A DNA stretch of 64,000 nucleotides, from positions 30,560 to 94,559 of the IMG/VR virus record IMGVR_UViG_3300009183_000058. One strand, written 5' to 3'. The stretch is from a virus. Positions 1 through 64,000 of the stretch are shown piece after piece. A program made the translations under genes and the position numbers. Below the pieces are notes generated by a model that did no database searches, was not told the DNA's origin, and saw only the letters and a list, made by a program, of their open reading frames with translations. Position 1 is the stretch's first letter. Each line of letters begins with the position of its first letter.

Positions 1-597
1 TTCGGCTTGGATAGCATCTTTGGTCTGCCGGTTGAGTTCTTTGATTGCATCAGCACGTTCCGATAACAAAGTAATACCCAACAACTGCTCAATAATAGTG
101 CGTTGATCATTAGCCTTCAAACTCAAGAACGGCTCTGTATAAGTGTTCAGTGCCAGCACATGTTTGAACATGTCATGACTCATGTTCATCACACGCTCGA
201 TAGCATCTTGTGTTTCTCTTGAGTCACCTTGTGCTTCGTCTTCAGCAGCCTTGTGTTCATTGTTGATATAAAAACGCAACACATTAGGTTTACGTCCTCG
301 TTCAATTCTGTACTCTTGTCCGTTAACACTAAAGTCCAAACTGACCAACATGTTCTTGCCATTGGTTTTGTTTACTAGATTGTCTTTGCGGATGTTTGAT
401 AATGCCTGCCCATACAAGGCATAACTTAGTGCATTGATGATTGTGGTCTTACCAGTACCGTTGCGACTACCATCCCCGCCTAGATCTAGATTTTCGCCAA
501 GTACTAAAGTTAGGTCACTGCGGTCAAAGTCAATACCTTGAGTAGCGGCACCCACACTCATAAAATTCTTCACGGTTAAATTTTTAATTTGAATCAA
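1..597 (-). CDS. 46: gp46-like recombination endonuclease subunit (SbcC/Rad50 type), 5' part
   Basis: This is the N-terminal 199 codons of a gene that runs off the left edge. The reading frame is open from position 597 to 1. The start is a TTG (595-597) overlapping the TGA of the upstream gene (TTGA). The protein opens with IQIKNLTVKNFMSVG and carries an ATP-binding P-loop at residues 44-51 (SRNGTGKT) preceded by GENLDLGGDG, as in phage gp46 and SbcC/Rad50 ATPases. The residues after it (INALSYALYG, then a stretch ending TEPFLSLKANDQR) also fit the N-terminal ATPase lobe before the coiled coil. With gp47 it would form the Mre11/Rad50-like complex that resects DNA ends for recombination-dependent replication. 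Three unrelated genes separate it from gp47. Confidence 0.9.
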   Translation of the reverse strand, partial: MIQIKNLTVKNFMSVGAATQGIDFDRSDLTLVLGENLDLGGDGSRNGTGKTTIINALSYALYGQALSNIRKDNLVNKTNGKNMLVSLDFSVNGQEYRIERGRKPNVLRFYINNEHKAAEDEAQGDSRETQDAIERVMNMSHDMFKHVLALNTYTEPFLSLKANDQRTIIEQLLGITLLSERADAIKELNRQTKDAIQAE

Positions 598-1415
598 ATG
601 TCAACTCCGTTATCTCTAAGCATTATAGCAATTTCGTTGGTATTTGTAAACCAGTTGGCATAGTCATTGTGGGGAACTTCGATACAATATTTTAACCAAA
701 TAACATAGTAAATCACTGCCTGAGACCAAACATCGGTTATGTGTGATAGATCGCAATGTTGACCGGTGATAATATTAGACAAAATATTTTTTGCGTTTGT
801 TGCTGGACCAATATATTTTGCATTGGCTCTACGCCATTCACGCCACAAGTCATGAAAATGATCGGTCTTTACAATTGAGTTCAATACACTGTAGAATTTA
901 TCATAATCTTCATATATTTCACCTACATCTAAGCATTGTTCGTTGGTGGCTTGCCAAGCATGCCTCAACGGGTGATCACGCAGAAATAAAAAATATTTTT
1001 CTCGTTGTGCCCAAGAATCTTGAGTGTTCCAGATGTCTATAGGTAATTGCTCTTCAAGAGTGCTATCCATGGCTTTTTCAATCATGGCCCTTGCCACAAC
1101 TGGCCATGAAAATTTTGAATAGCAAATTTTTATCACAGTTGCATTGGGAAATGTAGACCGAAAAGCGTCAGATTTAGAATCGTTGTTGCCATTGTCTACA
1201 AGCACACAATAATTTTTATCAGGACAAAACTCAACACCATTTGGCCAATACCCGTGATAATATTTGGGAACAACCAAATCAAGATCATGACTGTTACCGT
1301 TCTCAGAAAATTTTAATTGTTTTTTTGGCCTTACAAAATTGTTGCCATGTAGAGTCAGCACAGCATTGATAAAATGTCCAAACCCTCCACCAGGATACCA
1401 AACGCAATAAATCAT
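594..1415 (-). CDS. GGGFGHF-motif protein, unknown function (273 aa)
   Basis: I do not recognise a defined family. The protein starts MIYCVWYPGGGFGHF, a glycine-rich loop directly after the first strand, which is reminiscent of nucleotide or PAPS-binding P-loops but lacks a GKS/GKT. Two in-frame upstream codons could extend it to 1517, but that would overlap the upstream gene by about 100 bases. The ATG at 1413-1415 lies 2 bases after the upstream stop, so I use it. A second protein of similar size (54567-55379) has a comparable opening (FHGSTHGHFLEYV) and similar Trp/Asn-rich C-terminal half, so the two may be distant paralogues. It is translationally coupled to gp46 downstream and sits in an accessory insertion with a radical SAM gene. 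A sulfotransferase-like role is a guess only. Confidence 0.6.
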   Translation of the reverse strand: MIYCVWYPGGGFGHFINAVLTLHGNNFVRPKKQLKFSENGNSHDLDLVVPKYYHGYWPNGVEFCPDKNYCVLVDNGNNDSKSDAFRSTFPNATVIKICYSKFSWPVVARAMIEKAMDSTLEEQLPIDIWNTQDSWAQREKYFLFLRDHPLRHAWQATNEQCLDVGEIYEDYDKFYSVLNSIVKTDHFHDLWREWRRANAKYIGPATNAKNILSNIITGQHCDLSHITDVWSQAVIYYVIWLKYCIEVPHNDYANWFTNTNEIAIMLRDNGVDI

Positions 1416-1417
1416 TT

Positions 1418-1822
1418 TTAATTTGAATCGCTGAGTATAATTTTGTTGCCGTAAAGCAAGTGATATTGTATCCAATCTGCGGCAAAAAAGTCGATGTTGA
1501 CTTTGCCTTGTTGCCACGTTGTGGTAACAATAAATTTATCCAAGTTAGCAGGAGTGTAGTTACAAATTTGATCAAGTATGTTGGGAGCAAGATCAAGACC
1601 TCCTAGTGTAATTTTTTTGAGAGAAACAGAGGCTGCCTCCGAACCCAATTGTTTTATGTGAAACAAAAGTTGATTGGGAATGGAAAATTTAAAATTTAAT
1701 TCCACAACTGAATTGTTGATTTTTGATATTTCTGCAATCAACTGGTCACGGTCTTGTAGTGTCACACACATGTTATCTGACACATGACTAAATTCTAAAA
1801 TAAGTCTAAGGTCAGTAGGCAT
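1418..1822 (-). CDS. Hypothetical protein (134 aa)
   Basis: Not recognised. It is a soluble, non-repetitive protein with no signal peptide or membrane segment. The C-terminal part contains FFAADWIQYHLLYGNKIIL, a Trp/Tyr-rich stretch that could form a binding surface. The start ATG at 1820-1822 lies inside the last codons of the upstream radical SAM gene (11-base overlap), and its stop is 2 bases from the next start, so it is co-translated between the radical SAM enzyme and the GGGFGHF protein. The shared position suggests a joint function with these two, but nothing in the sequence tells which. Confidence 0.55.
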   Translation of the reverse strand: MPTDLRLILEFSHVSDNMCVTLQDRDQLIAEISKINNSVVELNFKFSIPNQLLFHIKQLGSEAASVSLKKITLGGLDLAPNILDQICNYTPANLDKFIVTTTWQQGKVNIDFFAADWIQYHLLYGNKIILSDSN

Positions 1823-3206
1823 CTAAATTAAATTTCAGTTTATTGCGACAAAGATCAACTAACTCTTTGTGATATTTTTGTCTTGTGTCTGCATCTACAT
1901 GAGCGGTGCTCCATTCACGCAAATTATTATTTTTTATCATGATACCATGCTTAGATATATTTCTTTCTAATCCAGTGCCAGGTAAAATTGTCAAAGGACT
2001 AAGAAATAATCTTACAATTGTATCATTGTATTGTACCCGATCTTGAAACCATTGTTGCGTAAATTCAAAATCTGCAACGGTTTCTGTAGGATAGCCAGTG
2101 ATGATCATCAGTATGATTTTGACATTGTATTTTTTGGCCATTTCGAGATGATAGTCGATGTCTTCGTTGTCAAAATATTTTCCAAGATTTTTCCTCACAT
2201 GAGGAACCACACTTTCGATTCCTAAACTCAATGTAGCATTTGTGCCACTCAATTGCTCCCACATGATTTCAGGATGTTGACTTTTTGGTCTTACTATAAA
2301 TGAACCATTCCAACTGATTTGTTCTGGACGATATCTGCCTTGATTATAATCATACATGATTTTTAATAATCTTTTAAACTCTTTGAGATTACCATTGGAC
2401 AAACTACTTCTAAAATCAAAATCTCTCATGTTATACTGTTTGATTTGGAATAACATTTCAGCAAATATTTTTTCAGCACTTCTTGATTGAAATTTTTCCC
2501 AATATTCGATGATGTCGCAAAATTCACAACTTCTCACACAACCCTTTGCGTCAACTAATGGCATAAAACTTTGTGAGTACAAGTAAAAATTATAGTCTGA
2601 CCAGTCTGGGTAAGGCAAAGAATCAAGATCTTTAACAGGTTGCCATATGTCGGAATTTATTCCAGGATAGTTAAAATTGCCTTTGACATATTCTATTAGA
2701 GCCTGATCGCCATCGCCGGCTATCCAATCATCAACAAGGCCTCTGTTTTTAATAACGTTACGAAAACGATCATTTATATTGGCCACTTGAAATTTAATTC
2801 CTGGACCCCCAATTACAATTTTTACGTTAGGGCACAGTTGTCTAAGTATCAAACATAACCATGCAGTAAAATTTTGACACTCATAGGTTAACAAACTTAG
2901 TGCAATAATAGTTGGTTTTTCTTTAACTATTCGATTGGCACAATAAAACAATATTTTAGATATTTCTTGTACAACCCAATCGTCGGCACCTTGTGTTTTG
3001 AAAAATTTCTTAAGATTATCTTGTTCAGGATGTGATCTAATTTTGACTAAAACTTCTATGTTGAGATCAATGGCTGTTGATTTGATGTTGGCCCGGGATA
3101 ATGACGCTTTTAACACAGCCGGAGCAGCCATTGGGGCATGCATACCTTCGACCAAAGGCACACTTGCAATAACTACGTGATGGTTGTTGATAGTTGGTTC
3201 ACTCAT
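1812..3206 (-). CDS. Radical SAM protein with N-terminal B12-binding-like domain
   Basis: A 464-residue protein. Residues about 10-175 resemble the cobalamin-binding Rossmann domain of B12-dependent radical SAM enzymes (IALSLLTYECQNF, then VIGGPG, then a VDDWIAGDGDQAL segment), followed by the usual linker LDSLPYPDW. The radical SAM core has the 4Fe-4S motif C223-x3-C227-x2-C230. A later GIESVVPHVRKNLGKYF segment matches the SAM-binding region of the Elp3/MiaB-like core. The base-off DxHxxG histidine motif of classical B12 domains is not visible, so cobalamin may bind base-off without a lower ligand or not at all. Such enzymes catalyse methylations or rearrangements; the substrate is unknown. 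The ATG overlaps the gp47 stop (ATGA), so the gene is coupled to gp47 although functionally foreign to it. Confidence 0.85.
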   Translation of the reverse strand: MSEPTINNHHVVIASVPLVEGMHAPMAAPAVLKASLSRANIKSTAIDLNIEVLVKIRSHPEQDNLKKFFKTQGADDWVVQEISKILFYCANRIVKEKPTIIALSLLTYECQNFTAWLCLILRQLCPNVKIVIGGPGIKFQVANINDRFRNVIKNRGLVDDWIAGDGDQALIEYVKGNFNYPGINSDIWQPVKDLDSLPYPDWSDYNFYLYSQSFMPLVDAKGCVRSCEFCDIIEYWEKFQSRSAEKIFAEMLFQIKQYNMRDFDFRSSLSNGNLKEFKRLLKIMYDYNQGRYRPEQISWNGSFIVRPKSQHPEIMWEQLSGTNATLSLGIESVVPHVRKNLGKYFDNEDIDYHLEMAKKYNVKIILMIITGYPTETVADFEFTQQWFQDRVQYNDTIVRLFLSPLTILPGTGLERNISKHGIMIKNNNLREWSTAHVDADTRQKYHKELVDLCRNKLKFNLDAY

Positions 3207-4219
3207 AGAGTCTGATAGATCTTCAACAATAACTTGTTGTCGTAGAATTCTGAATCAATATTGGTAATTTGATCAGTAACAATCTGATCCACTGATTCAA
3301 ATTTGACTTCACCTGGCGCCATGTCAGTGTCCACAGATGAGTTCTTGTTGGGTATCAAAGCCATCTCTCTTAGCCCGTATTCTTTAATATAGGTTTCTTT
3401 GATAAAATTGGCTTCTTCATATGATATTTCAATATCTAGTTGCACACGCACATGCATGTCTTTTGCAAGTAAGGTGGGTGCATTATCAATGATGCTGGCC
3501 AGGCCTAGCACACGATATCTAGGTTGATCAGGCCAGGCATGATACACAGGATCTTGTCCCCATTCAATAATGGTCAAGCCACGTTCGTCGTCTCCGGCGT
3601 CGGCATAGTTGTGTGGGAAACAATTGCCAATGTAGGTAATGTTCTTTTTGGTCTGACGCTTGTGAAAGTGTCCAGTGAACACATGCTCAAAGTTGTTGAA
3701 GTCTTCCCTGCGCACTTCGCCGTGATCCGGCATCTCTACCATGGCGTTCATCATGTACCCAGGTAGTTCAAAGTGCCCAAACATGTACTTGCCCTTTAGT
3801 TTGGGTATGCGTTTGTGGTCATCGGCTACAAGCCAAGGAGCAATGACAACGTCGCCACTGCTAAACCAATCGTTGCATATCTGTACGCGAGGGAGATGCT
3901 TTGCCCATTCCACACTTTGTATGTCGCGCTTATCTCGATAATACAAATCATGATTACCAGGAATGAAATACACGTTTTCAAAATTATCATTCATGTGCTC
4001 CAGTGCCCTGAGGCTGTAGTTTAGGGTAACAATATTTAGGCTGGCACGGTTGTTGTGCCAGTCGCCAAGAAACAAACAGGTTTCACAACCTTCTGATCGG
4101 GCCTTGGCAGTGGCCCATTTTACAAAGTTCAGGCAGTCCTCGTTGTGTTGAGTGCTGTTGCTTTTCAAGCCAAAGTGAATGTCTGTGAAGACCGCGGCTT
4201 TACGAAATAGGTTAGTCAT
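3203..4219 (-). CDS. 47: gp47-like recombination endonuclease subunit (SbcD/Mre11 type)
   Basis: A 338-residue metallophosphoesterase. The phosphodiesterase motifs are in order: FTDIHFG (D13, H15), FLGDWHNNR (D53), PGNHD (88-91), FGHFE and later TGHFHKR. These are the two-metal ligands of Mre11/SbcD nucleases. Length matches T4 gp47 (339 aa). Partnered with the gp46-like ATPase it should process DNA ends during phage recombination and host DNA breakdown. The gene lies 12 bases downstream of the gp55-like gene. A TATAAT box (4226-4231, minus strand) lies in that gap, and GCAGG precedes the ATG as ribosome-binding site. The downstream radical SAM gene overlaps its stop codon. Confidence 0.93.
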   Translation of the reverse strand: MTNLFRKAAVFTDIHFGLKSNSTQHNEDCLNFVKWATAKARSEGCETCLFLGDWHNNRASLNIVTLNYSLRALEHMNDNFENVYFIPGNHDLYYRDKRDIQSVEWAKHLPRVQICNDWFSSGDVVIAPWLVADDHKRIPKLKGKYMFGHFELPGYMMNAMVEMPDHGEVRREDFNNFEHVFTGHFHKRQTKKNITYIGNCFPHNYADAGDDERGLTIIEWGQDPVYHAWPDQPRYRVLGLASIIDNAPTLLAKDMHVRVQLDIEISYEEANFIKETYIKEYGLREMALIPNKNSSVDTDMAPGEVKFESVDQIVTDQITNIDSEFYDNKLLLKIYQTL

Positions 4220-4225
4220 CCTGCT

Positions 4226-4254
4226 ATTATACTACTCATCAAGACTAGATACAA
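4226..4254 (-). promoter_or_regulatory. Possible sigma70-type promoter before gp47
   Basis: On the minus strand the 12-base gap before the gp47-like gene contains a perfect TATAAT (4226-4231). A weak -35 match TTGTAT (4249-4254, 3 of 6) lies 17 bases upstream, inside the end of the sigma factor gene. It could give the nuclease extra transcription, but chance is possible in AT-rich DNA. Confidence 0.35.
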
Positions 4255-5125
4255 CCGGTCCGGACATGGCAGCCATGCTGTGTTTGCCTGAGTTCTGGCG
4301 AGTCCATGAAGGATTGAGCCCGTTCATTTCCAAAATGTCGTCTCGAATGTTTTGATTTTTCTTTTCAATGTTTAGGATACGAGTGAAACTATTAGTGATA
4401 GCGGCAGTATAATACGCAAAAGGGTTCTGCGATTTTGACTCGTCAAACTGCAATCCGATTTGACTGAGTTGCAACAGGGCTTGTCCCCGCATTTCTTCGT
4501 TGTATGTGTACCCACGCCAGTTACTCCTTGTAGCATATCTTTCGCATAGTTTCATGAACATGTTGGCCAAAGTTCGAGTCATTTTGCCATGTTCTTTACA
4601 GAACTCGCCTGTGTCTAAGTCACCCCGCCAGTGGCTTTTACCCACCACAAACGGCACCTTGTTGTCATCAATTCTGTAATGCCAGAACGGGGGAAAGTTA
4701 ACTCGCATGTGAGTAGGATTCAAAATTGGCTCCTCCACAAGGTCCGCTAATGGATCTTCTACAACATCATCCAGTTCCAACAGGTCTTCTAACCGGCGCT
4801 TTTTGGCTTCAGCCTTGGTGATCTTCTTGGCGGCCATGGGAATATGATCCCAACAAGTGATACGGAACACAATGTCTGTGTTGGGTATCTTTTTGGGATC
4901 CACTATAGTACCTTCGCGTTTGAGACGATCTGCTCGATTACGTCTAGCCTCAGCCACAGTCTTTTGATTGATCTTACTGACACTGGGCAAGATGATGTCA
5001 AATTGATGATCCAGCGCAGGGTCTCGAAAAGTGCAGTAGGTGTTTTTACTTAGGTGAATCTCTTTGAGGATATCTCTATTGTTGAGATAGTTTGTTTTGG
5101 GTGTAGCACGTACAGTTACAGTCAT
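4232..5125 (-). CDS. 55: gp55-like sigma factor for late transcription
   Basis: A 297-residue protein. The C-terminal half resembles T4-family gp55: MTRTLANMFMKLCERYATRSN, then an RGYTYNEEMRGQALLQL stretch and FDESKSQNPFAYYTAAITNSF, equivalent to sigma region 2 (core binding and -10 recognition). The N-terminal about 120 residues are a basic extension with KKITKAEAKKRR that T4 gp55 (185 aa) lacks. It would bind host RNA polymerase core and direct it to TATAAATA late promoters, which are present before several tail genes here. Its own gene has a good host-type promoter, as expected for a gene that must be made before late transcription. AAAGGA lies about 10 bases before the ATG. Confidence 0.85.
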   Translation of the reverse strand: MTVTVRATPKTNYLNNRDILKEIHLSKNTYCTFRDPALDHQFDIILPSVSKINQKTVAEARRNRADRLKREGTIVDPKKIPNTDIVFRITCWDHIPMAAKKITKAEAKKRRLEDLLELDDVVEDPLADLVEEPILNPTHMRVNFPPFWHYRIDDNKVPFVVGKSHWRGDLDTGEFCKEHGKMTRTLANMFMKLCERYATRSNWRGYTYNEEMRGQALLQLSQIGLQFDESKSQNPFAYYTAAITNSFTRILNIEKKNQNIRDDILEMNGLNPSWTRQNSGKHSMAAMSGPVVSSLDE

Positions 5126-5152
5126 TAACTGGATTCCTTTAAAATATTACTT

Positions 5153-5180
5153 ATTGTAACACATTCTTAGTACTTGTCAA
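5153..5180 (-). promoter_or_regulatory. sigma70-type promoter for the gp55-like gene
   Basis: On the minus strand TTGACA (5175-5180) is followed after 16 bases by TACAAT (5153-5158). The -35 is a full consensus and the -10 matches 5 of 6. The expected start is near 5146, giving a short leader with AAAGGA before the ATG at 5125. Confidence 0.75.
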
Positions 5181-5185
5181 CCTTT

Positions 5186-5193
5186 TATAAACA
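5186..5193 (+). promoter_or_regulatory. Candidate late promoter upstream of the tail module
   Basis: TATAAACA matches the T4 late octamer TATAAATA at 7 of 8 positions and lies 43 bases before the first tail gene. It would give a leader with AAGGA (5226-5230) before the ATG at 5237. It overlaps the divergent gp55 promoter region, so this 110-base gap would serve both directions. Confidence 0.4.
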
Positions 5194-5236
5194 TAGCAGT
5201 TAATTTTTTGGGTAAATACAGGGTCAAGGAACAAAC

Positions 5237-7309
5237 ATGGATGAAGAAAATTTTATCTGGACCGCACCCGAAGATGTGCCTGCAGAAATACAGCCGGACG
5301 GTGCTGTAACAGAAGACAACTCAGGTGAACAGGTGGCTGATGAGGCCGGCAATCCCGCCTGGTGGGACGACACCTATCCAGGACAAATAACAGACACAGC
5401 CGCAAACCCTACTCAAGATGCATACGGTTTAAACATTCTCAATGCTGAACAAACAGCACAAATAACAAGAAATATCAATCCAGCATTTATCAACAACTTT
5501 GTTGATCCCAACACACCAACTGCACAAACTGTCCAGAATGCAGTGAATAAAACTGCCACAGCAGTGAAACCGGGCCAAAGCAATCTTGCTGGCCCGCCAG
5601 ATTCGTTTATTAAAGATGCAAATGGTGAATGGGTAGAAAACCCAAAATACGCTGTCAACACATCTGCCGCACCAGTATCTGTGTATGTTGATTCAAACGG
5701 TGTTGCGTTCAATCCGGTAACAGGACTATCGTATCCTGTTAATTCACAAGGACGACAACTACTGCCTGCAAATGTAGCAATTACTCAAGAACAACAACTT
5801 AGAATTAATCAGTTCAATCACACCCCAACAAATCTGGCACCCACTGCTGTTGCTGATCCAGAAGTAGGACCACGCACAGAATACCGCCAGACAGTGGCCG
5901 CGGCCGCCCGCCAAAATTCTTATTCAGAAACTCCTAATCCTTTCTTGACAAACATTGAGGAGGCTGGTGCCGCAATTGCCAGAGGTACTGCAGGCATTGC
6001 AACCGCAAATCAAACTATTCAGTCAGCACAACAAAAAATTGTGGATAGTGAAAGTATTATTGCACAGCAAAATGCTGAGTTGGCCGATCCTAACATCAGT
6101 GCAGAACGCCGAGCAGAACTTGAAGCCAACAACGCCGCTCAGGTACAAAATATTTTTAACCAAACACAAAGCGTAACTGAAAATCAAGCCTACATTACTA
6201 CCACACAAGACACAATACAATTCAACGAAGCAAGCATCAACGAGAACGCCGCAGTATATCGAGACAGTACTGGTCCTTCAAACACCACTGTGGTTCCGAT
6301 CAACGTTGATCCCAACGTCACAGCAACCGCTGCCACTGGTGCGGCAGTGAATCCAACTACCACTGCCGCGGCAGTCAATGCTAACACAGCAGGTATAGCA
6401 ACCACAACCGCCACAACTGCCACCGCACCATTCTTTGGTGCCAATCCTGATGCTGAACAAGAGGCGGCAGCGGCTGCGGAAGTGGGTCGCCAACTGGCAC
6501 AACGCCAGCAGGTGGTGGCCACTCAAAGACGTATCCCCAACAACAGTGACTGGCGAGTACGGTTGCAGTTGGCTCCCAGCGCTCAATACCTATACAATGC
6601 ACCACAACCAGGTATATTGTGGCCACTAAGACAAACTGGTGGAGTGATATTTCCGTACACTCCCAAAATTGAAATAGGTTACAAGGCCGACTACGAAAGT
6701 TATGCATTAACCCATAGCAATTACAAAGGATATTTTTACAAGAGCAGTTATGCAGATGCTGTGAACATGACGGCTTCATTTACAGCACAAGACACAACTG
6801 AAGCGCAGTATTTGTTGGCGGTGATACATTTCTTCCGTTCAGTGACCAAGATGTTTTACGGCCAAGACACAACAGATTTTCGTGGAGCACCACCTCCCTT
6901 GGTTTACCTGACAGGTCTGGGCGAGTTTCAATTCAGTCAACACCCATGCGTGGTGTCCAGTTTTAATTATAACCTACCTAGTGATGTGGACTACATACGT
7001 GCAAGATCAATCAATGTAAATGGTACCGATTTATTGACTCGTCGAAGCAGACAAGACTTGCCAACCAATCCTATTTCGGGTGCAGTGGCCCGACTACAAA
7101 ATCTTTTCAGCAGTCAAGGCATAAACAAAGGTGCATTGTTCTACCCACCTGGTCCACCCACACTGGGAGAAAATCAACCTACTTACGTACCAACTAAATT
7201 GGAGATTTCATTGACCCTGCTACCTGTACAAACACGCAATCAAGTTAGCAAACAGTTCAGCGTTAAAGAATATGCCAATGGCAATCTACTCAGAGGAGGA
7301 TTCTGGTAA
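5237..7309 (+). CDS. Tail/baseplate structural protein (690 aa), possibly tube-baseplate junction
   Basis: It has two clear parts. Residues 1-430 are Ala/Thr/Asn/Gln/Pro-rich and low in complexity, with a likely coiled coil at about 245-320 (IVDSESIIAQQNAEL and flanks). Residues about 433-690 form a folded domain (IEIGYKADYESYALTHSNY, FYKSSYADAVNMTASFTAQ, LAVIHFFRSVTKMFYG, HPCVVSSFNYNLPSDVDYI) that I associate with virion structural proteins of T4-like aquatic phages. T4 gp48/gp54-type baseplate-tube proteins are a possible equivalent. It heads the tail operon, and its TAA overlaps the ATG of the gp53-like gene (TAATG). The exact T4 counterpart is uncertain. Confidence 0.6.
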   Translation: MDEENFIWTAPEDVPAEIQPDGAVTEDNSGEQVADEAGNPAWWDDTYPGQITDTAANPTQDAYGLNILNAEQTAQITRNINPAFINNFVDPNTPTAQTVQNAVNKTATAVKPGQSNLAGPPDSFIKDANGEWVENPKYAVNTSAAPVSVYVDSNGVAFNPVTGLSYPVNSQGRQLLPANVAITQEQQLRINQFNHTPTNLAPTAVADPEVGPRTEYRQTVAAAARQNSYSETPNPFLTNIEEAGAAIARGTAGIATANQTIQSAQQKIVDSESIIAQQNAELADPNISAERRAELEANNAAQVQNIFNQTQSVTENQAYITTTQDTIQFNEASINENAAVYRDSTGPSNTTVVPINVDPNVTATAATGAAVNPTTTAAAVNANTAGIATTTATTATAPFFGANPDAEQEAAAAAEVGRQLAQRQQVVATQRRIPNNSDWRVRLQLAPSAQYLYNAPQPGILWPLRQTGGVIFPYTPKIEIGYKADYESYALTHSNYKGYFYKSSYADAVNMTASFTAQDTTEAQYLLAVIHFFRSVTKMFYGQDTTDFRGAPPPLVYLTGLGEFQFSQHPCVVSSFNYNLPSDVDYIRARSINVNGTDLLTRRSRQDLPTNPISGAVARLQNLFSSQGINKGALFYPPGPPTLGENQPTYVPTKLEISLTLLPVQTRNQVSKQFSVKEYANGNLLRGGFW

Positions 7310-7608
7310 TGGCCACATACAATGCAACCAGTCCTTACTATACCACAGGATACAGTCAGTTCTTTTTGGACACAATGACCAACAGACCCATACCCAAAGA
7401 AACTGATGATCAAATCATGTTGATCAATCAAACCTATCAGTACAGGCCAGACCTCCTGGCCTATGACTTGTACACTACACCGGCCTTGTGGTGGGTGTTT
7501 TATCAACGCAATCCCAACACACTCACTGCCCCTCCCTTGGACTTCAAGGCTGGCGTACAAATCTATCTACCCAAAATCACTACACTAAGAAGTGTGTTAG
7601 GATTCTAA
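7309..7608 (+). CDS. 53: gp53-like baseplate wedge protein
   Basis: A 99-residue protein of the gp53 type. It has YSQFFLDTMTNRPIP, a central YQYRPDLLAYDLY, then PALWWVFYQRNPN and the C-terminal GVQIYLPK, reminiscent of the LysM-like end of this family. T4 gp53 is about twice as long, so this is a minimal version. In T4 gp53 closes the wedge ring around the hub. Start and stop are tightly coupled: the ATG shares an A with the upstream TAA, and the next gene starts 2 bases after its stop. Confidence 0.82.
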   Translation: MATYNATSPYYTTGYSQFFLDTMTNRPIPKETDDQIMLINQTYQYRPDLLAYDLYTTPALWWVFYQRNPNTLTAPPLDFKAGVQIYLPKITTLRSVLGF

Positions 7609-7610
7609 AC

Positions 7611-9143
7611 ATGGCAAGCAATCCTTGGGCCGCTGACGTAGCGAGAATTCAAGCCGCAATCAAACAAACCGTAGCAAACATTGCTAGAGACGAAGCCTCA
7701 CTGGCACAAAATCCCGGCAACACAAGATTACAACAGCAAATTGAAAGCGGCCGAACCTATCTAGCCGGCCTGCAACAGCAATTAAACACATTTTTAATTG
7801 AGTTCAATAATTTTGCCGCACAGCCAGTGGCCAGTTCAGGCGCCATTGTGGGCAATGCTAACCTGGCTCGAGATGAAGGGGCCAATGCTAACCGCCCACC
7901 TACTGGTCAAGAAGTAATCACTCCTACTGGTCGCATTGTGCCTGAAGGGGCGCCAGCAGGCACAAATGCTCAAGCAACTCCCACAAGCGAACGCAACCCC
8001 ACAAACGGTACAGATGCCAACGTAAGGCCACTCTCTCAAACACAAGCCATCAACAACCTAAGTAATGCTGGTGCTGGGCCAGCACGGTCCACCGCTGGTT
8101 TTGCCGCAAATGACCCTCGCAGAACAGACACCGGTGGTCCAGGAGCAGGGGCAAGGGGAGATGACAACACCCCACAAACACCTTCAGTTGTGGTCAATCA
8201 ACTGGATAATCTCTATGCGGCCAAAAATAATTTTATAACTTCAAAATCTAATGTGCTTGACGATTATTACAGTTATACCTACTCGCTCAGTTGGTATCTG
8301 GTAGACCCAGTGGCCTACAACGTCACTGTTGATCAAATTAAAAAAAATCTCAACGGATATTACTTGCTGGCACAAAGTGGCGGAGCCGGAAACAGCCCAG
8401 GCACCAGCGGTTATACCATGCCCATGGATATAAATTTTGTACAAAGTGGAGTGACACAATCGGCCACTGGACCAACTGCTCCAGTTGGTGCTTCTCGAAG
8501 CCCTTTCTTCAATCTAGATTATTACATAGACAATCTAGTGATTCACACAGCCTATCCTGGTACGTCTGCCAGTGGCGGCCCTATAAAAGTAATTAACTTG
8601 TCCTTTACAATTAGTGAACCCAACGGATTTACTTTGCCAAGAAATTTATACAACGCAGTTCAAGACATGTTTGCAAAATCTAATAAACCTGATCTGCGAG
8701 CAAATTATGCCGCTGGAATGTACTGCATGGTCATACGTTTCTATGGATACAACGACAGAGGTGAACTGGTTGTACCCATAACCAACAATGTTGGCAGCAC
8801 AGATCCCAAGGCAGCCGTGGAAAAATTTATCTTTTTTCAAATGAACAGATTTGATTATGCTATGGGCAGTAAACTGATGGAGTACAAAATAGAAGGAGCC
8901 ACACCCGAAACTGGAATTGGATACAGTACCAATCGAGGTAGCATTCCTTTTAACGCACAATTTACAGGAAACACAGTTAAAGATATCTTGGTTGGACAAA
9001 TCAAACAGCAGACAGCAAGCCAGGCAGCAGGTGATAACACAAGAAATGGTGTACCAATCGTCTCTGCGCCGCCAAACAACACAGGCAATGATCCCAACAC
9101 CTTTAACCCCCAGGGTGTGGCATTTGGGGCAGGAGGACTATAA
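7611..9143 (+). CDS. Tail/baseplate structural protein (510 aa)
   Basis: The start is set at the ATG at 7611, two bases after the gp53 stop. A longer in-frame reading from 7488 would overlap gp53 by over 100 bases. Residues 1-65 look helical (ARIQAAIKQTVANIARDEA), residues 70-200 are a Pro/Ala/Thr/Asn-rich linker, and about 210-470 form a folded part (YSYTYSLSWYLVDPVAYNV, LLAQSGGAGN, FFNLDYYIDNLVIH, FFQMNRFDYAMGSKLMEYKI). I take it as a hub or wedge component because it lies between gp53 and gp5. No enzyme motif is visible. Its stop overlaps the next ATG (TAATG), and the two proteins may form one functional unit. Confidence 0.6.
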   Translation: MASNPWAADVARIQAAIKQTVANIARDEASLAQNPGNTRLQQQIESGRTYLAGLQQQLNTFLIEFNNFAAQPVASSGAIVGNANLARDEGANANRPPTGQEVITPTGRIVPEGAPAGTNAQATPTSERNPTNGTDANVRPLSQTQAINNLSNAGAGPARSTAGFAANDPRRTDTGGPGAGARGDDNTPQTPSVVVNQLDNLYAAKNNFITSKSNVLDDYYSYTYSLSWYLVDPVAYNVTVDQIKKNLNGYYLLAQSGGAGNSPGTSGYTMPMDINFVQSGVTQSATGPTAPVGASRSPFFNLDYYIDNLVIHTAYPGTSASGGPIKVINLSFTISEPNGFTLPRNLYNAVQDMFAKSNKPDLRANYAAGMYCMVIRFYGYNDRGELVVPITNNVGSTDPKAAVEKFIFFQMNRFDYAMGSKLMEYKIEGATPETGIGYSTNRGSIPFNAQFTGNTVKDILVGQIKQQTASQAAGDNTRNGVPIVSAPPNNTGNDPNTFNPQGVAFGAGGL

Positions 9144-10789
9144 TGGCAACTACACTTACACCTGGACAAAGATATTCTAGAGCACTGAACCCAAATTCAG
9201 AAGGAGTATACGGAAATCCTATTACTGCAAGCACAACCACCGCACCACCCAACGCCGCTGCCGCTCCCAAACCTTCTACAAACACAGTGGGCACAGGTCT
9301 TGTGGCAGCATTGAACAATGATCAACTGAATTTGTTAAAAATTGGAAAAATTGAACAAGTTGACGTGTATGAAATAAAATTTGGCGACAGTATTATTGCT
9401 GATGCATCAATGGTGACCGGCGAAGGTCTTGACAAAGCACTAGCAGTTGGGGCCAACGGTGGCACCGCAGCCGACAGACTATTGCCCAGCAAGCAGAGCA
9501 TGAATCCAAAATCTCGAGCAAGAGCAGCCACTGTTGGACAACAAATTGTACAATTTATTGAACAGACCATAAGAGGCAGTACCTACATACAAAATCAATC
9601 CACACAGATTTGGAATCAATCAACCGGCAAATTTCAACCGCAAACACGCCAGCAACAGGCAGAACAGTTTGCCTGGTTTCAAATTCTATGTGATATAAAA
9701 CAACTTGAGTATGACAACTTGCGAAATGACTATGCTTATCGCATGACATTTACAATTGTACCTTTTGAAACTCCCATGCTGAGTACATATTTTCCGTCAG
9801 GAAAATACAGAGGAGTACACAAATCTTATCAATATTGGTTCACAGGCGAAAACAATTCAGTTTTGAGTTTTGAACAATCGTATAATGCTCAATGGACTCA
9901 GGCACTGACAGGCACAGGAGCACCAGATAATCGTGTGCTCAAGGTCAATGATCAAATCAATCCGGGGTATGTGCAGAGATGGAAAACCAATGCGTTTCCG
10001 GCCAGTAATCAAAGCAATCAAGGTGGAGACAAACTCACCAATGAGCCCGGGGCCAACGCCGCTGATTTTCTTTACACTTCTGACTTACACGAAGCAAAAA
10101 TATCCATAGTAGGAGACCCTGCTTGGTTGCCTGTACCAAACATTGTAACTGCCGACAGATTATTTTCAGCAAAACCTTTTTTAAACGATGGTGCTATCAA
10201 TACCACTGCCAGCGGTGCATATTTTCAAATCACCTTTAACACTCCCGCAGATTACAATCCACAAACTGGATTGATTGACCCATCAGACCCAGCGTCCTCA
10301 ACTGTGGGCAGTGATGGACTCAACACAGTGTCAACTATATACATGGCATTAGATGCAGTGTCCACATTTAAAAGTGGTAAATTCACACAAGAGTTACGCG
10401 GGACATGGGTCACATATGACAAAACTGAACAGGCACAGCCAACAGTGCGTGAAACCACAACACCAGTTGACAACACGGCTCGGGTCGCTCAACAAAGACA
10501 GCAACAACAAGAAACACGAAACAAAGCAGTGGCATCTCAACAGACTGGTTTGGCCAAAGGTGTGCAACAGATTTTGAATCCAGTTGATGTGCCGGCCACC
10601 GCGGCTGATGCTGAGTTACGTGGATCACCTGCCTATGTTGAAGCCCGTAAAGCAGGCAAAAATGATGTACAGGCATTGGCAGTTGCAAGAGCCGCTTCAG
10701 CAGCCGGTACAAATAATAATCAAGGCACTGCACTTCCTGGCATACGTACAGGACCACAGCGCATAGTCAAAGACGGCAACCCAGGATAA
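9143..10789 (+). CDS. Tail/baseplate structural protein (548 aa)
   Basis: A folded core at residues about 50-340 (NLLKIGKIEQVDVYEIKFG, QIVQFIEQTIRGSTYIQNQ, WFQILCDIKQLEYDNLRND, YRMTFTIVPFETPML) is followed by a Gln/Thr/Ala-rich tail. It may be a gp27-like hub piece or a wedge protein; I cannot decide. Its position directly before the gp5-like gene and its joint TAATG coupling to the previous gene support a stoichiometric role in the baseplate. AAGGAACAACA, which ends just before the next gene, supplies the gp5 ribosome-binding site. Confidence 0.58.
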   Translation: MATTLTPGQRYSRALNPNSEGVYGNPITASTTTAPPNAAAAPKPSTNTVGTGLVAALNNDQLNLLKIGKIEQVDVYEIKFGDSIIADASMVTGEGLDKALAVGANGGTAADRLLPSKQSMNPKSRARAATVGQQIVQFIEQTIRGSTYIQNQSTQIWNQSTGKFQPQTRQQQAEQFAWFQILCDIKQLEYDNLRNDYAYRMTFTIVPFETPMLSTYFPSGKYRGVHKSYQYWFTGENNSVLSFEQSYNAQWTQALTGTGAPDNRVLKVNDQINPGYVQRWKTNAFPASNQSNQGGDKLTNEPGANAADFLYTSDLHEAKISIVGDPAWLPVPNIVTADRLFSAKPFLNDGAINTTASGAYFQITFNTPADYNPQTGLIDPSDPASSTVGSDGLNTVSTIYMALDAVSTFKSGKFTQELRGTWVTYDKTEQAQPTVRETTTPVDNTARVAQQRQQQQETRNKAVASQQTGLAKGVQQILNPVDVPATAADAELRGSPAYVEARKAGKNDVQALAVARAASAAGTNNNQGTALPGIRTGPQRIVKDGNPG

Positions 10790-10798
10790 GGAACAACA

Positions 10799-12307
10799 AT
10801 GGCAGAAAACCTAGAGCGAAGTTCAGGAAGATCAGAAAATTTTAAATTTGATCGCGGCGGTACCCCTGCTGAGATGGGACCGTTTGTGGGTGTGGTCAAA
10901 AACAATGTGGACAGCATTAGATCAGGGCGACTATGGGTTTATATTGAACAGTTTAGTGGCAACAACCCTGAAGACAATCCCAGCGGGTGGCGTCTAGTAA
11001 ATTACCTGTCCCCATTCTATGGTGTCACAGAAAAAACCAGTACCAGTACAGGTCCAGGCACCTACCCAGGCAATCAACAAAGTTATGGCATGTGGTTCAC
11101 AACCCCAGACATAGGCACACGAGTTTTGTGTTTCTTTGTCAACGGTGATCCCAGCCTTGGCTACTACATAGGGTGCATACCTGATCCCGGTGTTAACCGT
11201 ATGATTCCAGCAATTGGCGCGGTGCCCAAGAGTGAGTATGTCACCGGCAACCAAGCACAAGCGGCATATTTTGCAAATTCACCGCAATTGCCAGTTACTG
11301 AAATCAATAATGAAAACAAACAACTTGATGAAAATCCCAGGTTCTATGATCAACCCAAGCCTGTGCATTCAGTACAGGCCGCAATATATTTCCAACAGGG
11401 ACTGAACAACGACCCCGAACGTGGACCCATTGGCTCAAGCGCACAGCGAGAAAGTCCCAGCACAGTTTATGGTATATCTACTCCGGGGATACCCATCTAT
11501 GCTGGGGGTCAAGATCCCAACACAATTCGTAAACAACTCAGCGAAGGTTCCGTAAAGCCACAAGACGTACAAGTAACCGGTCGCTATGGCGGACATACCT
11601 TGGTCATGGACGATGGAGACCTTGACAGTAACAATGCCTTGTTCCGTTTAAGATCGGCCAAAGGTCATCAGATCATGATGAATGACTCCAACGACTTTAT
11701 CTACATCGCTCATGCCAATGGACAAACCTGGATTGAACTGGGAGTGGAAGGCACAGTAGATGTGTATTCTACTAACAGTGTAAACGTGCGCACAGAAGGC
11801 ACAATTAATCTTCATGCTGACAAAGATATCAACATGTATGCTGGTGGCAACATCAGCATGAAGAGTGGCGCAGCCACCAATATAGGTGCTGTGACCACAA
11901 TGAACTTGGCGGCCGAAGCAGGTATGACTTTGTACAGCACAGCCGCATTGGGTGTGCGTAGTGATGGCAGTTTGAGTCTGCAAGGCGCCTCAAGTTCTTG
12001 GCAAGGTGGAACAAAACTAGCACTCAAAGCGGGACGTATTGATCTCAATGGCGGATCGGCCAAAACAGTGACACCTCCCAAACTGTATCCCAAACGCACA
12101 CTAGACGACACCAGTTTTAACAACAGCACTGGTTGGCAAGTTAAAACAGGTGCATTGGAAAGTATTGTGACACGAGCACCCACACATGAGCCCTATAAAT
12201 ATCATAACCAGGGTGTGAGTGTGGTGGTAGATTTTGTTGATGGGCAACCCACACCACCTCCCACTGCTGAACCAGTGCCCGCAGGATGGGATTTTCAAGT
12301 TAAATGA
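10799..12307 (+). CDS. 5: gp5-like baseplate hub/spike protein without lysozyme domain
   Basis: A 502-residue protein. Residues about 25-150 form the OB-fold expected at the N-terminus of gp5/VgrG proteins (MGPFVGVVKNNVDSIRSGR, GWRLVNYLSPFYG, MWFTTPDIGTRVLCFFVNG, YYIGCIPD). Residues about 300-430 have the short repeating pattern of a triple beta-helix needle (VDVYSTNSVNVRTEGTINL, ADKDINMYAGGNISMKSG). The middle (150-300) has no recognisable T4-lysozyme motif, unlike T4 gp5, so peptidoglycan cleavage must come from elsewhere. It would form the membrane-puncturing spike. The stop overlaps the next ATG (ATGA). Confidence 0.85.
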   Translation: MAENLERSSGRSENFKFDRGGTPAEMGPFVGVVKNNVDSIRSGRLWVYIEQFSGNNPEDNPSGWRLVNYLSPFYGVTEKTSTSTGPGTYPGNQQSYGMWFTTPDIGTRVLCFFVNGDPSLGYYIGCIPDPGVNRMIPAIGAVPKSEYVTGNQAQAAYFANSPQLPVTEINNENKQLDENPRFYDQPKPVHSVQAAIYFQQGLNNDPERGPIGSSAQRESPSTVYGISTPGIPIYAGGQDPNTIRKQLSEGSVKPQDVQVTGRYGGHTLVMDDGDLDSNNALFRLRSAKGHQIMMNDSNDFIYIAHANGQTWIELGVEGTVDVYSTNSVNVRTEGTINLHADKDINMYAGGNISMKSGAATNIGAVTTMNLAAEAGMTLYSTAALGVRSDGSLSLQGASSSWQGGTKLALKAGRIDLNGGSAKTVTPPKLYPKRTLDDTSFNNSTGWQVKTGALESIVTRAPTHEPYKYHNQGVSVVVDFVDGQPTPPPTAEPVPAGWDFQVK

Positions 12308-13749
12308 ACGTTTTTAAGTTTATCACACCCACAGGCCAACCAATTGAATTAACAGGGCCAGCAGGATCCACCTACGATCAAGCCTTGGCTGTTTTTAATC
12401 AACAATCCTCAACTGGTAGTCTAACAGGATTACGTGCTGGTGATGTACTAAACAGTTTGGTACAGGCCAAAGGAGGACTTGCTACGGCTCTGAGTCAAGT
12501 GACATCATCAATCACACCCAGCACAATATCTCAAATTGGTGCGGCCATAACCAAGATACCAAATCTTCCGGTACTGAACCCCACCACAATATCAACGTTT
12601 GTTAACACACCGGTCTTGGCAGGTAGTGTAGTGGGACCACTATCAACTACACAGGTACAAGGCCTGTTGTCAAGCACAGCGGCGGCAGTAAATCAACCAG
12701 CCACAGAAGTTACAAATGAAAAGGGACTGGGCACTTACGGACTCACACCAGATCAATTGCAACAGGCCGGCCTAATCAAACCCGGCACAGCAGACTTGAT
12801 CAATCAAGATCCTGCAAACACAGTCAGCATACTCAGTAGTCCCACTGTATGGACCGGTGAGGGCGGCGCAGAAAATCTTGATTCGGTATTGACCAACTCC
12901 ACATTACAGAGCGCGGCACAACAAAGTTGTCTGGCCAGCAGTTACGATAACTTATCTGAATTAGGTGTGGTATCGGATACTAAAAATAATGTGTTCGGTT
13001 CCGACACAGATTTAGGTGCAGTGGTCAATAATGCGGCCAATTATGGTACTGGCGCAACCACAGCATGGTTGAATAACACAGTAGGTGGCAGTGATATCGG
13101 TCAGTTGACCACTTCTGCAGTGCAATCCATATTTGGTATGAATTTTGGCTCAGTAAATCAGTCAGTTAGTGGCGGCGGGAATCCATTGCAAACAGGTGTT
13201 CAAACTCCCCGAGGTTATTCTAACACAGTGAATCGTTCAGTAATAGATACTGCTTTCAATAGCATAATAGGTAATAACAAAATACCCAGTAACATATTTG
13301 CCAATCCAGTGTTGGGAGTTGATGCAAGGGCGCAAAGTTCACAAGTGGCTGCAGTCAATCAGTCATCTTCAATTTTACTTACTAAACTGGCACAGTCATC
13401 TGCAGGATTAGCAGTACTATCTCAGGTGCCTGGCGCCAACCAGATTTTATCATTGATAAAATCAGGACAAGGACTTGTGAATCAAATACAAGGTGCTTCG
13501 CAATTGCTGAGCAAGATCAGTAATCTTCCAGGAGCAGCCGACCTGTTGAGTAACATACCCGGAGCATCGGATATATTGTCAAATATTGAATTTTCGTCAG
13601 CCGCACTTGACATACCACTTGATTTAGCCGAACTTGATATTTCAGCATTTGAATTACCTGCAGATCTATTAGGCGGCGCTGACTCAGTTCTAGCCGACGC
13701 CGCACCATTGGCCGAAGAGGCCTTTGAGTTTATTGCTAGTTTCTGGTAA
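12304..13749 (+). CDS. Putative tail structural protein (481 aa)
   Basis: Not assigned to a T4 gene. It starts MNVFKFITPTGQPIELTGPAG, a small beta segment, then becomes Ser/Thr/Ala/Gln/Val-rich with many short helices. A middle segment (GLTPDQLQQAGLIKPGTADL, ILSSPTVWTG) looks folded, and the C-terminal 130 residues are helical repeats (SQVPGANQILSLIKSGQ, SKISNLPGAADLLSNIPGA, SDILSNIEFSS) with a GA(A/S)D(L/I)LSNI unit seen twice. Placement between gp5 and gp25 and ATGA coupling to gp5 argue for a hub-associated or needle-associated role. Confidence 0.55.
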   Translation: MNVFKFITPTGQPIELTGPAGSTYDQALAVFNQQSSTGSLTGLRAGDVLNSLVQAKGGLATALSQVTSSITPSTISQIGAAITKIPNLPVLNPTTISTFVNTPVLAGSVVGPLSTTQVQGLLSSTAAAVNQPATEVTNEKGLGTYGLTPDQLQQAGLIKPGTADLINQDPANTVSILSSPTVWTGEGGAENLDSVLTNSTLQSAAQQSCLASSYDNLSELGVVSDTKNNVFGSDTDLGAVVNNAANYGTGATTAWLNNTVGGSDIGQLTTSAVQSIFGMNFGSVNQSVSGGGNPLQTGVQTPRGYSNTVNRSVIDTAFNSIIGNNKIPSNIFANPVLGVDARAQSSQVAAVNQSSSILLTKLAQSSAGLAVLSQVPGANQILSLIKSGQGLVNQIQGASQLLSKISNLPGAADLLSNIPGASDILSNIEFSSAALDIPLDLAELDISAFELPADLLGGADSVLADAAPLAEEAFEFIASFW

Positions 13750-13757
13750 TGTTAGGA

Positions 13758-13765
13758 TATAAATA
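13758..13765 (+). promoter_or_regulatory. T4-type late promoter (exact TATAAATA)
   Basis: This is an exact TATAAATA in the 21-base gap before the gp25-like gene. In T4 the octamer spans about -13 to -6, so transcription would begin at 13771, the A of the ATG, making a leaderless message. It is the only octamer noticed with all eight bases matching, and the genome encodes a gp55-like sigma factor. Confidence 0.6.
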
Positions 13766-13770
13766 CTAGT

Positions 13771-14145
13771 ATGGCCACATTTATCGGGTATAGCACTATT
13801 AATCAGTACAAAAAATTCACGCTTACAGACGGGGAATTAGTCAAACGTGATTTACTAAATGCTTTTAATATTCGTCAAGGATCCCTACCAGGACGTCCTG
13901 ATTATGGTTCCACATTGTTAGATTATGTTTTTGAAAATCAAGATACCACTACACAGACCGCTATCTTGGCAGAGATACAACGAATTGCCGGCGGCGATCC
14001 AAGAATCTATCTCAGTGATGTAAATTATTATCCTCAACTGAACGGAGTATTAATAGAATTGCAAGTACAAATAGTTCCTAGCACCACAGCAGAAAGATTA
14101 AGCATATTTTTTGATCAACAAGCAAGACGAGCCAGTTTTGTTTAA
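13771..14145 (+). CDS. 25: gp25-like baseplate wedge protein
   Basis: A 124-residue member of the gp25/GpW family that joins sheath to baseplate. Characteristic features are TDGELVKRDLLNAFNIRQGS, the PGRPDYGSTLLDYVFE segment holding the family's conserved core, and a C-terminal half ending in a two-strand segment (LNGVLIELQVQIV). Length matches T4 gp25 (132 aa). In contractile systems gp25-type proteins bind the gp6 wedge, and here gp6 follows directly. An exact late-promoter octamer lies 5 bases upstream of the ATG; no good Shine-Dalgarno is present. Confidence 0.92.
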   Translation: MATFIGYSTINQYKKFTLTDGELVKRDLLNAFNIRQGSLPGRPDYGSTLLDYVFENQDTTTQTAILAEIQRIAGGDPRIYLSDVNYYPQLNGVLIELQVQIVPSTTAERLSIFFDQQARRASFV

Positions 14146-14164
14146 CTACGCCGTTTATTTTTGC

Positions 14165-14172
14165 AATAAATA
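14165..14172 (+). promoter_or_regulatory. Candidate late promoter before gp6
   Basis: AATAAATA matches the T4 late octamer at 7 of 8. The predicted start near 14178 leaves a short leader containing AAACGGA before the ATG at 14189. It falls in the 43-base gap after gp25. Confidence 0.42.
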
Positions 14173-14188
14173 AAAGAAACGGAATATT

Positions 14189-17100
14189 ATGGCACGTACC
14201 ACAAGACAAACAGTTGTATTTGGTGTTGAGGATTGGAAAAGAATCTATCAAACCTATCGCGAAGCAGACTTTCAAAGTTATGACTTTGAAACCCTACGCA
14301 AGAGTTTTGTAGACTACATACGTCAATACTATCCTGAAAGTTTCAATGACTATATTGAAAGTTCAGAATTTATTGCCATGCTAGACGTCATTGCATTCAT
14401 GGGGCAGGCCATGAGTTTCCGCAATGATTTAAACACAAGAGAAAATTACCTAGGCACAGCCGAACGCAGAGACAGCGTGGTCAAATTGGCTGAATTGGTC
14501 AGTTACACACCCAAGCGTAATCAAGCCGCACAAGGTTATCTCAAAGTATTCAGCGTACAGACTACAGAAAATGTCACAGACTTTAATGGTGTAAATTTAG
14601 CCAATGTTACTATAAACTGGAACGATCCTACCAACTTCAACTGGGTCGAACAATTTACTGCTATCCTTAATGCTGCCTTGGTCAACACACAACGTGTGGG
14701 TCGTCCAGGTGCCAAACAAACTATTGTAGGAGTTGACACATCAGAATACAGTATCAATTTAGTTCCTGGATTCTTGCCAGTAATTCCTTATACTGCCGCT
14801 GTGGACGGCATTGCTATGCCGTTTGAAGCAGTGAGTTCAACTTCTGTAGGCCGAGACTATGTGTATGAGCCTAGTCCTCTACCTAACGGTATTTTCAATG
14901 TGTTGTTCCGTAACGACCAACTGGGTTTTGCCAGCGCCAATACAGGTTACTTCTTTTACTTCAAACAAGGTGTGTTGCAAAATCAAGACTTCAATCTCGG
15001 AGAACGTATTGCCAATCGTACAGTTCCTATCAATATTGAAGGGGTCAACAACCAAGATCGTTGGTTGTATCAATTGGACACAGTGGGCAATGTTCAATTT
15101 GAATGGCAGTATGTGCAAAGTGTGTATGCCGCCGCTACAGAACAACTGGCACCAGATCAACGAAAATTATTTTCTGTGGTCAGCAGAACCAATGATCAGA
15201 TCACACTCACATTTGGTGATGGTGTGTTTAGTACCATACCAGTGGGAACATTCCGTGCTTATGTTCGCGCATCAAACGGATTGGGATACATTATCAATCC
15301 TGAAGAAATGCAGAGTGTGGTCATACCCATCAGTTATGTAAGCCGTACGGGACAAATTGAAACTATCACATTCACTTGCGGCATCACACAACCTGTGAGC
15401 AATGCACAACCTCGTGAGACACTGGATGAAATCAAGCAACGTGCGCCTGCTAGATATTACACACAGAATCGCATGGTCAATGGTGAAGACTACAGCAACT
15501 TCCCGTTTACTCTTTACAACTCAATTATCAAAAGTAACGCACTGAATCGTGCCAGCATTGGTACCAGTCGTTATCTTGACCTAGTAGACAATACCGGCAA
15601 GTACTCAAGTACCAATACCTTTGGCAGTGATGGTGCTTTGTGGGAAGAAAATCAACTGCCCACTTTTAACTTCACCTGGCTCACACGTAATGACATAGCC
15701 ACAGTGGTCACAAACAACATTCAGCCTTTGTTGGTTTCTACTGGATTAGATCAATTCTATTACGCAAATTTCCCCAGGCCCAATCTTGAAGTATTGAACT
15801 TCACCTGGAATCAAAGCACCACACTGGCAAATGAGACCACTGGTTACTTTGTAAACGCATTGGGTTTTCCTGCTGCCATCGGAACTTACAGTAGTACTGT
15901 GGGCAAATACATACAAGTGGGTTCTCTGGTACAATTTGTACCCCCTACCGGCTACTACTTTGACAGCAACAACAGACTCAAACTAGGAACACCTAGCCAG
16001 GACAACGACAAGTTGATTATCTGGGCCAGTCCCACTGCAATTGTGCTAGACGGGACCAATCAAGGTCAGGGCAATTTTTCAAATGGCACAGGGCCAGTTA
16101 CACTCAATAACTTTGTACCCACAGGTGCTATCCCTGTTGAGGTTATCCCGCTGTTTGTGACAGATTTACCCAGCACCACAATAACTGACATTACCAATCA
16201 AATCGTATTATATCGTAATTTTGGACTGGGTTACGATAACACCACAGCCACTTGGTACGTGATCACCAGCACAAATTTAGCAGTTGATGCACCATTCAGT
16301 TTGGCCAATGCACAAAGTACATCGGGAACCAACCAAGATGCTAGTTGGTTGATACAGTTTGTTACTAACGGCACCACATATACTGTGACCAGTCGTGCGC
16401 TGTTTTACTTGTTTGGGTCCGTGCTACAAACTAGATTTTTCTTTGAAACTGCTCAACGCATTTATGACAGCCGTACAGGCACAGTGATTGCTGACTTTGT
16501 GAATGTATTAAAAACCAATTCAAGACCCGATACAAATGTTCCGTTACCTGGCGACATTCGAATGGCCATTGTTGGACAGCCAGTAGAAAGTGATGGCTTT
16601 GTTGATGACTATCAGGTGTTTGTGAGTTATCAAGATTCAGACAGCGATGGTGTGCCCGATGATCCGGACTTTTTTGATGAGATTGTGGCGCCCACAGTGA
16701 ACCCCACTACCAAATTGGTATTCTTTGAAAAGACCGTGGACTTTGACAATCTGCAACGCTACCTGTTAGTAGAACCCGGACGTGTAGTCTCTGAATATGC
16801 CACCAAAGACGACATCGAAGTAGTATTATCGCAGTTCGTGCCCGGTCAAGTATTTTATGCTTACAATCAAACCATCACAGTTGGTCCATTGGCCGGTCAA
16901 CTGGGTGCGTTCTATGAACTAGTTATTAGTGGCACCGGTGTTCGTAGTCTTGTGGAAGTGTCAGGTGATTGGTTGGCTAGAGTTGGTCGCCAAAGCCTGT
17001 ACTATCAATACAGACACAACGCCGCATTGACCAGTAGAATTGATCCAGGCACAACCAATATTATTGATCTCTATGTGGTCAACCAAGCCTACTACACTGC

Positions 17101-17629
17101 TTATCAAAATTGGTTGCGTGATGTTACTGACACAGTTCCTAAACCCGATGTCCCTACTATAGATGAACTTAATACAGCCTATCAAGGACTTAATGACTAC
17201 AAGATGATCAGTGACAATGTGATTGTAAACAGCGTGGTATTCAAACCATTGTTTGGTCCCAAGGCCGCTAAAGAATTACAGGCCACAATCAAAGTTATTC
17301 GTGCAGCCGATAGTACAGCCAGCGAAAGTGAAATAAAAAATCTAGTGGTAGCAAATTTGAACAATTATTTTAGTATTGACAAGTGGGACTTTGGGCAAAC
17401 ATTCTATTTCTCAGAATTGGCCGCTTACATCCATTCCAACATGGGCGGAGTAGTAAGTTCGGTTGTGCTGGTACCGCTGGACCCATTAAAGAGTTTTGGT
17501 GACCTATATGAGATACGCAGTGGCCCTAGCGAGATATTTGCAAATGGCGCCGGAGTCAGTAGCGTGGAAGTGATTACTGCATTGACCAGTACCAATATTA
17601 GAACTGCACCTGGCAGTGGAGTAATCTAA
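14189..17629 (+). CDS. 6: gp6-like baseplate wedge protein
   Basis: An 1146-residue protein with a typical gp6 N-terminus (YETLRKSF-like FETLRKSFVDYIRQYYPESF, then FIAMLDVIAFMGQAMSFRND and LAELVSYTPKRNQAAQGYL). The middle carries the GDGVFSTIPVGTFRAYVRAS segment, and the helix-rich baseplate_J-like region follows (CGITQPVSNAQPRETLDEIK, MVNGEDYSNFP). T4 gp6 is 660 residues, so this version has large insertions after about residue 480. It forms the ring linking the six wedges. The TAA overlaps the next gene's ATG (TAATG). Confidence 0.92.
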   Translation: MARTTRQTVVFGVEDWKRIYQTYREADFQSYDFETLRKSFVDYIRQYYPESFNDYIESSEFIAMLDVIAFMGQAMSFRNDLNTRENYLGTAERRDSVVKLAELVSYTPKRNQAAQGYLKVFSVQTTENVTDFNGVNLANVTINWNDPTNFNWVEQFTAILNAALVNTQRVGRPGAKQTIVGVDTSEYSINLVPGFLPVIPYTAAVDGIAMPFEAVSSTSVGRDYVYEPSPLPNGIFNVLFRNDQLGFASANTGYFFYFKQGVLQNQDFNLGERIANRTVPINIEGVNNQDRWLYQLDTVGNVQFEWQYVQSVYAAATEQLAPDQRKLFSVVSRTNDQITLTFGDGVFSTIPVGTFRAYVRASNGLGYIINPEEMQSVVIPISYVSRTGQIETITFTCGITQPVSNAQPRETLDEIKQRAPARYYTQNRMVNGEDYSNFPFTLYNSIIKSNALNRASIGTSRYLDLVDNTGKYSSTNTFGSDGALWEENQLPTFNFTWLTRNDIATVVTNNIQPLLVSTGLDQFYYANFPRPNLEVLNFTWNQSTTLANETTGYFVNALGFPAAIGTYSSTVGKYIQVGSLVQFVPPTGYYFDSNNRLKLGTPSQDNDKLIIWASPTAIVLDGTNQGQGNFSNGTGPVTLNNFVPTGAIPVEVIPLFVTDLPSTTITDITNQIVLYRNFGLGYDNTTATWYVITSTNLAVDAPFSLANAQSTSGTNQDASWLIQFVTNGTTYTVTSRALFYLFGSVLQTRFFFETAQRIYDSRTGTVIADFVNVLKTNSRPDTNVPLPGDIRMAIVGQPVESDGFVDDYQVFVSYQDSDSDGVPDDPDFFDEIVAPTVNPTTKLVFFEKTVDFDNLQRYLLVEPGRVVSEYATKDDIEVVLSQFVPGQVFYAYNQTITVGPLAGQLGAFYELVISGTGVRSLVEVSGDWLARVGRQSLYYQYRHNAALTSRIDPGTTNIIDLYVVNQAYYTAYQNWLRDVTDTVPKPDVPTIDELNTAYQGLNDYKMISDNVIVNSVVFKPLFGPKAAKELQATIKVIRAADSTASESEIKNLVVANLNNYFSIDKWDFGQTFYFSELAAYIHSNMGGVVSSVVLVPLDPLKSFGDLYEIRSGPSEIFANGAGVSSVEVITALTSTNIRTAPGSGVI

Positions 17630-20600
17630 TGGCCATACGCACTGTTGATTTTTTACCTGATATATTTCAGACTGTTCCCAACAAACAATTTTTAAATGCC
17701 ACCCTGGATCAACTGGTCCAAGAGCCTTCATTTAAGAAAACACAAGGTTATGTAGGTCGTAGGGTTGGCCCCGGTGTCAATCCCAACGACTACTATGTAC
17801 TAGAACCTGATGCCACTAGAGCCAACTATCAGTTGGAACCAGGTGTTATCAGTCTCAAACCTGACACCACTGACATACAAGATGCCATCACATATCCAGG
17901 CATCACAGATGCACTGGCAGTTCAAGGTGCCAACACTACCAAGAGCGATAGACTTTATACCAGTGAGTACTACACTTGGGATCCGTTTGTTAGTTTTGAC
18001 AAATTTGTAAACTACAGTCAGTACTATTGGTTACCAGCAGGCCCCGATTCAGTAGATGTTTATGCAACCGAGATACCATTAACAGATAACTTCACAGTCA
18101 CCCGCTCTACCAATGCTTACACCTTTAGTGGTGTGATTGGTAACAACCCTGTGATTACCCTGGTACGTGGCGGCAACTATACATTTGATGTGAGTCAAAC
18201 TGGAAACGCATTCTGGATTCAAACCGATCCGGGCATCAACGGACAATTACCTTACGCTCCTAACATCAGTAGTAGAACTGTTGCAGGAGTATCCAACAAT
18301 GGTGAAGACTTGGGTACAGTTAGTTTCTATGTACCATTTAAAAATGCACAGCAATTCTACTATGATTTAACCAACCTTGGCAACGTGGACTTGTTGTGTG
18401 AATTGAGTTATGAGCAATTAAATGGCATGTATCTTAGTGACATTATTGCTGATTATGGTGGTATAGATGGAATCACCAATCTCAACAACAAGACTCTGGT
18501 ATTCACAATCTCCCCCACTTTCCCAACCAACAACGTTTGGCAAATACAATACACTTATGATATTGATGGTCTGCCTATTGTGAATTTGGCTCCTATTGCC
18601 ACAGTAAACACGTTGACCAAATTCAGTATTTTGTTTGGTACCAAATGGGCCAGCACAACCTGGTACAGTGACGCCAGTAGCGCAATCACTGAAGTTCCGT
18701 TACTGACTGCAATCAAAGACGTATTATGGTACCAAGATGGTACCAACCCAGACATATTTGGTCAAATTAGATTGGTTGATCAAGTCGACAGTTCAACTAT
18801 CAATGTTGTTACAGATATTTTAGGCAAAAAGAATTATACCAGTCCCAATGGCGTGGTGTTTACCAACAACCTTAAAGTGCAATTTCTTGCACCAGTTGTG
18901 CCTACCAGTTACGCCAATCAGGAATACTATGTGGCCGGAGTTGGCACAGCCATTCAACTGTTGCCAGTTGTTAACTATGTCACACCAGAAACTTCTACAC
19001 AAAGTGCCACAGTACCTTTTGATTCAACTCCTTATGATGTGGGTAACTTTGATGCCAGTTTGAATCAGCCTTTGGTCCCTGACTACCTGACCATAGCATT
19101 GGATTCCCCCGACCTCAACGCCTGGACACGTAGCAATCGCTGGTTCCATATTGATGTTATCACAGCCTCGGCCACGTATAATAACACTGTACCTCTTGTA
19201 GACAATGCATTTAGGGCCAAGCGGCCTATTTTAGAATTTCGCGGCGGCACAAGATTGTATCAAATGGGCACACAAGGCAAACAGCCCGTGGACATTATTG
19301 ACTTTACCACAACCGATGCTCTCAGTACCATTAACGGAACTGTGGGTTATGGTGTTGATGGGTACACATTCATCGCTGGATCCAGAGTTATCTTTGCCCG
19401 GGATACTGACCCTGATGTCAGGGATAAAATTTATGTTGTTGAATTTGTCACATTCAGTGATGATGGCAGTTCATTTTCAGAGCCAGTTATTAATCTAGTG
19501 CCCGCAAGTGATGCTGACGTGCTTGTTGATCAAACAGTAGTCTGCCTCAGCGGAGATACTTTGCAAGGTATAAGTTTTTACTATGACGGTGTGCAATGGA
19601 TTAGAGCACAACAAAAGACCAGCGTAAATCAAGCGCCGTTGTTTGATGTCTATGACAGTAATGGTTACAGTCTTAGTAATCGTGTGGTATACCCTAGTAG
19701 CACCTTTGCAGGATCCAAATTGTTTAGTTATGCCCTTGGTCCCGGACTAGATGACACTGTGTTGGGATTTCCGTTGCGCTATCTCAGTATCAACAACATT
19801 GGTGATATTGTGTTTGACAATAATCTTTACGCAGATACTTTTCTCTATGTCAAAGATAACGTAAGTTATACAAAAAATGTCAGCATAGGTTTTGTAAGAC
19901 AATATGCCGACCGACTAGTTTATCAACGAGAACTTGGATGGCAAACAGCCGCGGTCAAGAGCAAGATTTACCAACAGTTTAGTTTTGTGTATGCGGTCAA
20001 TACACCTTTGTTATTGGACGTGGCAGCCTTGCCAGTGGACACAGTTCCGTCTGTTAAAGTGTATATTGATAGCACCTTTCAAGATCCAGGAACATACACC
20101 TATGTCACAACTGACAACACCACAACAATAACATTCCCTAGTACTACAGTAATTGTTCCCGGTCAAGTGATTGAAGTATTGGTCCTAAGCGATCAAGCCA
20201 GTGCAGTGGGATTTTATCAAGTACCGATCAATCTTGAAAATAATCCTCTCAATCAAAATGCAGACAATCTCACACTGGGTACTATTAGAACGCATTATGA
20301 TAGTATTGGCCAAAATCTTATTGGACTCACGGGCAAAATTAATGGTGCCAACAACTCACGAGATCTAGGCAACATTGTACCTTTTGGATTGAGCATACTG
20401 CAACAGAGTTCTCCAATGACCCTGGCCGGTTATTTCTTGCGCAGTCCTGAATACAATATTTTTGCCAGCCTTGAATACAACTCAAGAGAATACGAAAAGT
20501 ACAAAGCACAGTTACTGAATGCCGCTGTATCTGGCGACTATGTGAATATGACTGTGCCCGAAATATTGACAGCAGTCATAACAGATCTCATCGCTGGCCG

Positions 20601-23600
20601 CACAAGTTCGAATCCTTTCTACTGGAGTGACATGTTGCCTGGTGGTAATGTGTACACTGAATCTGTCACAGTGATCACACCAATCTCCACACAAATATTT
20701 GATACAACACAGGTGTATAATTACACTTCGGCCAATTATCTGGGACTGCTGGTATATGTGAACGATCGATTGCTCACGAGAGATATTGAGTACGTGGTCT
20801 CCACTGATGCTCCTACATTGACCATTATAATTCCATTGGCAGTAGGCGACACAGTTGCCATTCAAGAATATGCAGAAACATATGGCACATTTGTTCCTAA
20901 CACTCCTACCAAGTTAGGATTGTATCCTGCATTCGTACCTGAAATATATCTAGACACAACCTATGTTACGCCCAGGCGTGTCATACGCGGTCATGATGGA
21001 TCAATCACTGTGGCATTTGGTGATTTTAGAGATCAATTGTTGTTGGAATTTGAAACTAGAATCTACAGTAACTTAAAACTGGATGGTAATCCTGTGCCCC
21101 TTACTGCCACAGAAGTTGTGCCCGGTCAGTTCCGTACAACAGATTATACGCTGGGAGAGATCACTGACATAGAGAGTCAAGATTTCTTGACCTGGGTTGG
21201 TTGGAACAAACTGGATTACAAATCACAAGATTACTTACCTAACAATGGATTTACTTGGAACTACAGCACAGCCAGTAACAAACTAACTAACAATCAACCT
21301 TTGGCAGTTGGAGCCTGGCGCGGCATTTACAATTACTTCTATGATACCATAAGCCCCAACACAAGACCTTGGGAAATGTTGGGCTTCAGCGTGATGCCCG
21401 TATGGTGGATCAACGAATATGGTCCTGCTCCTTATACCTCAGGTAACTTGGTTCTCTGGGATGACTTGGCTGCAGGCCTAGTACGAGACCCAGTGGCACC
21501 TTATGTGTTGCCGCAATATGCAAGACCCCAATTGACACAGGTGATCCCTTCTGGAAGTGAAGGCGCATTGTTACCTCCTATTGAAACAGTGGTTGGCAAC
21601 TTTAACAGCAACAACTTCCAAAGAAACTGGGCAGTGGGTGATGATGCTCCTGTGGAGAATGCCTGGAGAACCAGCAGTGCATATCCATTTGCCATCATGC
21701 GAATGTTGGTACTAACACGTCCTGCAGAATTTTTCAGCCTGTTTGCTGATCGAGACTTGTACAAATACGACGCAGAACTTGGGCAATATCTCTATAATGG
21801 TCGTTATAGACTAGATGCCAACGGCGTTGAAGTATATGGCAATGGGGTCAGCAAGGCCAGTTACATTGATTGGATTGTGGACTATAATCGTGTGAGCGGA
21901 ATTAATTCTACTGATGCACTCACAGCAGATTTGAAAAATCTTGATGTGCGCTTGTGCTACAGAATGGCAGCCTTTACAGGTAAAAATCTAATAGAAATTT
22001 ATACTGAAAAGTCAAGTCCCAACAGTCTTAACTCAAGTTTGTTGTTGCCCGATGAAAGTTACAACTTGTTGTTTTACAAGAATGTGCCTTTTGATCAGTT
22101 GACCTACAGCAGTATAATTGTGCAATCAACTGCCAGCGGTTGGGCAGTCTACGGTTACAGTACCACACAACCGTATTTTAATATTTCGGTCAGTCGAGTC
22201 AATGGCACACTAGGAACAATCAGCGCCGGCGGATTTGAAGTTCGCGTGCCTGTGACTTACAGCAATCAAGTGGTACAGGTTCCTTACGGTTATGTGTTCA
22301 CCAATAGAACACTATTGGCAGACTTCTTGTTGAGTTATGGCGCATTGTTGCAACAACAAGGTCTGGTATTCAGCCAAATGGAAAATGGTTATGTGCTTGA
22401 CTGGAATCAAATGGTCAGCGAATTTCTGTACTGGAGCGGTCAAGGCTGGGCCGAGGGTAGTATTATCAACTTGAATCCTGGGGCCACACAGGTCATTGTG
22501 GAAAGGCCTGGCGCCATAGTTGACAGCATTGCACTACAAACCACAGAGAACATGGTGCTAAATGCTGATCGTACACCATTTGCCACTAGAGATCTTGTGG
22601 TCGAACGTCTAGACAATACATTTACTCTTCGCAGTCTCACTGCTGATACTATAAATTATTTCCACATCAAGTTTACGTCATATGAAAACATGGTTGTGCT
22701 GGACAATGCAAGTATTTTTGCTGACTTGATTTACTATCCTGCAACCGGTGCTAGACAAAGCCGAGTGCGCCTGATAGGTTCAACTACCACAGATTGGAAC
22801 GGTCAACTGAATGCACCCGGCTTTATATTAAATCAAAACAACATAAAAGAATGGCAACCTCTGCGCAAGTATGCTCGCGGCGAAATTGTGTTGTACAAAA
22901 ACTTCTATTATAGTGCAGTTGATATTGTGCAACCCAAAGCAAAGTTTGATTTCAATGAGTGGACTCGTAGTGACTACACCAAGATTCAACAAGGCTTGTT
23001 GCCTAACTTGCCCAACAAGAGTGATCAGTTGGCCAACACATACAATGTGTATCAAGCCAACCTGGAACTAAATCAGGATCTATTTGCCTACAATTTGATT
23101 GGCTTTACTCCCAGAGAATACATGGTTGCCCTCAACTTGGACAGCACCAGTCAGATCAACTTGTATCGACAGTTCCTTGGAACAAAAGGCACAGTGCGTG
23201 CCGCAGAAATCTTTACATTTGCTGACCTTGGTCGTGGCGTCAATGAATATCAAATCTATGAAAACTGGGCAGTACAACGTGGTGTATATGGTGCCAACGC
23301 CAATAGAAGTTTCTATGAGATGCGATTAAACGAAGCGTTGTTAACTTCAAACCCCAGTCTGATTCAAGTGGTCATTCCTGGTGAATCAAGTCTAGCCGAA
23401 CAGACAGTGCTACTCAGCAACTTGTGGAATCAAAGTTACAAGATAACCAGCCCTGACATACTGACCACTACATTGGTCAAAGTAACAGATACTGTATTGC
23501 CCAGTGCTGGATATGTCAACATTGATGACGTTGATATCACAGTATTCAACATTGACAACACTGCTTCGTTAGCAGGAAATTTAAACAACGTCAATGTAGG

Positions 23601-26600
23601 AACCATAGTATGGGTAGCCAAGATCAACGACTACGATTGGGGCATTTACAGAACAGCACAGATACCCGGCAAGATTACTCAAATCAATAGCAATCTCAAC
23701 GGCACAGCAGTTGTTACATTTAGTCAAGCACATGGACTAGTTGCAGACAATATTTTGCTGATCAAAAATTTTGGATCTGGTTTAGATGGCGTGTATCGAA
23801 TATTAAACGTGCCAAACATCAATCAAGTCACTGTTGTTTTTTCTTTCTTGCAAACAGATCAGATTGTGGCCACAGGAATAGGAACACCTTTTACACTACA
23901 AACTCAACGAGTTGCACAAGGTAGTGATATTATCACACTACCATATGTCAATAATTTGATAGCGGGTAGTTATGCCTGGATCGACAGTAACGAAAACGGA
24001 CTATGGCAAGTGGTGCAGAAGCAAGAAGTATTCCACACCAGCGGCCAACTTGAAGTAACTTCACCAGTTGCTGATAGCCAATTTGGTGCCAGCGTTGCGC
24101 AGGCTCGAGACAATGCATTTGCGTTTGTAGGCGCTCCTGGGTATGGAGACACACAATCAGGCGCACTTTACACCTATGTAAGAACATCGGGTAATCCGTT
24201 TACTCAGAACAGTATTATTCAATGCAACAATCCTGGCGCATATGGATTTGGATCTTCGGTCAGCATTGGCGATCAAACCTGGGGAGCAGTGGGTGCTCCA
24301 ACCAGTATTGGTTCAGACTCTAGTGCAAACTCTGGATACGTGGCTACAATTTACAGATTCCCCAACAGTCCTACTTTCTTGCTGTCAACACTGTTGACTG
24401 TGCCGGATGCTACCTACATAGATTCAGGAAGCGAGTTTGGCACCAGCGTTGTTGTTAGTCCAGATGAACAATGGTTGTATGTTGGTGCGCCGGGCGTTAA
24501 TCAGGTTCTCGCATATGGACTAGTAGAGGTGGCAACACAACTGGTGGAATATGTTACTGATGGAGTACAAAGCGTCTATCAATACAACCTTGATGTCATA
24601 ATTGATTCTGGCGAGTATCAACAGTTGTTTGTAGTACTCAATGATCAGTTATTGACTTACACAACTGATTACACAGTAAATGCCACCACAGTTTCTTTAA
24701 ATTCAACCCCAGTTAAAGATCTTGTGTTACGCATTGGTCGCCGTGTTGCTAAAACTTTTACTGGTAATGGAGTCACACAAACTTTCTCGTTAAACGAATA
24801 CTTGTACAGCGCCACCAACATTTACAGTTTCAAAGTGGAAGTGAATGGCATAATCCAAAGACCCAATATTGATTATACATTCAGCAACAGCACTAGAAAT
24901 ATAACATTTGATTCTGGACACATACCAACTGGTACAATTGATGTATCAGCACAAAGTTATTATGACTACGTCGAAACATTAACTCCAGCCGGACTCTCTG
25001 GCGGCGAAAGATTTGGTCAATCAATCAGTTGCTCTACTGATGGCAGACAGATCATGATTGGTTGTCCCAACGACACATACGACTCAGTCGCTGATGCAGG
25101 CGCAGTCTACATATACGATCGTTCTGTGCAGAGATTTATTGTGACAGATGCCACTCAAACAGTATATCAAGTTGATACCTCTTTGGTATCTCCAACTTCG
25201 GTAATGTTAAAAAATCAATTCTTGACCAATACCGCTGGTAATGCTTCGGGAGATTACACAGTGACCGGCACCAATGAAATTACTTTAACTGTTCCTGCCG
25301 CAGTAGGAGACATATTAGAGATTGACGTAAACACCTTTAGTCTGATTCAAGTGGTTGGATCTAACGTGCCATTCCAGAGTGCAAACTTTGGTCAAGCAGT
25401 TGATCTCTGTATCAACAATTGCAGTTTGTACACAGGAGCACCTCAAGATGGCAGCGTGTTGCCCGAAGCAGGCTCAGTGGAGCGTCAAGTAAATCAAAGT
25501 CGCGTGTACGGAATAACAACATCAACTGTGAATGCCAGACTGAATCCTGGCAATACAATTAGAATCAACAACATGGAAGTGGCGTTAAGTACACCAACTG
25601 CGTGGAACAGTGCGCTGACCTATACAATCGGTACTATAGTTGAATACAATCAAGGTCTCTGGATTGCTATTAAATCTGTTCCTGTTGGCACAGCATTAAG
25701 CGACACCACGTACTGGCAGCCTAGCAGTTGGGCCGCAGTATTGGCTCAAGACATTGACAACAGCACAGTTCCTAATGTGATTGCTCGTGCAGGTGATGTC
25801 CCCGGCACACAAACGTTTGGACTACTCACTGTCAGCGTCAAGAATACAGACGCCGCGGCGCCAGGCAACAAGTTGACTGTGCTTCCTGGCCTAATTGGCA
25901 ACATCTTTGACAGCCTGGGGTTTGAAACTTTTGTATATACTCAGACTATTTCTAGTCCTTATTCGGTGGCCTATGCAGGGTTTGGTAGCGCGGTCAACAT
26001 TGACACCAGTGCGCTCACACTCACAGTAGGTGCACCGCGTGGTAACTTATATCGCCCCACAACATTTGATGGTGGACTCACATATTTTGACAGCAAAACC
26101 ACAATATTTAATGGACCATTGATACAGAGTGGTGCAGTATACACATACAACTACTTTGCCAGTACAGATAGTTCTGTAACAAATCCTGGCAAGTTTGCAT
26201 TTGGCCAACAAGTTTATGATCAAACAGTGACTGAACTAGATCAATACGGCACAGCAGTTGACTATACCAATGGTATATTATTGGCTGGTAGCCCAGGCGA
26301 TGATCTTGGAGATAGTACATTGATTGCCCGCAACTACGGCGCAGTGTCTATTTTCAACAACCCCGATCTTTCCCCATCATGGAAAGTGACCAATCTACAG
26401 CAGCCAGTGGTAGATGTTGGATTAATCAATGGTGTATTTGCATACGATCGAATCACCAGTGCCAAGACCACTTTCTTTGATTTCATTGATCCATTGCAGG
26501 GCAAGATCTTGGGCGCGGCTCGACAAAACATTGACTATATTGGTGCAGTTGATCCTGCTGCCTACAACGTGGGCGCAAAAAACAACAACGGTCGAATCTG

Positions 26601-29600
26601 GGCCGCAACGCATGAAGGACAAATTTGGTGGGATACTAATTCAGTAAGATTTATTGATCCCAATCAAGACGACATTGTGTATGCCGCACGTAGATGGGGA
26701 CAAATATTCCCGGGCAGTAGCATTGATGTATACCAGTGGATTGCTAGTTCAGTGCCGCCAGCCAACTACACAGGCCCTGGAATACCTAGAAACACAATCA
26801 ATTACTGTGTGACCACTGGACTAAATGTCACAGGCGTATTTGGAACTACCTATTATTTCTGGGTAAAAAACATTACCACAATCAATACTGCAATAGGTAA
26901 AACTCTCAGCCCATCTGGCATTGCAAGATATATTGCTGATCCCCGTAGCAGTGGTATTCCTTATGTGGCATTTGTAAGTCCCAGTGCTACCGCAATCTAT
27001 AATGCTGTGGATCAAATCAGTGCCCAAGATACTGTGCTCAGTATTGAATTTGATCGACAACTGACTGATGACAATGTTCACGTACAGTATGATTTATTGC
27101 CACAAGATCGTGCTGATGGCTTTTTACCTGATAACTTGTATCAAAAATTACAAGACAGTTTCTGTGGGGTAAATGTACAAGGTGCTCTTGTGCCGGATCC
27201 TAATCTGAGCCCGGCACAACGGTACGGCGTGCTATTCCGCCCACGGCAAAGCATGTTTGCCGACAGATTCACGGCTTTGCAAAATTATTTAGAATATGTC
27301 AACGCAGTGTTGTTGCAGTACCCTATATCTGAAACCAGAAACTTCAGTTTATTGAACAGCAGTGAAGCAGAACCGCAAGCAGGCACAGGTGCTTGGAATA
27401 AACGTGTGGCCAACATCGAAGAACTAAGTTATCAAAATCTTGCCCAGGTACCAGTAGGATACAAATATCTTGTGGTAAGTGACAGTACTCAAAACGGTGC
27501 ATGGACCATTTATACAGTTACCGCAGCCAAGACTTTTGCCACATTGTTCTTGAGCCGTGTGCAAAACTATGATACTAGAAACTATTGGAACTATGTTACT
27601 TGGTACTTGCCAGGATATAACTCCAGTGTCAAGATCATTGCCGAAGTGGCCAATGTGGCCACATTAGACACACTGAGTTTGGCAGCGGCACCTGTGGGCA
27701 GTAGTGTAAAAGTCACTGCCAACAGCCAAGGCAAATTTGAAATTTATCTTAGAACAGATACTGGCTGGGATCGTGTGGGACTGCAAGACGGAACTATCCA
27801 GTTCCGGGCAGAACTTTGGGACTATGCACTGGGACGATTTGGATTTGACGTTGAAGTGTTTGACGCACAATACTTTGATCAAGAGCCTGTGATTGAAACA
27901 CGCAAGATCATACAAGCAATCAACGAGCAATTGCTGATTGGCGACTTGTTGATTGAACGCAATCGTGCATTGATCTTGATGTTTAACTTTATATTAAGCG
28001 AGTTTGAAGCACCTGAATGGTTGACCAAGACCAGTTTGATTGATGTTGATCATAAAATTAGACAGTTGGTGCCGTATCAAACATATCAGCGAGACAATCA
28101 AGACTTTGTGTTGAATTATATCCAGGAAGTCAAACCATATCACGTGCAGATACGTGAATTCAATTTGATCTATAACGGCCTTGATGTATATCAAGGCAGT
28201 GTAGCCGACTTTGATTTACCTGCGTTTTATAACACCACACAAGTGCCCAATCAGTACATGAGTCCAATTTTGACTCCTTACACTTTGAGTACTGCAACAG
28301 GCACTGGACATCCTAGTACCTATAGCGACGTTGCCCCTGACAGTTCGTTGTGGCAAACACAGCCCTATAGTTTTTGGTTCGACAACTACGCTCTCAGCAT
28401 ACAAGATGTGGTCATTGCTGACGGCGGTTCGGGATATACTGTGGCACCGCAACTGATAGTAACAGGTGATTGTGTCACTCAAGCCACAATGACAGCAGTG
28501 GTCAATAGTGCAGGAAATATCAGCCAAGTAGTTGTTACAGATCCTGGATCAGGCTATATCACCACAGCCATAATCACAGTTTCTGGTGGCAACGGAACAG
28601 GTGGCAGAATTGTTGCTGTAATGGGCAACAACTTGGTTCGTAGCATCAACACCACCATCAAGTACGATCGATATCAGTATGCAACTACTATTGTGCCTTG
28701 GACAGCCAATGTCAGTTACCCTACCGGTACACTGGTGCGTTATGATAATCGTGTGTGGTCAGCAGATGCAACAGTATCAAGTGCTACATTTGATCCTGAC
28801 AATTGGACTCTGGTACCAGCCAGTTCCCTGAGCGGGGTTGATCGTACCATGGGGTATTATGTGCCTGGACCAAATGAACCTGGACTAGACTTACCATTGC
28901 TGATCGATGGAGTCGACTATCCGGGCGTACAAGTTACTGCACCCACATTCTCACAAAACACAGGATTTGATGTGGGCAACTTTGACATCAATCCGTTTGA
29001 CAACATCAGTTATGGCCCAGAAGGTGAACCCACATACGATCCTGCCATACTTGATGCCGCTTACGAAAGTTCGTTCCTTGATATCTATTTGGGAACCAGA
29101 GCAACCGATATCAATGTTGTGGGTGGTGAGTTTGTGGGCCCTTACGAAAGTCATGCACCTGAAGAACTGGTACCAGCATCGGTATTTGATACCATGGACT
29201 TCCGTGTGTACACTCGTCAAATTAATATCTCTTACGGAGATGGTAGCACTACCGGACCGTACTATGCGCCCACAGCATCGTTAGACGTTGAAGTGGCAGT
29301 CAACAATGTTGTAATTTCTCCTAACGAATACACAGTTGATCCAGGTGACAGTACCGTTGCAGAAGTCACATTCAACACTGCACCAGCCGCAGGTGCTGTG
29401 ATTGTAATACTTGAAGTTGATCCAGTCACTGGGCTGGAATTGCGTATTTTCCAAGACATGCGCGGGGTACAAGCCACTTACAGAATGACTCCAGCAACTA
29501 CCACCACATTGATTCAAACATTGTATCCTGACAATGACATTGCATATGTGGATGATGCTGGCGCACTTGCAGAACCTGATCTAGCCAACAACATCTGGGG

Positions 29601-30090
29601 TGTGTTAACAGTGAATGGTGAGCGTATCATGTATCGTGAACGCAATCTTTTGACAAATACAGTGAGCAGTCTCCTGCGAGGCACAGCCGGCACAGCAGTT
29701 GCGTTACACAGCGTGGGTGCGACTGTTTATAATCTAAATCGAGATAATTTAGCGCCTGTGATATATCAAGATCACTACTTGGGTTCTAATACTCTAGCAG
29801 ATGGAACAACCACAATCTTCACAGCAGATGTTAACCTAAGTCTAGAAGACTCAACTTTTGATGAACAGGCTATTTTGGTGTATGTGGGCGGAATCAAACA
29901 AACCAGCGGATACTCAGTAACCGGCGACAATCCTGTAACTGTAGAATTTGACACAGCACCCACAGCAGGCTATCAAGTAACAATTCAAGTTCGTCAAGGA
30001 TTGGGTTGGTACGGCCCCGGTGTGTACGAAACCACTGGTACACCTTTACAAGATAGTACCACTTTGGCGGCACAGTTTTTTAGAGGCTAA
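17629..30090 (+). CDS. Giant virion structural protein (4153 aa) with FG-GAP and CBM-like modules
   Basis: One open frame of 12.46 kb, about 450 kDa. The N-terminus (TVDFLPDIFQTVPNKQFLN, ATLDQLVQEPSFKKTQGYVG) resembles large baseplate/tail proteins of T4-like aquatic phages, probably anchoring it to the wedge. Beta-rich modules follow. Seven FG-GAP-like repeats lie at residues about 2147-2910 (such as FGASV..VGAPG). Three W/Y-rich modules of CBM5/12 type lie near residues 1742, 2660 and 3688 (for example YTIGTIVEYNQGLWIA). Several tail-fibre-like beta domains carry xVxVNGxxQxxxxDYT signatures, including near 2405 and at the C-terminus. It sits where T4 has gp7, gp8, gp10 and fibre-anchoring genes, and could replace several of them. 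A role in adsorption to host glycans is inferred from the modules. Confidence 0.8.
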   Translation: MAIRTVDFLPDIFQTVPNKQFLNATLDQLVQEPSFKKTQGYVGRRVGPGVNPNDYYVLEPDATRANYQLEPGVISLKPDTTDIQDAITYPGITDALAVQGANTTKSDRLYTSEYYTWDPFVSFDKFVNYSQYYWLPAGPDSVDVYATEIPLTDNFTVTRSTNAYTFSGVIGNNPVITLVRGGNYTFDVSQTGNAFWIQTDPGINGQLPYAPNISSRTVAGVSNNGEDLGTVSFYVPFKNAQQFYYDLTNLGNVDLLCELSYEQLNGMYLSDIIADYGGIDGITNLNNKTLVFTISPTFPTNNVWQIQYTYDIDGLPIVNLAPIATVNTLTKFSILFGTKWASTTWYSDASSAITEVPLLTAIKDVLWYQDGTNPDIFGQIRLVDQVDSSTINVVTDILGKKNYTSPNGVVFTNNLKVQFLAPVVPTSYANQEYYVAGVGTAIQLLPVVNYVTPETSTQSATVPFDSTPYDVGNFDASLNQPLVPDYLTIALDSPDLNAWTRSNRWFHIDVITASATYNNTVPLVDNAFRAKRPILEFRGGTRLYQMGTQGKQPVDIIDFTTTDALSTINGTVGYGVDGYTFIAGSRVIFARDTDPDVRDKIYVVEFVTFSDDGSSFSEPVINLVPASDADVLVDQTVVCLSGDTLQGISFYYDGVQWIRAQQKTSVNQAPLFDVYDSNGYSLSNRVVYPSSTFAGSKLFSYALGPGLDDTVLGFPLRYLSINNIGDIVFDNNLYADTFLYVKDNVSYTKNVSIGFVRQYADRLVYQRELGWQTAAVKSKIYQQFSFVYAVNTPLLLDVAALPVDTVPSVKVYIDSTFQDPGTYTYVTTDNTTTITFPSTTVIVPGQVIEVLVLSDQASAVGFYQVPINLENNPLNQNADNLTLGTIRTHYDSIGQNLIGLTGKINGANNSRDLGNIVPFGLSILQQSSPMTLAGYFLRSPEYNIFASLEYNSREYEKYKAQLLNAAVSGDYVNMTVPEILTAVITDLIAGRTSSNPFYWSDMLPGGNVYTESVTVITPISTQIFDTTQVYNYTSANYLGLLVYVNDRLLTRDIEYVVSTDAPTLTIIIPLAVGDTVAIQEYAETYGTFVPNTPTKLGLYPAFVPEIYLDTTYVTPRRVIRGHDGSITVAFGDFRDQLLLEFETRIYSNLKLDGNPVPLTATEVVPGQFRTTDYTLGEITDIESQDFLTWVGWNKLDYKSQDYLPNNGFTWNYSTASNKLTNNQPLAVGAWRGIYNYFYDTISPNTRPWEMLGFSVMPVWWINEYGPAPYTSGNLVLWDDLAAGLVRDPVAPYVLPQYARPQLTQVIPSGSEGALLPPIETVVGNFNSNNFQRNWAVGDDAPVENAWRTSSAYPFAIMRMLVLTRPAEFFSLFADRDLYKYDAELGQYLYNGRYRLDANGVEVYGNGVSKASYIDWIVDYNRVSGINSTDALTADLKNLDVRLCYRMAAFTGKNLIEIYTEKSSPNSLNSSLLLPDESYNLLFYKNVPFDQLTYSSIIVQSTASGWAVYGYSTTQPYFNISVSRVNGTLGTISAGGFEVRVPVTYSNQVVQVPYGYVFTNRTLLADFLLSYGALLQQQGLVFSQMENGYVLDWNQMVSEFLYWSGQGWAEGSIINLNPGATQVIVERPGAIVDSIALQTTENMVLNADRTPFATRDLVVERLDNTFTLRSLTADTINYFHIKFTSYENMVVLDNASIFADLIYYPATGARQSRVRLIGSTTTDWNGQLNAPGFILNQNNIKEWQPLRKYARGEIVLYKNFYYSAVDIVQPKAKFDFNEWTRSDYTKIQQGLLPNLPNKSDQLANTYNVYQANLELNQDLFAYNLIGFTPREYMVALNLDSTSQINLYRQFLGTKGTVRAAEIFTFADLGRGVNEYQIYENWAVQRGVYGANANRSFYEMRLNEALLTSNPSLIQVVIPGESSLAEQTVLLSNLWNQSYKITSPDILTTTLVKVTDTVLPSAGYVNIDDVDITVFNIDNTASLAGNLNNVNVGTIVWVAKINDYDWGIYRTAQIPGKITQINSNLNGTAVVTFSQAHGLVADNILLIKNFGSGLDGVYRILNVPNINQVTVVFSFLQTDQIVATGIGTPFTLQTQRVAQGSDIITLPYVNNLIAGSYAWIDSNENGLWQVVQKQEVFHTSGQLEVTSPVADSQFGASVAQARDNAFAFVGAPGYGDTQSGALYTYVRTSGNPFTQNSIIQCNNPGAYGFGSSVSIGDQTWGAVGAPTSIGSDSSANSGYVATIYRFPNSPTFLLSTLLTVPDATYIDSGSEFGTSVVVSPDEQWLYVGAPGVNQVLAYGLVEVATQLVEYVTDGVQSVYQYNLDVIIDSGEYQQLFVVLNDQLLTYTTDYTVNATTVSLNSTPVKDLVLRIGRRVAKTFTGNGVTQTFSLNEYLYSATNIYSFKVEVNGIIQRPNIDYTFSNSTRNITFDSGHIPTGTIDVSAQSYYDYVETLTPAGLSGGERFGQSISCSTDGRQIMIGCPNDTYDSVADAGAVYIYDRSVQRFIVTDATQTVYQVDTSLVSPTSVMLKNQFLTNTAGNASGDYTVTGTNEITLTVPAAVGDILEIDVNTFSLIQVVGSNVPFQSANFGQAVDLCINNCSLYTGAPQDGSVLPEAGSVERQVNQSRVYGITTSTVNARLNPGNTIRINNMEVALSTPTAWNSALTYTIGTIVEYNQGLWIAIKSVPVGTALSDTTYWQPSSWAAVLAQDIDNSTVPNVIARAGDVPGTQTFGLLTVSVKNTDAAAPGNKLTVLPGLIGNIFDSLGFETFVYTQTISSPYSVAYAGFGSAVNIDTSALTLTVGAPRGNLYRPTTFDGGLTYFDSKTTIFNGPLIQSGAVYTYNYFASTDSSVTNPGKFAFGQQVYDQTVTELDQYGTAVDYTNGILLAGSPGDDLGDSTLIARNYGAVSIFNNPDLSPSWKVTNLQQPVVDVGLINGVFAYDRITSAKTTFFDFIDPLQGKILGAARQNIDYIGAVDPAAYNVGAKNNNGRIWAATHEGQIWWDTNSVRFIDPNQDDIVYAARRWGQIFPGSSIDVYQWIASSVPPANYTGPGIPRNTINYCVTTGLNVTGVFGTTYYFWVKNITTINTAIGKTLSPSGIARYIADPRSSGIPYVAFVSPSATAIYNAVDQISAQDTVLSIEFDRQLTDDNVHVQYDLLPQDRADGFLPDNLYQKLQDSFCGVNVQGALVPDPNLSPAQRYGVLFRPRQSMFADRFTALQNYLEYVNAVLLQYPISETRNFSLLNSSEAEPQAGTGAWNKRVANIEELSYQNLAQVPVGYKYLVVSDSTQNGAWTIYTVTAAKTFATLFLSRVQNYDTRNYWNYVTWYLPGYNSSVKIIAEVANVATLDTLSLAAAPVGSSVKVTANSQGKFEIYLRTDTGWDRVGLQDGTIQFRAELWDYALGRFGFDVEVFDAQYFDQEPVIETRKIIQAINEQLLIGDLLIERNRALILMFNFILSEFEAPEWLTKTSLIDVDHKIRQLVPYQTYQRDNQDFVLNYIQEVKPYHVQIREFNLIYNGLDVYQGSVADFDLPAFYNTTQVPNQYMSPILTPYTLSTATGTGHPSTYSDVAPDSSLWQTQPYSFWFDNYALSIQDVVIADGGSGYTVAPQLIVTGDCVTQATMTAVVNSAGNISQVVVTDPGSGYITTAIITVSGGNGTGGRIVAVMGNNLVRSINTTIKYDRYQYATTIVPWTANVSYPTGTLVRYDNRVWSADATVSSATFDPDNWTLVPASSLSGVDRTMGYYVPGPNEPGLDLPLLIDGVDYPGVQVTAPTFSQNTGFDVGNFDINPFDNISYGPEGEPTYDPAILDAAYESSFLDIYLGTRATDINVVGGEFVGPYESHAPEELVPASVFDTMDFRVYTRQINISYGDGSTTGPYYAPTASLDVEVAVNNVVISPNEYTVDPGDSTVAEVTFNTAPAAGAVIVILEVDPVTGLELRIFQDMRGVQATYRMTPATTTTLIQTLYPDNDIAYVDDAGALAEPDLANNIWGVLTVNGERIMYRERNLLTNTVSSLLRGTAGTAVALHSVGATVYNLNRDNLAPVIYQDHYLGSNTLADGTTTIFTADVNLSLEDSTFDEQAILVYVGGIKQTSGYSVTGDNPVTVEFDTAPTAGYQVTIQVRQGLGWYGPGVYETTGTPLQDSTTLAAQFFRG
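24070..26360 (+). repeat. Seven FG-GAP-like repeats inside the giant protein
   Basis: Repeats share an FGxxV stretch followed about 10 residues later by (V/T)GAP or a variant: FGASV/VGAPG, FGSSV/VGAPT, FGTSV/VGAPG, FGQSI/IGCPN, FGQAV/TGAPQ, FGSAV/VGAPR, YGTAV/AGSPG. Most end in a GxVxxY strand. Seven is the blade number of integrin-alpha beta-propellers. Spacing is uneven because extra beta modules and one CBM-like module are inserted between repeats 3-4, 4-5 and 5-6. Confidence 0.7.
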
Positions 30091-30109
30091 AGAACAAGGT
30101 AAATAAAAC

Positions 30110-30256
30110 ATGATGCAAAATAATCAACAACCTGTCAAACAAGAGACAAACTCACAGCCAAAACGCCCTAACGAACAGGGATCAATTTCGGTTACAGGTT
30201 TTGTAAAGATTTTTGATCCAAAAACTAAAGAAACTTTTGTGGAGACTAGAGCATGA
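30110..30256 (+). CDS. Small protein (48 aa), partial copy of the next gene's N-terminus
   Basis: A short frame with two adjacent start ATGs (30110, 30113) and a stop that overlaps the next ATG (ATGA at 30253). The sequence after a Gln/Lys-rich lead is SVTGFVKIFDPKTKETFVET. The following gene begins KIEGFVKIFDPNNGEIFVDK, so both share GFVKIFDP plus further identities. It looks like a duplication of the first strand-pair of the downstream structural protein. It may be a real accessory virion peptide or a decaying duplicate. GGTAAATA precedes the ATG, and AAGG gives a weak ribosome-binding site. Confidence 0.6.
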   Translation: MMQNNQQPVKQETNSQPKRPNEQGSISVTGFVKIFDPKTKETFVETRA

Positions 30257-30867
30257 TTTCTCCGGGCATGGTAAAAATTGAAGGATTTGTCAAAATATTT
30301 GACCCCAACAACGGCGAAATTTTTGTGGACAAAAAGAACGCTATTCATTACGAAAATATGAGCATCAGCCTTGCTGAAACTCTCAGCAATAGAACCAGCG
30401 CACAAGGCGGCGGATGGATTTACACCATGGCATTTGGCAACGGTGGATCCAGTGTGGATCCCACAGGTATTATCACATACTTGCCCCCAAATACCACAGG
30501 TATCAATGCCGATCTCTACAATGAAACCTACGCCAAAGTGGTTGATGACAACTCAGCAGCCGATACAGACCCCACTAACAACTATATGTCAGTATTGCAT
30601 ACGTCAGGCAAGGTTTATACTGATATTTTGGTCAGTTGTTTGCTGGATTACGGTGAACCACCTGGGCAACAAGCATTTGACAATAGTACCAATTTTAACG
30701 GTGAATATGTGTTTGATGAACTGGGCTTAAAAGCCTGGACAGGCACAACTGCTGACAGACTGCTGACCCACGTGATTTTTCACCCTGTACAAAAATCATT
30801 AAATCGTCAGATACAGATTGATTATACTGTGCGTATACAGACCCTGACCAACCTAAGCACAGCATAA
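30253..30867 (+). CDS. Putative baseplate/tail structural protein (204 aa)
   Basis: The N-terminal GFVKIFDP strand and AIHYENMSISLAETLSNR helix lead into a beta-rich body (GWIYTMAFGNGGSSVDPTG, NYMSVLHTSGKVYTDILVS) and an end of TRxQTLTNL type. It has no enzyme motif. It lies between the giant protein and the fibre genes and is coupled to the 48-residue gene that copies its N-terminus. Conserved in style among T4-like aquatic phages; a wedge-to-fibre adaptor is possible but unproven. Confidence 0.6.
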   Translation: MISPGMVKIEGFVKIFDPNNGEIFVDKKNAIHYENMSISLAETLSNRTSAQGGGWIYTMAFGNGGSSVDPTGIITYLPPNTTGINADLYNETYAKVVDDNSAADTDPTNNYMSVLHTSGKVYTDILVSCLLDYGEPPGQQAFDNSTNFNGEYVFDELGLKAWTGTTADRLLTHVIFHPVQKSLNRQIQIDYTVRIQTLTNLSTA

Positions 30868-30870
30868 ATA
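30863..30870 (+). promoter_or_regulatory. Candidate late promoter before the fibre genes
   Basis: CATAAATA matches 7 of 8 bases of the late octamer and overlaps the stop codon of the upstream gene. The predicted start near 30876 gives a 19-base leader with CGGAG (30884-30888) before the ATG at 30895. Confidence 0.45.
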
Positions 30871-30894
30871 GAGATAGAGCATTCGGAGTAACAC

Positions 30895-32097
30895 ATGTCA
30901 TATACAATTACACTAACTGATGGCGCGATTTTTGCTACCATAGCAGATGGCACCATCAACACTGATTCCAGCATGACCCTGGTGGGTAAAAACTGGGCCG
31001 GTTACGGACAATTCCTAGACGACAACTTTATTCGTCTATTGGAGAATGGTTCTAATACCACAGCACCTGGCGCACCGCTAACTGGGCAACTTTGGTGGAA
31101 CCAAACTTCGGGCACAATGCAGGTGTACAACGGTAGCACATTCAAGACCATTGGCGGCGCCGCAGCCAGTTCTTCTGCTCCAACATCAAACGTTGCTGGC
31201 GATTTGTGGTATGACACAGTCAATCAACAGTTGAATGTTTACACGGGCACAGCCTTTATCGTAGTAGGTCCTGCGTATACTCCGGGCACAGGCACAACAG
31301 GTGCTATTGTTGCCACAATTGTAGACAACACAGCAACATCACATTTTGTAATTGAATTATATGCCAACAACAGCATTGTTGGCATCATCAGCAAGGACCA
31401 AACATTTACTCCTGGTTCGGCTGTTGCTGGTGGGTGGGGTGTACAAGCAGTCAACCCTGGTCTCACCTTGGGCACTAGTATTGCTAATAACGCTGTTTGG
31501 GGCAACTCAACAAATTCATTGGCTTTGAATAGTTTAACCAGTAGTCAATTCATGCGTAGTGATGCCAATACCGCTTGCTCAGGCACAATCACAGTGAACA
31601 CCAGTGGTGCCGCTACTGGTATCATCAACGGTGCAGGTAATGCAATTGGTAATATTGGATCATCGGGCAGTTACTTCAACACAATTTTTGCCACGGCAAC
31701 CACAGCACTTTACGCCGACGTTGCAGAACGCTTTGCCGCAGACGAAATCTACACACCAGGTACAGTAGTTGAACTAGGTGGCTCAGCCGAAATCACCATG
31801 GTCCGGACAGACGCCAGCAACAATGTGTTTGGTGTAATTTCTACTAGACCTGCATTTACCATGAACGGTGGTGCGGGTGAAAACGACACACACCCTCCAG
31901 TGGCCATGACAGGTCGTGTGCCTGTTCGTGTAACAGGTGCAGTACGCAAAGGCGATAGATTGATTTCGGCAGGCGACGGCATTGCCCGATCTGCTCAACC
32001 CGAAGAAGCAAATGCGTTTAATGTTATCGGTCGTGCATTGACAGATAAATTAGACACAGGACTTGGCACAGTAGAAGCCATTGTCACAATTAAATAA
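30895..32097 (+). CDS. Tail fibre-like protein (400 aa)
   Basis: The N-terminal part has the fibre pattern LTDGAIFATIADGTINTDSS, then FLDDNFIRLLENGSN and repeats of the GxLWWNQTSGxMxVYNG / GDLWYDTVNQQLNVYTG type (residues about 55-115), typical of phage fibres and collar proteins. Residues about 200-280 are Ser/Thr/Gly/Asn-rich shaft. The C-terminal 120 residues (YADVAERFAADEIYTPGTVV, then VPVRVTGAVRKGDRLISAG) resemble the terminal peptidase G2/IMC-like chaperone module of tail spikes, which may be self-cleaving. No catalytic assignment is possible by eye. Confidence 0.72.
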   Translation: MSYTITLTDGAIFATIADGTINTDSSMTLVGKNWAGYGQFLDDNFIRLLENGSNTTAPGAPLTGQLWWNQTSGTMQVYNGSTFKTIGGAAASSSAPTSNVAGDLWYDTVNQQLNVYTGTAFIVVGPAYTPGTGTTGAIVATIVDNTATSHFVIELYANNSIVGIISKDQTFTPGSAVAGGWGVQAVNPGLTLGTSIANNAVWGNSTNSLALNSLTSSQFMRSDANTACSGTITVNTSGAATGIINGAGNAIGNIGSSGSYFNTIFATATTALYADVAERFAADEIYTPGTVVELGGSAEITMVRTDASNNVFGVISTRPAFTMNGGAGENDTHPPVAMTGRVPVRVTGAVRKGDRLISAGDGIARSAQPEEANAFNVIGRALTDKLDTGLGTVEAIVTIK

Positions 32098-32109
32098 CAG
32101 GAAACAGCA

Positions 32110-33102
32110 ATGACTTATACCGTAGGATCACAAATATTAGCCGCAGACTACAACACGTTTGCAGGTAACACCACAGCAGGATTAAATCGTGTTTGGAGTA
32201 CAGGATCGGGTGATGCAGGGTGGGGACAAACCGACATTGCCACAGTGGCTGCAAGCGGAATTGTTACAGCCACAAACTGGGCTACTTTGGTCAATAACTT
32301 GGCCACATCTGGTACTCAAACTGGCACAACTCTCACTTCAAGAACAGCACCTGTCACAGGAAACATTGTTGCCATCTTGGCCAATGTACAAACAGATATT
32401 ACTAGTGTAACAACCAATCGCGGCAATGCGGCTGCCTCTGGTACTGAGTACGGAACATTTACAGGCACCACAAGCAAAACCACTGCCACTGGGTCAGGAC
32501 AAGCCGCTTGGTCTATCACATTCACACACACTGTGACATTCCCGTCAGCCAACCAAGCACGTTATTTCTGGAACGCGGGCGGTATTGTACGTTTAAAATA
32601 CGGCAAGAGTTCCACAGGCACTGACAATGATCCTGAATGGAACACATTTGCTGGACAGTGCGGCACAATCAACCTTACTGGTCGTATTAACAACACTACC
32701 AACACAATTGCCGCCCAAGCCTACACCGGAACCACCAGACTCAGTGGCACAGGTGGTACACAAACCACTCTCGCTACCACAACAGGTTGGTACAATCTAA
32801 CAGCATCACCCGCTACCATATTCCAATTGAACAATGCCACTAGTCCATATTCAGGCGAATACATTCGTACCACTGCCACAGCCACAAGTTCCACAGTGTT
32901 GACCTTGGTCACAACCTGGGTCAGCGATGGATCATCAGGTGCAGGTACTACTGCTGATATTTCGGGAGGTACAGCAACTGCCAGTCCATCAACCACAATC
33001 TCAGGCACAGCACCCACAACTTTGGTCACATATCTTCCACCAAGTTCGGCCACTTTGAGTAATTCGTGGGGAACACCCACAATTGCTGCCAGCGTAGCCT
33101 AA
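32110..33102 (+). CDS. Tail fibre-like structural protein (330 aa)
   Basis: It begins MTYTVGSQILAADYNTFAGN, an opening I associate with fibre or tail-tip proteins of T4-like aquatic phages. The rest is extremely Thr/Ser/Gly/Asn-rich beta sequence with a central folded part (YFWNAGGIVRLKYGKSS, NDPEWNTFAGQCGTINL). AGGA lies 8 bases before the ATG. It is the last gene of the tail operon and is followed 16 bases later by an intrinsic terminator. It probably forms part of a distal fibre. Confidence 0.65.
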   Translation: MTYTVGSQILAADYNTFAGNTTAGLNRVWSTGSGDAGWGQTDIATVAASGIVTATNWATLVNNLATSGTQTGTTLTSRTAPVTGNIVAILANVQTDITSVTTNRGNAAASGTEYGTFTGTTSKTTATGSGQAAWSITFTHTVTFPSANQARYFWNAGGIVRLKYGKSSTGTDNDPEWNTFAGQCGTINLTGRINNTTNTIAAQAYTGTTRLSGTGGTQTTLATTTGWYNLTASPATIFQLNNATSPYSGEYIRTTATATSSTVLTLVTTWVSDGSSGAGTTADISGGTATASPSTTISGTAPTTLVTYLPPSSATLSNSWGTPTIAASVA

Positions 33103-33118
33103 TTGGCAAACCCAAACA

Positions 33119-33150
33119 GGGCAAAAGGTAGACTTTTGCCCTTTTTTCTT
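33119..33150 (+). terminator. Intrinsic terminator after the tail module
   Basis: GGGCAAAAG (33119-33127) and CTTTTGCCC (33133-33141) form a perfect 9-bp stem with a GTAGA loop, followed by TTTTTTCTTTT. It closes the 28-kb tail operon. The -35 of the following promoter candidate lies in its loop and right arm. Confidence 0.88.
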
Positions 33151-33157
33151 TTATAAT
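33129..33157 (+). promoter_or_regulatory. sigma70-type promoter for the accessory island
   Basis: TAGACT (33129-33134, 4 of 6) and a perfect TATAAT (33152-33157) are separated by 17 bases. TATAAT ends 6 bases before the ATG at 33164, so initiation would fall at or next to the start codon. The element overlaps the terminator, leaving no room for another site. Confidence 0.5.
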
Positions 33158-33163
33158 ACTACA

Positions 33164-33472
33164 ATGAATACCGACACATTAATTGCTCATGCACGAGCAC
33201 GTTTTGATCATGTGGCCGCACGACGTGTGTTGAAAGAAAAGTATGAGGCTCGAATGTTGTTTGCTCATGCTGGAGGCATGTGGCGAGCCGGACCTGAATT
33301 ACAATGTACCTTGCTCAGTTGTGCTCAAGATAAGGATGTTGTGCTACTAGATCTATACGAAACCCCTGTACGTGTAAATGTTCCCGAACTGTTTGCAAAA
33401 TCACATGGCCATTGGCAAGAACAAATGAATGCCTGGCTGGTAGAATATGAAGAACAAAGTCGAAAAAGATGA
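33164..33472 (+). CDS. Hypothetical protein (102 aa), first gene of the island
   Basis: Not recognised. It is a small, charged protein (HARARFDHVAARRVLKEKYEA at the start, then FAHAGGMWRAGPELQCTLL). It ends in a Glu/Arg-rich helix. No leader sequence, membrane segment or metal motif. It has no clear Shine-Dalgarno, consistent with the promoter sitting directly before the ATG. The TGA overlaps the next ATG (ATGA). Similar short proteins occur next to tail genes in T4-like phages, so it may belong functionally to the tail module. Confidence 0.6.
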   Translation: MNTDTLIAHARARFDHVAARRVLKEKYEARMLFAHAGGMWRAGPELQCTLLSCAQDKDVVLLDLYETPVRVNVPELFAKSHGHWQEQMNAWLVEYEEQSRKR

Positions 33473-34275
33473 CCACGGGCGCATTGATATTTGCGTTTGA
33501 CAATGAACAAACCGACTACGTTGCTATGGCTGGATGGAGTGCTAACAGAATTCATAGGCACCTCAACATTCCAGTGGCCATCGTCACCGACGCAAGTCCA
33601 ACAGATCGACGCCTGGCTGCCGCAGATCAAATCATTAATGCAACGCCAGTTTCCGGTGGAAAACGTTGGTTTGCGGATTATCAAGCGACTGTGTCTTGGC
33701 ACAACGCAAGTAGAACTGATTCATATCGACTTACGCCTTGGGATCAAACTTTAGTACTAGACGCTGACTATGTAGTGTGCAGTAAAGAATTACAAATGGT
33801 AATCAACAGTCCGCAAGATTTTATGTGTCACAGATTGGCCTGGGACATGACCAGCATGAATGACTTTGACGGGCTCAACTATTTTGGGCACAATCGCATG
33901 CCCATGTGGTGGGCCACAGTCATGATGTTCCGCAAATCAAACACAGCACAATACATTTTTGATTGCATGGGCATGATACGTGCAAACTGGCGCCACTACA
34001 AGGACTTATATCATATTCCAGGCTCTACCTATCGCAATGACTATGCTCTCAGTATCGCTCTAGGTATTGTGAGTGGACACACACTAAAAGTAGACAACAT
34101 ACCATTCAGAATGGCCAGCGTCATGCCCGAACACAAACTTACACAACTAGATGAAGACTTTTTTCAAATTGAATATCTAGACAACAAACGCCCAAAAAAG
34201 ATAGCATGGGCTGGCACATCTTTTCATGCCATGGGCAAAAAACATTTAGGAGATATCATTGCCAATTCTTGCTGA
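33469..34275 (+). CDS. GT-A-like glycosyltransferase (268 aa)
   Basis: It opens GALIFAFDNEQTDYVAMAGW and has a nucleotide-sugar-type strand with a DxD motif: QTLVLDADYVVCS (near residue 95). This is typical of GT-A transferases that hold the sugar nucleotide through a metal. The remaining body (NRMPMWWATVMMFRKSNTA, STYRNDYALSIALG) fits a GT8-like layout in which the acceptor half follows the DxD. The next gene looks like a shorter relative (LEADMVIAS in the same place). It overlaps its neighbours by 4 and 17 bases. The donor and acceptor sugar are unknown. Confidence 0.68.
   Translation: MTTGALIFAFDNEQTDYVAMAGWSANRIHRHLNIPVAIVTDASPTDRRLAAADQIINATPVSGGKRWFADYQATVSWHNASRTDSYRLTPWDQTLVLDADYVVCSKELQMVINSPQDFMCHRLAWDMTSMNDFDGLNYFGHNRMPMWWATVMMFRKSNTAQYIFDCMGMIRANWRHYKDLYHIPGSTYRNDYALSIALGIVSGHTLKVDNIPFRMASVMPEHKLTQLDEDFFQIEYLDNKRPKKIAWAGTSFHAMGKKHLGDIIANSC
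34248..34253 (+). promoter_or_regulatory. Ribosome-binding site deciding a TTG start
   Basis: AGGAGA lies 5 bases before a TTG at 34259 and inside the previous gene. No ATG in that frame begins nearby, so this site supports the TTG as start of the second glycosyltransferase-like gene. Confidence 0.6.
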
Positions 34276-34993
34276 ACGTGGCTATCTAATACCTGCCGTC
34301 AATACTGAAGATACAGATTATGTGGTCTGTGCCGAGCAGTTGGCTGACAGCATACGGCAGTGGCACCCTGAGGTCAACATAACCATACTCACCAGAGAAA
34401 TGTTGCCCAATGGTGATCAAGGTGGCTTTGCCAATGATTGGCAATGCTTCGCAGCCAGCCCTTATAGACAAACTATCAAACTAGAAGCCGACATGGTCAT
34501 AGCCAGTCCCATTGAGCATTGGTGGACTATGCTACAGCATAGAGACGTTGTGGTATCCACCAGTGCCAGAGACTTTTATGATCAACCAGCCACCAGTAGA
34601 TATTATAGAAAAGTGTTTGATGCCAACCACTTGCCCGATGTTTACAATGCCATAACCTATTGGCGAGTGAGTCAAACAGCAAAAGAGTTTTTTCAATTGG
34701 TGCGAAATATTTTTGAAAACTGGACTGAATATCGAACATTACTAAAGTTTCCAGATGAAGAGGCTTCTACAGATTTAGTATATGCTATGGCCGCACAAAT
34801 TATGGGACCAGAACAAGTAACTATGCCGTTTGCAAGTTATCCCCGGATTGTGCATATGAAACGCCATATGATTCCTACGCACACGCAAAATTGGACACAG
34901 GAGTTAATTTGGGAAAATAATCCTTTGAGATTCAACACAGTGGCTCAGTGGGGTGCAGTGCATTATCATCAAAAGGATTGGCGAAATGACTGA
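34259..34993 (+). CDS. Glycosyltransferase-like protein (244 aa), TTG start
   Basis: A paralogue-like partner of the preceding gene. The N-terminus (RGYLIPAVNTEDTDYVVCAE) is followed by a strand with acidic residues IKLEADMVIAS, where the first protein has LDADYVVCS. The first Asp of DxD is Glu here (ExD). Later parts also correspond (NAITYWRVSQTAKEFFQLV; DLVYAMAAQIMG). It starts at a TTG with a good AGGAGA, and overlaps the previous gene by 17 bases. It may be a transferase with altered metal binding, or a non-catalytic partner. Confidence 0.6.
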   Translation: MPILAERGYLIPAVNTEDTDYVVCAEQLADSIRQWHPEVNITILTREMLPNGDQGGFANDWQCFAASPYRQTIKLEADMVIASPIEHWWTMLQHRDVVVSTSARDFYDQPATSRYYRKVFDANHLPDVYNAITYWRVSQTAKEFFQLVRNIFENWTEYRTLLKFPDEEASTDLVYAMAAQIMGPEQVTMPFASYPRIVHMKRHMIPTHTQNWTQELIWENNPLRFNTVAQWGAVHYHQKDWRND

Positions 34994-35327
34994 ACAAGAA
35001 TTCTTAGACTTTTGGAACGCCATTGAGTGGCCTGAAATCAAAACAGTTTACCACAGACTTTACTACGATGATCAGGGCATGCCATTGTTTTACAGCCATG
35101 AAGATCAACCCGGTAAGTACATTGATCTTACTCCGGAACAGTTTGCATTAAGAGACCTGCAGGTGCGTGTGGTTAATGGTGTGTTAACACCACGCAAAAG
35201 ACCTGGACCACCAAAATTGGTGCCCAGTAGCACAGGAACACCGTGTTACCCTAATGATGTTGCTGTTGTTGTGAGTGAGCAAAAATCCAACCAACAATGG
35301 AAATTAAAACAATATGAGCAAGATTGA
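34986..35327 (+). CDS. Hypothetical protein (113 aa)
   Basis: The ATG at 34986 overlaps the previous stop by 8 bases; a longer frame from 34953 would only extend into the previous gene. The start MTEQEFLDFWNAIEWPEIK leads to YYDDQGMPLFYSHEDQPGKY and LTPEQFALRDLQVRVVNGV, a compact mixed alpha/beta protein. The C-terminus is a Pro/Lys-rich flexible tail. It resembles short conserved phage proteins in style but I cannot name it. It sits between two sugar-transferase-type genes. Confidence 0.58.
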   Translation: MTEQEFLDFWNAIEWPEIKTVYHRLYYDDQGMPLFYSHEDQPGKYIDLTPEQFALRDLQVRVVNGVLTPRKRPGPPKLVPSSTGTPCYPNDVAVVVSEQKSNQQWKLKQYEQD

Positions 35328-36240
35328 CATAGCAGATTTAGATTGCATTTACCTATCATATGATGAGCCACAAAAAGAAGAATTCTGGGTCAAGATCAAA
35401 AACATGGTTCCATGGGCCCAAAGAATTGATGGTGTATTCGGCTCTGACGCGGCACACAAGGCAGCCGCTGATGCAAGTGATACAGAAAGATTTATTCTCA
35501 TTGATGGAGACAACCTCCCGGACCCGGCGTTTTTTAATCAAACATTGGATTTTCCTGCTGGTGATTATGAGCAGGCTGTGTTTAGATGGAGAGCACGTAA
35601 TCATATAAACGGACTCATGTACGGCAATGGTGGCCTAAGTTCCTGGACACGTGAATTTGTACGCAACATGCGCACACACGAAGCCACAGATGGTCGCACA
35701 GAAACACAAATAGAATTTTGTTTTGATCCCTTGTACTGGGCCATGCATGACTGCTATAGTGTAACATATCCAAATGGATCAGCATTTCACGCCTGGCGTG
35801 CCGGATTCCGCGAAGGCGTCAAAATGTGTTTGAATCGCGGAGCAAGACCCACTGTGAGTGAATTCCGTGATCGTGTGCATCAAAGAAACTTAGATCATTT
35901 GACCATTTGGCACAATGTGGGCGGTGATGTAGATTATGGTTACTGGAGCATTGCAGGTGCAAGGCAAGGCACATACATGACCATGCTTACTAACTGGGAT
36001 TACTTACAGGTACAAAACTTTGCGGCACTGGCTGAACTTTTCAAGACCGTGGAAAACGATCAACCAGAAATCATTGCCAATCGACTGGCAGATGATTTGG
36101 CCACACAACTGGACTTGCCCATGCACATGCTCACAGCAGAAGCCAGCCGGTTCTTTAAACACCACTATCGTAGCAACTGGCACAACCAAGGCATCATGGT
36201 GCGAGAAATTGATGTTATTAGAGCACAAGAAGGTTGGTAG
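35314..36240 (+). CDS. GT-A-like phage protein with DGD motif (308 aa)
   Basis: It starts LDCIYLSYDEPQKEEFWVKI, continues FGSDAAHKAAADAS and then RFILIDGDNLPD (DxD-like, residues about 67-75), and has ARNHINGLMYGNGGL and AWRAGFREGVKMCL. The same order of motifs occurs in the C-terminal 230 residues of the 602-residue protein at 52753-54561 (ISNGEKDA, YHAAARMSTTPWFFAVFAK, AKNTINDLEYGHQGM, AWRTAFRECLKL), so the two are homologous. The DGD is present here but not in that copy. I infer a transferase acting on a sugar nucleotide. It overlaps the previous gene by 14 bases. Confidence 0.66.
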   Translation: MSKIDIADLDCIYLSYDEPQKEEFWVKIKNMVPWAQRIDGVFGSDAAHKAAADASDTERFILIDGDNLPDPAFFNQTLDFPAGDYEQAVFRWRARNHINGLMYGNGGLSSWTREFVRNMRTHEATDGRTETQIEFCFDPLYWAMHDCYSVTYPNGSAFHAWRAGFREGVKMCLNRGARPTVSEFRDRVHQRNLDHLTIWHNVGGDVDYGYWSIAGARQGTYMTMLTNWDYLQVQNFAALAELFKTVENDQPEIIANRLADDLATQLDLPMHMLTAEASRFFKHHYRSNWHNQGIMVREIDVIRAQEGW

Positions 36241-36241
36241 C

Positions 36242-36934
36242 ATGATTGGGTTGATTGGAAATACAGGCTTGATTGGCGGAGTACTTAAATCTACTATTTT
36301 ATTTGATTTAGAATACAACACTTCAAACATTTCAGACATACAAGGCAAGCACTTTGATGTCTTGTATTGCGCCGCTCCCTCGAGCAATAGGCTTTTGGCC
36401 AACAAGTATCCAGAGCAAGATCAATCCAACATACGTTTGCTAATAGACTATCTTAAAACAATCACAGTAGATAGATTTGTTTTGATAAGTTCTGTTGATG
36501 TGTTACATGCGCCAGAAACTGTTTATGGTCACAATCGAGGACAACTTGAAAAATTTGTCAAAACTCAATTCAACAATCATCATGTGATAAGATTGTGTAC
36601 ATTGATTCACAGTGACATTAGAAAAAATATACTGTATGATTTAAAACACAGTTTGTATTTGGATAAAATCAATGCCAATACAGTTAGACAATATTATCCT
36701 TTAGATAAATTAGTTGAAGATATAAACACTATTATCAACAACAATATTCAAGACATAAATCTTGTGAGCGAACCCATCAAAGATCAAATAATAATTGATC
36801 GATTTTTTCCTAATATCTCAGTCAACAGTGCATCTTGTGAGCCGTACAATTTATCATGTGAGAAACCACCATTTGGTCGTTATAATTTCTCACAAAGTCA
36901 GACGTTTGACTACATTAAAAAGTATTTTGAATGA
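36242..36934 (+). CDS. Rossmann-fold SDR-like protein (230 aa)
   Basis: The ATG at 36242 follows the previous stop with one base between; an earlier in-frame start would lie inside that gene. The opening MIGLIGNTGLIGG fits the GxxGxxG dinucleotide-binding turn of extended SDR enzymes, and VLYCAAPSSN and FVLISSVDVLHAP match the following strand positions. It continues with TVYGHNRGQLEKFV, where a YxxxK catalytic pair would be expected: Y is present but the residue at +4 is Arg. It is shorter than typical epimerases (about 310), lacking most of the substrate domain. It may be a nucleotide-sugar reductase or degenerate. Confidence 0.6.
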   Translation: MIGLIGNTGLIGGVLKSTILFDLEYNTSNISDIQGKHFDVLYCAAPSSNRLLANKYPEQDQSNIRLLIDYLKTITVDRFVLISSVDVLHAPETVYGHNRGQLEKFVKTQFNNHHVIRLCTLIHSDIRKNILYDLKHSLYLDKINANTVRQYYPLDKLVEDINTIINNNIQDINLVSEPIKDQIIIDRFFPNISVNSASCEPYNLSCEKPPFGRYNFSQSQTFDYIKKYFE

Positions 36935-37890
36935 TCGTATTTGCCAACAGCAATAGTACTATTTGGAATAGAGATCAACTTGTAATTGACTTGGCACATG
37001 CCATGAGTCTACAATTACCAAGAATAGATCTCAAAGCCAATGGAGAAGGACCGTGTGCCATTAGTCTCGGTTTGTATGATCTGTTAGACAACATGTGCAG
37101 TAGATTTAATTACCCAGGTAATCAAATTTACCTAACTACCTGTAACCTAGTAGAAAAACATCACATTTATAATATTATAATTAATCCCCAGGTGTATTAT
37201 CTAAATACTGCACAAAAATATACACCTCCCAGTGTTGGTAAACAAATACAAAAGCACTTTGGGCATTTTATAGGACACGGTAATGGTCCTAGATTGTATC
37301 TAGGCAGTTATCTTTATCGAAACCACCGTGAAAGAACTTTACAAACGTATCATTGTGATACAACAGAAAAGTATCATCGACCTTTTATAGGGCTAGAAGA
37401 TTTGATGTTTTCTCAGCATGGCTGGGATTGTGTTGATAGTGCAATAGAATTGATAAAGTCTGCGCCTATCACATCTGACAAAATTGATCAATACCCTATT
37501 TTGAGTCCTGCAACATTTAACATCACTAAATTATATCCAGAATTTTTTGTTGAAGTTGTTAACCTGACCTATTGGTCCGGTAATACATTTTATATTGATG
37601 AAAAAATTTGGCGTCCTATGTTGATGCGTACACCTTTTATTGTGCATGGACCACAAAACTTTTTATCAAGACTACAAAAATTAGGATTTAAAACTTTTGG
37701 CCAATGGTGGGACGAAGGTTATAGCGAAGATCCCGAAGGGTGGCAACTGACAGAAATTCCTAAAATAATAGATCGTATAAGTCAATTGTCAATCAGTGAA
37801 CTTGAATCTATGTACGCAGATATGAAACAAACAGTTGATCACAATTATCATCTGATGAAAAGTCTAGAAACACAACAATTGTATGTCTAA
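36931..37890 (+). CDS. Glycosyltransferase-like protein (GT10-like C-terminal motif), 319 aa
   Basis: First of five related proteins in this window. The C-terminal third has IDEKIWRPMLMRTPFIVHG, then FLSRLQKLGFKTFGQWWDEG, matching the shared pattern (T/S)EKxxKPxxxxxPF(I/V) and LxxLGFxTFxxxxDExYD. The EK(I/T)-x3 segment resembles the donor-binding motif of GT10-type fucosyltransferases, but the N-terminal halves of the five diverge. The N-terminal 180 residues are unassigned, with QIYLTTCNLVEKHHIYN and a Trp-poor body. It overlaps neighbours by 4 and 8 bases. Activity is inferred only. Confidence 0.62.
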   Translation: MIVFANSNSTIWNRDQLVIDLAHAMSLQLPRIDLKANGEGPCAISLGLYDLLDNMCSRFNYPGNQIYLTTCNLVEKHHIYNIIINPQVYYLNTAQKYTPPSVGKQIQKHFGHFIGHGNGPRLYLGSYLYRNHRERTLQTYHCDTTEKYHRPFIGLEDLMFSQHGWDCVDSAIELIKSAPITSDKIDQYPILSPATFNITKLYPEFFVEVVNLTYWSGNTFYIDEKIWRPMLMRTPFIVHGPQNFLSRLQKLGFKTFGQWWDEGYSEDPEGWQLTEIPKIIDRISQLSISELESMYADMKQTVDHNYHLMKSLETQQLYV

Positions 37891-38746
37891 ATTGTTTATA
37901 CCATATGCAGAATTTTACATGATAAATGTTTGTAATTTGGCTTGTCCGGGTTGCAATCGATTTAACAATTACCAATTCAATGGGTATCAAAGTTGGGGCG
38001 ATTATGCTGAAACTTATCAACAATGGTCCAGACAGGTTGACATCGGCAGTATAGGAATCCTAGGTGGTGAACCATTACTTAATCCTACTTTTATAGAATG
38101 GGTTGTGGGTATAAATCAGTTATGGCCTAAAAAGGCAATAAGAATTATCAGCAATGGATTACGGCTTGATCGGCAACCAAAATTGTATTCAATACTGCAA
38201 CAACACCCTAATATTGTATTATGGGTCGGAATACACAACAAACAGCACAAGAAAGAAGTCATACAAAAAGTAAAAGACTTTACCCAAGCACCACATCAGG
38301 TGAGTTTTAACAGTGACAATCCTTATCAACAATACATGATGATAACAGATGCCAATGGTGTGAGGGTCAAAATAGAATACAATTGGTGGTTCCATCAAGG
38401 TGCTATTGTCAAACAAGACAATGTGCTGACTCTGCATCAAAGCGATCCTGTCAAAGCACATGATATTTGTCACATGAAAACTTGTCATCATTTCATACGT
38501 GGCGGATTGTATAAATGTGGTGTGGCGGCTGTATTACCTGAATTTGATGAACAAAATAAGTTGGCGTTGACGACTGAGGATCGTGATCTCATGCTGAGTT
38601 ATCGCCCTTTACAAATCAATGACAGTGCTGAAGTCAAACAGCAATTTATTGCCAATCTTAACCAGCCCATTGATCAATGTCGTTTTTGTCCCGAACAATA
38701 TCACGGTGATCAAATTTTTGCTCAACACAAAAAGGATCTAAAATGA
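37883..38746 (+). CDS. Radical SAM protein with C-terminal SPASM-like cysteines (287 aa)
   Basis: Radical SAM motif C17-x3-C21-x2-C24 (VCNLACPGCNRF), followed by GILGGEPLLNP (residues 58-67), the SAM-contacting GGE motif. The C-terminus carries C196, C201, C212, C266 and C269 (HMKTCHHF, YKCGVAA, QCRFCPEQ), the arrangement expected of a SPASM/twitch auxiliary iron-sulfur domain in its normal position. It is shorter than the other five in the island, which carry their auxiliary cysteines at the N-terminus. The substrate is unknown; relatives modify peptides or small molecules. It overlaps neighbours by 8 and 4 bases. Confidence 0.86.
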   Translation: MSKLFIPYAEFYMINVCNLACPGCNRFNNYQFNGYQSWGDYAETYQQWSRQVDIGSIGILGGEPLLNPTFIEWVVGINQLWPKKAIRIISNGLRLDRQPKLYSILQQHPNIVLWVGIHNKQHKKEVIQKVKDFTQAPHQVSFNSDNPYQQYMMITDANGVRVKIEYNWWFHQGAIVKQDNVLTLHQSDPVKAHDICHMKTCHHFIRGGLYKCGVAAVLPEFDEQNKLALTTEDRDLMLSYRPLQINDSAEVKQQFIANLNQPIDQCRFCPEQYHGDQIFAQHKKDLK

Positions 38747-39447
38747 CATACATATTTGCCGGAGATAGTTGGGCACTCAAAGGGTTTACTGATAGCAATT
38801 ACGACAAAGGTAATCAACAACCATTGCCCGGCGATGTTAGGCTGGCCGACCATTGGCCTTGGCCTTATCAGCATTGTTTGAGCCCAGGACAAGGCAATCT
38901 TGCTTGCTTGGATAAATTGATCGACATGCGTGTTCCGTCTACAGTACCTGTGATTTGGGTATGGACCGAGCCCGGCAGAGATTACGGACGCATACAAAAT
39001 GCACCGCCTCACGAATGGATCGAACGAGAGGACATGTTTGAGTTGCGTACTAGGCTAAATCATGCTATAATGAGTGAGATTCGAGCAAGAGTAGAAAATC
39101 CTATTGCATTTATTGGAGGTCTCAGTGACGTTGACACAACACTAGCACAGGAATATGGGTTTGATGTGTTATGTGCCAGTTGGCAACAATGGATAGCACA
39201 AACTTTAAATTCGCAGTGGTTTGTGCATGGCTGGGGAGCCAGTGATGTGGGCTGGCGCATGCATAGTAATGGTATTAGGCCAGGCCGTGCCGCTACCTTC
39301 GCTTGGGATGAACAGATCAAAGAATGGTGTTGGTGGGAAGATGAGGGATATTTTTGTCATGAACATCCTACTCCCAAAGCCAATGAAGAATTTGCACAAT
39401 ATCTAAAACCTAGAGTGGAACAATGGCTGAAAAATCAAATTTTTTAA
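38743..39447 (+). CDS. SGNH/GDSL-like hydrolase or esterase (234 aa)
   Basis: Block I is at the N-terminus: FAGDSWALKG with nucleophile S9. A block-II-like Gly/Asn pair follows (GQGNLACLD), and IAFIGGLSDVDT lies mid-protein. Block V is unusual: near the C-terminus is CHEHPTPKANEEFA, where the catalytic His is present but the Asp three residues before it is replaced by Cys. A similar phage-type SGNH protein lies at 61321-62067. Activity could be de-O-acetylation of a glycan or it may be non-enzymatic. The ATG overlaps the radical SAM stop (ATGA) and the end overlaps the next gene by 25 bases. Confidence 0.65.
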   Translation: MTYIFAGDSWALKGFTDSNYDKGNQQPLPGDVRLADHWPWPYQHCLSPGQGNLACLDKLIDMRVPSTVPVIWVWTEPGRDYGRIQNAPPHEWIEREDMFELRTRLNHAIMSEIRARVENPIAFIGGLSDVDTTLAQEYGFDVLCASWQQWIAQTLNSQWFVHGWGASDVGWRMHSNGIRPGRAATFAWDEQIKEWCWWEDEGYFCHEHPTPKANEEFAQYLKPRVEQWLKNQIF

Positions 39448-40796
39448 ATGCCGCAGAACACATGCAGGCTCAACTGGGACATGCACTGTGCTTGGCCAAA
39501 TGGAAACAAGTGAGTTTACACTTGCCCACAGGACTCAACAACTCCTGTTACCATCCGCCCTTGCATGCTATAGATTCTGTGGCCATTGCCGCCAATCCTG
39601 CGGCCTTGCACAATACTGAACACAAAAAAGAACAGCGTCGAATAATGTTGCGTCAGGAGCGTCCTGCAGAATGTTCCTATTGTTGGAACATGGAAGACCA
39701 AGGCAAACTAAGTGACAGGCATTATCGTTCAGGTGAGCCCTGGGCCGCAGTAGACTTTGAAAAAATTAAAAACTCCTCAGGAGATGAAGATGTTATTCCT
39801 TCTTATGTGGAAGTCAACTTTAACCATGCTTGTAACCTCAAGTGTAGTTATTGTAGTCCTCAGTTTAGTAGTAGTTGGGCTGATGAAGTTGCCCGTGATG
39901 GTGGCTATCCAACTAGTACTACCCATAATGATCCATCGCATTTTATGGGTAATAGACAACCCATCCCAGTTCGCGAACACAATCCGTATGTTGAAGCATT
40001 TTGGTCTTGGTGGCCGACGCTATACCCTGAACTAGAACACTTCCGTATGACCGGTGGCGAGCCGCTAATGGACAAGAACACTTATCGGGTGTTTGATTAT
40101 GTGTTGGCTAACCCTAGTAAAAAACTACATCTGAACGTTACCAGTAACTTCTCTGTAGAACCTGAATTGTTCAAACGATACCTTGACTACGTAAAGAACA
40201 TTTGTGACGGACGCATTGAACACTTTATGCAGTATGTGAGTGTGGACTCTGGAATACCAGCACAAGCCGAATACATACGCCATGGACTTGACTACATGCG
40301 AATGTTCGACAATGTGAACCGCTACTTGACCAAAGTGCCTAGTTATAACAGTCTCACATTTATCATTACCATGAACAATCTCTCTGTAACAGGATTAAAA
40401 TCTTTACTGGGTTGGATATTATTTTTGAGAAGAACACATAGCCGAACTTATCAGCGAGTATGGTTTGATACTCCTGTACTACGCACACCCAGTTGGCAGA
40501 GTTTACAAATATTACCTGAGAGTTATGCTCTTAAATTGGAAGAAGTCAAACAGTTCATGCTAGAACACATGGAAGATCCACGATACCCGCACCAAGGATT
40601 CAAAGACTACGAAGTGGCTCGATTGGATAGAGACATTGCTTGGATGCGCAGTGCGCAAGCACAAGATCACTCCAAGGCACGTGCAGACTTTTACAGATTC
40701 TTTGCGGAACATGATCGTCGACGTGGCACAGACTTCTCAAACACATTCCCTGAAATGCGGTCGTGGTGGGACGAGTGCAGATATCATGCTAGGTAA
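39423..40796 (+). CDS. Radical SAM protein with N-terminal Cys/His cluster (457 aa)
   Basis: Radical SAM core C137-x3-C141-x2-C144 (HACNLKCSYC) with FRMTGGEPLMD later. Before the core is an N-terminal cluster: C23 (CLAKW), SCYHPPLH (C42) and C84-x2-C87 (CSYCWNMEDQG), resembling a SPASM/twitch domain placed upstream instead of downstream. The C-terminus (DRRRGTDFSNTFPEMRSWWD) matches the 41892-43229 protein (DQRRGKDFSAVFPELKEWYD), so the two are close paralogues. Other such enzymes in databases are called twitch-domain radical SAM proteins; no function is known to me. It overlaps neighbours by 25 and 11 bases. Confidence 0.87.
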   Translation: MAEKSNFLNAAEHMQAQLGHALCLAKWKQVSLHLPTGLNNSCYHPPLHAIDSVAIAANPAALHNTEHKKEQRRIMLRQERPAECSYCWNMEDQGKLSDRHYRSGEPWAAVDFEKIKNSSGDEDVIPSYVEVNFNHACNLKCSYCSPQFSSSWADEVARDGGYPTSTTHNDPSHFMGNRQPIPVREHNPYVEAFWSWWPTLYPELEHFRMTGGEPLMDKNTYRVFDYVLANPSKKLHLNVTSNFSVEPELFKRYLDYVKNICDGRIEHFMQYVSVDSGIPAQAEYIRHGLDYMRMFDNVNRYLTKVPSYNSLTFIITMNNLSVTGLKSLLGWILFLRRTHSRTYQRVWFDTPVLRTPSWQSLQILPESYALKLEEVKQFMLEHMEDPRYPHQGFKDYEVARLDRDIAWMRSAQAQDHSKARADFYRFFAEHDRRRGTDFSNTFPEMRSWWDECRYHAR

Positions 40797-41895
40797 CCAC
40801 AGACTTGTATGCGATACTTCCTGCGAGATACACACAGAAATACAACATCTCGTAGATGATACATTTTGGGATTTTGAGCAATACGAACCCCAGCCTAATG
40901 ACATTGTTGTGCTGGCCAGACAAACTGTAAATCGTTATGCAGATCGTGTGAAACAACTTGCAGAGATTTGCTTACCCGTACTGGCCAATCCATCAGAAGG
41001 ATCGATTACTCTTAAATTACAATGCCAACGACTAGGATTGATAGATCTAATTCGAAACAAGAAATTATTATTAGTTGGGTGCGGAGATATGGAGCCTGAA
41101 CTCAACTGCATGGTGTACGATCATTATGCTTACAGAGCAACCTGTTATGAAAGCAATGCCAAACAAGGTGCTCGTGTAGGTGAAATCTATAACAAATTAC
41201 ACAAACCCTATAAGTTTCTTTTCTTGAATGGACGCACGAGACCACACAGAAAATACATGATAGAACTCATGCGTGATGCTGGCCTGTTGGCACATGCACT
41301 TTGGACCAACTTGGACACTACCCCAGTATACCATCACACCTATTCGACTGATCTGTTTGAGAGACCCAACAAGATACAACTGTTACCCGCCGAATATGAA
41401 GTAGAACAATTTCATGCAGGACAAAAAGACCAATATCAACATGCATTTGTCAAACACGAATTGTTTGATAACAAATGGGGCGACGTGTATATTCGTGCTG
41501 AACCCTACATAGATACCTATTTCAGTTTGGTGTCAGAAACTGTGTTTGACTACCCTTACAGCCTGCGTAGTGAAAAAATTTACAAACCCATTGCCATGGG
41601 TCATCCTTTTGTGGCAGTGGCCAATTGCGGTTTTTATCGCGACTTGCGTCGCGCAGGATTCCAAACATTTGATCACCTGATTGATGAATCATTTGACTCA
41701 ATAGACAACAATCAAGATCGATTGGATCGAATAGCCCAAGTGGTGCAAGACTTATGTGAGAGCAATCTGGCGGAATTTCTGGTTGCAAGTCGAGCAGTAA
41801 CTAAGTATAATCAACAACACTTGGCGGCAGAAGGACCTAGAATCTTTAGCGAATTTCCTGACCGTTTTGTTAATTTTATCCAAAATAATTTGTGA
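40786..41895 (+). CDS. Glycosyltransferase-like protein (369 aa), EKxxKP family
   Basis: The ATG at 40786 gives an 11-base overlap with the previous gene; a frame from 40636 would run 160 bases into it. The C-terminal half has YSLRSEKIYKPIAMGHPFV and YRDLRRAGFQTFDHLIDESFD, the signature shared with four other proteins here. The centre has YKFLFLNGRTRPHRKYMIEL, which may contact the donor phosphate (basic patch). The N-terminus (HRLVCDTSCEIHTEI) is unique. It sits between two paralogous radical SAM genes. Confidence 0.66.
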   Translation: MLGNHRLVCDTSCEIHTEIQHLVDDTFWDFEQYEPQPNDIVVLARQTVNRYADRVKQLAEICLPVLANPSEGSITLKLQCQRLGLIDLIRNKKLLLVGCGDMEPELNCMVYDHYAYRATCYESNAKQGARVGEIYNKLHKPYKFLFLNGRTRPHRKYMIELMRDAGLLAHALWTNLDTTPVYHHTYSTDLFERPNKIQLLPAEYEVEQFHAGQKDQYQHAFVKHELFDNKWGDVYIRAEPYIDTYFSLVSETVFDYPYSLRSEKIYKPIAMGHPFVAVANCGFYRDLRRAGFQTFDHLIDESFDSIDNNQDRLDRIAQVVQDLCESNLAEFLVASRAVTKYNQQHLAAEGPRIFSEFPDRFVNFIQNNL

Positions 41896-43229
41896 ACGAT
41901 TTAGAATTCAAACATGAAGTTTTAGACAAACTATCTGATAGTTTTTGTGCGGCCAAATGGTACAATGCCACTATTTGGTTAGGCTCTGGTATGACCACAA
42001 GTTGTCACCACCCTCCAGCCCATTTGGTGGACATTGATAAAGTCCAGGCCAACCCTAGGCTGTTGCACAATACTGATCAAAAGAAAGAAGACAGACGTAA
42101 AATGCTTGCAGGTGAACGACCTAAAGGTTGTGAATACTGCTGGAAGATTGAGGACATGGGCAAGGATGCTGTTAGTGACCGTGTGTACAAGAGTAAAATA
42201 TATCCCATAGAGGCCTTACATGACGCATTTAATACTCCTGCAATGCAAGAGATCAATCTCCGTACACTGGAAATTGCTTTTGATCGTACTTGTCAATTTG
42301 CTTGCAGTTACTGCAACCCTGCTTTTAGCACAACTTGGGTTAGTGATATTCGACGCAACGGACCCTACAACAATCTTGTTAGTGACGGGCGCAATCACTT
42401 TACCCACACCCATGATAGTGCTCAGTTGTTTAAGATCACGGAGAGTAATCCCTACATTGATGCATTTTTCGCATGGTGGGAATCAGACCTACATCATACA
42501 CTCCAGGAACTTAGAATCACCGGAGGAGAGCCCCTCATGTCGGCCCACACCTGGCGCCTTATTGATTGGTTTAAAACAAATCAGGGCAAGAGTCACACAC
42601 GTTTGGCTATCAATAGTAACTTGGGAACCGAAGTTGATGTTGACCGACTGCTTGCCAGCACAGCCGGAATGGCAATCGACTTGTACACCAGCAATGAGTC
42701 AATATCAACTCAGGCAGAATATATACGTGATGGACTTGTGTGGGATGAATGGGCTAACAACGTAGAACGCTTGCTAGATTCAGGACAGTTCCGTGGTATA
42801 CATGTTATGTGTACTGTCAACGCACTATGTTTAAGCACCTTGGATCAATTACTAGAGTGCATAATGAATTGGAAACTGGAATACGGTCAAGATGCTGTTT
42901 CGTTTACATTAAATATCTTGCGCTTTCCCAGTTTTCAGTCGCCGCTGGTATTGCCTGATGCCCAGCGCATAGTGTATAGACAACGCTTGGAGACCTGGTT
43001 GGCGCACTGGGCTGATAGTGAGTTCATTCACGAACACGAAGTCAATCACACCCAACGCTTGATTGATTATTTGGATGTGGTCAAGACCCCGCACTCAGAA
43101 GCATTTGATCGGCCCCGGTTATTGAATGACTTTAAACAGTTCTATACACAATACGATCAACGTCGTGGCAAAGACTTTAGTGCTGTATTTCCTGAATTAA
43201 AAGAATGGTATGACGCAATACAAGTATAA
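41892..43229 (+). CDS. Radical SAM protein with N-terminal Cys/His cluster (445 aa), GTG start
   Basis: Paralogue of the 39423-40796 protein over the full length. N-terminal cluster: C19 (CAAKW), SCHHPPAH (C38), C80-x2-C83 (CEYCWKIEDMG). Core: C134-x3-C138-x2-C141 (TCQFACSYC), then LRITGGEPLMSAHTW. Both paralogues also share LHNTxxKKExRRxML between the second and third cysteines. The start is GTG at 41892, overlapping the previous TGA (GTGA). The end overlaps the next gene by 20 bases. The replacement of a Cys by His in the N-terminal cluster (CxH) distinguishes this pair from the three that follow. Confidence 0.87.
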   Translation: MNDLEFKHEVLDKLSDSFCAAKWYNATIWLGSGMTTSCHHPPAHLVDIDKVQANPRLLHNTDQKKEDRRKMLAGERPKGCEYCWKIEDMGKDAVSDRVYKSKIYPIEALHDAFNTPAMQEINLRTLEIAFDRTCQFACSYCNPAFSTTWVSDIRRNGPYNNLVSDGRNHFTHTHDSAQLFKITESNPYIDAFFAWWESDLHHTLQELRITGGEPLMSAHTWRLIDWFKTNQGKSHTRLAINSNLGTEVDVDRLLASTAGMAIDLYTSNESISTQAEYIRDGLVWDEWANNVERLLDSGQFRGIHVMCTVNALCLSTLDQLLECIMNWKLEYGQDAVSFTLNILRFPSFQSPLVLPDAQRIVYRQRLETWLAHWADSEFIHEHEVNHTQRLIDYLDVVKTPHSEAFDRPRLLNDFKQFYTQYDQRRGKDFSAVFPELKEWYDAIQV

Positions 43230-44472
43230 CTCTACTGATCTAGTACGTGCCACAGAACTCACCGAGCGTGAACGTTTCTTGCTAGAAGACTCCAAGACAT
43301 TCTGTATCTATCCTTGGATTCATTTGCATGCATATCCCACAGGTGAAGCATATCCTTGCTGTCATGCTGAAATGAAGCCAGGAGTAGTGGGCAACTGTAG
43401 AACAAACACGCTTGAAGAAATATGGCAGGACAAGCCTATGCAACAGTTACGTGCTGATATGCTGAGTGAAACGCCACATGCCGCTTGTGTACGTTGTTAT
43501 GAACAAGAACAATCGGGATTCTTTTCAGGACGCCGATCAGCAAATAAACATCACGGGCATCATGTTAAAAAATTAGATGCTAATCCGTTTGAAATGACCT
43601 ATTGGGATATTCGTTTCAGCAATCTTTGCAATTTAAAATGTCGCTCATGTGGGCATATCTTTTCAAGCCAATGGTACCAGGATCAAGTGAAATTAGCAGG
43701 CCCTGAATGGAAAGATCGCAACGCAGTTCTTAACTATGCAGGGCGCACAGAAACAGACATGTGGACACAATTAGAACCGCATTTGGACTATGTAGAACAA
43801 ATCTACTTCGCAGGTGGCGAGCCATTGCTGATGGAAGAACACTACAACATCTTAGAAGAACTGGTAAAGAGAAAACGCTTTGATGTACGATTAATCTACA
43901 ATACAAATTTCACGCACATAGATCTAAAAGGCCGTTCAGTATTTGAATACTGGCGACAGTTTGACTCAGTGGCAGTGGGTGCGTCATTGGACGGCATGGG
44001 CCATCCTGCCGAATACATACGCAAAGGTACCCGATGGTCGGACGTTGTGCAGAATCGTCACAGAATGATTGCAACGTGTCCCAATGTAGACTTTTACATT
44101 TCGCCCACACTCAGCATATTAAATGCTTGGCATTTGCCAGACTTTCACAGAGAATGGTGTGCCGCTGGACTAATTCAGCCACAAGATTTAAATGTAAACA
44201 TTTTGCAAGATCCAGCATACTATAGAATAGATATTGCTACGGTTGAGTACAAACAACGACTAGAAGAAAAATACCGTAAGCATTTGTCCTGGATGAGTGA
44301 TAGAGATCCATTGGGTCGTGCCACGCAAGGATTTCAATCAGCCATTCAATTCATGAACGCAACAGACAATACACAGTTGATCGACACATTCTGGCGTAAA
44401 ACGCACGAACTGGATGACATTAGAAATGAAAACGTCTTGGACGTGCTTCCTGAACTCAAGGTTTTGAAATGA
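43210..44472 (+). CDS. Radical SAM protein with N-terminal SPASM-like cluster (420 aa)
   Basis: N-terminal cluster: C32 (FCIYPWIHLHAYP), C50-C51 (YPCCHAEM), C93-x2-C96 (CVRCYEQE), the sequence order of a SPASM domain (CxxPW...G...PCC...C-x2-C) but located before the core. Core: C140-x3-C144-x2-C147 (LCNLKCRSC), then FAGGEPLLMEEHY and VGASLDGMGHPAEYIRKGT. The latter resembles the conserved substrate-facing strand of SPASM enzymes. It is closely related to the next gene and to 46556-47845. The end overlaps the next ATG (ATGA). Confidence 0.88.
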   Translation: MTQYKYNSTDLVRATELTERERFLLEDSKTFCIYPWIHLHAYPTGEAYPCCHAEMKPGVVGNCRTNTLEEIWQDKPMQQLRADMLSETPHAACVRCYEQEQSGFFSGRRSANKHHGHHVKKLDANPFEMTYWDIRFSNLCNLKCRSCGHIFSSQWYQDQVKLAGPEWKDRNAVLNYAGRTETDMWTQLEPHLDYVEQIYFAGGEPLLMEEHYNILEELVKRKRFDVRLIYNTNFTHIDLKGRSVFEYWRQFDSVAVGASLDGMGHPAEYIRKGTRWSDVVQNRHRMIATCPNVDFYISPTLSILNAWHLPDFHREWCAAGLIQPQDLNVNILQDPAYYRIDIATVEYKQRLEEKYRKHLSWMSDRDPLGRATQGFQSAIQFMNATDNTQLIDTFWRKTHELDDIRNENVLDVLPELKVLK

Positions 44473-45674
44473 ATTTACCACACGATAAATTTTGTGTATT
44501 GCCCTGGGTAAGCCTAGAAGCCAGCCCTATAGGTACAGTGCGTCCCTGTTGCTTGGCCGATGATGAAATTGTAGACAGTAATAGTGTCAAGTTTAACTTG
44601 AAGTCTGCTAATTTTCGAGATATTCAAAATAGCGAATACATGTACCAATTGCGACAAGCATTCTTAGCAGGAAAACAACCCGCCACTTGCCGCAAGTGTT
44701 GGAATGAGGAAGACGCTGGGCGTACTAGTAAACGTATGCACACACTAGACAGACTCAAGCACATGGGCATTAGTACGGAATGGACTCGGGACGCCAAGCC
44801 ACTCATGTTCCTTGACCTTAAATTGGGCAACATCTGCAATCTCAAATGCCGTATATGCGGGTCTTGGTCTAGCAGTAGTTTTGCTGTAGAAGAAATCGCA
44901 ACTTCAATAGAAGCGCACAGCAAGACAAGTTTTGCTTATCAAATGTTAAAGGCCGGACGTTGGCCCAGAGAAAATGATCAATTTTGGACACAGATTGATT
45001 CAGTACTTAACGACATTCGTTACATTGAATTTACAGGCGGCGAGCCCTTTATGATTGAAGAACATTTTACTATGTTACAAGGCATAGTGGACCGTGGCAT
45101 AGCACACCAAGTCGAAATACACTACAATACCAATGGCACTCAGTATCCAGCGGATGCTATTGAAATTTGGAAGCATTTTAAAACAGTGGAGATTGCATTT
45201 AGTATCGATGACTTGTGTGAACGATTTGAATATCAGCGCACTGGTGCTAAATGGGTTGATGTTCAAAGAAATCTTGAACTGTTCCGTCAAATACGTCGGC
45301 AGCATTCTAATATTCAACTGCAATGTTGTTCCACCGTGAATATATTCAATGTTCGTTATATCGACCAACTGGCACACTGGATCAGTGTACAAGGCTTTGA
45401 TTTTGTATACTGGAATATCATGCATGATGCACCGTATTTTTCCATTGGCGCATTGCCTGATTCTGCAAAACAAGCCGTCGCTAATCATTTAAATACTGCA
45501 TTAAGTCCGTCTAAGTACAAGGAAGACTTTGCGGGCATCATTGATTTCATGATACGTGGCCAATCAACTGATGGTGTTGAAATTCGAAAGCAAATACAAA
45601 AATTAGACAGCCGCCGTGAACAAAATTTAGCCACTGTTGCCCCTGAACTGGCAAAATTACTTAACTATGTCTAA
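44469..45674 (+). CDS. Radical SAM protein with N-terminal SPASM-like cluster (401 aa)
   Basis: N-terminal cluster: C9 (FCVLPWVSLEASP), C27-C28 (RPCCLADD), C74-x2-C77 (CRKCWNEEDAG). Core: C123-x3-C127-x2-C130 (ICNLKCRIC), then EFTGGEPFMIEEHF and IAFSIDDLCERFEYQRTGAKW. It is the most compact of the set, with only 8 residues before the first cysteine. The C-terminal half has RQIRRQHSNIQLQCCSTVN and ends QKLDSRREQNLATVAPELAKL, matching the end of the other members (DxRREQN / DDIRNEN). It overlaps the next gene by 8 bases. Confidence 0.88.
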   Translation: MNLPHDKFCVLPWVSLEASPIGTVRPCCLADDEIVDSNSVKFNLKSANFRDIQNSEYMYQLRQAFLAGKQPATCRKCWNEEDAGRTSKRMHTLDRLKHMGISTEWTRDAKPLMFLDLKLGNICNLKCRICGSWSSSSFAVEEIATSIEAHSKTSFAYQMLKAGRWPRENDQFWTQIDSVLNDIRYIEFTGGEPFMIEEHFTMLQGIVDRGIAHQVEIHYNTNGTQYPADAIEIWKHFKTVEIAFSIDDLCERFEYQRTGAKWVDVQRNLELFRQIRRQHSNIQLQCCSTVNIFNVRYIDQLAHWISVQGFDFVYWNIMHDAPYFSIGALPDSAKQAVANHLNTALSPSKYKEDFAGIIDFMIRGQSTDGVEIRKQIQKLDSRREQNLATVAPELAKLLNYV

Positions 45675-46569
45675 AGTCAAGTTAATTTTGAGACCAGACG
45701 AATTCACTAGTTTTACTAGTTTCTATCTAGAAAGTTTTTGGCAAGAATATTTTGATATTGAATGGTTTGATAGTGAAAAAACATATGACAAATCAACCCT
45801 TTTTGCAGTCTGGTGGATGAACGCTGATGACAAATATAGTCGCCAGTTAAAAAATTCAGGTCACATTGTGATAATTGACAATCTTTGGGAACTCCCCAGA
45901 TCGGAATACAGCAACAACTATTATGAATTGAATAATAAAAATTGGTGTTGGTATAACGAAAGTTTATGGTGGCAACATTTAGGATATCATAATTATGTAC
46001 CTAAGAAAACATATAAAAAACTATCATTTATGTCGGTCAGACGACCAAGCAAAGAACGAAAAGCAATAATTGATTTACTAGGGGCCAGGCTTGAAAATTT
46101 CATATGGAGTTATCAAGACAAAAAACTACCCAATGATACAACAACAATAGATCCAAATTATCAACGATTTTTCAACTCTGAGTGGTACGATGACACTTAT
46201 TTTAGCACCGTAGTGGAAACTAGCCAAATTGGGGACTGCTGGTGGCCCACTGACAAAACATTCAAGGCATGCGCTTATTATCATCCATTTTTAATTATTG
46301 GACAACATCATACATTAAAAAGATTAAAAGAATTGGGATTTGAAACATATGATAATATATTTGACGAATCATATGACAACATAGAAGATTTTGATGCAAG
46401 ATTAAATACTGTTATAGCAAACATAGATAACTTTTATAAAATTCCATATGATTCTATTACCATTGGCAAACTCAAACACAATCATAATTTATTTTTTAAT
46501 AAAGAATTAGTAGAACAACGTATATTTAAAGAAATTGTTGAACCTTTGATATCATATGCAGAAACCTGA
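45667..46569 (+). CDS. Glycosyltransferase-like protein (300 aa), EKxxKP family variant
   Basis: The ATG at 45667 overlaps the previous stop by 8 bases. The C-terminal half has PTDKTFKACAYYHPFLIIG (EK is DK here) and LKRLKELGFETYDNIFDESYD, the family signature. Upstream it has SFMSVRRPSKERKAIIDLL, a basic patch analogous to the RTRPHRK patch of the 40786 protein. The N-terminal region (FYLESFWQEYFDIEWFD) is short. The base composition is noticeably more AT-rich than its neighbours, hinting at a different origin. It separates two radical SAM genes. Confidence 0.64.
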   Translation: MSKVKLILRPDEFTSFTSFYLESFWQEYFDIEWFDSEKTYDKSTLFAVWWMNADDKYSRQLKNSGHIVIIDNLWELPRSEYSNNYYELNNKNWCWYNESLWWQHLGYHNYVPKKTYKKLSFMSVRRPSKERKAIIDLLGARLENFIWSYQDKKLPNDTTTIDPNYQRFFNSEWYDDTYFSTVVETSQIGDCWWPTDKTFKACAYYHPFLIIGQHHTLKRLKELGFETYDNIFDESYDNIEDFDARLNTVIANIDNFYKIPYDSITIGKLKHNHNLFFNKELVEQRIFKEIVEPLISYAET

Positions 46570-47845
46570 TACCATGTGTCTTGCGCCCTGGGTGCATACA
46601 TATCTTTCACCGCAGACCGAACGCAGGATGTGTTGTGCGTCAAGAGAACCAGCGCAGAACTTTGAGCAGTATATAGATACGAGTTCGGGCACAGGAAAGT
46701 ATATTCCCATTACACTAGAGGGTCACTGGAATTCAGAGCATATGAAGTCAGTGCGCCGCAGAATGATGGCTGGAGAAACCCTGCCCGAATGCGAAGTCTG
46801 CAACGATCGACTTTTAAACACCAATGTATATCGAACATACTTCGACCATTTATTTCAGCATAAATTACCCGAGATATTTGCATCCACTAGTGAGGATGGT
46901 TCTACAACTATGGCTCCTGTGTCGTGGGATTATAGGTTCAGCAACTTGTGTAACTTCAAATGCAGAACCTGTGGCGACATGCTATCCTCGGCCTGGGAAA
47001 GTGAACAAAAACAGAACAACATGGTTGACTTATCAAATCCAAAGAACAATTGGATGCGAACAGATATACGTGGACAGATCGCACACTTTCAGGAGAATCA
47101 GGTTGAAGCCGAATTTGCTGCCGCCGTGGAACGACATGCAGTAGAAGAAATATACTGGGTTGGCGGTGAACCCCTAATGTATGAACAGCATTGGCGTTAC
47201 ATGCGACGAATAATTGAATTAGGAGATGGACCTCGACTGTATGCTAGATATAATACAAACCTTAGCAGAATTAATTATCGCGGCATGGATCTTTTTGGCG
47301 ATATTCTCAGCCATGTCCGGGACTGGCAAATATGTGCTTCATTGGATGGAACTAACGAGATTGGGGAATATATTCGTACAGGATTGGATTATGAACAGTT
47401 CAAGCGTAATTTTGAACACGGACTACGTTACGCAACAACCCCCAGACAAATGCGCATTGATTTTACACTCACGTTGCCCGGAATGCTCGAAGTTGATGCG
47501 ATACAACAATTGGCGCGACAGTTTGGAGTAGAACTACTGGCCAAAGTTATCTTTAGTTTCTCGCCAGATATCATTATGAGTCCACTAGCATTGCCTAGAG
47601 CCGTGCTGGATCCATGGGTTGACGAACTAGCAGGCCGCTCCGCAGGTGCCATGCGTGATGTACTGTTACAATTAAAGACCCGGCCCACATTTGCAGAACA
47701 GTGGCCGGATCAATACCAAGCGGCTCTTGTCAAGGGCAAGGTTCGTGTTTTACAATTAGAACAGATAAGAACACAGTCAGTAACAATGACAGATATCCTG
47801 GGCTCGCGACCAGAAGTACTAGAATGGTGGATGAAAATTGCTTGA
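46556..47845 (+). CDS. Radical SAM protein with N-terminal SPASM-like cluster (429 aa)
   Basis: N-terminal cluster: C8 (MCLAPWVHTYLSP), C26-C27 (RMCCASRE), C79-x2-C82 (CEVCNDRL). Core: C132-x3-C136-x2-C139 (LCNFKCRTC), then YWVGGEPLMYEQHW and ICASLDGTNEIGEYIRTGL, the same Asp-Gly strand found in the 43210 member. In total five proteins of the island share this architecture. It overlaps the previous gene by 14 bases and the following TTG start by 8. Confidence 0.88.
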   Translation: MQKPDTMCLAPWVHTYLSPQTERRMCCASREPAQNFEQYIDTSSGTGKYIPITLEGHWNSEHMKSVRRRMMAGETLPECEVCNDRLLNTNVYRTYFDHLFQHKLPEIFASTSEDGSTTMAPVSWDYRFSNLCNFKCRTCGDMLSSAWESEQKQNNMVDLSNPKNNWMRTDIRGQIAHFQENQVEAEFAAAVERHAVEEIYWVGGEPLMYEQHWRYMRRIIELGDGPRLYARYNTNLSRINYRGMDLFGDILSHVRDWQICASLDGTNEIGEYIRTGLDYEQFKRNFEHGLRYATTPRQMRIDFTLTLPGMLEVDAIQQLARQFGVELLAKVIFSFSPDIIMSPLALPRAVLDPWVDELAGRSAGAMRDVLLQLKTRPTFAEQWPDQYQAALVKGKVRVLQLEQIRTQSVTMTDILGSRPEVLEWWMKIA

Positions 47846-48875
47846 TCATATCGAAATGGACCTGCGCGGTCATAACAATGAAATTTTAACGGTACACATA
47901 GATGTCGAGGACAACAGTCTCAGCCGTAAATGGCTTGCGGCGTTGAATAATATTATTCAAAATAATCTACATTTGGAAAAGAATTACTGCTGGTTGGGTT
48001 GGGCTGAAAGTGCTCGCAATCCTGAATACCTGTGTACTCAAATCAATCGCAGTATACACGCCATCAACTCAGCCAACCTAGGCTATACCATACAAGACTT
48101 CTTCTCCCCGGCCAACACCGTTGCTGACAATGGAGGGGTGGATCATGCACACATGAATCAACTGCATCGTTACTTTGAAGACTTACAAGGAACAGCCGGA
48201 GCCATGAGTTCCTATTATGATTCAGCCGATGACTACACACGTTGGCACATACGCCAGTTAAATTTGCTATGTCATGAGTTTGAAAGCCTGGTACTTAGCA
48301 TACGCAAAGCCCGAACTGCACCTGAATGGCGCAGACCATCACAACTCATGTGTTGGTTAAACGCTCCGCGCTATGAATTAGATGCTGAAGATTTAGAATT
48401 GTTTGGTATAGACACAATCAACAGAAAATTGGGCGGTGTGTATGTGGGTGTAAATAAAGCAGTGGGCAAGCATCACTGGGAGGTATTTCAAGATGAAGGT
48501 AGAGATTCGAGAATTTCAGAATTGGTTACTACAGGACTACGTGTCCAGACTCAAGCGGCTGGTGACTTTGATATTGAATGGGCCCGTGATCCCGGCTCAT
48601 TCCCTTGGCAAATCAAGCAGTTGGCAGAATTTCGACTATGGCTTGAACGGAATGGATTTGACCCAGATGATGCAAGTCTTACAATCGGCCACCCTTGCAT
48701 CGGGCAAGTTGATCTCTCGAGGTCGTTTGGTACAGAAGACTGGGACAACATATACTCGCAATTGAGTCAACATCAAAACGTGTATAAAATACGTACCAGT
48801 ACAGCACAGGCTACATATGAGTATCACTGGAGTGATCCAGACTACGCAGAACAACAAATTAGGAATATAAAATGA
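47838..48875 (+). CDS. Conserved phage-type protein of unknown function (345 aa)
   Basis: Not recognised as a known enzyme. Motif-rich stretches are NYCWLGWAESARNPEYLC, INRSIHAINSANLGYTIQD, DHAHMNQLHRYFEDLQG and RRPSQLMCWLNAPRY. The His/Asp content (DHAHMN, HRYFE) could bind a metal. The start is uncertain: TTG at 47838 has GGTGGA 6 bases upstream and overlaps the previous stop, while ATG at 47856 has no ribosome-binding site. It is coupled by ATGA to the 33-residue peptide gene and then to the carbamoyltransferase, suggesting one pathway. No membrane segments. Confidence 0.6.
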   Translation: MLDHIEMDLRGHNNEILTVHIDVEDNSLSRKWLAALNNIIQNNLHLEKNYCWLGWAESARNPEYLCTQINRSIHAINSANLGYTIQDFFSPANTVADNGGVDHAHMNQLHRYFEDLQGTAGAMSSYYDSADDYTRWHIRQLNLLCHEFESLVLSIRKARTAPEWRRPSQLMCWLNAPRYELDAEDLELFGIDTINRKLGGVYVGVNKAVGKHHWEVFQDEGRDSRISELVTTGLRVQTQAAGDFDIEWARDPGSFPWQIKQLAEFRLWLERNGFDPDDASLTIGHPCIGQVDLSRSFGTEDWDNIYSQLSQHQNVYKIRTSTAQATYEYHWSDPDYAEQQIRNIK

Positions 48876-48973
48876 ATTGGTTTAAAAGACTTTGGGCAAG
48901 AATTACATTAGAAATTCGTTATCGTAAAAAATTAAAAGAACTACGCAAGCGAGATCCATTTATCTACAAATGA
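48872..48973 (+). CDS. Tiny basic peptide gene (33 aa)
   Basis: It starts at an ATG overlapping the previous stop (ATGA) and ends in a TGA overlapping the next ATG, so it is a true coupled gene despite its length. The peptide opens NWFKRLWARITLEIRY and ends DPFIYK. It carries 11 Lys/Arg among 33 residues. The first half is amphipathic, with Trp, Phe, Leu and Ile spaced along one face. It could be a membrane- or nucleic-acid-associated peptide or a partner of the carbamoyltransferase. I recall similar short proteins next to carbamoyltransferase genes in T4-like aquatic phages but cannot verify it here. Confidence 0.68.
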   Translation: MNWFKRLWARITLEIRYRKKLKELRKRDPFIYK

Positions 48974-50448
48974 ACATCCTGGGCATCTCTGCTGGCTTTC
49001 ATGATGCGGCTGCAACAGTCATAAGCCTTGACGGGGAGATATTGTTTGCCGGCCATTCAGAGCGTTATAGCAAAAAGAAAAATGATGCAGACTTTTGTCA
49101 AGGTCTGCTAGACGAAGTTCTTGCATATGGTCCTGAAGTGGTTGCTTACTATGAACGCCCTTGGGCAAAACAAGCACGACAATGGTACGCAGGTCAAGGT
49201 ATTGAATGGGACAAACTCACCACCCAGCAGATATTAAAGAAACAACTGGGTAGACAAATTGAACCCACAAAGGTGCATAGTTATAATCATCATTTATCGC
49301 ATGCGGCAGGGGGTTTTCAAACGTCACCTTTTGAACGTGCCACAGTAGTGGTAATAGATGCAATTGGTGAATGGGATACTATTAGTATATGGGGTGCAGA
49401 ATATGATTCAAAAGGCCAGGCCCGGTACAAGAGATTGTGGAGACAGGTTTATCCACACAGCATTGGGTTATTTTACAGTGCAGTCACCCAGCGTATTGGC
49501 CTACACCCACTAGACGAAGAATACATCACTATGGGCATGGCTGCCTGGGGTCGTAACACGTGGTATCATGACATGCGTTCACATGTGATTGCAAACGATC
49601 GTGATATTGAACTAAAGCAAAACTTTCACACAGGAATGAGTGAGGATTTCTTAAAGGGCGCCAGCAATGAAAACATTGCGGCCTCTGGGCAACTGGTAGC
49701 AGAGGATCTTATTCGACAAGTAATGATTCGTGCCAGAAACACAGGTTTTAGTTCAAATCTGGTATATATGGGTGGGGTGGCACTAAATTGCACAGCCAAC
49801 CGCATGTTAGGAGATTACTTTGACAAAATCTGGATTATGCCTTGCCCCGGTGATGCTGGTAGCAGTCTCGGTGCTGCCGCTTTGGCTCTTGGGAGTAGAA
49901 TTAACTGGCGGGACAGTTATCTCGGCCATTGCATTCCAGGTGTTTATCCTGTTAACCAGTTGTTGGATCGGCTTGTTAGTGACAAAATTGTCGGAGTGGC
50001 ATCAGGAAGAGCCGAGTTCGGCCCCCGCGCACTGGGAAACCGTAGCCTCCTTGCAGACCCTAGAGGCAGCGAGATCAAGGAGAAAGTGAATGAAATCAAA
50101 CGTAGACAACAGTTTAGGCCTTTTGCCCCGGTTATATTGGCTGAGGTGGTTCATGACTATTTTGATATGCCAGTGGGTTGGCATCATAGTCCTTATATGC
50201 AGTCAGTCGCTAGGTGTCGCCAGCCTGACCTTACTCCTGCTATATGTCATGTTGATGGTACCAGCCGAGTACAGACTGTGGCGCGGGACGGTTCGGGCAT
50301 AAGAGAACTACTAGAGAAATGGTACGTGTTAACAGGATGCCCTATGTTGTTGAACACCAGTCTTAACATACGTGGCGAACCCATGGTGAATGATCGTGCA
50401 GATGCAGATCGTTTTGAGCAGTTGTATAGTGTTAAGGTTTGCAGTTGA
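48970..50448 (+). CDS. Carbamoyltransferase, NodU/CmcH/TobZ type
   Basis: A 492-residue two-domain protein. The N-terminal YrdC-like/ASKHA part has NILGISAGFHDAAATVIS, an ERYSKKK segment and SYNHHLSHAAGGFQTSPF with His pair H107/H111 that bind metal. It continues with VVVIDAIGEWDTISIWG, YMGGVALNCTANRM and PCPGDAGSSLGAAALALG. The C-terminal part has GRAEFGPRALGNRSLLADPR (about residues 343-362) and CPMLLNTSLNIRGEPMV. The family moves a carbamoyl group from carbamoyl phosphate via carbamoyl-AMP to a hydroxyl of a sugar or antibiotic. Length is shorter than NodU (about 560) but keeps both active regions. It closes the island, and its end overlaps the convergent gene by 17 bases. Confidence 0.92.
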   Translation: MNILGISAGFHDAAATVISLDGEILFAGHSERYSKKKNDADFCQGLLDEVLAYGPEVVAYYERPWAKQARQWYAGQGIEWDKLTTQQILKKQLGRQIEPTKVHSYNHHLSHAAGGFQTSPFERATVVVIDAIGEWDTISIWGAEYDSKGQARYKRLWRQVYPHSIGLFYSAVTQRIGLHPLDEEYITMGMAAWGRNTWYHDMRSHVIANDRDIELKQNFHTGMSEDFLKGASNENIAASGQLVAEDLIRQVMIRARNTGFSSNLVYMGGVALNCTANRMLGDYFDKIWIMPCPGDAGSSLGAAALALGSRINWRDSYLGHCIPGVYPVNQLLDRLVSDKIVGVASGRAEFGPRALGNRSLLADPRGSEIKEKVNEIKRRQQFRPFAPVILAEVVHDYFDMPVGWHHSPYMQSVARCRQPDLTPAICHVDGTSRVQTVARDGSGIRELLEKWYVLTGCPMLLNTSLNIRGEPMVNDRADADRFEQLYSVKVCS

Positions 50449-51619
50449 TGCGATCAACCACTGCTTGTAGTCGGTGACCCATACCTGCTACAAATACTTG
50501 ATGGTTGTGTGTGATTTCCGGTTGTAACTGCTGATAGATCGAGTGCAACTCTGTCAATGGTCTAGCACACAAATCTTTAGTAAGCGCCAGCACCGCTTCA
50601 AATCGCTCTTGATTGTTTTCTATTGTGTCATAGTGTTCATCTATCACAAGACCAAAAGATTGATACCCTAGTTCACGTAGATGTGCCATATGATTGGCGC
50701 CGCTAACCGTGATAAAAAATTGATTGTTGAATATAGGCTTGAATGTTTTTTCTGTCAGAAACTCCCCACCTGAATCGTCCACATCAATCATGGTTTCCAA
50801 CACAATATTGAAATAACTGTCCTCATAGAGGTTGGTCATATTGGCCGCATAGTTGTTATGAGAGTCTGTGTTTAGTTGGTCCACACGAAATGGTCCTGCG
50901 GCGATAAATTGGTCAACTTGCGATTGTTTGTTAGACAAATAACTGTTGTTCAACGCACAACCAAAATAGTCATCCTCACCGCCTAATAGATGTTGATTGT
51001 AACTAAAATATCCATTTTTATGTAAATCATCGGCCCATAGTTCGCTCATGAATACTTTGCGCCACAGTTTGTCTATTCTACATAGGCCAGTAAACGCTCG
51101 ACTTCTTGGGCGCAGATGATACCGGGCACCTGCTGATCGATCCACGGTGCGCCAATACATAAATTCTAACTCAGGCCAGTACACACAACCGGGCACAAGA
51201 TCAGCCGATGTGTTACCACTTATCAACCATACCTGTTCAGGATCTATTGCATGGTCAGCACACAAATGATTGATACGTTCTCGTATACAAGCAGGATTAT
51301 CACCTTCATGATACGTAAATATCAACTTCATTTGTTTTTGTTTGATATACTTGTATGCGGCAGTATCAATCATGGCAAGATAGTCTGCTGAAAAATCAAA
51401 CCATCCAAGTACAACAGGGTACCAAGCACCTGCAGGTGCATCAACTGTTGAAACTATTTTCATAGGAATCTGACACTGATGCAGGTAATATATGATTCTA
51501 GGATAGTCTAGTCTATAACCATCCATGAGTTCGATCAAATGATGTTGGCTCAATGGAATACCATTGGGCATGGGCCTACCTGTCGCAGGATCTCTATGAT
51601 CAATGGCTAGATAAATCAC
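50432..51619 (-). CDS. Glycosyltransferase-like protein (395 aa), EKxxKP family, GTG start
   Basis: The start is GTG at 51617-51619, overlapping the upstream gene by 20 bases. The C-terminal third has FLTEKTFKPIFNNQFFITVSG, then MAHLRELGYQSFGLVIDEHYD, the shared signature. The centre has HLRPRSRAFTGLCRIDKLWR, a basic segment like those of the paralogues, and CGCALNNSYLSNKQSQ, an unusual Asn-rich loop. The N-terminus starts YLAIDHRDPATGRPMPNG. It is convergent with the carbamoyltransferase, with 17 bases shared and no terminator between. Confidence 0.66.
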   Translation of the reverse strand: MIYLAIDHRDPATGRPMPNGIPLSQHHLIELMDGYRLDYPRIIYYLHQCQIPMKIVSTVDAPAGAWYPVVLGWFDFSADYLAMIDTAAYKYIKQKQMKLIFTYHEGDNPACIRERINHLCADHAIDPEQVWLISGNTSADLVPGCVYWPELEFMYWRTVDRSAGARYHLRPRSRAFTGLCRIDKLWRKVFMSELWADDLHKNGYFSYNQHLLGGEDDYFGCALNNSYLSNKQSQVDQFIAAGPFRVDQLNTDSHNNYAANMTNLYEDSYFNIVLETMIDVDDSGGEFLTEKTFKPIFNNQFFITVSGANHMAHLRELGYQSFGLVIDEHYDTIENNQERFEAVLALTKDLCARPLTELHSIYQQLQPEITHNHQVFVAGMGHRLQAVVDRINCKP

Positions 51620-52754
51620 CTTGTACGGCTACCTTAAGATTGTCTAGCATTGCAGTCAATTCTGCCCACAAGATTTTTTCAAATCCACCATGATAAAAGT
51701 GATTCCAGTTATGCTCTATAATTGGAATGCATTTTTTAAACATTTCGTTTTTTTCTTGTTCACTTTGTTGATCTATTTTTTTTAACAATCGAGTTAGAAT
51801 TCCAATTCGAAGACTATCATCTTTTACAGTGTCGTAATGCTCATCCCAAATAGTGTCAAACGTTTTGAAACCATATTGTTGAAGATATGCTAGACTACCT
51901 GCAGGGGCACTCAATACAAAAGGCATACCTAGTGCTATGGGTTTAAAAGTTTTCTCAGTTAGATGTTGTCTACGTCCAAAAAATATTGTTTCACTTACAT
52001 GATATATAAGACTCTCTGCACATAATTCAAATTGATCCAGCCAACAACTACTCATACGTTGAGTATCTTCCCCAGGAAATAATTTTGGCAAATCCATTTG
52101 GGCAATTATTTCTATTATGCCGCCTCTATAATCTGTCCCTCTGATTGGATAATTTTCAGGATACCTATGTTTATAGAAGTCAGCAATATCAGCGATATGT
52201 TGATTTTCCACCGGACATATTAGTGGCGCACTGATATGATTATGCATCAGATCAAACAATTTAAAATGATACAATTGAACCACCCGATGACTACGTTCGC
52301 CTCCAATAATTCGATTGGCACTGAAGAAAGTTTTCTTAATATGCCGTTGTTCAGGGGGAGTTATTAAAAAGGTTCGATCGTACCCTCGATACCAGTCTAG
52401 TGCGGCCCAGCCGTGAAAGAAATAATAAAAAGGTTGCAATTCAAACGCTTTGCATATATAATCTACATTGTCACTGTTGGTTTCGCTGGTTACTACAAAT
52501 TTTTTTTCTTTAATACCTTGTACATTTCTCAAATTGAAAGACTGAAAAGTAGGTAAATGAATACTAAGTTGTACAGGCTCTTGATCAAAAAAGAATATGC
52601 TATTTTTCTCTCCACCGTCTGGCAAGCCTCTGCACAGGATACTATCATGATCGCTACGCCCAAATGGATCGCAGTAAAATATTGCAGTGTCGGGGCAGTT
52701 TTTTCTTACCCAAGGTAAAAATGTATTTTCGTAAATTTCGTCTATTCTGATCAT
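51600..52754 (-). CDS. Glycosyltransferase-like protein (384 aa), EKxxKP family
   Basis: C-terminal signature: SETIFFGRRQHLTEKTFKPI, then ALGMPFVLSAPAG and LAYLQQYGFKTFDTIWDEHYD, the clearest of the five. Upstream is FDQEPVQLSIHLPTFQSFNL, LITPPEQRHIKKTFFSANR and a PIRGTDYRGGIIEIIAQMDL segment. It resembles capsule or LPS transferases of GT10-like type, with sequence SETxFxxxxxxxTEKTFKPI. The ATG (52752-52754) shares a CATG with the ATG of the divergent gene at 52753. TATAAAAT on the minus strand (52764-52771) is the only nearby promoter candidate. Confidence 0.68.
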   Translation of the reverse strand: MIRIDEIYENTFLPWVRKNCPDTAIFYCDPFGRSDHDSILCRGLPDGGEKNSIFFFDQEPVQLSIHLPTFQSFNLRNVQGIKEKKFVVTSETNSDNVDYICKAFELQPFYYFFHGWAALDWYRGYDRTFLITPPEQRHIKKTFFSANRIIGGERSHRVVQLYHFKLFDLMHNHISAPLICPVENQHIADIADFYKHRYPENYPIRGTDYRGGIIEIIAQMDLPKLFPGEDTQRMSSCWLDQFELCAESLIYHVSETIFFGRRQHLTEKTFKPIALGMPFVLSAPAGSLAYLQQYGFKTFDTIWDEHYDTVKDDSLRIGILTRLLKKIDQQSEQEKNEMFKKCIPIIEHNWNHFYHGGFEKILWAELTAMLDNLKVAVQGDLSSH

Positions 52755-54561
52755 GTTTGATATATTTTATACTGGCACTAAGCCTTGTTTATTTCCGCAC
52801 GAGCGGTTGGTAGAATCAATTGAACAATCCCAACAACAATGCCGTACTAGGTATTTTTGGTGGGTCACATACTTAGCGGATCTCAGTGACTGGGATTTTC
52901 TTTGGGAACCGGTGCCGTGGCAAGCACATCAACGTCATGCTTGGGCCAGTCAATGGCAAAAAGATTCAGGCATATATCTTGTGCCTAGAGAAGGCTATAC
53001 TGATACTAATTATCATACCGCACCAATAGTAAATCGCATACACAAAGAAAAAGATTGTTGGAAAGTTCCTAAAGGAATTGATACTAACAGTTTTGATTGG
53101 AGTTGGCACCCAGATTCTACAGAGCCACCCTACATATATCAATTTGGTACACAACATCAACGCACAGGAGGTCCACAGTATCATGTGCCCGGTGCTGTCG
53201 ATCTAAAGTTTGTAGATCAAATACGTGTGACAACCAGCAGAGTGGCCACAGCCATATACGAAATTGATCATATGGATGGTGCGGCCGGTAATATTGCTAA
53301 CACCACACGACGTGTGCGTTACTTTGACAATTACAAGGATACCTTGATCCGCTTGGCCAAGAGCATAGGTGATGAACACGAGTTTGTGTGGATTTGTTCT
53401 AGCATTTGTGACTACAGCAACTTTGATTTCTCTTGGCATCCTGAGCAATGGCAAGCCAGTATGCTACATGTATTTGCGTCAGATGGAGAAAAGTTTGGTG
53501 ATACATTCTTCATGCATGTGCCTACATTTGCTCACCGTGCTGAACGTGCGGCTTTGTTGGAATGGTATGACTGTAACTTTGTTGCAACCAGCGTGCCACG
53601 TAGACCTATGCCTGTTGTGGAACACAACTATGACAGTCAAGCCGAAGCAGTTCGAGCATTGCCGTTTGATGGGCCACTTGCTGTGTATACCACAACAGAT
53701 TACGTGCATGAAAACTTGGCCACAGTTCCGCTATGGCGTCAAGAAACCAAAACTATTGTGCCGTTAAGTACAGGGGCAGCCAGCGTGATTGTGCCCCGTG
53801 CCGCAGTGGGTGAGATAAAGACACAGTTGTACGATTACGCCTACATAGACAAAACGCTTCGTGTATTAAAAGATCAGTCCCTAGACATTGTGTTTATCAG
53901 CAACGGTGAGAAAGATGCCATTGAATTATACAGTTGGTTGGAAACTGTGGCTAGACATGTGCCCAATCGCATACACTGGTCGGATGGAGTAACAGGTCGT
54001 GTGGCGGCCTATCATGCCGCGGCCCGAATGAGCACCACGCCTTGGTTCTTTGCTGTGTTTGCTAAATTGCGAGTGAATCAACACTTTGATTGGTCCTGGC
54101 AACCTGACCGTATGCAACAGGCCAAGCACTATATCTTTCACGCAAAAAACACCATCAACGATCTTGAATACGGTCATCAAGGCATGATTGCTTACAACAA
54201 GAAATTAGTGCTGGAGAATACAGGCACAGGCTTGGACTTTACACTAGATCAACCGCACGAAGTAGTACCTGTACTGTCAGGCGAAGCCATATACTACACC
54301 TCAAACTGGGTTGCCTGGCGCACAGCATTTAGAGAATGTTTAAAATTGCGGGCCAGTTTACCTGACGTAGAAAACGAATACAGATTAAATGCCTGGCTCA
54401 AAGTAGACCACGGTGCAGGCCAGTGGAGTTCTAAAGGCGCTCAAGATGCTGTTGAATATTACGAAGAAGTTGGTGGGGATTTTGAGGCCCTTAAAAAGAG
54501 TTATGAGTGGAGTTGGCTGGCCACGTATGCGTTTATCAAACGATCTCTAACAACTGATTGA
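52753..54561 (+). CDS. 602-residue protein with four W-P repeats and a GT-like C-terminal domain
   Basis: Four copies of a roughly 35-residue motif begin near F49 (DWDFLWEPVPWQAHQ), F114 (FDWSWHPDSTEPPY), F224 (FDFSWHPEQWQASM) and F445 (FDWSWQPDRMQQAKH). Each is an acidic/aromatic strand, a W-x-P, then a strand and VPx or an equivalent end. The C-terminal 230 residues match the GT-A-like protein at 35314-36240 motif by motif (see that entry), but its DGD is missing. The protein thus looks like tandem, partly non-catalytic transferase-type domains. It starts at 52753, sharing CATG with the opposite gene. Confidence 0.65.
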   Translation: MFDIFYTGTKPCLFPHERLVESIEQSQQQCRTRYFWWVTYLADLSDWDFLWEPVPWQAHQRHAWASQWQKDSGIYLVPREGYTDTNYHTAPIVNRIHKEKDCWKVPKGIDTNSFDWSWHPDSTEPPYIYQFGTQHQRTGGPQYHVPGAVDLKFVDQIRVTTSRVATAIYEIDHMDGAAGNIANTTRRVRYFDNYKDTLIRLAKSIGDEHEFVWICSSICDYSNFDFSWHPEQWQASMLHVFASDGEKFGDTFFMHVPTFAHRAERAALLEWYDCNFVATSVPRRPMPVVEHNYDSQAEAVRALPFDGPLAVYTTTDYVHENLATVPLWRQETKTIVPLSTGAASVIVPRAAVGEIKTQLYDYAYIDKTLRVLKDQSLDIVFISNGEKDAIELYSWLETVARHVPNRIHWSDGVTGRVAAYHAAARMSTTPWFFAVFAKLRVNQHFDWSWQPDRMQQAKHYIFHAKNTINDLEYGHQGMIAYNKKLVLENTGTGLDFTLDQPHEVVPVLSGEAIYYTSNWVAWRTAFRECLKLRASLPDVENEYRLNAWLKVDHGAGQWSSKGAQDAVEYYEEVGGDFEALKKSYEWSWLATYAFIKRSLTTD

Positions 54562-54566
54562 TAATT

Positions 54567-55379
54567 TTATCTCAAAGTACTAAGGTGATCCTGAATAATT
54601 TTGTATGCTAATTCTGTGTTTGTTGGGTATTCTTCCTGCTCAAACATTTGACCTCCATACATTCTGCAGGTCTTGGATAAATTGTAATTTATCCATCCTT
54701 CTTCAATCACAGTACAGTCTATATTAGTAGACTTTCCAGCAAACATATTTTCTAACAGTTGATTACATTTGATATGCGACTGCCAACCTTGATTATAACT
54801 TATAAATTCTGACCAAAGATTGTACAAGGAAGCATCAGGAAAAAATGTTTGATTGAGAAACATAGCCAGTTGTTCTAACTCTGTGCAAAAATCTTTGAAG
54901 GAAAAAAATGATTCAAAGTGAAAATTAAATACAGGATTAGTGAGCGGTATAAAATTAGTATAATGATTTACGTATGTATCTCTCTCATTAAATTTGCTGT
55001 ACCAATTATTCCTATATTCAACTTTGTTTTTTCTTACATGCTCAGGTATAGATAATAGTTGTTTTTCAAGACCCACGTCACCTGCTTTAAACATCAAATT
55101 AGTCAGTGACACAAAAAACATATTGTCACTATTTGTATCAATTATTATTCGAATTACTTGATCATCGTTATTGATTTCATACTGGGGATAATTTGTATCT
55201 GAGTAATGTCCACACCTGATCATACGATTTTCTAGATAATTTTGATCTGGTGCATGTGCTGAATAAGTGGGTGGTTTAAATATGCTGGCCTGACTTGCCA
55301 CAGTTTGCATAATATAAACGTTGGCAACATATTCTAAAAAATGCCCGTGGGTACTGCCGTGAAAATCAATTTTAATCAT
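54567..55379 (-). CDS. GSTHGHF-motif protein, unknown function (270 aa)
   Basis: It starts MIKIDFHGSTHGHFLEYV; the short strand plus Gly/His-rich loop recalls the MIYCVWYPGGGFGHF opening of the protein at 594-1415. Both are about 270 residues. The remainder is Asn/Tyr/Phe-rich with an LWSEFISYNQGW segment (compare LWREWRRANAKY in the other). No catalytic motif can be named. Its ATG abuts the stop of the aminotransferase gene with no gap, so the two are co-translated. It lies convergent to the 602-residue gene with 5 bases between stops and no obvious terminator. Confidence 0.58.
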   Translation of the reverse strand: MIKIDFHGSTHGHFLEYVANVYIMQTVASQASIFKPPTYSAHAPDQNYLENRMIRCGHYSDTNYPQYEINNDDQVIRIIIDTNSDNMFFVSLTNLMFKAGDVGLEKQLLSIPEHVRKNKVEYRNNWYSKFNERDTYVNHYTNFIPLTNPVFNFHFESFFSFKDFCTELEQLAMFLNQTFFPDASLYNLWSEFISYNQGWQSHIKCNQLLENMFAGKSTNIDCTVIEEGWINYNLSKTCRMYGGQMFEQEEYPTNTELAYKIIQDHLSTLR

Positions 55380-56495
55380 TTAGTTGACACAATCTAACAA
55401 CTGATCAATAATGTATTCTACTTCCAAGTCTGACAACTCAGGGTAGATAGGAAGACTTAGACAACGCCGACTCAGCGCACTTGCCGGACTCAACAAGTCA
55501 GGACCAGCAAGACTTCTGTATGCAAGCAGTTCGTGCAAGGGTTCAGCATAGTGTACCTTGGTTTCGATCTTGCGTATGGCAAGATTACGTTGCACAATAT
55601 CTCTGGCATCCACTTCAATTACAAACTTATGATAACAATGCGTTGAAAAGTTGGTATCATCTATTAGGGTACGTATGCCTGTGTTCTTTAATCGTTCGAT
55701 CCAGTGATTGGCAATCTCAGCCCGTCGTTTTTGCCAAGCATCAATATAACGTGTCTTGATCATCATCTGAGCACAATCTGTTTCACTCATTCTTGAGTTT
55801 GTGCCAGTTTCAGCGTGTCTAGTATGCTTGCCATTGTTGACCCAGTTTCTTGCATAGTCCAAGAGATTACGATCATCTGACACTATGGCACCACCATTGC
55901 CATAGTTGGCCAAGTTCTTTGTGGGATCAAAACTGATAGCAGTGGCACTACCTTGTCTCTTACACCCGTCGCTTAACCAGTGCTGAGCCGCATCTTCAAT
56001 TAACAAAGCACGACTTTCGACTGGCCGCATGTCACGTAGGGCCGCACCATACAGGCCAACAGCACACACAGCATGATAGTGTGTGTCCAAGTCATTGATC
56101 ATTTTTCTCACATCAATCTGACCGTAGTAGTCAGTGTCCCCAATTATGACCGACCAACCTGCTCGTAGGAAAGCATTAGCAGTGGCCGGATACGTTAGTG
56201 CTGGCACAATCACTGTGGGAGGCTTAATAAACGCCAAGTCCATATCGCGGTAGAAACCAGCCAATATCTCAAGTGCTTGTGTGCCTGAGTGGCAAGTCAC
56301 AGCATAACTCACATGATTCTTTTGGGCCAGCCAGTTTTCAAACTCAGCAGTATAGTTACCGCCCATGAGAATACCCGAACGCAACACTTCATCTGTGGCG
56401 TCCAGGATTTCTGTGCGGAGATTATTATACTGTTTTCTTAGACCAGTAAACGGAATTGTTAAGCCAGTTGTAGTAATTTTGGAATCCTTCTTCAA
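55380..56495 (-). CDS. DegT/DnrJ/EryC1/StrS-type aminotransferase (371 aa), TTG start
   Basis: A PLP-dependent sugar aminotransferase. The PLP lysine is K193 in SFDPTKNLANYGNGGA, and the cofactor-binding Asp is D168 in LLIEDAAQHW. The N-terminus IPFTGLRKQYNNL is the family hallmark, and HCYHKFVIEVD and PLHELLAY follow. The only plausible start is TTG at 56493-56495, giving a 71-base overlap with the upstream epimerase gene; no ATG lies before IPFTGL. The family turns 3- or 4-keto nucleotide sugars into amino sugars. With the neighbouring SDR enzyme it would supply a modified sugar to the transferases here. Confidence 0.9.
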   Translation of the reverse strand: MKKDSKITTTGLTIPFTGLRKQYNNLRTEILDATDEVLRSGILMGGNYTAEFENWLAQKNHVSYAVTCHSGTQALEILAGFYRDMDLAFIKPPTVIVPALTYPATANAFLRAGWSVIIGDTDYYGQIDVRKMINDLDTHYHAVCAVGLYGAALRDMRPVESRALLIEDAAQHWLSDGCKRQGSATAISFDPTKNLANYGNGGAIVSDDRNLLDYARNWVNNGKHTRHAETGTNSRMSETDCAQMMIKTRYIDAWQKRRAEIANHWIERLKNTGIRTLIDDTNFSTHCYHKFVIEVDARDIVQRNLAIRKIETKVHYAEPLHELLAYRSLAGPDLLSPASALSRRCLSLPIYPELSDLEVEYIIDQLLDCVN

Positions 56496-57393
56496 CGTCT
56501 ACTCGGGGATCAAAGCCCAGGATCACTCGTGCGCGATCAATACACAATGCACCACGTGTGGGGAAGTCTGCATCTCTATCACGACACTCAATAGTACCCT
56601 TACCCACAATCTTCACAATCATTTCGGCGGCTTCTAGCAAACTTACCGAATGTGATCGGGTAATATTATATGTACGATTTGCCGCCATAATTCTTGTGGC
56701 CGCCGCAACAATACCATCTGCCGCATCATCAACATACGTGAAGTCAAGTGTTTCCGAGGCTCCGTTAACTCGGAGAACCTCACCACGCATGGCCTGGAGC
56801 ATAAACTTTGCAACCACCCGGTCCTCCACATCAAGTGGGCCATACACAGCACTAGGGCGAACAATAGCGTAATCAAAAGCGCCGCGTCTATGGTAGTCTC
56901 GGACAATGTCTTCTCCTGCCAGTTTCATGATGCCGTATTGGCCAATGGGCTTGCACTCTGCTTCTTCCTCCACTTGGTCTTCAAAGTCCCCGTACACCAT
57001 GCTCGAACTTATATATACCACACGCTCAACACCGTGCTTTTTGGCACTCTCACAAATGTTCATCAAGCCTTCCATCATAATCCTGGCGCCAGCCGCAGGG
57101 TTGGAATTAACAACTTTCTGTCTAGGAAAACTCGCCATGTGTATGATCACTTCGGGTTTGTGATTCTTTACAATTTGATCAAACTTGGCACCATCAGCAA
57201 TATCTGTATAGTATACATCTGTTGGGTCAATCTTTTTCCAACGTTCTGCCATCAAGTAATCTAGTTCGTCTTGTGGTACGATACCATACGTGGTGCGGTT
57301 ATCTACAATCACAACATCTTCGCCGCGTTTTTGTAGTCGTTGGACTACGTTGTGTCCAATAAGACCCAAGCCGCCTGTTACTAAAAATTTCAT
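56425..57393 (-). CDS. Extended SDR NAD-dependent epimerase/dehydratase (322 aa)
   Basis: NAD-binding TGGLGLIG at residues 6-13, VVIVDNR after the second strand, IIHMASFP, then VVYISSSMVYGD with S130/S131, and the catalytic pair Y153-x3-K157 (QYGIMKLAGE). It continues RPSAVYGP, TLDFTYVDDAADGI, a YNITRSHSVSLLEAAEMI and a C-terminal FDPRVDVEEGFQNYYNWL. Length matches UDP-glucose 4-epimerase or dehydratase relatives (310-340). The exact sugar reaction is not determinable. The start overlaps the previous stop (ATGA), and its end overlaps the aminotransferase by 71 bases. Confidence 0.93.
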   Translation of the reverse strand: MKFLVTGGLGLIGHNVVQRLQKRGEDVVIVDNRTTYGIVPQDELDYLMAERWKKIDPTDVYYTDIADGAKFDQIVKNHKPEVIIHMASFPRQKVVNSNPAAGARIMMEGLMNICESAKKHGVERVVYISSSMVYGDFEDQVEEEAECKPIGQYGIMKLAGEDIVRDYHRRGAFDYAIVRPSAVYGPLDVEDRVVAKFMLQAMRGEVLRVNGASETLDFTYVDDAADGIVAAATRIMAANRTYNITRSHSVSLLEAAEMIVKIVGKGTIECRDRDADFPTRGALCIDRARVILGFDPRVDVEEGFQNYYNWLNNSVYWSKKTV

Positions 57394-57722
57394 TTGATAT
57401 TACTCCACTTTAATTTAAAATAAGTTTGATCTGCTTCTTTCAATCTAGCCACAATATAATAGCGATACCCGTATGAGTCCATGTCTGGTTGTCTGGTCCA
57501 AAAAGGAGGCTCCACAGCATGAGCCATTACCCATGCGCCCACTTCGCTCTGTTGCCATTCATATAAAGGTTGTGCCGCATACAAGTCCGGATCCTCTACA
57601 TCGCCCATAGGGAAGTGATGCACAACCACATCGCTATATGCAATTGCAACACCATCAATTACTTTGACTTCGCGGGGTTTGGATAGATCGGAATGTGTGG
57701 GCTGATAGTTAGTAATAGCCAT
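57390..57722 (-). CDS. Hypothetical protein (110 aa)
   Basis: A small acidic protein with two Trp-rich stretches (LYEWQQSEVGAWVMAHA, EPPFWTRQPDMDSYGYRYY). The first 60 residues include VVVHHFPMGDVEDPDLYAA. Similar short phage proteins exist but I cannot assign a role. It is the first gene after a sigma70-like promoter (57728-57756) that starts near its ATG, and it is ATGA-coupled to the SDR gene. It may thus be the lead gene of the sugar operon. Confidence 0.6.
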   Translation of the reverse strand: MAITNYQPTHSDLSKPREVKVIDGVAIAYSDVVVHHFPMGDVEDPDLYAAQPLYEWQQSEVGAWVMAHAVEPPFWTRQPDMDSYGYRYYIVARLKEADQTYFKLKWSNIK

Positions 57723-57727
57723 ACATT

Positions 57728-57756
57728 AGTATAGCAGATGGATCAAGTTTTTGCAA
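57728..57756 (-). promoter_or_regulatory. sigma70-type promoter candidate for the sugar operon
   Basis: On the minus strand TTGCAA (57751-57756, 4 of 6) is 17 bases before TATACT (57728-57733, 5 of 6). Its -35 overlaps the end of thyX. The -10 ends 5 bases before the ATG at 57722, so the transcript would be leaderless or nearly so. Confidence 0.5.
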
Positions 57757-58414
57757 CTAGATCGGTAGCCATTGGGAAGATTGCGGCAATGGCTTGAGCA
57801 CAGGCCACAGCCACCTGTTGATGCTCTAATTGTGTGCCGTTGGCACTTCTCAACTCAACGAAGTGAATCCAACTACGTAGTGTACCATTCATGTAGATGC
57901 GACTTTGAATTAGGCCTTCGGGTAGCACAGCACGGGCCTGTTCTTTGGCAATACCGTTCTTGATAGCCCATTCGTATTCACGTTGAGCCGCATAGATAAC
58001 TCTTTGTTGCGCACGATACCACTCGTTTTCCAACAAGTGGTCGTCATGCTCTATACTGTTCTGTCGATTTTGTGGGTCTTGGAGTCGTCCACTGCGGGTA
58101 ACAAACTCAAGATCTTTTGTCGGGTCAGCATATCGTTGAGAGAACTCTTGGAAACTGAAACTTCTGTGTCTGAGGATTTGCCGTGCAATATCTCGTGTTG
58201 TCGTAATTTCCATGCAAGCACTGACCATTTCGAGTGGGCTCCAGTGTTGGTGTTTAACGAGGTATCGGATGAGTCGTTCGCTTGTTTCATTGTTGAATTG
58301 GTTTGAAGGGTTTGAGACTCTAGCGCAATAGGCAATGAGTTCTTGGGCGTCTGATATGCCAAGATTTGCGAACTCAAGTGTTGGTTGTGAATACGAGACA
58401 AGTCGGACATTCAT
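57743..58414 (-). CDS. thyX: Flavin-dependent thymidylate synthase ThyX
   Basis: A 223-residue protein with the ThyX signature R82-H-R-x2-S-x2-x-E-x-S-x-R94 (RHRSFSFQEFSQRYAD). Also present are SERLIRYLVKHQHWSPLEM (residues 45-63) and an RSWIHFVELRSANGTQLEHQ region near the C-terminus holding the dUMP and FAD contacts. It makes dTMP from dUMP with FAD and methylene-tetrahydrofolate. Its ATG overlaps the upstream stop by 4 bases (ATGA). Confidence 0.95.
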   Translation of the reverse strand: MNVRLVSYSQPTLEFANLGISDAQELIAYCARVSNPSNQFNNETSERLIRYLVKHQHWSPLEMVSACMEITTTRDIARQILRHRSFSFQEFSQRYADPTKDLEFVTRSGRLQDPQNRQNSIEHDDHLLENEWYRAQQRVIYAAQREYEWAIKNGIAKEQARAVLPEGLIQSRIYMNGTLRSWIHFVELRSANGTQLEHQQVAVACAQAIAAIFPMATDLVAKT

Positions 58415-58713
58415 AGATCTTTTAAAAGTTTATCGGTTTCTGGTTGTACCAGGCGAGCCACAGCGTTGACATCTACCAAGAAGTCTATGTCGCGCACCAT
58501 ATCTCCAAGTTCAACAAGGTTTCTAGTGAGATACGATTCAATTTCTTCAAGATCAAAACCATCACGTTTGAGTCGAGCAAGGTTGATGGTCTTTTGACGA
58601 CCACCTTGCAAGCGAATAACAATTTTGTTAATGCACTCTAACGGAACTTCAGTTTTGTCTACGCCAGAAATTATATGATCCCATTGCTCAAGAAATTCAT
58701 CACTGAGTTGCAT
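58411..58713 (-). CDS. Hypothetical protein (100 aa)
   Basis: I use the ATG at 58711-58713. A GTG at 58737 would extend it, but with 38 bases of overlap with the upstream gene, while the ATG overlaps by 14. It is a charged helical protein: LSDEFLEQWDHIISG, ECINKIVIRLQGGRQKTINL, RDGFDLEEIESYL, DFLVDVNAVARLVQPETDKL. Probably a small soluble regulator or assembly factor of the T4-like replication region, function unknown. It is coupled to thyX by a 4-base overlap. Confidence 0.6.
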   Translation of the reverse strand: MQLSDEFLEQWDHIISGVDKTEVPLECINKIVIRLQGGRQKTINLARLKRDGFDLEEIESYLTRNLVELGDMVRDIDFLVDVNAVARLVQPETDKLLKDL

Positions 58714-59437
58714 GAGCCACAGCAGGTTTACGTCCACGCTTTTTAGGCGCAGGTGCTTCTGTTTCTACTGTGGGCATTGGTGCCATCTTGGGAAGGTCCA
58801 TCATTTTAACACCAGGAAACATTTTCTCTGCTTCTTTGCGCATACGTGCGGCTTCATTGATCATGCTAGTGGCTTCATTATGCATACGAACAGCCTGTGT
58901 CAGCATGTTGGCAGCCAGACTCTTGTCATCTAAAGCACCATCTGTTGGCGCGGCAGTATAACCTGACTGTGCCTTGGGTGCTTGTTGTTCGGATTTGTAT
59001 TGTGCTTCAGCGGCACGTTTTTGTTTGGGATCAACCAAGCCTCTTGCCCCGTCAATCTCGGCCATCTTGCGCACAGCGTCTTCACCCTTTTTCATCTCGT
59101 TAAGGATCTTGTTGAGTTCCACAAGTTTGACGTTGCTGTTGATGGTGGGGGTCATTAACACTTGTTCGGTGTTCACACGTTTCATCATGCGCTCAGCGTG
59201 TAATGCGCCCAGGATGTTACGACCATCAGGTAGGAGGTTGCGGTTGAGTGCGTCAGCAAACTCTTCAGCGGCCTGCCCCACGGGACTTTCCAATACCTTC
59301 ATAATGGTATCGTGCCAGTGTGATGCCAACAAGTCTGGATAGATGCACAAGCACATGTGCTCGTCACCTGGAATCTGTCTAAAAATAATAACAACCTTAC
59401 GGTCGCCATGTTTGCCTATGTGTTTTAAAAATGCCAT
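58700..59437 (-). CDS. Conserved phage protein of unknown function (245 aa)
   Basis: The start is the ATG at 59435-59437 with GGAGAAT just upstream; a longer frame to 59554 overlaps the previous gene. It begins AFLKHIGKHGDRKVVIIF and has GDEHMCLCIYPDLL, with EMKKGEDAVRKMAEIDG and an Ala/Gln-rich linker in the middle. The C-terminus is a lysine-rich tail (KKRGRKPAVAHATQ) with an AT-hook-like RGRKP, suggesting nucleic-acid contact. A helical stretch (HNEATSMINEAARMRKEAEKM) precedes the tail. I recall it as a conserved but unnamed protein of T4-like aquatic phages. Confidence 0.65.
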   Translation of the reverse strand: MAFLKHIGKHGDRKVVIIFRQIPGDEHMCLCIYPDLLASHWHDTIMKVLESPVGQAAEEFADALNRNLLPDGRNILGALHAERMMKRVNTEQVLMTPTINSNVKLVELNKILNEMKKGEDAVRKMAEIDGARGLVDPKQKRAAEAQYKSEQQAPKAQSGYTAAPTDGALDDKSLAANMLTQAVRMHNEATSMINEAARMRKEAEKMFPGVKMMDLPKMAPMPTVETEAPAPKKRGRKPAVAHATQ

Positions 59438-59438
59438 G

Positions 59439-59681
59439 CTATTCTCCTTGAGTTGGTGTGGCTGGCTCGGTAGGCTCTTGTTCAGCGTCCGGAGCCTGGG
59501 CTTGTGCTTCGGCGGCTTCCTGGGCACTGATAATAAAGTTAGTGAGGCGTTCAAATACCAACCCCACGTCCTTCATTTCTTCCCCACGAAAAGCGCCACG
59601 CTGGCAAGCCAGGTCGATGATGTTGCGTATTCCAGCAAGATCAGCAATAGTGAATTGTGTTGATTCATTTGTGTCGTTCAT
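59439..59681 (-). CDS. Small conserved phage protein (80 aa)
   Basis: A short helical protein (IADLAGIRNIIDLACQRGAF, then RGEEMKDVGLVFERLTNFI) with an acidic Gln/Ala/Pro-rich tail. The RGAFRGEEMxxVGxxFxxL pattern is common in small T4-like phage proteins of unknown function. Its ATG at 59681 has no Shine-Dalgarno; a late-promoter-like TGTAAATA ends 5 bases before it. Its stop is one base from the start of the 245-residue gene. Confidence 0.65.
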   Translation of the reverse strand: MNDTNESTQFTIADLAGIRNIIDLACQRGAFRGEEMKDVGLVFERLTNFIISAQEAAEAQAQAPDAEQEPTEPATPTQGE

Positions 59682-59686
59682 GTAGA

Positions 59687-59694
59687 TATTTACA
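59687..59694 (-). promoter_or_regulatory. Candidate late promoter giving a leaderless message
   Basis: On the minus strand TGTAAATA (7 of 8 against TATAAATA) is followed by 5 bases and the ATG of the 80-residue gene. The spacing is exactly that of the TATAAATA before the gp25-like gene, and the ATG lacks a Shine-Dalgarno. Confidence 0.42.
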
Positions 59695-59698
59695 ACAA

Positions 59699-59732
59699 AA
59701 AATCCCCGTAGTCATTTTTTTACGGGGATTTT
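59699..59732 (-). terminator. Intrinsic terminator of the VWA/71-aa operon
   Basis: A 12-base stem, AAAATCCCCGTA (59699-59710) with TACGGGGATTTT (59721-59732), has a 10-base loop; read on the minus strand it ends in TTTTTTGTTG. It lies 17 bases after the stop of the 71-residue gene. It could also act on the plus strand. Confidence 0.82.
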
Positions 59733-59748
59733 GGTAAAATTGGCACTC

Positions 59749-59964
59749 CTAATTTTGGAGTCCAAAATGTTCTTTAATCCATCTACCCCAAGGAATACCT
59801 CTACAGTAAATGGTTTGCTTGTCGGCTTCTGCGGCACATTCCCGAACAATCAACTGGGCGAACTTCTCAATATCAAAGTGCTCGTCAATCATGAATGTTC
59901 TGTTGCCATACACTTGATTCCAAGCACCGCACTTGAGTGCAAGTTCTTCAATGCGCGGGTCCAT
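59749..59964 (-). CDS. Conserved small phage protein (71 aa)
   Basis: It begins DPRIEELALKCGAWNQV and has FMIDEHFDIEKFAQLIVREC, then IYCRGIPWGRWIKEHFG. The LALKxGAxN / FDIEKFAxLIVREC layout is widespread among short phage proteins, function unknown. It shares an A with the upstream VWA-gene stop (TAATG), so it is co-translated, and an intrinsic terminator follows it. Confidence 0.72.
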   Translation of the reverse strand: MDPRIEELALKCGAWNQVYGNRTFMIDEHFDIEKFAQLIVRECAAEADKQTIYCRGIPWGRWIKEHFGLQN

Positions 59965-61232
59965 TACTCGGCCTCGTCGTAGTAGGCATATTGGCCCCAG
60001 GGTGGTTCAATAGTCGTAGTACCGTGCAAGATCCAAACAGTGTCTGCATAGTTCTCATCACCCCACGAACCAAATGGGTAGCCGTCTGTAAACACCACAA
60101 GACGCTTGGGTTCAATCTCATTGTCTTTCAAATACTTGAAGATACAATCAAAGTCAGTACCGCCGCCACCTGCAACTTCATAGTCACAAATGTCATCCAA
60201 GTTATCTGAATCATATTGTGCAGGATTGTATGCATCAGTGTCAAATGTAAACAAATGAATACGATACGCAGGGAACGAATCCATAATGCCTTGGATCTCA
60301 CCTAAAAAGTCCTTGAGCATGCGTTCACCAATTGAACCTGATGCGTCAATTGCAATAGCAATATCAATCATGGGATCTACCTTCATGCCCGGCATCACAG
60401 CATCCATGTGCCAACCTTTGCGACTAGCCCGCATCCAAGTAAAGTCCGATTTGATAGTGCTCTCCAATTGCATACGCAAAAGTTCACGCCAGTTCATCTT
60501 GGGCTCGGTCAACTCTTGTATAAGACGCTTGACACCTGCTGGAATGTTGCCTGCATCACTTGCACTTGCGGCTGCCAACATGGCTTCTTTGATTTCATCC
60601 TTGATCTGTTGACGTTCTTCTTTACTCAAACGTGGACGACCTTTGCCTTCTTGGTCACCATTGCCACCACCATCTTGCTCGTCGTCACCATCCATGTGCT
60701 CGTCGATCATCTTGTCCAACAGGCTACTGATATCAATCTTGTCTGCTTTTTCATACAAGATATCATACACTTCTTCTGCACTCATGCCGTCATATTTGTG
60801 ATCATACAAACATGGCACTGACGTAATAAACTCGCCCACATGGTGTTTCTTCAAGTCTGCGTTCACACAGAAGTCGTCTGCAATGTTCCACAACTGTGGA
60901 TCGCGATCACCTCTACGTCCAAAGTGATCATAAACACAATGCAATACCTCATGTCCAAACAGGAACTCAACTTCTTTGGGCCTCAACATTTTAATGAAAC
61001 GACTATTGTAGTAGAAATTGCGGCCGTCTGTTGCGGCAGTAGCACACCACTCATCTGCGTTTACTAGTTTTAAACGAGTAGCAAGGTTGCCAAAGAATGA
61101 CGCTTTTAACAACAGGCCCACACGAGCAGTAATTAAAATTTCACGTACTTCGCGATCTAGTTTGGCATCCATTGGCCCAATAAGATTAGCGAACTTTTTA
61201 GCGTCTTCTTTTGATACTGTGGTTGTTGTCAT
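59964..61232 (-). CDS. Metallopeptidase-like/VWA protein (DUF2201-type), MoxR partner
   Basis: A 422-residue protein with two domains. Residues about 20-170 hold a zinc-peptidase-like motif H94-E-x2-H98 with a third His H103 (FGHEVLHCVYDHFGRRGDRD). Residues about 285-422 are a VWA-like domain with a MIDAS DxSGS at 296-300 (IAIAIDASGSIGERM), a TFDTD segment and a GGGGTDFDC loop. Between them is an acidic/Gly-rich linker (DGDDEQDGGGNG). This architecture is that of DUF2201/VWA proteins encoded with MoxR ATPases, which occur here (62092-63174). In bacteria such pairs remodel or activate other protein complexes; the phage target is unknown. It has a strong promoter and an AAAGGA ribosome-binding site. 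Confidence 0.88.
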   Translation of the reverse strand: MTTTTVSKEDAKKFANLIGPMDAKLDREVREILITARVGLLLKASFFGNLATRLKLVNADEWCATAATDGRNFYYNSRFIKMLRPKEVEFLFGHEVLHCVYDHFGRRGDRDPQLWNIADDFCVNADLKKHHVGEFITSVPCLYDHKYDGMSAEEVYDILYEKADKIDISSLLDKMIDEHMDGDDEQDGGGNGDQEGKGRPRLSKEERQQIKDEIKEAMLAAASASDAGNIPAGVKRLIQELTEPKMNWRELLRMQLESTIKSDFTWMRASRKGWHMDAVMPGMKVDPMIDIAIAIDASGSIGERMLKDFLGEIQGIMDSFPAYRIHLFTFDTDAYNPAQYDSDNLDDICDYEVAGGGGTDFDCIFKYLKDNEIEPKRLVVFTDGYPFGSWGDENYADTVWILHGTTTIEPPWGQYAYYDEAE

Positions 61233-61258
61233 TGGTGTCCTTTGTTGTGTATGTGTAT

Positions 61259-61287
61259 ATTATAGCATTTCATGAATTTATAGTCAA
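61259..61287 (-). promoter_or_regulatory. sigma70-type promoter for the VWA gene
   Basis: On the minus strand TTGACT (61282-61287) is 17 bases before TATAAT (61259-61264). It is a near-consensus promoter. AAAGGA follows near the ATG at 61232. Confidence 0.8.
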
Positions 61288-61320
61288 ACACAAAAATAAT
61301 ACTTTTTATAACCGGATCAT

Positions 61321-62067
61321 TTATATTTTATCTATTAGTTTTTTATCTTCAAGATACGGAACCAATACATTTCTAGTCCAAGTCAGGTGTGCCTCGGGTG
61401 CAGGATGCGGATCTCCAGGTATTCTCATATTGTTATGTTGAGTCCAATGGTCCAACGACTCGATTTGATCCAAATAATTGTTTAAATCCGGTATCTCTGC
61501 AGTATTCCAATGCAGATAAATTGTTTGGAATTTTTTTGCATTGAGATAGGCATGTAATGCTTTGATTTTGATCAAGTTCTCATAAACTTGAGCATCAAAA
61601 TCAATATGTTTAGCATACTCAACACAAAGTTTTTCTAAAGAAGAATTTGAAGAATCTTTATGAGCAATTTCTTTAAACAAGGTCAACGTACTAAATTGAT
61701 CATTGAAATCATAATTGCTCATGTGGTGCCATGTTTTTGTAATACTTTTGATTGTAATAGTATCAGTAATAGACATGTCTGACAGCATGACAATTATTAT
61801 TGTGTTATCAGAGTTCAAATCTTTATTTGTTTCTATCTCATTGATTATACTATTGAACACATGAGTTGGACCCGCTCCGCTCTGACTGCAATCATACACT
61901 TCTTGAAAGCCCGCTAGATCTTTCAACACGTAAGGCCAAGTACACACATGATCTTCAGAATTATTCCAGACATAACTTCCACCACTGACCAATAAATTGG
62001 TAAATTTTGTTGAATGAGTTTGCGGAAACGCCGGACTAAATGTCAATTTTCTAATTTTGGCTACCAT
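61321..62067 (-). CDS. SGNH-like hydrolase (248 aa) between MoxR and VWA genes
   Basis: It has LLVSGGSYVW (block I with Ser in GGSYVW rather than GDS), CSQSGAGPTHV (block-II-like) and a C-terminal GDPHPAPEAH (block V with Asp two residues before His). The body is Asn/Asp/Ser-rich and AT-rich (for example NDQFSTLTLFKEIA, FQTIYLHWNTAEIPD). AT content is higher than that of the two flanking genes, suggesting a later insertion. It may be an esterase/deacetylase or a non-catalytic SGNH fold. Its ATG lies 24 bases after the MoxR stop, with AGAAAGA upstream. A second SGNH-like protein is at 38743-39447. Confidence 0.65.
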   Translation of the reverse strand: MVAKIRKLTFSPAFPQTHSTKFTNLLVSGGSYVWNNSEDHVCTWPYVLKDLAGFQEVYDCSQSGAGPTHVFNSIINEIETNKDLNSDNTIIIVMLSDMSITDTITIKSITKTWHHMSNYDFNDQFSTLTLFKEIAHKDSSNSSLEKLCVEYAKHIDFDAQVYENLIKIKALHAYLNAKKFQTIYLHWNTAEIPDLNNYLDQIESLDHWTQHNNMRIPGDPHPAPEAHLTWTRNVLVPYLEDKKLIDKI

Positions 62068-62091
62068 GTATGTACTATCTTTCTGTATTGA

Positions 62092-63174
62092 TTAGGCTGA
62101 CGCCTGCAAGATGTACTTGCCATAACGCTGATGGAACTCATCAAAGTTCTTCAACTTGCTGGGTTGGAACGGTAAGTTGTATGTGGTAAGTGCAATTCTA
62201 GCACCCATCACAACCAACTCGGTCTCAAAGTTCTTCATCATGTAACCAAAGAAGTTGTCACTCATTTCATGGAACTTCTTGTCCTCTACTTTGGTCTCCA
62301 CTGCACCTTTAAGTTCATAGCACATGGAGATCACCAGGCTGTACATGGCACTGACTTCTTTTACATTCAAGTCCTTGACCTTGCCACTCAAGATGTCGCT
62401 GGGGTTAGGCATCTTGCTTGCAACCTTGCGGTGTGCCATGAACTTCACAGCAAGACCCTCGCCAACTGTACCAGCAATCAAGTTGGTCACAGTGTCATTG
62501 TCTTCTTCCTCGTCCAGTAACTGGCTCACAAAGGTCCAAGAGCGTGGTGTAGCAAATGCACGGCTTGCACTCTTGGCATCAAAGTCATATAAGTCTTGCT
62601 TGGCAAAACTCAAGTAACCCACCACGTCTTTGTGGATGTTGTTGTTCACCGCCCACTCTTGCCAGGAAGGAAAGTCCACCTTCATTTCTTGGTGGATAAA
62701 GCGATTTGCCAAGGGAGTTGGCATTCTATAAGTAACACCTTTGTCGCTTTCACGGTTACCTGCGGCAACCATCACAACATTGTCAGGTAACTTATACTTG
62801 CCAATGCGTCGATTCAAAATTAGTTGATAAGCGGCACTCTGGACAGAGGGTGCGGCTGAGTTAAGTTCGTCTAGGAACAACACCACAACAGGATACTGGC
62901 TGGCAGTGGCCTCATCAGGCAGTTCCACAGGCTCAGCCCAGTCCATCTTGCCAATGTCCTTGTTGTAAAAAGGAATACCACGGATGTCTGTTGGCTCCAT
63001 TTGTCCCAAACGCAAGTCAATCATCAAGCCACCAAGTTCTCGAGTGATACCTTCTACCAGTTCACTCTTGCCAATACCGGGAGGCCCCCACAAGAACAAG
63101 GGACGTTGAACCTTGAATGCACGGAGCAAACTTTTACGAGCCTGCACGGCTGTGACTGTACGGGATTCTGACAT
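62092..63174 (-). CDS. MoxR-type AAA+ ATPase (360 aa)
   Basis: Walker A at residues 30-37 (GPPGIGKS), Walker B LFLDELN with D102/E103, then the sensor-type MVAAGNRESDKG and the PTPLANRFIHQEM segment holding the arginine finger. The C-terminal 150 residues form the helical lid plus a family-specific tail. Length is in the MoxR range (about 330-380). It pairs with the VWA/metallopeptidase protein, as MoxR ATPases usually do, acting as a chaperone or activator. A consensus promoter lies just upstream and AAAGGA precedes the ATG at 63174. Confidence 0.92.
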   Translation of the reverse strand: MSESRTVTAVQARKSLLRAFKVQRPLFLWGPPGIGKSELVEGITRELGGLMIDLRLGQMEPTDIRGIPFYNKDIGKMDWAEPVELPDEATASQYPVVVLFLDELNSAAPSVQSAAYQLILNRRIGKYKLPDNVVMVAAGNRESDKGVTYRMPTPLANRFIHQEMKVDFPSWQEWAVNNNIHKDVVGYLSFAKQDLYDFDAKSASRAFATPRSWTFVSQLLDEEEDNDTVTNLIAGTVGEGLAVKFMAHRKVASKMPNPSDILSGKVKDLNVKEVSAMYSLVISMCYELKGAVETKVEDKKFHEMSDNFFGYMMKNFETELVVMGARIALTTYNLPFQPSKLKNFDEFHQRYGKYILQASA

Positions 63175-63204
63175 TGTGTTTCCTTTGCTAGTTAAGATAA
63201 GTCA

Positions 63205-63233
63205 ATTATATGCGAAATGCAATTTTGTGTCAA
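63205..63233 (-). promoter_or_regulatory. Consensus sigma70 promoter for the MoxR gene
   Basis: On the minus strand TTGACA (63228-63233) and TATAAT (63205-63210) are separated by exactly 17 bases; both hexamers match the consensus fully. The -35 overlaps the stop of the preceding gene. This is the strongest host-type promoter in the window. Confidence 0.85.
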
Positions 63234-63694
63234 ACAGTTTCTACGGCTTGCATGGCTTGGGCAAGTGGCGTTAATCGATTACTTAACTCAGTTGAGCCAT
63301 AAGTGTCGCCCACATACCACTCACCATCTTTCATCACATAGTAAAACTCGGCACAGCAATCTCGGGCACGGGCCAAAAAGTCTTCAAACGTATGATCAAC
63401 GCTCCAAGTGCAGTCTGTTTCACCACGATCACGATCGTAAAAGGTACACATGTTGCCATAGCGTTGATCGTAGTCGCTACCGGCTTCGGGATCCAAACTA
63501 GAGAAAGGATGCTTGACACCAATCTCGGGACGCAGGCTACTCAAGTCGCCCATGGCAACCAACTGATTGGCCTTGCTTGAATCATAGTGTTCCTGCAAGA
63601 TAGCACCGTTGTGTTCCAAATAGCCATCCCAATGGCAATAAACTGATTTACAGACTTCACCATGCATGACTGCGATACGACTACGAGTTCCCAT
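63230..63694 (-). CDS. Conserved phage protein of unknown function (154 aa)
   Basis: It begins MGTRSRIAVMHGEVCKSVYC, then HWDGYLEHNGAILQEHY, a motif-rich N-terminus that recurs in short proteins of several T4-like and other phages. The C-terminal half is Asp/Cys/Tyr-rich (NMCTFYDRDRGETDCTWSVD, FLARARDCCAEFYYVMKDGEW). Several His and Cys residues suggest metal binding but no known motif is complete. It starts 2 bases after the upstream gene, with AGGAGCC in that gene's last codons as ribosome-binding site. Confidence 0.7.
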   Translation of the reverse strand: MGTRSRIAVMHGEVCKSVYCHWDGYLEHNGAILQEHYDSSKANQLVAMGDLSSLRPEIGVKHPFSSLDPEAGSDYDQRYGNMCTFYDRDRGETDCTWSVDHTFEDFLARARDCCAEFYYVMKDGEWYVGDTYGSTELSNRLTPLAQAMQAVETV

Positions 63695-63696
63695 TT

Positions 63697-63957
63697 TTAG
63701 GCTCCTACTGTTTCTGTGTTTTTGGTTACTGTATAACCGGCACGCTCTAATTCGGCAATTTGTCTAGCAATTTTTTCTGCTTCAAATTTTGCAACATATT
63801 GTGGCATTACTTTGTCAATTGCATTGCGAAAACGCACAATACCTACGCCCAGCATGTAACTGGTTTGACCGTAACTTTGAAGACGGCGTTGTCCCCCGTA
63901 AACTTGGGAACGGGCGGCATCTTCTGCGAATGCACGTACAGTGGACATATAACTCAT
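63697..63957 (-). CDS. Hypothetical protein (86 aa)
   Basis: A small, mainly helical, basic-to-neutral protein (YMSTVRAFAEDAARSQVYGG, then VGIVRFRNAIDKVMPQYVAK and FEAEKIARQIAELERAGY). It could bind nucleic acid or be a small regulator, unproven. AAAGGAG lies 10 bases before the ATG at 63957, and a TATAAT lies just upstream at 63989-63994 on the minus strand. Confidence 0.62.
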   Translation of the reverse strand: MSYMSTVRAFAEDAARSQVYGGQRRLQSYGQTSYMLGVGIVRFRNAIDKVMPQYVAKFEAEKIARQIAELERAGYTVTKNTETVGA

Positions 63958-63988
63958 TTTTTGACTCCTTTTTAGTTTCTATACAAGT

Positions 63989-63994
63989 ATTATA
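63989..63994 (-). promoter_or_regulatory. -10 element at the right edge
   Basis: A minus-strand TATAAT lies 31 bases upstream of the 86-residue gene, before its AAAGGAG. The matching -35 would fall beyond the window end, so it cannot be judged. Confidence 0.4.
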
Positions 63995-64000
63995 GCAAAA

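Follow-up and report, generated by a model that had tools for sequence, protein, structure and literature searches.

Background

What does a virus do with a long row of radical SAM and transferase genes that ends in a carbamoyltransferase? The question is raised by a 64,000-nt window (the whole stretch of DNA analysed here), positions 30,560 to 94,559 of the IMG/VR virus record IMGVR_UViG_3300009183_000058. An initial annotation had listed radical SAM genes, an SGNH gene, two transferases, an orphan, a tiny peptide and a carbamoyltransferase at 37883-50448, and had proposed that together they make a highly decorated sugar. Radical SAM chemistry on sugars has been described for individual enzymes of antibiotic pathways. 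An ordered set of five such enzymes in freshwater jumbo phages points to a new sugar or a new substrate.

Here we present an analysis of this locus and its relatives, and conclude that the operon probably coats either the virus or its host with an unusual sugar. Homologous radical SAM sets occur in jumbo phages, in marine phages and on Bdellovibrionota chromosomes. The ordered set, its optional cargo slots and the isolated phages carrying related combinations (Vibrio phage K566 and Pelagibacter phage Mosig) make the matter testable, and a micro-protein ending in RDPFIYK offers a concrete handle on the control of phage carbamoyltransferases.

Results

The operon continues the structural gene block

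Coordinates are window positions, on the plus strand unless the minus strand is named. The open reading frames listed at 37883-50448 exist, with starts moved from 40636 to 40786, from 45637 to 45667 and probably from 47838 to 47856, and with the tiny frame corrected to 48872-48970. From 33469 to 50448 genes overlap by 1-41 nt at every junction, so that this stretch reads as a single translationally coupled operon. Baseplate wedge/hub and fibre-like structural genes adjoin its 5′ side, in agreement with the location after tail-fibre genes described initially, and the operon is a direct continuation of that block. The extent first given proved too narrow: putative glycosyltransferase genes at 33469-37890 and on the minus strand at 50432-52754 belong to the same island.

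Also on the minus strand, and conserved in position, are a DegT/DnrJ/EryC1 aminotransferase (55380..56495; PF01041, E 4.7e-56) and an NAD-dependent epimerase/dehydratase (56425..57393; PF01370, E 1e-47). A possible SDR-like nucleotide-sugar epimerase with weak NAD_binding_10/RmlD matches (36209..36934) is variable cargo, seen in one relative only (L048). No clear transmembrane segment was found in the proteins of the island's glycan genes, and no flippase, polymerase or exporter was found in the island.

Five core twitch radical SAM proteins

Five of the six listed radical SAM proteins (rS1-rS5, 39423-47845) belong to one family, NF033640 (E 3e-84 to 8e-118), which has no assigned function. 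They score 283-394 bits against this profile, more than 100 bits above its curated cut-off of 170 bits, and carry their twitch domain at the N-terminus. The set consists of rS1 (39423..40796; E 1.8e-92), which falls into an orthologous clade, rS2 (41892..43229; E 5e-87), rS3 (43210..44472; E 8e-118), rS4 (44469..45674; E 3e-101), which retains 58-93% identity in close relatives, and rS5 (46556..47845; E 3e-84). The five are old, separate orthologues, and their five groups here form a set within the family. The radical SAM calls were correct; the CxxxCxxC motif is intact in all of rS1-rS5. The same motif is present in 671/671 core radical SAM proteins, 661 of which (661/671) also show a four-Cys auxiliary-cluster pattern.

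The core proteins resemble BtrN, the butirosin radical SAM dehydrogenase (PDB 4m7t), in having a canonical radical SAM core together with a twitch in which four auxiliary-cluster cysteines align; it is the twitch of rS3 that aligns with 4m7t. An auxiliary [4Fe-4S] cluster is predicted for rS1-rS5 from this cysteine pattern. The domain order is permuted, however, with the twitch preceding the core here and following it in BtrN, and overall similarity to BtrN is weak. The auxiliary cluster of BtrN is ligated by four cysteines and the enzyme carries out the two-electron oxidation of a cyclitol (PMC9012708, PMC6231123). For the core radical domain, anSME and SkfB, which act on proteins or peptides, are at least as close as BtrN, and this counts against a sugar role.

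Predicted glycosyltransferases of the island

Both genes listed as transferases (at 40786 and 45667) lack a Pfam match. HMM comparison identifies five homologous GT-B proteins in the island, GTB1-5. The AF2 model of GTB2 (pLDDT 93) has GT-B enzymes (WaaG, FucT and SdgB) as top Foldseek neighbours, with weak E-values, the best match being WaaG (prob 0.96, E 0.004, TM 0.44). The transferase calls are upheld in the form of predicted GT-B-type glycosyltransferases, for 40786 by this model and for 45667 via HMM homology to GTB2.

GTB2 (40786..41895) is near-core: almost every relative has it in the interval from rS1 to rS2. GTB1 (36931..37890; HMM homology to GTB2-5; about 12 loci) and GTB3 (45667..46569; HMM homology to GTB2/4/5; 15 loci) are variable cargo. 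The positions of GTB4 (50432..51619, minus strand; HMM homology to GTB2) and GTB5 (51600..52754, minus strand; HMM homology) are conserved, as is that of the repeat-containing GTrep (52753..54561), which is related to GTA3. A conserved upstream block includes GTA1 (33469..34275), a putative GT-A-type glycosyltransferase on a DXD-like motif (LDADYVV only), and its homologous paralogue GTA2 (34259..34993), conserved in relatives. The putative GT-A-type GTA3 (35314..36240; motif LIDGDN only) is homologous to GTrep and shows 66-95% identity in relatives. Between GTA2 and GTA3 lies h35k (34953..35327), a small protein conserved in relatives. Assignment of GTA1-3 to GT8 was considered and dropped, there being no significant match to the GT8 proteins of Vibrio phage K566.

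The carbamoyltransferase and its micro-protein

CARB (48970..50448) is a NodU/TobZ-type O-carbamoyltransferase, as annotated, matching PF16861 (E 3.5e-49), PF02543 (E 6e-35) and phrog_1601 (E 2e-91), with both Carbam_trans_N and Carbam_trans_C domains above cut-off. The tiny peptide had been listed as a separate member of the row and in fact belongs with the carbamoyltransferase. This 33-aa micro-protein, TINY (48872..48970), ends in RDPFIYK and is assigned as a CARB partner by its adjacency in relatives: phage ORFs of the TINY type have CARB directly downstream in 67/77 testable cases, and TINY accompanies CARB with or without radical SAM genes. We rejected TINY as a RiPP precursor or radical SAM substrate because it tracks CARB irrespective of the radical SAM genes. 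Membership in DUF5989 was rejected as well, since the PF19451 (DUF5989) profile does not match TINY or its relatives; the bacterial CARB neighbours do match. What we retain is an analogy, in which TINY resembles a bacterial DUF5989 protein minus the membrane helix.

In carbamoyltransferase-DUF5989 modules and in the saxitoxin genes SxtI-SxtJ-SxtK-SxtL (PMC2684587), CARB likewise adjoins a tiny protein ending in ..PFIY.., and GDSL and sulfotransferase genes are close by. Unlike these modules, the phage TINY precedes CARB and has no transmembrane helix, in addition to escaping the profile. One of the Sxt proteins is presumably a DUF5989 protein. The remaining core protein, ORPH (47856..48875), has relatives in 554 viral contig stretches and, with an AF2 model of pLDDT 85, gave no Pfam, PHROG, PDB-sequence or PDB-fold match.

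A fixed core with exchangeable cargo

Relatives were compared as 89 distinct loci on viral contigs of up to 349 kb. Among these, 60 have all seven core genes (rS1, rS2, rS3, rS4, rS5, ORPH and CARB), and the order rS1-rS2-rS3-rS4-rS5-ORPH-CARB is strict in 58 of the 60. Recurrence of the same gene order across the 89 distinct viral loci makes the list more than a chance assembly. The initial annotation had proposed searching other phage genomes for the same order, allowing that related phages might keep only fragments; what they keep is a conserved set. Marine contigs have the same families in near-identical order, adjoining GTA1-3, CARB, DegT and SDR genes, and a distant phage clade has rS1/rS1/rS4-type genes adjoining GTA1-3. 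In Vibrio phage K566, an unrelated jumbo phage, twitch radical SAM genes are also interleaved with GT8 and GT4-type genes. Within the jumbo phages that have the island, single twitch radical SAM genes adjoin terminase-, UvsX-, gp32- and clamp-loader-like genes (names read from sequence) and not sugar genes.

Two members of the original list are cargo and not core. The short radical SAM protein rS0 (37883..38746; PF04055, E 1.7e-7) lies outside NF033640, well below its cut-off, and is rare in relatives. The SGNH-like protein (38743..39447) is a candidate only, with an N-terminal GDSW motif as its one mark and no family profile match; SGNH-like inserts are common among relatives. Both genes belong with the swapped genes, which also encode GT-B, SGNH-like, sulfotransferase, hexapeptide and additional radical SAM proteins. 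Across 82 representatives GDSL, DUF6071 and radical SAM/SPASM lead the cargo, which also includes hexapeptide, Stf0 sulfotransferase, SDR, UDP-glucose dehydrogenase and DegT genes. The idea of a highly decorated sugar keeps its glycan-type context (GT-B, SDR, DegT, CARB and the sulfotransferase, SGNH-like and hexapeptide cargo) and loses rS0 and the SGNH-like gene as fixed contributors.

Cellular counterparts

In two Bacteroidetes MAGs, L206 and L225, a carbamoyltransferase gene with DUF5989 is immediately preceded by a twitch radical SAM gene, and GDSL and sugar genes are adjacent. An ABC-transporter ATPase gene is present in L206 as well. Bdellovibrionota chromosomes have rS1/rS2/rS3/rS5-type sets with no adjacent glycosyltransferase or CARB, which counts against a sugar role. 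Together with the twitch genes beside terminase- and replication-like genes, these sets cast doubt on a purely sugar role of the radical SAM proteins. Around cellular rS3-type genes glycosyltransferases are not enriched (GT2 2/150 near versus 3/150 far), a further point against a sugar role, whereas GDSL is (10/150 near, and absent from the top 25 families in the far set).

Discussion

Our preferred reading, held at a little short of an even chance, is that these genes form the middle of a late island of 24 kb whose products assemble and tailor a glycan specific to the phage, its acceptor more likely being the virion than a lipid-linked host polymer. The collinear core, the gene overlaps, the GT-B proteins, the cargo families, the marine contigs, the distant phage clade, K566, L206/L225, the BtrN-like twitch cysteines and the lack of a clear transmembrane segment count in its favour. 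The SDR and DegT enzymes would provide an amino- or deoxy-sugar nucleotide, the GTA and GTB glycosyltransferases would build the chain, and the five twitch radical SAM proteins would act on it serially, a sugar being their presumed substrate. Their most likely chemistry would be hydrogen abstraction at C-H(OH), then BtrN-like oxidation via an auxiliary [4Fe-4S] cluster with cysteines as its only protein ligands; the products would be keto sugars, or epimers upon re-reduction. CARB would O-carbamoylate the product, with TINY activating or docking it, and exchange of the cargo genes listed above may create strain-specific versions. As the island proteins have no clear membrane segment, a soluble acceptor, namely a virion tail or fibre protein, seems more likely than a lipid-linked one. 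More tentatively, and with some doubt, we suggest a virus-encoded pathway of undescribed kind in which a five-step radical SAM relay edits a virion-protein glycan in the cytosol and a TINY-controlled CARB caps it.

The same glycan chemistry could place its product on the host envelope, as an O-antigen-like structure that blocks superinfection and relies on host lipid carriers and exporters. This would accord with the published view of glycosyltransferase-rich pelagimyophage host recognition clusters (PMC7029224), with the likeness of the GTB2 model to the LPS glycosyltransferase WaaG and with the ABC-transporter gene near the cellular counterpart in L206, and host enzymes could perform the export. 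However, an island with no clear transmembrane protein, flippase, polymerase or exporter, a TINY without the DUF5989 membrane helix and an operon that directly extends the structural block make an envelope product rather unlikely.

We regard it as unlikelier still that rS1-rS5 modify a protein or peptide, in RiPP-like chemistry or in the maturation of virion proteins, and that co-regulation is all that links them to the glycan genes of the island. The radical domains do match anSME and SkfB, and both the Bdellovibrionota sets and the stand-alone phage genes in non-sugar surroundings would suit such a role, but with all genes overlapping, TINY is the one place left for a precursor peptide, and it follows CARB and not the radical SAM genes. 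Pfam scans revealed no PqqD/RRE domain, and the interleaving with glycosyltransferases recurs in the unrelated K566.

T4-type phages glucosylate DNA, yet hypermodification of phage bases with radical SAM, glycosyltransferase and carbamoyl chemistry against restriction is highly improbable, given that eight records (94-349 kb) gave no Tet_JBP or 5hmdU-kinase domain match (a weak negative, as two of three controls gave none either), that only 1/8 has a thymidylate-synthase-type gene, that the location is a late structural block and that many swappable glycosyltransferases are ill-suited to a uniform base.

Returning to the glycan island, the statement that no phage pathway of this composition had been described was too strong. 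In T4-like aquatic phages (pelagimyophages and cyanomyophages) a hypervariable host recognition cluster in the structural region contains tail fibres, glycosyltransferases and radical SAM cassettes, and is placed between VrlC and gp14 in pelagimyophages (PMC7029224); this paper and PMC5332604 were the closest found on phage radical SAM and carbamoyltransferase sets. As such cassettes are already published, the present island is a new, better-defined version: it shares the glycosyltransferases and radical SAM genes near structural genes, but that cluster is described as non-syntenic (PMC7029224), whereas here five orthologous twitch radical SAM genes, ORPH, TINY and CARB are fixed, with defined insertion slots. 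The cultured Pelagibacter phage Mosig EXVC030M (MT647606), whose radical SAM proteins do not match the rS1-5 profiles and in which no TINY was found, has a similar row of radical SAM-type, SGNH-like, DegT aminotransferase, carbamoyltransferase and glycosyltransferase-like genes (Mosig_00083-00092).

Gene layout of the island

The window forms the right-hand 64 kb of a virus record of 94,559 bases. Upstream of the island lie structural genes, among them those for the baseplate hub and the baseplate wedge, indicating a contractile-tailed phage; relatives carry the same island on contigs reaching 349 kb. From 33469 to 50448, adjacent genes overlap at every junction. The gene order of the initial annotation is borne out apart from gene starts, which we revise to 40786, 45667 and probably 47856, with the tiny ORF at 48872-48970. 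Between the baseplate genes and the fibre-like genes, a single ORF of 4153 codons (17629-30090) shows weak matches to DUF2460 and to a carbohydrate-binding module in its C-terminal part.

A conserved core with variable cargo

Scans with the fourth core radical SAM enzyme (rSAM), rS4, and with the family of the orphan ORPH (47856-48875) found 57 and 80 viral loci respectively; the locus set is 89 after removal of duplicates. All seven of the core rSAMs rS1 to rS5 (39423, 41892, 43210, 44469, 46556), ORPH and the carbamoyltransferase CARB (48970-50448) are present in 60 of the 89 loci. Strict collinearity is found in 58 of these 60, the remaining two deviating only by an additional rS2-type gene downstream. 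In relatives, the putative GT-A glycosyltransferases and a small protein (GTA1-GTA2-h35k-GTA3; 33469-36240 in the window) precede the core, the GT-B-type GTB2 (40786) separates rS1 from rS2 in nearly all cases, and GTB4, GTB5, the GTA3-related GTrep (52753-54561), DegT and SDR follow. Inserts mainly occupy the GTA3/rS1, rS2/rS3, rS3/rS4, rS4/rS5 and ORPH/CARB slots, and some loci, such as L027, have none. Among 82 representatives, GDSL, DUF6071, Radical_SAM and SPASM are the leading Pfam families of the inserts; hexapeptide and Stf0 sulfotransferase come next, whereas SDR, UDP-glucose dehydrogenase and DegT occur once each. By this pattern the short rSAM rS0 (37883) and the putative SGNH gene of the window are variable cargo. 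Marine contigs (L184-L186) carry rS1-rS2-rS3-rS5-rS4 between GTA3 and CARB.

Twitch radical SAM enzymes

While rS1 to rS5 all belong to NF033640 with an N-terminal twitch (half-SPASM) domain, rS0, the first of the annotated rSAMs, is shorter and of a different type. The rS3-family profile matches anSME in its radical SAM core. A separate match of this profile covers the auxiliary-cluster domain at the C-terminus of BtrN, and the cysteines align there, although the twitch domain is N-terminal in rS1 to rS5. In BtrN four cysteines ligate the auxiliary cluster, and an aminocyclitol is oxidised by two electrons (PMC9012708, PMC6231123). CxxxCxxC is present in 671/671 core rSAM sequences collected and the four auxiliary cysteines are retained in 661. 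In a tree built from 216 twitch rSAMs, the five freshwater groups fall into five separate clades, with marine counterparts within or adjacent; support is weak at the innermost rS5 node and 92-100 at the surrounding nodes.

Stand-alone twitch rSAMs of the same jumbo phages adjoin apparent terminase, UvsX, gp32 and clamp-loader genes; a different single one repeatedly lies beside an apparent large terminase gene, remote from any sugar island (L339, L345, L346, L351; G015-G018). Bdellovibrionota chromosomes also hold rSAM sets with no glycosyltransferase nearby: up to eight clustered twitch rSAMs, including rS1/rS2/rS3/rS5-type genes (L191, L187, L246), one cluster (L191) adjoining obgE- and rpmA-like genes. 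GDSL proteins flank cellular rS3-type genes more often than expected, whereas glycosyltransferases around them are not above expectation. Many contigs of an Elusimicrobia MAG (MJ-2014_bin-0981; L190-L202) consist mostly of tandem rS3-type genes with almost no intervening DNA. In Paenibacillus, a twitch rSAM (L217:9001-10290) sits among apparent acyl-carrier proteins, ketosynthases and a ketoreductase, which suggests a lipid or polyketide substrate there.

Glycosyltransferases and the orphan

The genes at 40786 and 45667, initially annotated as transferases, belong to a homologous family of five proteins in the window (36931, 40786, 45667, 50432- and 51600-). The AlphaFold model of 40786-41895 (mean pLDDT 93) has GT-B enzymes as top PDB neighbours, for example WaaG and an alpha-1,3-fucosyltransferase, at modest E-values. 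The SGNH call is based on a GDSW motif. ORPH has a confident predicted model (pLDDT 85) for which no match was found in the PDB.

The micro-protein and the carbamoyltransferase

The 33-aa micro-protein TINY was followed by scanning for ORFs ending in RDPFIYK, picked irrespective of neighbours. A carbamoyltransferase frame lies directly or shortly downstream in 67 of 77 testable loci, many of which show no rSAM; the invariance of the last seven residues is partly due to the search pattern fixing them. Many viral contigs (L063-L142) have a micro-protein ending in (K/R)KRDPFIYK immediately 5′ of carbamoyltransferases, and in one locus a NUMOD3/GIY-YIG-like ORF, a probable homing endonuclease, lies between the two (L020:3806-4675). 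In bacteria with a twitch rSAM near a carbamoyltransferase (L206, L216, L225, L230), the adjacent micro-protein is DUF5989, ending in APFIYSLF or similar. TINY keeps the PFIY end but lacks the membrane helix, and the PF19451 profile does not match it; TINY is thus an analogue of DUF5989 and perhaps distantly homologous to it.

Proposed function

The neighbours, the cargo and an rSAM-glycosyltransferase interleaving that recurs in the unrelated Vibrio phage K566 point to a single glycan pathway, in which island enzymes would assemble one glycan, edit it radically and then carbamoylate it. No clear membrane protein was found among the glycan genes of the island, which favours a soluble acceptor, and the location of the island just after the tail genes points towards a virion protein. 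What the rSAMs act on is the weakest step of the proposal, given the non-sugar neighbours of stand-alone twitch rSAMs in the jumbo phages, the Bdellovibrionota sets lacking nearby glycosyltransferases and the flanks of cellular rS3-type genes described above; we therefore grade our readings cautiously. A glycan built on a virion protein is our tentative preference, held at somewhat short of even chances. The same glycan chemistry aimed at the host surface is rather unlikely. Modification of a protein or peptide by the rSAMs is unlikely and the least probable of the three.

Relation to known clusters

Host recognition clusters combining glycosyltransferases with radical SAM cassettes have been published for aquatic T4-like phages (PMC7029224), so the type of locus is already known; 12 radical SAM genes in one T4-like marine genome were noted in 2017 (PMC5332604). 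Within the literature searched, five features are new: the fixed core of five rSAMs, the old orthology of this core, the slot structure, the conservation of the orphan, and the pairing of micro-protein and carbamoyltransferase. In Pelagibacter phage Mosig EXVC030M (L360), genes annotated as molybdenum cofactor enzymes resemble rSAMs and belong to a carbamoyltransferase/DegT/SGNH-like/glycosyltransferase cluster, one of them apparently split from its SPASM-like part.
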